From Mobilitalea sp. (GTDB lineage Bacteria; Bacillota_A; Clostridia; Lachnospirales; Lachnospiraceae): a stretch of DNA of 25,101 bases. Below, in pieces: positions 1 to 25,101 of the stretch. Positions within the stretch are counted from its first letter, which is position 1. Every line of letters starts with the position of its first letter. The notes below the pieces were generated by a model, which had not been told where the DNA came from, made no database searches, and worked only from the letters and a program-made list of their open reading frames with translations. Where the stretch lies: positions 1-25,101 of the forward strand of contig JARKQP010000353.1 in NCBI GenBank assembly GCA_029974875.1, given 5' to 3'. Both the position numbers and the translations under genes were made by a program.

Positions 1-319
1 CAAGCTCCATTGCCTTTTGTACCGGCGATTGTTCAAACCATTTTAGACATATCTTTTCAATATCCAGCCCTTGAAGCTCATCATCGAAGATCCTGTCTAA
101 ATCCATGTACCGGGCAATCAGATAAACCTGTTCCCCTGTAATCAGCAATATGCCTGCACCCAGATCCGTGTTTCTTAAAACCTTGTTATCACCGCCACCG
201 GTAAACCAGGCGAAATTCTCACGGCGGCCCAAGATTGCAGCCTCAAAGCCCTGCTGGTCCATGTAATTCCTAAGTCTTTTTCCCTTGCTAAGATAATCCT
301 TTTTATTCGGAATATTCAT
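1..319 (-). CDS. M24-family peptidase (Xaa-Pro dipeptidase/creatinase type), N-terminal part only
   Basis: The reading frame opens with ATG at 319-317 behind a clear GGAGG and stays open to the left window edge, giving about 106 residues. The start reads MNIPNKKDYLSKGKRLRNYM, followed by a segment like RRENFAWFTGG and then LITGEQVYLIARYMD. This pattern is typical of the creatinase-type N-terminal domain that precedes the metal-dependent pita-bread domain in Xaa-Pro peptidases. The catalytic domain lies outside the window, so activity cannot be judged. It starts only 29 bases after the SDR stop codon, so it is probably the next gene of the same transcript. A peptidase in a sugar operon is unexpected; some members of this fold act on non-peptide substrates, so a different hydrolase activity is possible. 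Fold-level call fairly sure, function not. Confidence 0.72.
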   Translation of the reverse strand, partial: MNIPNKKDYLSKGKRLRNYMDQQGFEAAILGRRENFAWFTGGGDNKVLRNTDLGAGILLITGEQVYLIARYMDLDRIFDDELQGLDIEKICLKWFEQSPVQKAMEL

Positions 320-348
320 CCCAAACCTCCATCCGTGCAATGATAAGT

Positions 349-1113
349 TTATTGCGTCATCATTTCTCCTGCACTGACAATAATCGCTTCCCCCGTAATA
401 TGGTCCGATAAGGCAGAGGATAGGAACAGAACAGCTTTCGCCTGGTCCTCCACTGTTCCCAGCCTCTTTAAGGCTGTCTTATTAATCCATTCCTGCTCTA
501 TCTCTTTGCTGGTGATAAAATTCTTTCTAACCATCTCCGTGTCAGTTGCACCGGGGCAGACTGCATTCACATTAATTCCGTATTCTCCAAGCTCCAGGGC
601 ACATACTTTGACAAATCCATTGAGGGCGGATTTGGTAGAACAATAAGCAGCTTCGTCCATGGTTGGTTTCTTACCGGAGCAGGAGGAGATATGCACGATC
701 TTTCCGCTCTTTTGTGCCATCATCACTTTTGCAACGGCCTTCGTAATCAGGAACGCCCCCTTCATATTGATATCAAAGATTTTGTCCCATTGCTCCTCAC
801 TCATATCGACCATCCTGGAATGGATTAAGATACCGGCGCTGTTACATAACACATCAATCCTGTCAAATACCTTTAACGCGTACCCAATAACGTTGTCAAC
901 CTCGGTGGAAGAGCTGATATCCATCTTTAGGCCGATACACTTTTGTCCGGTGATATCCGCTATCTCGCTTGCTGCTTCCTTCACACTCTGTTCATTTAAA
1001 TCACATAAGATTACATCTGCCCCATTCTGTGCATATATCAGGGCTACAGCCTTGCCGATGCCCTGCCCAGCTCCCGTAACCAGCGCTGTTTTGTTCTGCA
1101 TTAAGCCAAACAT
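349..1113 (-). CDS. SDR-family NAD(P)-dependent oxidoreductase
   Basis: A classical short-chain dehydrogenase of 254 residues, the usual length. Seen directly: the nucleotide-binding glycine motif TGAGQGIG (residues 13-20), an Asp at 38 at the end of the second beta strand (by family rules this favours NAD+ over NADP+), the NSAG motif near 91-94, Asn116, Ser143/144, and the catalytic YCSTK (Tyr157, Lys161). The start ATG has GGAGG seven bases upstream. It follows the E2 gene after a 116-base gap that holds an inverted repeat, and precedes the M24 gene. Annotation pipelines often name such proteins glucose, gluconate or 3-oxoacyl-ACP reductases, but the substrate cannot be read from the sequence. 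In this operon it probably oxidises a polyol or sugar hydroxyl to a ketone ahead of the thiamine-dependent cleavage. Family certain, substrate unknown. Confidence 0.88.
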   Translation of the reverse strand: MFGLMQNKTALVTGAGQGIGKAVALIYAQNGADVILCDLNEQSVKEAASEIADITGQKCIGLKMDISSSTEVDNVIGYALKVFDRIDVLCNSAGILIHSRMVDMSEEQWDKIFDINMKGAFLITKAVAKVMMAQKSGKIVHISSCSGKKPTMDEAAYCSTKSALNGFVKVCALELGEYGINVNAVCPGATDTEMVRKNFITSKEIEQEWINKTALKRLGTVEDQAKAVLFLSSALSDHITGEAIIVSAGEMMTQ

Positions 1114-1151
1114 ATCAAAACCTCCTATTTCATTGTACTAATAAGGTCCGG

Positions 1152-1204
1152 TTGCCATAAGCCTTCACTGCATGGCAGCTATAAATAAATCACACTTATG
1201 GCAA
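1152..1204. repeat. Inverted repeat element, copy A (TTGCCATAAG arms)
   Basis: TTGCCATAAG at 1152-1161 is matched exactly by its reverse complement at 1195-1204, with a 33-base loop containing a smaller CTGC/GCAG hairpin. The stretch from GGTCCGG at 1145 resembles, with about three differences over 19 bases, the minus-strand sequence at 7131-7149 (copy B). It sits between the SDR start and the E2 stop, in the opposite orientation to copies B and C. There is no T-run, so it is not a standard terminator. Confidence 0.6.
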
Positions 1205-1229
1205 ACGAACCCTAATAGGTAGTTGCGTA

Positions 1230-2582
1230 TTATAGCATTGCAATATAAGCATTCTGAAGATTATTCTTGAGAGTTTTTAGAAACTCTGCTGCCATTGCCC
1301 CATCAATCAAACGATGGTCTACGGAAAGCGTTATGTTCATCATAGGGCGGATTACCATCTGCCCGGCTTCTGCAACAACCTTGTCCTTGATCTTACTGAT
1401 AGCAAGAATTGCTGCCTCCGGCGGATTAATGATTGCATAGAACTCGTCAATATCGGAGGTGCCAAGATTGCTGACTGTAAAATTACCTCCCGTAAACTCC
1501 TCCGGAGCCAGCTGGCCTTTTCGTGCCTTATCAATTAATGCAGCCGCAGTATTTGCTAACTCAGATACGCTAAGCCGATTAGCCTTATGTACCACAGGCA
1601 CAATAAGCCCATTCTCAACGGTTACCGCAATACCCAGATTAATATCCTCAAAGGTAACCAGCTCATCCCCGTCTATTTGTGAATACATGACAGGATATTT
1701 CTTAAGGGTCATTACGACCGCTTTTAATAGGAGATCATTTAGGGTTATCCTGTTAATATTTCCTGCTGTGTACTCCTCTTTCAGCTTGTCTTTCAACTCC
1801 AGCAGGGAGGTAGCATCCACCTCAACTTTAAAATAGGTATGGGGAATCGTTTGTTTACTGAAGGATAGCCGCTCGGCAATCGATTTGCGCATGGCAGGGA
1901 TCTTCCTGCGGTTTCCTCTGCCGGAAAGTATGCTTTCCTTGGATGGCTGCCCAACGGGAGTAAGTGCATTTAATACATCATCCTTCACAACCTTGCCATG
2001 GGTTCCGGTTCCGCTGATACTGCCCAGATCAACCTGCTCTTCCTGGGCGATCCGCTTTGCCAGGGGAGTCGCTGTTATTCTTATGCTCTCCAGAGCAGCG
2101 TCCACATCTTTTTTGCGGATAATACCATCCCTATTTGACGGTTTTACCGTTGACAGGTCCACCTTATTCTCATCGGCATAGCTTCTGGCATAGGGCATGG
2201 CCTTAATCCATCCATCTCCCATGGATGCAGGTGCGGGTGCCTGGGGCATTGTCTCTGCCTCTTCAGCTTTTACAGGCTCCGGTCCAACAGATACCTGTGC
2301 CTCTGCTTCTTTTATTACATTATCCTTCGCTTCTACTTCTTCTCCTTGGTTTCCGATAAGATAGATGGGCTCCAGCACTTCTACGACATCATCCACCTGT
2401 GCCAAAACTTTAAGGATCGTTCCGTCAATAGGGCTCTCAATATCTCCTGATATTTTGTCCGTTTCAAAGGTAGCCAGCACCTCTCCCTTTTTGACTTCAT
2501 CACCAACTTTTTTAATCAGGCTAGTAACCGTGCCTACCTTCATCGTCAGCCCGATCTTCGGAAGCTTTGCATATTCAGCCAT
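1230..2582 (-). CDS. Dihydrolipoamide acyltransferase (E2) of an acetoin/2-oxoacid dehydrogenase-like complex
   Basis: A 450-residue E2 core protein that accepts an acyl group on a swinging lipoyl arm and passes it to CoA. Domains in order: N-terminal lipoyl domain (about 1-78) with ETDK placing the lipoyl lysine at Lys43; a Pro/Ala/Glu-rich linker (about 80-125); two peripheral-subunit-binding-like segments (about 128-166 and 170-207), the second carrying the normal GTGTHGKV; and the catalytic domain ending in DHRLIDG with catalytic His423 and Asp427. ATG has GAGGT upstream. It lies 17 bases after E1-beta, and the order E1-alpha, E1-beta, E2 matches AcoA-AcoB-AcoC style operons. No dihydrolipoamide dehydrogenase (E3) is seen in the window; it may lie past the left edge or be supplied by another locus. 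Two binding segments in tandem are unusual. The acyl substrate is not readable from sequence. Confidence 0.9.
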
Positions 2583-2599
2583 AATTTTTACCTCACAAT

Positions 2600-3574
2600 C
2601 TAAAATAGACTCTTCACTGTATCAATAATCTTATCCGAATTAGGCAGTACATAATTTTCCAGTACCGGCGCAAATGGTGAAGGAACATCGAGCGCACCAA
2701 TTCTTTTGATCGGGGCATCCAAATATTCAATTGCATTTTCAGCTACAACTGCTGCTACCTCGGAAGCAACGGAACAGGTCAGCCACACCTCTTGGGCACA
2801 CACTAATCTATGGGTCTTTTTCACGGATTCGAGGATTGTCTTTGTGTCCATCGGCTTGATGGTCCGCAGATCAATAACCTCAACATCAATGCCCTCTTTT
2901 GCCAGCGCTTCCGCTGCTTTTAAGGACTCATGGACCATCTTTGAATAGGTTACAATCGTGATATCCTTTCCTTCCCTGACTACCTTTGCCTGTCCCAGCG
3001 GTATTGTAAAATCGTCATCGTCAGGTACTTCATCAATGATGTCATAGATATCCTTGTGTTCAAAAAAGATAACCGGGTTGTTATCTCTGATGGCAGATTT
3101 AAGCAAGCCCTTTGCATCTGCAGGTGTTGATGGCAGAACAACCTTTAAGCCAGGCACAAATGCAAACCAGGATTCAAACATATGGCTATGCTGGGAGGCA
3201 GCAGCGATACCGCCTCCTACCGGAGCGCGTAACACCATGGGTATGGATAAGGAGCCGCCAAAGGTGTAGCGCATATTAGCCGCCTGGTTAACCAGCTGGT
3301 CGGAGGCGATTGTAATCCAGTCTGAAAACTGAAGCTCGGTGATTGGCCTCATACCTGTAGCAGCCGAACCAACTGCCGCTCCTACATAGCCTGCCTCCGA
3401 TATGGGCATATCGATAATCCTGCTGCTTCCGAATTCCTTCCATAACCCCTTGGTACAGCCAAAGGCTCCACCATAAGGGCCCACATCCAGACCTGTGATA
3501 TAAACATTTTTATCCCTTAACATTTCTTCTCTTTGAGCCATAACAATGGCATCTGAAATCGACATCTTACTCAT
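2600..3574 (-). CDS. Thiamine-dependent dehydrogenase E1 beta subunit (AcoB/PdhB-like)
   Basis: At 324 residues this is the normal length for E1-beta of pyruvate, branched-chain or acetoin dehydrogenase complexes. Glu60 in ISEAGYVG is in the position of the glutamate that activates the thiamine aminopyrimidine ring. [10 protein letters not shown] (about 127-136) is the conserved active-site histidine loop, and the C-terminal transketolase-like domain follows [12 protein letters not shown]. It forms an alpha2beta2 heterotetramer with the preceding gene product, takes a two-carbon or longer acyl unit on thiamine diphosphate and transfers it to the lipoyl arm of E2. ATG is preceded by AAAGGAG with nine-base spacing. 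It lies 21 bases after E1-alpha and 17 bases before E2, so the three are translated together. Resemblance is strongest to acetoin dehydrogenase, judged by eye. Confidence 0.9.
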
Positions 3575-3595
3575 AATATAGTTCTCCTTTCAAGC

Positions 3596-4582
3596 TTACG
3601 CATAAACATCTCTTAATGCTTCGGATACATCAGGTAACGGGCTGTCTTCCGCAAACTTAATCGCTGCATTCATCTCATCCTCAACCTGGGCTGTAATTTC
3701 CTCTATCTCTTTATCTGAAAGAATTCCTTCTTCCTTTAATTTCTTCGTATACTGTGTAATCGGACACTGGGATTTCCATTTGGAAACCTCTTCCTTATCC
3801 CGATAGGAATCCGGCTCTCCTTCAAAATGAGTACGCCATTTGTAAGTCTTACACTCGATAAGGGTCGGTCCTTTACCGCTCCTGGCTCTGTCTGCCGCCT
3901 TCTTAACTGCTTCATATACTGCTTCTACATCATTGCCGTCAACAATATAGCCCGGTATATCATATCCCTTTGCACGCTCAGCTATGTCCTTAACTTTTCT
4001 GGGATAATCCATGCCTTCATTCACGTATATGCCGTCATAATATTGCTTCACACCTCCGGCGTACATATTATTCTCACATATGTAGATGCAGGGAAGGTTA
4101 TAGGCAGCGGCTATGTTAACGGATTCATGGAAGGTTCCCTGGTTAGAACCACCGTCACCAAAGAAGCACAGCGCCACTCTCTTGCTGTCTGTGAGCTTTG
4201 CTGTCATTGCTGCTCCGGTAGCTAAAGGCAGACCGCCTCCAACGATGCCATTTGCTCCTAATATGCCTATTTCAGGTGCTGCCAGGTGCATGGAGCCGCC
4301 CTTTGCTTTATTATAGCCGGTGCTTTTTCCATATAGCTCGGCAAACATCTTTCCGGGCTCTGCACCTTTCGCAAGGACATGCCCATGTCCTCGGTGAGTT
4401 GAGGTTAAATAATCATCCTGATTAATCGCACTGCAGGCTCCGACTGCCACCGCCTCCTCGCCAATATACAGATGGACGAAGCCCGGAAGCTTGTTTGCTG
4501 CAAACAATTCTTTTACGTTTTCTTCAAAGCGTCTTAACCGGATCATATCCTGGTACATCTTTAACTTAAGCTTTTTATTCAT
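3596..4582 (-). CDS. Thiamine-dependent dehydrogenase E1 alpha subunit (AcoA-like)
   Basis: E1-alpha that binds thiamine diphosphate: FGDGGSNQGTFHE (about 141-153) followed by ENN at 170-172 is the cofactor/Mg motif, and STHRGHGH (about 61-68) is the active-site histidine region. GFVHLYIGEEAVAVG and KGGSMH are the family blocks best known from acetoin dehydrogenase AcoA. I chose ATG at 4582: AAGGAGG lies eight bases upstream, and the alternative ATG at 4603 would put that Shine-Dalgarno inside the gene. The product is then 328 residues. Odd point: after ENN the usual short loop before the DIA-x-RA motif is longer here, about residues 175-198 with GGVKQYYDGIYVNEG, which may change the substrate pocket. 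The gene follows the TIM-barrel gene by about 30 bases and starts the E1-E2 block. Confidence 0.9.
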   Translation of the reverse strand: MNKKLKLKMYQDMIRLRRFEENVKELFAANKLPGFVHLYIGEEAVAVGACSAINQDDYLTSTHRGHGHVLAKGAEPGKMFAELYGKSTGYNKAKGGSMHLAAPEIGILGANGIVGGGLPLATGAAMTAKLTDSKRVALCFFGDGGSNQGTFHESVNIAAAYNLPCIYICENNMYAGGVKQYYDGIYVNEGMDYPRKVKDIAERAKGYDIPGYIVDGNDVEAVYEAVKKAADRARSGKGPTLIECKTYKWRTHFEGEPDSYRDKEEVSKWKSQCPITQYTKKLKEEGILSDKEIEEITAQVEDEMNAAIKFAEDSPLPDVSEALRDVYA

Positions 4583-4614
4583 TTCTTTTTCCTCCTTAAA
4601 CATTCTTATAAAAT

Positions 4615-5403
4615 TTATCTAATTAAATCAAATACTCTTTTAATAGTCTCCTGGCTATTACCATTTTTCGGGGTAAATTCAAAACCGGCTTTTCCATCGT
4701 AGCCTGAAGCCTTCAAGGCCTGGAGGATGTTTTTATAATTAAGCTCTCCCGTACCCGGTTCAAACCTTCCCGGCACATCGGCAATATGGAAATGTCCGAA
4801 GGTGTCACTGCTCTTTGTAACCGTATCAATGATATTTCCTTCCATGATCTGCATATGATAAGCATCATAAAGCACACGGATATTGGGGTGGTTAATTCCA
4901 CGGACCAAATCGATTGCGGGCTTGCTGTGGTTCAGGGAATAGCCCCTGTGATCCACTAAGGTATTAAGAGGTTCTATAATAAAGGTAATGTCATTCTGCT
5001 CAGCAACCGGAATTAATGCCTCCAGAACCGCCCTTGTGTTGGCAAGCTTCTCTTCAAAGGTAATCGGATAAGGTGCTTGCGAAACAGAACGGTCCTCTTT
5101 CATGATATCCGACATTAAAAATAAGGTGTTTACTCCGAGGAATTTGGCTGTTTTTACTGACTCCATAACGCCCTTGATATAGATTTCGTAGTCATTCTTA
5201 TCTACCATTCTTCCTTCCAGGTTGCCTTGGAAAACACCCACCTTCATGCCTGTTTCATCCAATGCTTTTTTAATTTCATCTAAGTTTTTATCCTTCCAGC
5301 ACCAAAATTCCACATAATCGAAGCCGGCTTCCTTTGCCTTGTAAATTCTCTCCACAAAGCTATATTCTGTATAAATCATTTCAATACAGCATGAAAATTT
5401 CAT
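4615..5403 (-). CDS. TIM-barrel sugar isomerase/epimerase, hydroxypyruvate isomerase (Hyi/OtnI)-like
   Basis: A 262-residue AP-endonuclease-2-type TIM barrel, the usual length for hydroxypyruvate isomerase and 2-oxo-tetronate isomerase. Probable metal ligands: Glu144 in IEPLN, Asp180 in YDAYHMQIMEG, His206 in HFHIADVPGR and Glu242 in GFEFTP. The blocks YHMQIMEG and ADVPGR-EPGTGE are the family fingerprint. In E. coli Hyi the third ligand is, from memory, a Gln; here a His stands there, as in the ketose 3-epimerases of the same fold. The likely job is an aldose-ketose or C3-epimer shift on a sugar or sugar acid. ATG with GGAGG six bases upstream, directly after the kinase gene and before E1-alpha. 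Substrate not determinable from sequence. Confidence 0.85.
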   Translation of the reverse strand: MKFSCCIEMIYTEYSFVERIYKAKEAGFDYVEFWCWKDKNLDEIKKALDETGMKVGVFQGNLEGRMVDKNDYEIYIKGVMESVKTAKFLGVNTLFLMSDIMKEDRSVSQAPYPITFEEKLANTRAVLEALIPVAEQNDITFIIEPLNTLVDHRGYSLNHSKPAIDLVRGINHPNIRVLYDAYHMQIMEGNIIDTVTKSSDTFGHFHIADVPGRFEPGTGELNYKNILQALKASGYDGKAGFEFTPKNGNSQETIKRVFDLIR

Positions 5404-5424
5404 AAATAACCTCCTTATTAATTT

Positions 5425-6333
5425 TTATGAATAAAATTCAACAACCTGATCCATGGAGGGCATCGCACTTTGTGCACCCATCTTAGTAACCGACAAAGCA
5501 CCCACGGCATTGGCAAAACGGATACTTTCGGGCATTGGATGACCCTTTGCTAAGGAAACTGCTAAGCCGGCATTAAAGGAATCTCCGGCAGCAGTAGTAT
5601 CTACCGCCTCAACCTTAAAGCCCGGGATATGGAGCTGCTCCTCCCTCTCCAGCAAATATGCTCCCTTACTGCTGCATTTATGGATGATCGTGTTGACTCC
5701 CTGGTTAAAAATATAATCCTTTGCTTTATCCAGCTCACCTTTACCGGTTATCTTAATACCGCTTAAAATTTCAAGTTCAGTTTCATTCGGCGTGATGCAG
5801 GTACAATGCTTTAATAGGTTACCGGATAATTTTGTAGCCGGAGCAGGATCTAAAATGACAATCTTGTGGTTGGACGCCGCATACTCAGCTGCCCATTCCA
5901 CTGTCTCTATGGGTATTTCTAATTGCAGCATCAGAATATCCGCATCATCTATGGCTTTTATATTACGTTTGACATAATCAACGTCTATCAAATCGTTGGC
6001 ACCGGGAACACATATGATGGAATTCTCCCCCATATGATTCACTGTTATGGAGGCTGTCCCGGTACTCGTATTTTCTTCTTCAATAAATCCGGTTTCCACA
6101 TTGGCTTCCCTCAGGGCGGTTAAGGCCACTTCACCAAAGGAGTCCTTCCCCACTTTTCCTAAAAAGGTTACAGGAGCCCCCAATTTACCGGCTGCCACCG
6201 CCTGATTAGCTCCTTTACCGCCTGGAAATATATGAAACGCAAGGCCATGTACGGTTTCACCCGGTAAGGGAAACTGTTTTGTCTTGGTCACCAAATCTAT
6301 ATTTATACTTCCTAATACACATATTCTTTTCAC
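5425..6333 (-). CDS. rbsK: Ribokinase-family (PfkB) sugar kinase
   Basis: A 302-residue PfkB-family kinase very like ribokinase. It has the N-terminal signature PGGKGANQA (37-45) for substrate and fold, and the C-terminal DTTAAGDSFNAG (245-256) with catalytic base Asp251 and the anion hole. It would use ATP to phosphorylate a furanose or linear sugar, classically ribose at O5, in the cytoplasm after ABC uptake. GTG is the start, with GGAGG eight bases upstream. It is followed closely by the TIM-barrel isomerase and preceded by an unknown lipoprotein. Because the rest of the operon is not the simple ribose set (no RbsD, no pentose-phosphate enzyme), the true substrate may be another pentose or a deoxy sugar. 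The symbol reflects family resemblance only. Confidence 0.85.
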   Translation of the reverse strand: MKRICVLGSINIDLVTKTKQFPLPGETVHGLAFHIFPGGKGANQAVAAGKLGAPVTFLGKVGKDSFGEVALTALREANVETGFIEEENTSTGTASITVNHMGENSIICVPGANDLIDVDYVKRNIKAIDDADILMLQLEIPIETVEWAAEYAASNHKIVILDPAPATKLSGNLLKHCTCITPNETELEILSGIKITGKGELDKAKDYIFNQGVNTIIHKCSSKGAYLLEREEQLHIPGFKVEAVDTTAAGDSFNAGLAVSLAKGHPMPESIRFANAVGALSVTKMGAQSAMPSMDQVVEFYS

Positions 6334-6454
6334 TCAGCTTACCTCCATGATCCCGCTATGCGAAATCTTCCACAATATCCGAAAGAAGTTTTAATACATA
6401 ATCCTAAGGAGTTCATCATGGAATTCCTTCCGCGGATTTTGAAATAAAAGTCTT

Positions 6455-6985
6455 CTATTGTTCTATGTTCCAGAACATAAATTTTTTAATTATTTCGAAA
6501 TCGTTAATGACGTTATCCCCTTTTATTTTCCAAACACCGGCTTCTTTCACATAGTCCTGTTGGAAATAATATTCTTTTCCACTCTTTTGTTTTTGTATTC
6601 TTTTTATCGATGCCCTGCCCTCATCCACATATTCTGTTTTTGCATATACAAATTCATTAATTCCATCCCCATTAGCCTTTAGATAACTGACGGTCGCGCT
6701 GATTTCATTCACAAAATCTTTCTCATAGGAGCTCAAGACATCCGCGGAATCCTTGCTGGATAGTTCCAATAATTGATTAAATCCATCTTCAATATTTATT
6801 TCTTCATTAAGCATTTGTTGATAAATTAAGTTAGATGCCTTTGCCAGGCCCTCCGGAGAATTAAGTTCTAAATCCGAGGTATAATCGGTACTTGATAATA
6901 TAAACCTCGTCTCCGGTCCACTTACTTTAGAACAGCCTGTTAAAGCAAGTGCCAATATCATGATTATTAGAATACGTTTATACAC
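6455..6985 (-). CDS. Uncharacterised lipoprotein
   Basis: I do not recognise this 176-residue protein. It begins with a short basic region and hydrophobic segment ending in the lipobox ALTGC, so Cys18 is the likely lipidated residue and the mature protein should sit on the outer face of the membrane. The body is acidic and mostly helical in appearance, with a C-terminal part (YYFQQDYVKEAGVWKIKGD) that recalls small beta-rich NTF2-like or DUF-type lipoproteins; that is only an impression. GTG start with GGGAGG six bases upstream. It lies between the sugar-binding lipoprotein gene and the kinase gene in an otherwise catabolic operon, so an accessory role at the transporter or in the envelope is possible. 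Confidence 0.75.
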   Translation of the reverse strand: MYKRILIIMILALALTGCSKVSGPETRFILSSTDYTSDLELNSPEGLAKASNLIYQQMLNEEINIEDGFNQLLELSSKDSADVLSSYEKDFVNEISATVSYLKANGDGINEFVYAKTEYVDEGRASIKRIQKQKSGKEYYFQQDYVKEAGVWKIKGDNVINDFEIIKKFMFWNIEQ

Positions 6986-7061
6986 GGCCGGCCTCCCTTT
7001 TTATTCTGAGCATTCCCTGGGTACTCTATCATTGCCACAACGCTATAAGGATTGGGTTTTT

Positions 7062-7142
7062 GGGTGTCATAAGCCCGATATGATGAGATGAATATGTATG
7101 CATATATTTATTGCTTCTGTATAGTGAAGCCTTATGACACCC
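7062..7142. repeat. Inverted repeat element, copy B (GGGTGTCATAAG arms)
   Basis: GGGTGTCATAAG at 7062-7073 is the exact reverse complement of CTTATGACACCC at 7131-7142, a 12-bp stem around 57 bases that include a GCTTC/GAAGC and an ATATG/CATAT hairpin. It sits just after the stop of the sugar-binding protein gene and before the small lipoprotein. No T-run follows on either strand, so it is better read as an RNA-processing or stabilising hairpin, or a small repeat element, than as a terminator. Related to copies A and C. Confidence 0.65.
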
Positions 7143-7168
7143 GGACCACCCTCAAATATTGATAAGTA

Positions 7169-8212
7169 TTATTTCGCTTTCTCAGCCGCTGTCTCAATCA
7201 GTAAATCCACATTTTCAGGTGTAGCTACGATGAAGCCTGTACTGATATAGGAAGGAATGGGGGAGATTCCTGCCGATTTATCATCTTTTGTGAATTTAAT
7301 ATTATTGTGGTTGTAATCATAAAGCATTCTTACACCGTAATAAGTAAAGAAGTGTCTCTTCTGTCCGACTGCAGCCACTAAAGCACCGTCTTTTACTCCC
7401 TGTAAATGCTCAGCTTCTGCATCTACACAGGTTCCATAGATCTGTCCGGTTTTACCGGCTTCCTTAATTGCCTGGGCAATACCGGGGCCGCCTGCGGAAT
7501 CGAAGCCGGCAACAGCAAGTAACTGATTATCACTTTGGATCAGGTTAGCGATTGTGGATGCAACGGTCTGTGCATTAGAGCCGGAATCATATACCTTGGG
7601 CTCTACCGTAATATTGGGATTTAATGCTGCCATGGTATCAATATAACCATTTAAAGCCTGCTGGTTATTATCCGCGCCGGTTACACCGATACATACTGCA
7701 TGCCCGCTCTTTCCTTCCAGGTAAGGAGCCACTGCCTTAGCCTGTTCAACACCCAATTGATACCAGTCGGTTCCGATAAAGCAGATACGGTCACTGTCCG
7801 GCACGTCTGCATCGATGGTTACTACAGGAATCCCTGCTGCCATCGCTTTATCAATGCCTGTTGCCAGTGATGCATCCCAGCCGACTACCATCATACCGTT
7901 AGGCTTCTGTGCAATTTCCTGCTCAATCGCTGCCTGGAAAGCGGGCAGATCCACTTCCTGGGGTCCGATTTTTCTTACTTCTACACCCAGCTGTTCAGCG
8001 ATCAGATCCATACCAATATAGTCATTGTTAACGAATAATGGTAAGGAATTGTACTGGCAAGCCCATGTGTATACTTCTTTTTTGCCATTATCAGCAGCCT
8101 TTGTTCCATCTGTTTGATCCTGGGTCGTAGCTGTATTCTCTTTTGCGCAAGCTGTTAAAATAGACATTACTACAACTAATAAAACCATAACTTTTGATAG
8201 ATTTTTTTTCAT
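7169..8212 (-). CDS. Sugar ABC transporter substrate-binding lipoprotein (RbsB-like, periplasmic-binding-protein type I)
   Basis: A 347-residue exported binding protein. The signal peptide ends in the lipobox LTAC with Cys22 as lipid anchor. The body has the two-lobed sugar-binding fold: PNGMMVVGWDASL and GIPVVTIDADVPDS are the classic ribose/xylose-binding protein segments, and VAGFDSAGGPGIAQAIKEAG belongs to the second lobe. ATG with AGGAG seven bases upstream. It follows the second permease by about 70 bases, so it is the extracellular receptor of the adjacent RbsA/RbsC-type transporter. Its C-terminal FFTYYGVRMLYDYNHN recurs in two other proteins of this window (20672-21682 and 19533-20534), which suggests a common or related ligand. 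Sugar identity unknown. Confidence 0.92.
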   Translation of the reverse strand: MKKNLSKVMVLLVVVMSILTACAKENTATTQDQTDGTKAADNGKKEVYTWACQYNSLPLFVNNDYIGMDLIAEQLGVEVRKIGPQEVDLPAFQAAIEQEIAQKPNGMMVVGWDASLATGIDKAMAAGIPVVTIDADVPDSDRICFIGTDWYQLGVEQAKAVAPYLEGKSGHAVCIGVTGADNNQQALNGYIDTMAALNPNITVEPKVYDSGSNAQTVASTIANLIQSDNQLLAVAGFDSAGGPGIAQAIKEAGKTGQIYGTCVDAEAEHLQGVKDGALVAAVGQKRHFFTYYGVRMLYDYNHNNIKFTKDDKSAGISPIPSYISTGFIVATPENVDLLIETAAEKAK

Positions 8213-8282
8213 ATACCTTCTCCTTTTAATTTTTTATCAATACACAACAAGAATATTTTTATAGACTTTTGTGTTATGACCC

Positions 8283-9299
8283 TTAGCCGACTACCTTTCG
8301 TTTTGACATCTGGGCATCAAGAATTACCGCACCCAGCAATACAAAACCTTCAATGATTTTATATAAATTTGATGGAGCATACGCTATACGCAACCCATTG
8401 GTCAGGCATATCGTGAACAACATACCGAGTACCGCACCACCCATGCTTCCTCTTCCGCCCTTCATACTGATACCTCCAATGACACAGGCAGTAATTACTT
8501 TCAGTTCCCAGCCTGATCCGAAGGTAGCTGCTGAGGCTCCCATCCTTGCTGAAATCAGGATACCTGCAGCGCTGGCAAGAACTGAACTCAATACAAATGC
8601 AAAGGTCTTCATCTGATTGACATTAATGCCGGAAAGGCGGGAGGCTTCGATATTCATTCCAATGTAGTAATACTTTTGGAAAAATGTCGATTTTGCCATC
8701 AATATAGAAAAGAGGATTAATAATACTGCTGCATAATAAACCGGAAGCTGGATACCTAAAAGCTCTGCTTTGCCTATCTTCGTAAATACATCAGGCAAAT
8801 GTCTGACATCAATGCCGCCCCGGGATATACTATAGGAGGCAGTGAAGAGATACTGTGACAGACCATAATAAACCAATCCCAGACCAAGTGTTGCAATAAA
8901 AGAGTTAACACCCACCCGTGATACCAGGGTTCCAATAATAAACCCAAAGAGACAGGCCACGCCCAAGGTGATCAGTATTGCCCAGACCAGCGGAACACCC
9001 AGTACAATCAAGGTTCCAACCAGCATATTGGAGAACGTGACATTATATCCGACGGATAAATCAATCTCACCATTGACAAGCTGGACTGCCATTCCGATAA
9101 CAATAATTGCAGGTATCGAAAATTCCAGCAGTAAAGTAGAGATATTATAACCGGACAAAAAAACAGTAGGATATAGTATGGAATAGGCTATAACATAGAG
9201 AATTATAAAACCTAAGGGAATTACCCACCGGTTTTTAGCAATAAAATCAAGGGAACTGTTACCTATCTTTTTAATATCTAAATTCTTGTGCGTCATCAT
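8283..9299 (-). CDS. Sugar ABC transporter permease 2 (RbsC-like)
   Basis: A polytopic membrane protein of the RbsC/XylH permease family (BPD_transp_2): long hydrophobic stretches, the loop VNGEIDLSVGYNVTFSN, GLGLVYYGLSQ, and the coupling region around EASRLSGINVNQMKTFAFVLS with GASAATFGSGWELKVITACVIGG. I place the start at the middle of three consecutive ATGs (9302, 9299, 9296), seven bases after GGAG. The longer frame beginning at 9335 would run into the ATPase coding sequence. The product is 338 residues. It pairs with the other permease (11038-12009), so the transporter is probably built from two different permease chains. The last codons of the ATPase gene end immediately upstream, showing tight translational coupling. 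Confidence 0.92.
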   Translation of the reverse strand: MMTHKNLDIKKIGNSSLDFIAKNRWVIPLGFIILYVIAYSILYPTVFLSGYNISTLLLEFSIPAIIVIGMAVQLVNGEIDLSVGYNVTFSNMLVGTLIVLGVPLVWAILITLGVACLFGFIIGTLVSRVGVNSFIATLGLGLVYYGLSQYLFTASYSISRGGIDVRHLPDVFTKIGKAELLGIQLPVYYAAVLLILFSILMAKSTFFQKYYYIGMNIEASRLSGINVNQMKTFAFVLSSVLASAAGILISARMGASAATFGSGWELKVITACVIGGISMKGGRGSMGGAVLGMLFTICLTNGLRIAYAPSNLYKIIEGFVLLGAVILDAQMSKRKVVG

Positions 9300-9312
9300 C
9301 ATTCCTCTCCTT

Positions 9313-10800
9313 CTACTGCATAATTCCCGAAGCATATTTCATAATTGATTGCTCCGTAGCTTTATCGCCGCTGAGTTCTCCGATGATCTGCCCATTATGC
9401 ATGATATATATTCTGTCGCTGATTGCTAAAACCTCCGGTAAGTCTGATGAAACAACAATAATACTGGTTCCGGCAGCGGTAAGGTCGCGCAGTATCTGAT
9501 AGATTTCGGCCTTTGCACCTACATCCACACCTCTGGTAGGTTCATCTACAATTAATATCTTCGGGTTCACCGCCAACCATTTTGCCAGCACGACCTTTTG
9601 CTGATTTCCGCCGGAAAGGTTAACAACCTTTTGCTGGATGCTGGGTGTTACGATATTAAGCTTCTGCTTATAGTCCTCCGATATCCGGTTGATTGCTTTA
9701 TGGTCCAGGTTCATGCCGACACTGAGTTTCTTTAAGCTGGCGGAAGCAATGTTCGCATGTATTGCCATCTCCAGGAACAACCCATGTTCTTTACGGTCTT
9801 CCGGCAAATAACCAATTCCATTATTGATTGCGTCCTTAACATTTTTGATTTTTACCTTATTACCTTCTATCCATATTTCACCGGAGGTGATTGGATCAGC
9901 TCCGAACAAGGCTCTCATAACTTCTGTCCGCCCTGCCCCGGCAAGGCCTGCAAAGGATATGATTTCTCCCTTTTTAACCTTAAAATTTATATCCTTAAAT
10001 TTGCTGGAATTCATGCCCTTGCATTCCAGTACATATTCCTCCGGTAATTTACGTTCAATCCGGTCAAATAATAATTCACGTCCTACCATCTTATTGACAA
10101 TCCAGTCATTATCAATGTTATGGACTTCCTCTGTAGCTATATGGCTTCCATCCTTAAACACAGTAACCTTATCCGCAATCTGGAAGATCTCAGCAAGACG
10201 GTGGCTTATATAAATAATCGCCATTCCCTGTTCCTTTAATTTACGCAGCAGGGAAAACAGCGCCCCTACTTCCTTTTCGGTTATGGTCGCCGTAGGCTCA
10301 TCCAGTATCAGAACCTTCGGGTTGACCGACAGAGCCTTGGCAATTTCAATCATCTGCTGCATCGCAGGAGAAAACTGGTCAATCATCTTCTTGGAATCTA
10401 TCTGCAATCCTAATTTCAGCAATAATTCATCCGCATCATCATACAGCTTCTTCCACTTGATAAAGGACAGACGGCCGATCGGCTGCCTTCCGGCGTATAT
10501 ATTTTCCGCTACATTTAATCCATACACCAGGGAACGTTCCTGGTAAACAATTGAGATCCCCATCTCGTTCGCCTGTTTTTGGTTTGATATATTGATTTTT
10601 GCACCGTTTAAGTAAATGTCACCCTGATCCTGCTTTAAGGCTCCTGCCAAAATATGCATCAGTGTCGACTTTCCAGCCCCGTTTTCACCACAAAGCGCAT
10701 GTATCTCGCCTTCATTTATGCTTAGGTCCACACCCTTTAAAGCACGCACGCCCGGAAATTCTTTTACTATATTGTTGGCCTGTAATACCGTATTTGACAT
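9313..10800 (-). CDS. Sugar ABC transporter ATP-binding protein with two nucleotide-binding domains (RbsA/MglA type)
   Basis: A tandem ATPase of roughly 495 residues that drives monosaccharide import. First domain: Walker A GENGAGKST at about 38-46, the degenerate signature FSPAMQQMIEIAKAL, Walker B VLILDEPTA. Second domain: a modified P-loop GLAGAGRTE, intact signature LSGGNQQKVVLAKWL, Walker B ILIVDEPTRGVD. This asymmetry is normal for RbsA/MglA/XylG. The start is uncertain: ATG codons at 10836, 10812 and 10800 are all in frame. I prefer 10800 because family homology begins within a few residues (VLQANNIVKEFPGV), though AGAGGG lies 13 bases upstream, farther than ideal. Permease 2 follows directly. 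The gene is separated from permease 1 by a structured spacer. Confidence 0.92.
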   Translation of the reverse strand: MSNTVLQANNIVKEFPGVRALKGVDLSINEGEIHALCGENGAGKSTLMHILAGALKQDQGDIYLNGAKINISNQKQANEMGISIVYQERSLVYGLNVAENIYAGRQPIGRLSFIKWKKLYDDADELLLKLGLQIDSKKMIDQFSPAMQQMIEIAKALSVNPKVLILDEPTATITEKEVGALFSLLRKLKEQGMAIIYISHRLAEIFQIADKVTVFKDGSHIATEEVHNIDNDWIVNKMVGRELLFDRIERKLPEEYVLECKGMNSSKFKDINFKVKKGEIISFAGLAGAGRTEVMRALFGADPITSGEIWIEGNKVKIKNVKDAINNGIGYLPEDRKEHGLFLEMAIHANIASASLKKLSVGMNLDHKAINRISEDYKQKLNIVTPSIQQKVVNLSGGNQQKVVLAKWLAVNPKILIVDEPTRGVDVGAKAEIYQILRDLTAAGTSIIVVSSDLPEVLAISDRIYIMHNGQIIGELSGDKATEQSIMKYASGIMQ

Positions 10801-10903
10801 ATTTATGTTCATGCCCTCTACCGCACAAATCACCATGAAAGTGCTGGCATGAACCCGGTCCCCCCTTCGTTCATTAATTTTAATTCTTTCAACCTTGACG
10901 TCA

Positions 10904-11021
10904 TGCTGCTGTAGGCAGCACTAACAATCAGTGGGAAGAACGCTGCGCTTGCGTTCTTCCTGTGTGAGACATGGAAATTCTTAGCCTGCGTATTTTGCAG
11001 GTTTAGGATTTCTTCTCACAC
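10904..11021 (-). ncRNA. Multi-hairpin structured intercistronic RNA element
   Basis: Within the roughly 200-base gap between permease 1 and the ATPase, three hairpins follow in a row on the transcript. The first has an outer stem GTGTGAGA/TCTCACAC (10962-10969 with 11014-11021) and an inner CCTGC/GCAGG stem with partly paired flanks. The second is a perfect 10-bp stem GGAAGAACGC/GCGTTCTTCC (10934-10943 with 10951-10960, 7-base loop). The third is TGCTGC/GCAGCA (10904-10909 with 10915-10920). A small CACT/AGTG stem (10919-10933) competes with the third. There is no T-run, so it is not a plain terminator. It could be a regulatory leader for the ATPase gene, an RNA-processing site or a dispersed repeat. 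I cannot match it to a known riboswitch class. Confidence 0.5.
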
Positions 11022-11037
11022 TTGCCTCCATGATTAA

Positions 11038-12009
11038 CTACATTTTCTTCTTAGAAATGATGATATCAAGTATAATCGCTATGATTAGGATTACGCCTGT
11101 GATTGTCGGCTGCAAATCCGGCGGCACATTAGCGATCGTTAAGGCATTGTTCAATATCGCTATGAACAGCGCTCCCATCGCCGCTCCAGCCATTGTACCG
11201 GCTCCGCCTGTAAACCTGACACCACCGATTACAGCTGCTGTTACCGCCCTAAGCTCAACTCCCGTCCCAACATTCGGGATAGCCGTATTAAACCGCATCG
11301 CGGATATGATACCGCCGAGGCCTGCTAAAAATCCTGCTATAACAAATGCAGCAATCTTTACTTTGGAGGTATTAATGCCGGATAGCTTTGCCGATTTCTG
11401 ATTAACACCGATATAGTAATACTGGCGGAAATACCTTGTACTGGAGATCAGGACCGCAAAAATGACCAATGCAACTACCATATACATTACAGGCATCTGG
11501 ATACCCAGGATTTTGGTTTGGCCCAAAGCCTTAAATACCTTATCGGGGAAATCAGTCCAGCCTGTTCCTGAAAGAATTGTCGCTGTTCCCAGAAATATCA
11601 TTCCGGTAGCCAGTGTGGCTATAAAGGAAACAACATTTAATTTAGCAACAATAATTCCATTTATGTAACCGCATAGCATGCATATTGCCAGGGATATTAT
11701 AATCGCAAATACTACGGGCATATCATTGACTATCATCAGCCTTCCGCAGATAATTGCCCCCAATACCATGTTAGATCCTAAAGAGAGGTCAATTTCGCCA
11801 AGGATCAGAATCAATGTAATGGCAATTAAAATCATTATTTCTGAAGACATATTCAGTAGAATAATTGCGAAATTTTCGAACGTCCCGAAGGTCGTAGGAA
11901 ATATCATGGAATAGATGATGGCAAAGACCGTTGTCAGTATCAATAACGCTAACGCCCTTTGTGTTGATATAAAGTGTAGAAAACTTTGCTTATGTGCTTT
12001 TTCAGTCAT
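11038..12009 (-). CDS. Sugar ABC transporter permease 1 (RbsC-like)
   Basis: A polytopic permease of the RbsC family, about 323 residues from ATG 12009, which has AAGGAAAGG eight bases upstream. The in-frame GTG at 12018 would overlap that site. Family blocks: ILGEIDLSLGSNMVLGAII, GMIFLGTATILSGTGW, KSAKLSGINTSKVKIAAFVIAG and VGTGVELRAVTAAVIGGV. It is clearly paralogous to permease 2 (shared EIDLS, AKLSGIN/SRLSGIN and ELK/RVTACVIGG blocks). It is the first gene after the chemoreceptor terminator, so it should head the uptake and catabolism operon. Two non-identical permeases with one double ATPase resemble the Lsr (AI-2) and Rha (rhamnose) importers in layout, but layout alone does not name the sugar. 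Confidence 0.92.
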   Translation of the reverse strand: MTEKAHKQSFLHFISTQRALALLILTTVFAIIYSMIFPTTFGTFENFAIILLNMSSEIMILIAITLILILGEIDLSLGSNMVLGAIICGRLMIVNDMPVVFAIIISLAICMLCGYINGIIVAKLNVVSFIATLATGMIFLGTATILSGTGWTDFPDKVFKALGQTKILGIQMPVMYMVVALVIFAVLISSTRYFRQYYYIGVNQKSAKLSGINTSKVKIAAFVIAGFLAGLGGIISAMRFNTAIPNVGTGVELRAVTAAVIGGVRFTGGAGTMAGAAMGALFIAILNNALTIANVPPDLQPTITGVILIIAIILDIIISKKKM

Positions 12010-12060
12010 ATTCAGCACCTTTCCTTTCTGAATTTCGTTCCTATGTCTAAATCTTGTAAC

Positions 12061-12112
12061 CTAAGTTTAATCGATCCTTGGGTTTACTTATATGTAAGAA
12101 ACTTAGATCAAC
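12061..12112 (-). promoter_or_regulatory. Candidate operator/promoter region of the uptake operon
   Basis: Between the chemoreceptor terminator and permease 1 lies an inverted repeat CTAAGTTT/AAACTTAG (12061-12068 with 12099-12106) enclosing CTTA-TATG-TAAG, plus two GTTTA half-sites 17 bases apart. TATAAG occurs on the minus strand but without a matching -35, as is common at activator-dependent promoters. This is where an AraC-type regulator such as the one encoded at 14579-16162 would be expected to act. The assignment to that regulator is inference. Confidence 0.3.
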
Positions 12113-12157
12113 ATGAGTAGTTTTTTTAGGTGTTGCCGTGAAATACTTTCCTGATAC

Positions 12158-12204
12158 AAATAAAAAGACGGCCTAAACATCCGTTAACTGATGTCAAACC
12201 GCCT
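12158..12204 (-). terminator. Intrinsic terminator after the chemoreceptor gene
   Basis: Read on the minus strand, GGCGGTTTGACATC pairs with GATGTTTAGGCCGTC (with wobbles and one bulge) around an 8-base loop and is followed by TTTTTATTT. It closes the chemoreceptor transcript and separates it from the uptake operon. Confidence 0.75.
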
Positions 12205-12240
12205 TACTATAATGCAATGATAGAGCACATTTTTCTTATT

Positions 12241-12257
12241 TATGGCACCCGGACCAC
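12241..12257. repeat. Repeat element, copy C (half-element)
   Basis: TATGGCACCCGGACCAC at 12241-12257 matches 7133-7149 at 16 of 17 bases. As with copy B it lies right after a stop codon, here that of the chemoreceptor gene. A degenerate opposite arm (GGTGTTGCCGTGAAA, near 12129-12143) may mark the other end, with the terminator in between. Confidence 0.5.
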
Positions 12258-14324
12258 TTATTCAATAATAAATTGTTCCATTGACTGGTTGATTTTTGAT
12301 ACTATCTTTTTAAACTCCTCCGACATTGCAGCTAAATTCTCAGTTATAGCCATGTGCTGCTGCCCACTGGCAAGAACCTCCTCCGTTATTGCTGCTGTTT
12401 CTTCGGATATTGATACGATTGTCGATATTGCACTGACGGCATCCTCCTGTATATTCTCAACCTCGGCAAAGGTCTCATATACATTCTTTACTTTATCCAG
12501 GATGGAGTCCATATTCCGGATGATCTCCCAGAAGATGCCTGTGGCATCCTTAACAGCCTTTTCCTGCTGTGTATAGATTTCGTCTCCGCTGACAATCTTA
12601 TGCTCCATTTGAGCCGAAGAGTTATACAGGCGGTTAATAATCCCTGATATCTTCATCGCGGCATCACTCGACTGCTCCGACAGCTTTCTTACCTCGTCTG
12701 CTACCACCGCAAAGCCTCTGCCGGCTTCTCCTGCCCTGGCTGCCTCAATCGCTGCATTAAGGGACAATAAGTTCGTCTGTTCACTGATGTTGTTTATTAA
12801 ATCTATAATTTGGAGTATCTCGCTGAACTCACTGACTAAGAAGCTTATTTCCTTCTTTACTTCATCGAATAATTGGACTGTTGTGGTCGTTGACTGATTT
12901 AATATTTCCATGGATTCTCCGGCATACCTGCTGGTCTCCTTCGTCCGGGCGGTCGATTCCAGCACTTCATGAAAATGCTCCTCTGTGACAGCCAGCTTTT
13001 TAATCAGGTTATCAATCACCTTTGCCGTTTTTTCTGCCTCCTCAGCCTGCTCACCGGAGCCTCTGGCTACAGTCCCAACAATACTGATAATCTCCTTCAT
13101 CGAAGCAGCCGATTCACCCGCTATGGAATTAAGCTCCGTTGAATCTGCATTAATCAGCGTAGTTAATGCTTTCGTATCACGGATTAAATTCTTCATATTA
13201 CCCGTCATTTCATTAAAGCTCTTTGACAGGCCGCCTATCTCATGACGTCCCTCCAGCTCAGAGCAAACGGTCAGGTTCCCTCCCTGTGCCTCCTTCATCT
13301 TATTGCGGATATAGTTAATCGGCCTTGTGATATGGCTGGATATATATAATCCCAGCACCACTGATGCCAGGGCCGCAATCAGGGAAATCCCCAGTGAGAA
13401 TACCTGTATCCTGCGAATGTCGGTGTAAATCAATCTGGTAGGCAGCTCATCTACAATCATCCATCCGTTGGAGCATTCCTGATAGATTACCATTGCCTCC
13501 ACCGCCACCTCGTCTTTTGTGATAAAGACGCCGGATACAGCAGCTTCCGGTTCACTTTCGCTAATCCTTACGGAGCTGATCTGAGGATAAACCCCAAGCT
13601 TTGCATCCATCGTTTCAAGCTGTTGATTGCTGAGCATAATCTGCCCCTTGGCGTCTATCAGGGAAAGCGTATTGGTATCAGCCCCTTCCTCCCCGGCATA
13701 AATAGCCTGATTAAAATAACCGGGGCTTACTTCAATTACCATGACACCCACGGATAATTGTCTCATCAGATAGAAGTTCCCGGTATCAAACAGGTTATAA
13801 AACCAGCTGACATTATTATTATTGGTTTGAATGATGTTATAGGCTTCACTTTCATAGAAGCTGCTGCAAAAATCCTCTTCATGATAGATCGGATTCGTTG
13901 CTTTCCCACTGATTACCTCATCCGGCTGAATATAAAAAATTGAAACAATATCTGAATTAGTAAACATAATGGACTGGATTGCATTATAAATGACGGTCTC
14001 CCTTTCCGTTTTCATAGCCTCAGGGCTTTCATAATCCTCCTTATTTTTATCCAGGGCTTTATTCATTTCCGTATTAGCCAACAGCATTTTTGAGATATCA
14101 CTGATTGATTTGAGGCTTAGGTTAATGATATCTGCCGTCTTGACCACTGCGTTCAAGTTAGCCTTTTCCACCTCATATTGAACAGTACCTACCATCTGAT
14201 TAACCAGCAGTATAACCACGACGGCCAGAGGCAAGATGGTGACGCCGATGAAGGAGATGATTAACTTTGCTTTTATGGAGAATTTCTCTGCCTTCTTTCG
14301 CCGAAGCCTTTTCATTTTCCTCAT
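12258..14324 (-). CDS. Methyl-accepting chemotaxis protein
   Basis: A transmembrane chemoreceptor of 688 residues from ATG 14324, which has AGGAGG six bases upstream. A longer open frame to 14468 exists but runs through the preceding terminator and is not real. Order: basic N-terminus, TM1 (about 20-42), an extracellular Cache-like sensor region (about 45-305), TM2 (about 308-329), HAMP (about 330-382), then the coiled-coil signalling domain with the conserved tip [20 protein letters not shown] (515-534) and [13 protein letters not shown]. It should pass ligand information to CheA/CheW. Its own promoter and terminator set it apart from the sensory operon and the uptake operon. The position between them suggests a role in swimming towards the same sugar, perhaps via a binding protein; that is inference. 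Confidence 0.93.
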
Positions 14325-14394
14325 ATATTTCCTCCTATGTAATGTGAATCTTCTACCACGCCATAATTTTATTGTAGAAGGAAATAGCTGACTA

Positions 14395-14424
14395 TGTATA
14401 ATCTTTAGCTGTTTATGGGTACAA
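14395..14424 (-). promoter_or_regulatory. Candidate sigma-A promoter for the chemoreceptor gene
   Basis: On the minus strand TTGTAC (14419-14424) and TATACA (14395-14400) are 18 bases apart, just downstream of the response-regulator terminator and about 70 bases before the start codon. I looked for a motility sigma-D pattern and did not find one. Confidence 0.4.
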
Positions 14425-14452
14425 TTTTTAGGAATTACATGGTAATGGGCAG

Positions 14453-14499
14453 AACAAAAACAGGGCAACTGGTTCGATTTATTTATCGCCAGTTGCCCT
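14453..14499 (-). terminator. Strong intrinsic terminator after the response regulator gene
   Basis: AGGGCAACTGG (14462-14472) pairs perfectly over 11 bp with CCAGTTGCCCT (14489-14499). On the minus strand this is followed by TGTTTTTGTT. The loop itself contains a short CGAT/ATCG pair. It ends the sensory operon. Confidence 0.88.
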
Positions 14500-14578
14500 T
14501 ATCCATATTCAAATCCAATTTTTTGTACACCCAATAAAGCAGATGCTTATCTACCAAAAATTCTATGGATATTCCATC

Positions 14579-16162
14579 CTACCTTGAATTTTCGCTTCTG
14601 TATTTAGCCGGTGTTACACCGGCAGCACTTATAAATGCTTTAGAGAAATGACTTCTGTCTCCGTAGCCAACCAATTCCGCTATTTTATCAATTGGAATGG
14701 CGGTATCCGTTAAAAGGTTTTTTGCATTTTTTATCCGGATTTCCGAGATATACTGTTTAAAATTCTTATCGGTCTGCTGTAAAAACAACTGACTCAGATA
14801 GCTGGGATTAATGTAATACTCGTCCGCCAGATCAATCAATTTTATATTCTTATAATATTCCTCTTCCAAGCGCTTGATAATCTTATCTATGATATCCTTA
14901 CCTGTATCAGAAGCACCTTGGTTCATATAATCACAAACCTGTTTTGCCCGGCTGGTCACAATCTGCTGAAAATCATCATAGGTGATGCACTCCCAGAAAA
15001 AAAGCTCTATCCTTCTGTCAGAAAGATCTGAATTCTCATAATTTCTTGATATCTTTAAGGTATTAATGATACAAAACATAATTTCCAAGGAAAGGGAGGC
15101 TACCTTCGAATATATAATACGGTTCGATACCACCTCCGCATAAATACTATCAATGATATGTTTGACATTCTTATAATCCCCAGCCTTCAAATATGCCTGC
15201 AGCAGGTTCTTCTTATTATCTAAAAGGTGGTAATTATTATGTTCAATTCTGGCAAAATCCTCGTAGGATATCACCGGATAGGCTGGATAAGCAATTTTTT
15301 GCGATATAACTGTACAGGCCTCCGAATAAGCATCGGGTATATTCTCAAAGCTCATACACTTTTTCCCATAACCGATGTAAGCATCAATATGCAATACCTC
15401 GCTGATGGATTTAATAGCATTTTTAAGGATCAAAGGGATATTATCAGGTATTGTTCCATAGAGCACGGCAGAAAAGGAGTGTCCGTTATGATCCGTTACA
15501 AAGGCCACACAGGGAAGCTGTTTAGAGACTGTTTCTTCGAAAAAGCCCGTTGTTAATTGTACAATATCCTTTTCCATGGAATGATTAGCCTGGAAGCTGT
15601 CCCGCTCTATCCTCACCCTGCAAACCAAATACTCTTTTGCCGAAACAAAATCCGTATATTGCTCGAAGAGGACCCTATCCTGCCCCTGGCCTTTTACAAG
15701 CTTCGTAAATAAATTATCCTTATAGATCACTTCATTCTCAGAAACCTTCTGCTTCAGGTGATTTAAAATTTGCTGCTGCTTTCTTTTAATGTCTATCTTA
15801 TCGATTAATTTATAAACCGAATTTTGAAGATCAATATCCTCAATTGGCTTTAATAAATAATCGCATACCCCCAGCCTTAGGGCCTTTTGCGCATAAGCAA
15901 AATCCTGGTGTCCGCTGATAATAATAAAATATAAATCCTTATTTCGCATTAACGCATTTTCAATATACATAAGTCCATCCAGCTTAGGCATTTTGATATC
16001 CGTAATTACTATATCGGGCTGGCATTCCTCCGTTAAGGCCAAAGCCTCTTCGCCATCCGAGGCTTCTCCTACAATCTCAGCCTCCGGGACAAGTCTGAGA
16101 ATCTTATTACGGATGCCCCTGCGTATTATATTTTCATCATCTATTATAAGAATCCTTATCAT
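14579..16162 (-). CDS. YesN-type response regulator with AraC DNA-binding domain
   Basis: A 527-residue regulator from ATG 16162. The frame extends upstream to a TTG but family starts look like MIRILIIDDE, so I chose that ATG despite a weak ribosome site. Receiver domain (about 1-120): acidic pocket Asp8/Asp9, phosphoacceptor Asp55 in ITDIKMP, Lys105 in LLKPI. A long middle region of no clear motif follows, then a C-terminal AraC/XylS domain (about 425-527) with two helix-turn-helices, including LADEYYINPSYLSQLF and the signature IAELVGYGDRSHFSKAF. It is the partner of the kinase upstream. By analogy with clostridial sugar systems it should activate the nearby uptake and catabolic operon when phosphorylated. 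Confidence 0.93.
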   Translation of the reverse strand: MIRILIIDDENIIRRGIRNKILRLVPEAEIVGEASDGEEALALTEECQPDIVITDIKMPKLDGLMYIENALMRNKDLYFIIISGHQDFAYAQKALRLGVCDYLLKPIEDIDLQNSVYKLIDKIDIKRKQQQILNHLKQKVSENEVIYKDNLFTKLVKGQGQDRVLFEQYTDFVSAKEYLVCRVRIERDSFQANHSMEKDIVQLTTGFFEETVSKQLPCVAFVTDHNGHSFSAVLYGTIPDNIPLILKNAIKSISEVLHIDAYIGYGKKCMSFENIPDAYSEACTVISQKIAYPAYPVISYEDFARIEHNNYHLLDNKKNLLQAYLKAGDYKNVKHIIDSIYAEVVSNRIIYSKVASLSLEIMFCIINTLKISRNYENSDLSDRRIELFFWECITYDDFQQIVTSRAKQVCDYMNQGASDTGKDIIDKIIKRLEEEYYKNIKLIDLADEYYINPSYLSQLFLQQTDKNFKQYISEIRIKNAKNLLTDTAIPIDKIAELVGYGDRSHFSKAFISAAGVTPAKYRSENSR

Positions 16163-16230
16163 TTTAATACCCATGCCTTTCAATTTTCTTAATGACCTAC
16201 TCAAAAAAACTGAATAGGCCTGAATATAAA

Positions 16231-16255
16231 GGTTGAAAATGTTCTTTTTTCAACC
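16231..16255 (-). terminator. Weak hairpin between kinase and regulator genes
   Basis: GGTTGAAAA (16231-16239) and TTTTCAACC (16247-16255) form a 9-bp stem with a 7-base loop. On the minus strand it is followed by TTTATATTC. It could reduce read-through from the kinase into the regulator gene, but it is AT-rich and may be only an attenuating or stabilising hairpin. Confidence 0.35.
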
Positions 16256-16296
16256 TGCCTCCATCCCTCCAAGCTGCCCAACTAACACCTGACCTC

Positions 16297-18147
16297 TTAC
16301 TCATGTAATTTTGCCGGAAGTACCAAGGTTACCTTAGTTCCAACATTTCGTGTACTTTGTATTGTCATTCCGTATTTATCACTGTAATAGAGTTTGATAC
16401 GGTCATTTACATTCTTTAAAGCTATACCGCTTCCTGAACTGCGGCTATCCATCTCAGATTTTTGATAAAGGCTGGCTTGCAAATTCAGCAATTCCTCCTT
16501 ATCCATGCCGATACCGTTATCCTCCACCTCAAGAATCAGGTTTGTCTTGTGTAATCTGGCTGAGACCTTAATAATACAGCTTCTTCCGCTCTTCTCCACA
16601 CCATGGATAATCCCATTTTCAACCAATGGCTGTAATACTAGCTTGACTGTCTCATAACGGTACAGCTCCTCCGGGATCTCATAAATGACCGTCAGTTTAC
16701 TTTCTAAGCGCAGCTGCTGGATATATACATAATTCTTTACGTGCAAAACCTCTTCTTCAAGTGAAACAAAGCCTTGTCCCTTACTAATGCTGTATCTGAA
16801 AATTCTTGCCAGCGCCCGGCAGGAGCCTGAGATCTCATCCGCACCTTTTTCTTCTGCCATAATATCCATGATCTGCAGGGTATTATATAAAAAGTGGGGA
16901 TTAATCTGGGCCTGCAAAGCGCTAAGCTCCGCCTCTTTCCTTAAAATCTCAGTCTGGTATACTCTTTGGATCAAATTCTTAATACGGGAAAGCATCTTAT
17001 TAAAGCTCAGGCTTAATTCTCCGATCTCATCCTTACTCTTGACCTCTATCTGCAAATCAAAGTCTCCCGATTCTGCCATCTTCATCCTGCGCTTTAATAC
17101 GGAGATAGGTTCGGTTAAAGAGTTACTCATTAAAACGGAAATCACTATGGAGGACAGGATACATAATATGATGGTGTACACCAGCGCCAGCTCAAAGCTG
17201 TTAATTCTTGAAAACAGTAAGTCGGTTGGTATGATGCTCAATACGGTCCACCCTGTATTCGCCGAGGTATTATAGATAATAAGTTCTTCTCCCGAGCCTG
17301 TTTTACGTATCATATGCCCTTCTTTTTTCTCCAGCAGTTCACTGACATAATCGTGCTGGAATTGGGAAGATATATATTCCGGCTGCGTATGATAGATTAC
17401 CGTTTTGTTGTCATCAATAATAACCACACTTGGCTGGTCAGCTGAAATACTTTTCAACAGATTCGAAAAAATACCGATATCCATCTCTATCATAAAGTAA
17501 CCTATATTGTTTTGTGTTTTAATATCATTAATCTCTGTGATATAACCAAAAACCTTTTTATTGCTGCCTTCCGAAATAATATCCGTCTGCAGATAGGTTG
17601 GTATAATCAGGCTTCTCTTATTTAATTTTTTCATATTCTGAAACCATTTTTTCCGGGTGAAATTATAATCTGTTACCAGGGAGTTACCCGCTCCCTTCAT
17701 ACTATATACCTCACCGCTGTAGCTGAAGATATGAAGAGATTCTATATTCGTAAAATTGGCAATGGCATTTTCGATAATTTCATTTACTTTCTCATCATCC
17801 GCAATTTTCTCACGGATAGGGCGCGAGGCATCCTTATTCAATATTTCCTGCAGCGTCTCATCCATACCGATCTCAGCAGATATATTGGTGAGCTGGATAA
17901 AGGTATTATCGATGTTATTATTAATCTGGTCCAGAGTATTCGATACATATTCCGAAACCTCATTTTTAAGGGTCATGATTGAGATATTGAATACAAAAAT
18001 AGCTATAATCACCAGCGGAAAGAGAGTTAATAAGAGGTAGGATATCGTAAGCTTAGTTCTCATATTCCTTAAGGCAAGTGCACCCTTGATCTTACTGATA
18101 TTAGCTTTTACTGAGTTCCTCCATTTTGCAAAATGCTTCCGTCCCAT
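16297..18147 (-). CDS. YesM-type sensor histidine kinase
   Basis: A 616-residue membrane kinase from ATG 18147, with a G-rich Shine-Dalgarno (GGGGG) about seven bases upstream; the TTG at 18165 is less likely. Order: TM1 (about 34-55), a large extracellular Cache-type domain (about 60-290), TM2 near 300 (VYTIILCILSSIVISVLMS), HAMP, then the LytS/YesM-type His_kinase segment QINPHFLYNTLQ with phospho-His418, and the ATPase domain with N-box LVENGIIHG (Asn511), VEDNGIGMD and GSGIALKNV. It should phosphorylate the regulator encoded just downstream. In this family extracellular binding proteins often act as co-receptors, and three such genes lie immediately upstream in the same operon. Confidence 0.93.
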   Translation of the reverse strand: MGRKHFAKWRNSVKANISKIKGALALRNMRTKLTISYLLLTLFPLVIIAIFVFNISIMTLKNEVSEYVSNTLDQINNNIDNTFIQLTNISAEIGMDETLQEILNKDASRPIREKIADDEKVNEIIENAIANFTNIESLHIFSYSGEVYSMKGAGNSLVTDYNFTRKKWFQNMKKLNKRSLIIPTYLQTDIISEGSNKKVFGYITEINDIKTQNNIGYFMIEMDIGIFSNLLKSISADQPSVVIIDDNKTVIYHTQPEYISSQFQHDYVSELLEKKEGHMIRKTGSGEELIIYNTSANTGWTVLSIIPTDLLFSRINSFELALVYTIILCILSSIVISVLMSNSLTEPISVLKRRMKMAESGDFDLQIEVKSKDEIGELSLSFNKMLSRIKNLIQRVYQTEILRKEAELSALQAQINPHFLYNTLQIMDIMAEEKGADEISGSCRALARIFRYSISKGQGFVSLEEEVLHVKNYVYIQQLRLESKLTVIYEIPEELYRYETVKLVLQPLVENGIIHGVEKSGRSCIIKVSARLHKTNLILEVEDNGIGMDKEELLNLQASLYQKSEMDSRSSGSGIALKNVNDRIKLYYSDKYGMTIQSTRNVGTKVTLVLPAKLHE

Positions 18148-18217
18148 TTTAACTACCCCCGTCAAACGCCTTGTAACCTTGTTTTATTGCAACCGTAATA
18201 TGACCTGTAAAACCATA

Positions 18218-19489
18218 TCATTGAAACGTATATTTTGAAGCAAATATCTCCTGGAATATGTCTGCCAGATCCTTTGCATTAATCAAGCCGGCTATAAAAT
18301 CCTTCGCGCTTTTCTCAAGCTGGTATTTTTGGTCCGAAGTGATATATATATAATAGATGCTGAGATTTTCATTATCCCTGATTGGTTCCCACAATTCATT
18401 ATATTGCAGATAACTGGAATCTGTCTGCAGAATGGTTGGATAGGACATGGTACTTCGTCCATATAACCCGGCGATTTCAGGACGGCTTATAAATTCCAAG
18501 AACAGCTTTGCTTCTTTCATATTTTGTGTTTCCCGGTTGATACCTATCAAAACCGATAAATTATTTGTGATAGTCTTAGCATCTTCCTGATCGGAATATG
18601 GAATTAAAAATACACCCGGATCACATACCTTCTGGAAATCCTCTTTCACCATATTCAACGACCGGTCGGGCGCTATCAACATAGCTGATTTTGCGCTCTT
18701 AAAGTAATCAAAGGCTTGATGGTAGGTTAAATTTATGGCGTCCGGGCTGATATAACCATTATCGACCAGTGCTTGCGTATCATTAAATAAATCCATTAGC
18801 TCTCCTGTGTCAAACCGTATTTTCCCAGTCTTTAGGTCCGTCTGCCAATTTTCATCCATCATAAAATTAATGATACGTAAAAAATATATATAGGAAGCGT
18901 CTTCTGTATCCCTCGCTCCAAGGACAATAGGGTTTACATCATTCTGTTTTAGTATTTGACAAACCTTTAGGAACTCTTCATAGGTTTCCGGTATTTCAAG
19001 ATTATATTTATCAAATAGGATTTTATTATACCAAATGCCAAAATACTCAGCATTATAGGATATTGCATAATCCTTATTATAAGTAATCGCCTGTATTTCT
19101 TTTCTAACCTTGGGTTTATAATTGGCAATAAACTTCTCCCCACTTAAGTCCAATAATTTATTCTGTGCGCAGTATTTCAGAAGATCCTGGGAATCTATTC
19201 CGAATACGTCCAATTTTTCACCCATCAGTATCTTCTTCTGAAGTATTTCATTATAGGAGGATAAATTATAGTGTTGGTAATCCACCGTAACATTAGGGTA
19301 CAGCTCGTTAAATTTGGCAAATATCTCGTCGGGGAAATAAACATAGTGCATGAAAGAGATCTCCACCTTCGATTTATTCGTATCATTTTCTTCGGTGAAG
19401 TCAGATAGTTTTAAAGAGTTATAAAGCAAAACACCCAATAAAATTGTTAATAAAAATGCTGAGATTACATATAATGCACTTCTTCTCAT
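18218..19489 (-). CDS. Membrane-tethered family-1 extracellular solute-binding protein (sensory type)
   Basis: A 423-residue binding protein of the MalE/UgpB type from ATG 19489, with GGAGG five bases upstream. The N-terminus MRRSALYVISAFLLTILLG is an uncleaved-looking anchor (about 5-25) with no lipobox cysteine, so it is tied to the membrane rather than a free transport lipoprotein. The body shows the family order: VEISFMHYV start, FAKFNELYPNVTVDYQ, DVFGIDSQDLLKY, YNAEYFGIWYNKILFDK and later AMLIAPDR. It lies between a type I sugar-binding protein gene and the histidine kinase gene. No permease or ATPase of its own family is nearby, which points to sensing. Its ligand may differ from that of the two other tethered proteins; unknown. 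Confidence 0.85.
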   Translation of the reverse strand: MRRSALYVISAFLLTILLGVLLYNSLKLSDFTEENDTNKSKVEISFMHYVYFPDEIFAKFNELYPNVTVDYQHYNLSSYNEILQKKILMGEKLDVFGIDSQDLLKYCAQNKLLDLSGEKFIANYKPKVRKEIQAITYNKDYAISYNAEYFGIWYNKILFDKYNLEIPETYEEFLKVCQILKQNDVNPIVLGARDTEDASYIYFLRIINFMMDENWQTDLKTGKIRFDTGELMDLFNDTQALVDNGYISPDAINLTYHQAFDYFKSAKSAMLIAPDRSLNMVKEDFQKVCDPGVFLIPYSDQEDAKTITNNLSVLIGINRETQNMKEAKLFLEFISRPEIAGLYGRSTMSYPTILQTDSSYLQYNELWEPIRDNENLSIYYIYITSDQKYQLEKSAKDFIAGLINAKDLADIFQEIFASKYTFQ

Positions 19490-19532
19490 TGTTACCTCCA
19501 CTATGCCGCCAGGCAATGTGCTTTTCCATTAA

Positions 19533-20534
19533 TTATTTAAAGAAGTCATCGATATTCGTTTTATCGATCTCAATGATTCCGGTATTAATTTTATTAGGTA
19601 TATTAGTAACATCGTTGGTTCTGTCATTCTTAGTAACATTTAATCCACTATGATTATAATCATATAGCAAATCAAGTCCATAATAAACCATCAAATCATA
19701 TTTCTGCCCTATCAGCTTTTGTACCAGTCCGCTCTTCACCAGCTTTAAGTGGTCAGTGGTCATTCCAACACACACCACCTTAATCTGATCTTCTAAACCA
19801 AGTTCCTTTAAGGCTTGGACAATACCCAGTCCGCTATTCGTGTCAAAACCCGCTATCGCATCAATATCGTATTCCTGTACAAGCTTTTTGGTAACCCGTT
19901 CCGCCTCTTTGATTGTTCCCATATCATCATAGCCTCCAAGCACATAGATGTCCTCATAGACTGCCATAGTATCCTGGAATCCTGAAAATGCTTTATCAGA
20001 ACTATCAGAGCCTACCATACCGAGCATGGCAACCGTCCCCTCTTGTTGAATCAGCCCGGCAATCGCTTCTGCTTGATTAACACCAATATCATACCAATCC
20101 GGGCCGATATAGGCTAATCTTTTGCTGTCAGGCAAATCAGAACCAACGGTAACGATTGGGATACCGGCTTCTGCAGCTTGATTAACATAGGGCGTCAGAC
20201 TGAGTGCCGAACCATATATAACAATCCCATCCGGCGTATTATCCTGGGCTTCGATTAACAGCTTTGTCTGGGCAACGATATCAAATTTCTCCGGAGCAAG
20301 CGCATATGCTTTTACGTTAAAATCATGTTTGAAGGCTTCTATCCCTTCCTTTTCCATCTTTGTATACTGCCCTTTATGTCCTGAAGCGATGTAAACATAT
20401 TCCTCTCCGTCAAAAAGAATAAAGCCGATATCATCTCCGGTCTTTTTAAATTGACTAATAAAATAAACATTCATGATCATTGATAATACGAGAAAACCTA
20501 TTAGTAATATCTTTACCCTGCGATTTATTTTCAC
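19533..20534 (-). CDS. Membrane-tethered type I sugar-binding protein (sensory, paralogue 2)
   Basis: A 333-residue protein of the RbsB/XylF fold with one N-terminal hydrophobic helix (about 8-28) and no lipobox cysteine, so it should be an anchored extracellular receptor. Sugar-binding blocks: PDGIVIYGSALSL, GIPIVTVGSDLPDS, AYIGPDWYDIGVNQAEA and AGFDTNSGLGIVQALKELG. The C-terminal MVYYGLDLLYDYNHSGLN matches the same region of the protein at 20672-21682 and of the transport lipoprotein at 7169-8212. GTG start with AAAGGA upstream. This architecture resembles the XylFII component of the clostridial XylFII-LytS-YesN xylose system. It lies 43 bases before the family-1 tethered protein gene in the same operon. 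Confidence 0.88.
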   Translation of the reverse strand: MKINRRVKILLIGFLVLSMIMNVYFISQFKKTGDDIGFILFDGEEYVYIASGHKGQYTKMEKEGIEAFKHDFNVKAYALAPEKFDIVAQTKLLIEAQDNTPDGIVIYGSALSLTPYVNQAAEAGIPIVTVGSDLPDSKRLAYIGPDWYDIGVNQAEAIAGLIQQEGTVAMLGMVGSDSSDKAFSGFQDTMAVYEDIYVLGGYDDMGTIKEAERVTKKLVQEYDIDAIAGFDTNSGLGIVQALKELGLEDQIKVVCVGMTTDHLKLVKSGLVQKLIGQKYDLMVYYGLDLLYDYNHSGLNVTKNDRTNDVTNIPNKINTGIIEIDKTNIDDFFK

Positions 20535-20627
20535 TTATAATCCTTTCAGCATCTCATCATAAATTATTTTTTATACCCTTTTGTTAACTAAAACCAGTAT
20601 TTCCACGTAATATTATCCTCACGGCAT

Positions 20628-20675
20628 CTAGTGTACTGTCCCACACAGCTTTAGATAAATGAGACAGTACACTAG
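20628..20675 (-). repeat. 17-bp hairpin overlapping the stop codon of the first sensory gene
   Basis: On the minus strand CTAGTGTACTGTCTCAT pairs with GTGGGACAGTACACTAG: 13 perfect pairs, then four more with two G-U wobbles, around a 14-base loop. The TAG stop codon (20672-20674) is inside the stem. No T-run follows, so I read it as an intercistronic RNA hairpin that could protect the upstream message or lower expression of the next gene. It could also be a remnant of a small mobile repeat. Confidence 0.6.
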
Positions 20676-21682
20676 TATATGATTTCATCTATATTGGAGC
20701 TGTCCACCTCAATAATACCGGTGTCTACAGTCTCGGGAATCAAGAGGGCTTTCATCCCTGGATTCTCCTCTGTAGCAGTCAAAGCGCTTCTGTTATAATT
20801 GTATAACAGCTGTAATCCATAGTAAGTAAATAATTCTCTCTTTTGTCCTACTAATTTTTGTACAGCTCCACTTTTAACCAGTTCAAGATGCGCTTCGGCG
20901 ATATCCACGCAGGTTACCTTAAGGTCACCTATCCGGCCCAGTTCTTCCAGGGCAGCGGCAATACCCGGCCCGCTATTGGAATCAAATCCGGAGATTCCTG
21001 CAATATCGGGATAATCCTCCAGCATCTTCTTGGTAAGCTCCTTGGCCAGCTCGGAATTACTTTGATCATCAAACTCTTCTAAAACAACGATATCACTATA
21101 GTTCTCCATAACACTCCGATAACCGTCATATGCCTCCTGCATATTTACTAATTCACCCATGCCGATCATGGCTACAATACCTTTTCCGCCAATCAATCTT
21201 ACCATTGCCTCTGCTTGTCTGACACCGATGTCAAACCAGTCCGAACCTACAAAGGCCAGGCGCTCGCTGTCAGGGAAATCCACATCAACCGTTAATATCG
21301 GTATCCCTTGTTCAACTGCCATATTAATATAAGGAATGAAGCTGGGGTCTGTGACACAGACCAATATTCCATCCGGTTTTTTATTAATGGCTTCAATCAG
21401 CAGCTTTTTCTGCTCCTCGACATTATATTTTTCCGGTGCCATAATCTGTACCTTAGCCCCATACTCTTCTGCAAACTGATTCATCCCTTTTACATCATGA
21501 TTAATGATCATCGGGTCATCTTTAAAGACAGCAACATATATATATTCATCAGCTTCCTCCGTTTCATCCTTCGGCTCCGGTCTCCCCGTACCCATACCGG
21601 AGTTTATCAGACAGTAAATATTAAAAGCTGCTGAAAATGAAATCAATAAATAGAATGCAATGAGAACAAATCTTTTCGTCAT
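20672..21682 (-). CDS. Membrane-tethered type I sugar-binding protein (sensory, paralogue 1)
   Basis: A 336-residue RbsB/XylF-fold protein and first gene of the sensory operon. N-terminal hydrophobic helix (about 4-27); a Cys at 24 lacks the leucine of a lipobox, so anchoring by the helix is more likely than lipidation. An acidic linker (about 36-46) precedes the binding domain with PDGILVCVTDPSF, GIPILTVDVDFPDS, AFVGSDWFDIGVRQAEA and SGFDSNSGPGIAAALEELG. The C-terminal FTYYGLQLLYNYNRS is shared with the paralogue next door and the transport lipoprotein. ATG with GGAGG five bases upstream. It probably reports extracellular sugar to the histidine kinase. A 17-bp hairpin overlaps its stop codon. 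Confidence 0.88.
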   Translation of the reverse strand: MTKRFVLIAFYLLISFSAAFNIYCLINSGMGTGRPEPKDETEEADEYIYVAVFKDDPMIINHDVKGMNQFAEEYGAKVQIMAPEKYNVEEQKKLLIEAINKKPDGILVCVTDPSFIPYINMAVEQGIPILTVDVDFPDSERLAFVGSDWFDIGVRQAEAMVRLIGGKGIVAMIGMGELVNMQEAYDGYRSVMENYSDIVVLEEFDDQSNSELAKELTKKMLEDYPDIAGISGFDSNSGPGIAAALEELGRIGDLKVTCVDIAEAHLELVKSGAVQKLVGQKRELFTYYGLQLLYNYNRSALTATEENPGMKALLIPETVDTGIIEVDSSNIDEIIY

Positions 21683-21708
21683 AAGTGCCTCCGATAAGAA
21701 CTAAACAT

Positions 21709-21737
21709 ATTATACATTTACTTTTAGATTATCATAG
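21709..21737 (-). promoter_or_regulatory. Candidate promoter of the sensory operon
   Basis: A perfect TATAAT lies at 21709-21714 on the minus strand, about 30 bases upstream of the first tethered-receptor start codon. The hexamer 17 bases upstream (CTATGA) is a poor -35, so an activator or an alternative contact may be needed. Confidence 0.5.
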
Positions 21738-21924
21738 CTTTTGACATAATTCAATTATCAACTTGCAAAAGCAGCGGTGGGCAATACTAATTGCTTGTAT
21801 ATGATAGCTCCTCTGTACTTGCATTCCCTTCGGCAATAAATTTTCTGTCTGCTTTTTTAATTCTTAATCTACTCTTATATTTACATGGATTGTATTTGCC
21901 ATAAAGCATGGAACAGGACCACAT

Positions 21925-21965
21925 CAAGCAAAGCATACCAGGTGCGCACTGGTATGCCTTGCTTG
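21925..21965. repeat. 17-bp hairpin downstream of the XRE gene
   Basis: CAAGCAAAGCATACCAG (21925-21941) pairs with CTGGTATGCCTTGCTTG (21949-21965), 16 Watson-Crick pairs plus one position that is a G-U wobble on the minus-strand RNA, with a 7-base loop. It lies about 70 bases after the XRE stop codon and could end or stabilise that transcript, but no T-run follows it. Confidence 0.55.
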
Positions 21966-22034
21966 CAGGCTGTAACCATCATTTTTGAGATACCCGGAAA
22001 GTCAGCCAACATGAGCGAATTGAGCCGCAGAAAC

Positions 22035-22376
22035 TCACTTTTCCTTAATTTTTGCAGCCTTCGCAAGAAACACACTTGCACTCTGCAAGGTATCGCTGTC
22101 GGTAGACTCCAGTAATATTTTGAGAATATCCGTACCGAGAACTTCCTTGGGCTTGCGTTCCTCCGAGCCGAAAACAATATAGTCCAATGACAAATCAAGA
22201 CGCCCGGCAATTCTGATTAAGGTATCAAGTGACGGTTTTTGAAATGCGTTTTCAATTTTTGTATAGGAGCTTGCCGATAGGTCTATCACTTCGCAAAAGC
22301 TCTCCTGCGTAAATCCCAGCGCTTCACGGCGGGCTTTAATACGCGCGGCCATTTCCTTGATCTGAATCTTTGTCAA
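22035..22376 (-). CDS. XRE-family helix-turn-helix transcriptional regulator
   Basis: A small DNA-binding protein of 113 residues. I place the start at TTG 22376, eight bases after GGAGG. The upstream in-frame GTG at 22385 overlaps that Shine-Dalgarno and is less likely. The N-terminal Cro/CI-type domain reads MAARIKARREALGFTQESF, then the recognition helix region LSASSYTKIENAFQKPS and DTLIRIAGRLDLSLDYIVFG. The short C-terminal helix region has no ligand or protease motif. It is divergent from the c-di-GMP gene, and a 17-bp palindrome lies in the shared upstream region, so autoregulation and control of the neighbour are plausible. A separate role in the sugar locus is possible but not indicated. 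Confidence 0.88.
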   Translation of the reverse strand: MTKIQIKEMAARIKARREALGFTQESFCEVIDLSASSYTKIENAFQKPSLDTLIRIAGRLDLSLDYIVFGSEERKPKEVLGTDILKILLESTDSDTLQSASVFLAKAAKIKEK

Positions 22377-22400
22377 GATATTCACCTCCGTCTGTCTAAT

Positions 22401-22406
22401 ATTATA
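22401..22406 (-). promoter_or_regulatory. Candidate -10 box of the XRE gene
   Basis: TATAAT on the minus strand places the transcript start about 5-10 bases before the GGAGG of the XRE gene. The -35 match is weak. Confidence 0.4.
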
Positions 22407-22436
22407 ATTTCCAAACGAAAGTTAATGTATTCGGCA

Positions 22437-22465
22437 TTGACGAAATCGACAATATTCTGTATAAT
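22437..22465 (+). promoter_or_regulatory. Sigma-A promoter reading towards the GGDEF-EAL gene
   Basis: TTGACG (22437-22442) and TATAAT (22460-22465) with the ideal 17-base spacer. The start of transcription would be near 22472, leaving a leader of roughly 260 bases. Confidence 0.75.
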
Positions 22466-22478
22466 AGAAACAATCTAT

Positions 22479-22495
22479 ATTCGTTAATAACGAAT
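22479..22495. promoter_or_regulatory. 17-bp palindromic operator candidate
   Basis: ATTCGTTAATAACGAAT is a perfect palindrome around one central base, placed at about +7 to +23 of the plus-strand promoter. A looser related pattern (ACGAAA...ATTCG) lies near 22415-22433, between the two promoters. This fits a binding site for the XRE protein; the assignment is inference. Confidence 0.55.
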
Positions 22496-22733
22496 GATCC
22501 AAGACGGATTCCTGACCGTGATGTGGAAAAAAGGACGCTTATGGCATATCATGCACTAGGGGAAAATCCCATCTTTTTCTTCATCTAATGTTTCATGTAA
22601 AATCAACATACAAGGGAAAAAGTAGCTTTTTTGTGCGGACAACTGCGAAACAGTACCATGGTAAAATAAGCATATAGCCTATTATGGGGAGGAAAGCAGA
22701 ATGTGAAGTGCGGGGGGAAGGAGCGCTTATATT

Positions 22734-24725
22734 GTGAAGGAACAACGAAATTGGATACTAAGGCTGCTGAACGCCCCGCTGACGGTTCTATTAACCCTGG
22801 CGGTACACAGCTCTAAAGTCACCAACAGAAAGCTGAACCAGCACTTTCTTTTGCGGGACAGGCTGGTGCTTTGGAAGGGGCGAAAGACCCGCATGCAGAT
22901 TGCTACCGACATTACCGGGCAGGAAAAGGAGCGCCGCGCGCTGAAAAATTTGCTGGAAACCGAGCGGGTAGTCCGGGAGTGTATCGGTCTGCTATACAAG
23001 GCGAAATCCTTAAATGAAGCAATGAACGATGTGCTTCGGCGGGCCGGCGAATATTTCGGTGCAGACAGAGCCTACTTCTTTCAGCCTGCCGGAGAATTGC
23101 TGAACTTGACCAACGAGTGGCGCAAACCTGGGCTGACATCGGACAGCCGATACCGGGAGATGAATATGGTTCATTTTAACCGGTGGCGGGCTCTTTCTGA
23201 AACCAAAGAATACATTATTATTGAGGATGTGACGCAGTATCAGGAACTGGATCCGGGAATCCATCAAAAACTCCGGCTGCAGGGCGTAAAAAGCCTTGCC
23301 ACCATGCCGCTGGAACAGGACGGAATCCTTGTGGGGCTTTGGGGGATGGAAAATCCATCCTCAGAAAAACTCCGTGACATTGTACCTTTCTTGCTTTCTC
23401 TGCGGTACTTTTTGCTGTCCGCCATACACCGCATTGAATACGAGGAGCAGCTCCAAAAGCTGAGCTTTGAGGACAGCCTGACAGGAGTACGCAACCGGAA
23501 TCGCTATTTGCAGGATATGGCGAAATTTTCAGCCATGGGCAGTGCAGGAGCCGCGTACATTACCATCAATGAGCTAAAAAGCCTCAACGACATCCACGGG
23601 CATGCCTACGGCGATGAAATCCTGATCCAGTGTGCCCGCACGATCACCGAAGCGTTTCCATCGGGAACTATTTATCGCGTAGGCGGGGACGAGTTTGTCG
23701 TAATTTGCAGAGATATCCCCCAAGAGAAGTTCGAGGAGTGCGTCCGGGCTTTTGAGGTATCTTGTATCAATATGCGGGACTGCCATGCCGCTGTTGGCTG
23801 CCAGTGGGCCGGGCAGGCAGATGACTTACAGGACTTGGTACACGCAGCAGAAGCATGGATGTACGAGGACAAAAAGAAGTATTACCGCAAAAGCCTACCC
23901 AGCGACCGCTACCGCCATTACCTTGATGATGTCTTTGGCCTATGTGAGCCCGGCGCACTGGAAAGAAGCCTAAATGATGGACGCTTTCTTGTCTATCTGC
24001 AACCGAAGGTATCCATCCAGAACCGGTCGGTGAGCGGTGCCGAGGCACTAGTGCGCTACCGGCAGGAGGATGGCAATATCATTGCTCCGATCCACTTTAT
24101 TCCGGTCTTGGAGGACTCAAGGCTGGTTGGAATGCTGGACTTTTTCGTCTTTGATTTTGTCTGCGGCAAGCTCTCCCAGTGGATCAGGGAAGGCAGGAAA
24201 GCTGTGCCCATATCTGTCAACTTCTCACGGTATACGCTGGCAGAACCGGATTTTCTCCTGCGGTTAGAAGAAATATCCAGCAAATATGGCATTGCCAATC
24301 AGTGGGTAATCATTGAGCTTACTGAGAGTGTAAAGGGCGTAGAGGGATTCAATCTCCTCTCTTTGATCGACAGCATCCGGGAGGCGGGCTTTGTTGTCGC
24401 CATCGACGACTTTGGGGTGGATTATACCAACCTATCCCTCTTTGCCACGGCCAGCTTTGATGAGCTTAAGGTGGATAAAAGTCTTGTGGACAGTATCGTG
24501 ACCAACCAAAAAACACAAATGGTCATTGCGTCTGTGATGGACCTCTGCCGAAGAATGGGGATTCGGGTGATCGCGGAGGGTGTTGAAACAGAGGAACAGT
24601 TTAGCATCCTAGAACAAAACGGTTGTGATCAGGTACAAGGGTACCTGTTCAGCAAGCCGGTCCCGATTCAGGAATACGAAGAAAAATTCATGCCCTTACA
24701 GGATGCTCTTATAAATATTACTTAG
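22734..24725 (+). CDS. GAF-GGDEF-EAL c-di-GMP turnover protein (probably phosphodiesterase)
   Basis: A 663-residue cytoplasmic signalling protein, GTG start with AAGGAG ten bases upstream. Order: residues about 38-62 look like only the tail of a PAS domain (LLRDRLVLWKGRKTRMQIA), a GAF-like domain (about 78-235), GGDEF (about 243-385) and EAL (about 410-655). The GGDEF motif is intact (317-321), but Thr277 replaces the usual metal-binding Asp of the DxN segment and no RxxD inhibitory site is seen. The EAL domain keeps Glu437 (EAL), Asp558-Asp559, Lys582, Glu615 and Gln635, so hydrolysis is more likely than synthesis. No membrane segment is apparent. Base composition is visibly richer in GC than the sugar genes. 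It may control motility or attachment, but no direct link with the sugar system is seen. Confidence 0.9.
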   Translation: MKEQRNWILRLLNAPLTVLLTLAVHSSKVTNRKLNQHFLLRDRLVLWKGRKTRMQIATDITGQEKERRALKNLLETERVVRECIGLLYKAKSLNEAMNDVLRRAGEYFGADRAYFFQPAGELLNLTNEWRKPGLTSDSRYREMNMVHFNRWRALSETKEYIIIEDVTQYQELDPGIHQKLRLQGVKSLATMPLEQDGILVGLWGMENPSSEKLRDIVPFLLSLRYFLLSAIHRIEYEEQLQKLSFEDSLTGVRNRNRYLQDMAKFSAMGSAGAAYITINELKSLNDIHGHAYGDEILIQCARTITEAFPSGTIYRVGGDEFVVICRDIPQEKFEECVRAFEVSCINMRDCHAAVGCQWAGQADDLQDLVHAAEAWMYEDKKKYYRKSLPSDRYRHYLDDVFGLCEPGALERSLNDGRFLVYLQPKVSIQNRSVSGAEALVRYRQEDGNIIAPIHFIPVLEDSRLVGMLDFFVFDFVCGKLSQWIREGRKAVPISVNFSRYTLAEPDFLLRLEEISSKYGIANQWVIIELTESVKGVEGFNLLSLIDSIREAGFVVAIDDFGVDYTNLSLFATASFDELKVDKSLVDSIVTNQKTQMVIASVMDLCRRMGIRVIAEGVETEEQFSILEQNGCDQVQGYLFSKPVPIQEYEEKFMPLQDALINIT

Positions 24726-24758
24726 CGGGGGAGGCGAAATAACATAGCTTGTAGAATG

Positions 24759-24803
24759 ACAGGAGCCTCAGACGCTGCTACCATGAATCGTCTGAGGCTC
24801 TGT
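24759..24803. terminator. Shared terminator hairpin between converging genes
   Basis: GAGCCTCAGACG (24763-24774) pairs perfectly with CGTCTGAGGCTC (24789-24800), extended by three more pairs with a bulge. It follows the c-di-GMP gene and faces the converging acetyltransferase gene. The T-rich tail is weak (TGTTCTAATT), so efficiency is uncertain in both directions. Confidence 0.65.
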
Positions 24804-24875
24804 TCTAATTCGTTTCTGTCCGTAAAGCATTCTGCTTATCACCATAATGTATCCTACATTGTCAATAAACTATGC

Positions 24876-25101
24876 TCAAATTTTCCGTTCCATGCAAATT
24901 GAATCTGGCATATCTGCATACTGCCCATAATTCGATATTACTTTATACCCTGCTTTTTGATAGACATGACAAGCTGCTTCCAGCATATCTCCAGTTTCTA
25001 AAATGCACCATTGATATCCTTTAATTTTTGCTTTGGCCTCTAAACGCCTTACCAGCTCTGCACCCAATCCCATATTTCGATTAGCCGGCTCTGTGAAGAT
25101 A
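24876..25101 (-). CDS. GNAT-family N-acetyltransferase, C-terminal part only
   Basis: The frame enters from the right window edge and ends at 24876, giving about 74 residues without a start codon in view. The first visible residues IFTEPANRNMGLGAELVRRL match the acetyl-CoA pyrophosphate-binding motif of GNAT enzymes (R-x-x-G-x-G/A followed by a helix). ILETGDMLEAACHVYQKAGYK is the usual strand-helix segment in which a residue late in the helix packs on the cofactor. The acceptor substrate cannot be told. It converges on the c-di-GMP gene and shares a hairpin with it. Family call firm, completeness limited by the window. Confidence 0.8.
   Translation of the reverse strand, partial: IFTEPANRNMGLGAELVRRLEAKAKIKGYQWCILETGDMLEAACHVYQKAGYKVISNYGQYADMPDSICMERKI

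What the first reader, a model, noticed from the sequence alone, without database searches (positions are those of the whole stretch)
14579..21682. A sensory operon with three tethered binding proteins feeding one YesM/YesN pair
Known clostridial systems such as XylFII-LytS-YesN use one anchored binding protein with one kinase and one regulator. Here two type I sugar-binding paralogues and one family-1 binding protein, all with N-terminal membrane helices and no lipobox, precede a single kinase and regulator in one transcript unit. This suggests multi-ligand or graded sensing, or a hetero-oligomeric receptor. It is the best candidate in the window for an undescribed system.
Basis: partly seen in the sequence, partly recalled or inferred. 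Interest (0 to 1): 0.72.

Follow-up and report, generated by a model that had tools for sequence, protein, structure and literature searches.

The report
Sugar sensor with three tethered receptors
A bacterium related to clostridia appears to feed signals from several sugar-catching proteins fixed to its membrane into one sensor switch; a two-protein core of this arrangement recurs in other clostridia, and the closest described system uses two such proteins, not three.

Summary
SBP1, SBP2 (PF13407), SBP3 (PF01547), a YesM kinase and a YesN regulator form one minus-strand run closed by a strong terminator. The three SBPs have an N-terminal hydrophobic helix and no lipobox; the neighbouring transporter has its own lipobox SBP4. 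Other genomes show a recurrent core of one tethered PF13407 plus one PF01547-type SBP near YesM/YesN. Of 9 tethered SBP1-type genes found, 9 have the partner (its anchor readable, without lipobox, in 8), in differing gene orders; the one lipobox hit has none. The window's extra copy looks old: SBP1 and SBP2 form separate clades, and three other contig lengths hold one of each plus SBP3. The Asp aligned with RbsB Asp89 is lost in 10 of 11 SBP2-clade proteins, so SBP2 probably binds differently or not at all. Best reading: a multi-receptor sugar sensor working like LevQRST but with a dCache kinase; a new variant of a known kind. Contact with the kinase is untested.

The parts
20672..21682 (-). 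SBP1: tethered type-I sugar-binding protein (PF13407), pocket Asp residues kept
   Evidence: nearest solved relatives 6sw4, 3g1w, 2h3h and XylFII entries 5xss/5xsj/5xsd
20630..20673 (-). hairpin with 11-nt perfect arms overlapping the SBP1 stop codon, between SBP1 and SBP2; no U-run
   Evidence: (-28 kcal/mol, z -4.8); a 10-nt arm is absent from the 41 loci then held
19533..20534 (-). SBP2: tethered paralogue of SBP1 (46%), own clade, two acidic pocket positions replaced by Gly
18218..19489 (-). SBP3: tethered family-1 (PF01547) binding protein; helix 3-27, domain from ~42
16297..18147 (-). YesM-type histidine kinase: dCache_1, HAMP, His_kinase, HATPase_c
16230..16256 (-). weak hairpin between kinase and regulator
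   Evidence: z -1.4
14579..16162 (-). YesN-type response regulator (receiver + AraC HTH)
14451..14499 (-). terminator-like hairpin with U-run closing the five-gene unit
   Evidence: -31 kcal/mol, z -5.6; sequence
12258..14324 (-). methyl-accepting chemotaxis protein, separate unit after the terminator
7169..12018 (-). Rbs-type sugar transporter (permease, ATPase, permease) with its own lipobox binding protein SBP4 (7169-8212); likely regulon (inferred)
   Evidence: no NCBIfam equivalog reaches its cut-off

Best explanation
A multi-receptor sugar-sensing system. Three binding proteins, each held to the membrane by an uncleaved N-terminal helix, sit around the extracytoplasmic dCache domain of one YesM kinase dimer. 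SBP1 (monosaccharide-type) and SBP3 (oligosaccharide-type fold) are the ligand receptors of a conserved core. SBP2 is an old SBP1 paralogue with a changed pocket, acting as a modulating or structural partner, or binding a different ligand. Ligand-dependent closure changes kinase activity; phosphorylated YesN then switches on the adjacent Rbs-type transporter and sugar-degrading genes. Shown by sequence: gene set, hydrophobic N-termini without lipobox, conserved linkage, separate SBP1 and SBP2 clades, pocket changes. Inferred: uncleaved anchoring, one transcript, complex formation, direction of signalling, target genes, ligands.
For: Pairing: A2 searches gave 10 distinct genomes at E<=1e-95 (5 of 397; 2 of 391; 2 of 196; 4 of 392; the sets overlap). 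9 of the 10 hits are tethered, and 9 of 9 have a PF01547-type gene in the same neighbourhood (adjacent in 7; same gene run in G434 and its near-twin G002). The partner's N-terminus is readable, hydrophobic and without lipobox in 8; in G166 it is cut off. YesM and YesN are both adjacent in 7 of 9; the other two lie at contig ends. The one lipobox hit (G546) has neither in the 20 kb read. Gene order differs (HK-RR-SBP1-SBP3; HK-RR divergent from SBP1-SBP3 or SBP3-SBP1), so linkage outlived rearrangement. Triple: SBP1, SBP2 and SBP3 homologues share longest-contig lengths 36407, 508564 and 78340, and the tree puts SBP1 and SBP2 in separate supported clades. Transport has its own lipobox SBP4. In 18 close SBP3 homologues the anchor is more conserved (0.80) than the domain (0.69) or linker (0.53). 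Precedents: LevQRST (PMC3043104) and CuaDSR (PMC10384115).
Against: No contact between any SBP and the kinase was tested; the kinase model is unusable (pLDDT 49). G001 carries SBP3-HK-RR-MCP-transporter with a 69%-identical kinase and no SBP1-type hit at E<=1e-60 other than its lipobox transport SBP, so SBP1/SBP2 are not needed by every such kinase. SBP1 and SBP2 anchors are less conserved than their domains (0.48 and 0.51 against 0.81 and 0.74), and over all 25 SBP3 rows the anchor's lead shrinks (0.65 against 0.61). Hairpins inside the run could uncouple expression. The triple on other contigs rests on equal contig lengths, not on read gene order. The module loci share ancestry and are not independent.
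Confidence: 0.6

Rival explanations
1. Ordinary three-component sensing plus passengers: only one SBP (SBP3 or SBP1) works with the kinase; the others are retained paralogues with little role.
For: G001 has SBP3-HK-RR alone; SBP2 lost pocket acids; CuaDSR works with one SBP (PMC10384115).
Against: SBP1 and SBP2 clades look old and both are kept on three other contig lengths; 9 of 9 tethered SBP1-type genes keep a PF01547-type partner.
Confidence: 0.2
2. The tethered SBPs mainly serve chemotaxis through the MCP gene just downstream, or feed the transporter.
For: MCP lies next to the run in the window and in L001; an SBP can dock on a chemoreceptor (maltose-binding protein and Tar, stated in a passage of PMC9769921).
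Against: No MCP was seen in the stretches read of the other module loci, while YesM/YesN stay linked; a terminator separates the MCP; the transporter has its own lipobox SBP.
Confidence: 0.08
3. The dCache domain of the kinase senses a small ligand itself and the SBPs only tune sensitivity, as CuaS still responds without CuaD.
For: dCache_1 found in the kinase, 63 bits over a 45-bit cut-off, and in 4 of 5 related kinases tested; CuaSR without CuaD still responded (PMC10384115).
Against: Conserved SBP linkage suggests more than tuning; no ligand is known for this dCache domain.
Confidence: 0.12

Closest known systems
LevQRST four-component system (Streptococcus mutans; PMC3043104, abstract and passages)
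   Same: two membrane-associated sugar-binding proteins, one kinase, one regulator; SBPs apparently dedicated to signalling
   Different: two not three SBPs; LevS predicted with up to 5 TM segments and little exposed, against a dCache ectodomain here; no functional ABC transporter near LevQRST
XylFII-LytS-YesN (Clostridium beijerinckii)
   Same: PF13407-type sensing SBP, kinase, YesN; SBP1 matches chains 5xss/5xsj/5xsd (5XSJ is the LytS-XylFII entry per PMC9769921 passages)
   Different: one SBP; LytS ectodomain is a four-helix bundle (PMC9769921 passage), here dCache
CuaDSR (Ruminiclostridium cellulolyticum; PMC10384115, sections named in the report)
   Same: family-1 sensing SBP, kinase and YesN/AraC regulator; a separate SBP for transport
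   Different: CuaD is a predicted lipoprotein; a single sensing SBP
Arabinose-type systems of Geobacillus and Parageobacillus (AraP/AraS names recalled; 6sw4 and 6swj are labelled arabinose binding protein and histidine kinase)
   Same: best solved relative of SBP1 and, for the kinase core 412-611 only, the one solved relative at E<=1e-5; PMC13068155 passage notes a non-lipoprotein PF13407 protein beside YesM-YesN
   Different: one sensing SBP (recalled)

Membership tests
LevQRST-type four-component system | two or more membrane-tethered SBPs linked to one kinase and one regulator | tested here: met
   by sequence; linkage in other genomes
LevQRST-type four-component system | kinase with several TM segments and little exposed domain | tested here: not met
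   kinase has a dCache_1 ectodomain; two flanking hydrophobic segments read by eye, no TM predictor run
LevQRST-type four-component system | sequence kinship of the SBPs with LevQ and LevT | not tested
   Lev sequences were not fetched
LevQRST-type four-component system | SBPs required for induction | not testable with these tools
   needs mutants
XylFII-LytS-YesN three-component system | tethered PF13407 SBP without lipobox | tested here: met
   SBP1, SBP2; that XylFII itself is so anchored is recalled
XylFII-LytS-YesN three-component system | four-helix-bundle kinase ectodomain | tested here: not met
   dCache_1; LytS fold from PMC9769921
XylFII-LytS-YesN three-component system | a single sensing SBP | tested here: not met
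   three in the run
YesM/YesN two-component family | His_kinase PF06580 + HATPase; receiver + AraC HTH | tested here: met
   the names YesM/YesN rest on this domain make-up (recalled)
Transport SBP of an Rbs-type ABC importer | lipobox anchor | tested here: not met
   SBP1-3 have none; SBP4 has (by sequence)

The most novel reading that the evidence does not exclude
One kinase dimer is the hub of a hetero-oligomeric receptor that integrates two chemically different sugars through two unlike folds (SBP1 type I and SBP3 family 1), while SBP2 is a binding-poor pseudo-receptor that pairs with SBP1 and sets its gain: a five-component logic gate for sugar mixtures, built on a four-component core that recurs across clostridia.
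Probability: 0.25. Interest if true: 0.72.

Novelty: new variant of a known kind. Interest (0 to 1): 0.5.

Why it matters
If right, clostridia combine two unlike binding proteins, sometimes plus a pocket-changed third, on one kinase, so a single gene switch could read a sugar mixture rather than a single sugar. The natural variants (SBP3 alone, SBP1+SBP3, SBP1+SBP2+SBP3) on related kinases give a ready series for testing how many receptors a kinase can read.

Tried and rejected
Rejected: recent tandem duplication of SBP1/SBP2 (one search puts them in separate supported clades). Rejected: transport role for SBP1-3 (no lipobox; SBP4 present). No Rfam family reached its gathering score in the window. 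A 10-nt arm of the hairpin between SBP1 and SBP2 was not found in the 41 loci then held, so no repeat-element family was established. Kinase fold prediction failed, so no fold search was done with it. The fold searches of SBP3 gave RafE and chitin-, xylo- and raffinose-type binders, leading rows at 16-19% identity: fold only, no ligand. The viral collection held no relative of A1. Ligand from neighbouring enzymes: ribokinase above its cut-off, an SDR just above one subfamily cut-off, an Hyi-like isomerase below cut-off, and an E1/E2 dehydrogenase of which E1-beta alone exceeds a cut-off; no pathway named. Literature: 10 searches; no listed title or abstract start described a three-SBP kinase system or the PF13407+PF01547 pair. 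Only open-licence papers are held, and three listings were partial: one search showed 20 of 374, 20 of 59, 10 of 6,276.

Rows dropped: P0146 (lipobox, 28%) from A1; A2 used 48 of the 120 listed (207 found) SBP1 hits plus the window's SBP2; P0012 and P0156 (truncated starts); the tree took 36 chosen homologues plus 9 window and locus rows; one search took the first 62 of 120 SBP1 hits. The SBP2 clade of 11 leaves out the sister pair P0157/L026_10, of which L026_10 keeps the Asp. The genome searches with A2 scored only 5 to 10 candidates per genome, so misses are possible.

Full report
What is there. On the minus strand, five genes follow each other: SBP1 (21682-20672), SBP2 (20534-19533), SBP3 (19489-18218), a YesM-type kinase (18147-16297) and a YesN-type regulator (16162-14579). 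Pfam confirms PF13407 for SBP1 and SBP2, PF01547 for SBP3, dCache_1 + HAMP + His_kinase + HATPase_c for the kinase and receiver + AraC-type HTH for the regulator. Each gene has a plausible ribosome-binding site (read by eye). Gaps are 137, 43, 70 and 134 bp. A hairpin of -31 kcal/mol followed by a U-run closes the unit at 14499-14451, so the chemotaxis receptor gene downstream is probably separate. A -28 kcal/mol hairpin without a U-run lies over the SBP1 stop codon, and a weak hairpin between kinase and regulator; either could set unequal dosage. The single transcript is therefore likely but not shown.

Anchors. None of the three SBPs has a lipobox; uncharged hydrophobic runs are 29, 21 and 23 residues. 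A strict AxA motif after the hydrophobic core was found in 0 of 11 SBP1-clade, 2 of 10 SBP2-clade and 0 of 25 SBP3-family proteins (P0012 and P0156 left out for truncated starts, P0146 for its lipobox). By a simple pattern, lipoboxes occur in 5 of 62, 2 of 14 and 1 of 26 proteins of the three homologue lists. The SBP3 model (pLDDT 90.5) shows a helix at 3-27, pLDDT under 50 at 27-38 and the first domain strand at 42. In 18 close SBP3 homologues the anchor is more conserved (0.80) than the linker (0.53) and the domain (0.69); over all 25 rows the values are 0.65, 0.43 and 0.61; in SBP1 and SBP2 the anchor (0.48, 0.51) is less conserved than the domain (0.81, 0.74). Many SBP1- and SBP2-type helices hold S-x3-N (31 of 62 and 10 of 14). 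Cleavage of SBP1 is not excluded.

A conserved core. Homologues of SBP1 were sought with alignment A2 at E<=1e-95 in four overlapping sets of whole genomes: 5 of 397, 2 of 391, 2 of 196, 4 of 392, ten distinct genomes in all. The sets were centred on genomes already known to hold relatives, and only 5 to 10 candidates per genome were scored. Nine of the ten hits are tethered; G546 has a lipobox SBP beside a transporter and no kinase pair in 20 kb. All nine have a PF01547-type gene in the same neighbourhood: adjacent in G136, G041, G088, G387, G166, G003 and G997, and in the same gene run in G434 and its near-twin G002. The partner's N-terminus is readable in eight, hydrophobic and without lipobox; in G166 the contig begins inside the gene. 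YesM and YesN are both adjacent in seven; G166 and G002 are cut by contig ends. Partner families were checked by Pfam in L003, L024, L026 and L040; elsewhere by the A1/A2 profiles or BLAST to window proteins. Gene order differs between loci, so linkage survived rearrangement, but these loci share ancestry and are not independent. A lipobox SBP lies with the transporter in eight loci looked at (L003, L024, L025 by eye, L026, L040, L041, L044 and G001's L035); the G997 stretch held no transporter. Among the loci read, only the window and L001 have the MCP neighbour. The module is uncommon: between 1 and 5 tethered hits per set of 196 to 397 genomes.

A natural variant. In G001 (L001, L028) the kinase is 69% identical to the window's and is preceded by SBP3 alone; the genome has no SBP1-type hit at E<=1e-60 other than the transporter's lipobox SBP. 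So SBP3 with the kinase may suffice, and SBP1/SBP2 may be modulators. Of the 6 of 397 genomes hit with the SBP3 alignment A1 at E<=1e-45, G136, G387 and G088 have the pair, G001 has SBP3 alone, and G343 and G182 have lipobox SBPs beside other YesM-like kinases.

The third protein. Searches with SBP1, SBP2 and SBP3 list homologues whose longest contigs have identical lengths: 36407, 508564 and 78340 for all three; nine lengths are shared between the SBP1 and SBP3 lists. The tree (45 rows, midpoint root) gives separate supported clades for SBP1 (12 rows, 100/99) and SBP2 (11 rows, 100/99), each containing members from those contigs. The duplication is thus older than the split of these lineages and both copies were kept. 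Equal contig length is indirect evidence: gene order there was not read.

Pockets. With E. coli RbsB as ruler, the residue aligned with RbsB Asp89 is Asp in 12 of 12 SBP1-clade, 8 of 8 and 13 of 13 other homologues and 2 of 2 SBP4-type proteins, but Asp in only 1 of 11 SBP2-clade proteins (Gly 5, Glu 4, Val 1). The residue aligned with Asp215 is Asp in 7 of 11 and Gly in 4 of 11 including the window; the Gln235 position is kept in 10 of 11. L026_10, a sister of this clade, keeps both Asp. That these RbsB residues bind sugar is recalled. SBP2 therefore has a changed pocket: different ligand, or none.

What it works like and what it is. The nearest published case found is LevQRST, where two SBPs feed one kinase, LevQ appears to be needed for complex integrity and LevT modulates (PMC3043104; abstract and found passages). 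CuaDSR shows an SBP touching its kinase in two-hybrid tests (PMC10384115; abstract, introduction, first part of results, and discussion). XylFII-LytS has a four-helix-bundle ectodomain (PMC9769921 passages), unlike the dCache domain here. A passage of PMC13068155 notes a non-lipoprotein PF13407 protein beside YesM-YesN in Parageobacillus. So the window works like LevQRST/XylFII systems, but the kinase feature of each is not met, and it is best filed as a new variant.

Limits. No complex could be predicted; the kinase model is unusable. Ligands are unknown: SBP3 has the fold of oligosaccharide binders, leading rows at 16-19% identity; SBP1 is nearest to an arabinose-binding protein entry. The neighbouring genes (a ribokinase above its cut-off, an Hyi-like isomerase below cut-off, an E1/E2 dehydrogenase of which only E1-beta passes a cut-off, and an SDR) do not name a pathway, although L026 keeps a related transporter and E1/E2 genes.

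Noticed in passing
window 349-6333 and L026 1-2445: The catabolic genes (ribokinase, hydroxypyruvate-isomerase-like protein, E1-alpha, E1-beta, E2 dehydrogenase genes, SDR) suggest an unusual sugar pathway with a TPP/lipoate dehydrogenase; E1/E2 genes are kept near a related transporter in G136.
   Followed up: partly
window 20630-20673: Strong hairpin with perfect 11-nt arms at the SBP1 stop codon without a U-run; origin and role unknown.
   Followed up: partly
window 12258-14324: MCP gene next to the sensor run, also in L001, suggesting chemotaxis to the same sugar.
   Followed up: no
window 6455-6985: 176-aa probable lipoprotein without a Pfam family, with a 33%-identical counterpart after SBP4 in L026.
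   Followed up: no
P0013 and P0020 (contig length 2470), P0036 and P0044 (11257): Pairs of SBP1-type proteins sharing a contig length, so doubled type-I SBPs may have arisen more than once.
   Followed up: no
window 22035-22385 and 22734-24725: Small protein that reads like an XRE-type regulator (no NCBIfam match at 1e-30) and a GAF-GGDEF-EAL protein upstream of the run; link to it unknown.
   Followed up: no
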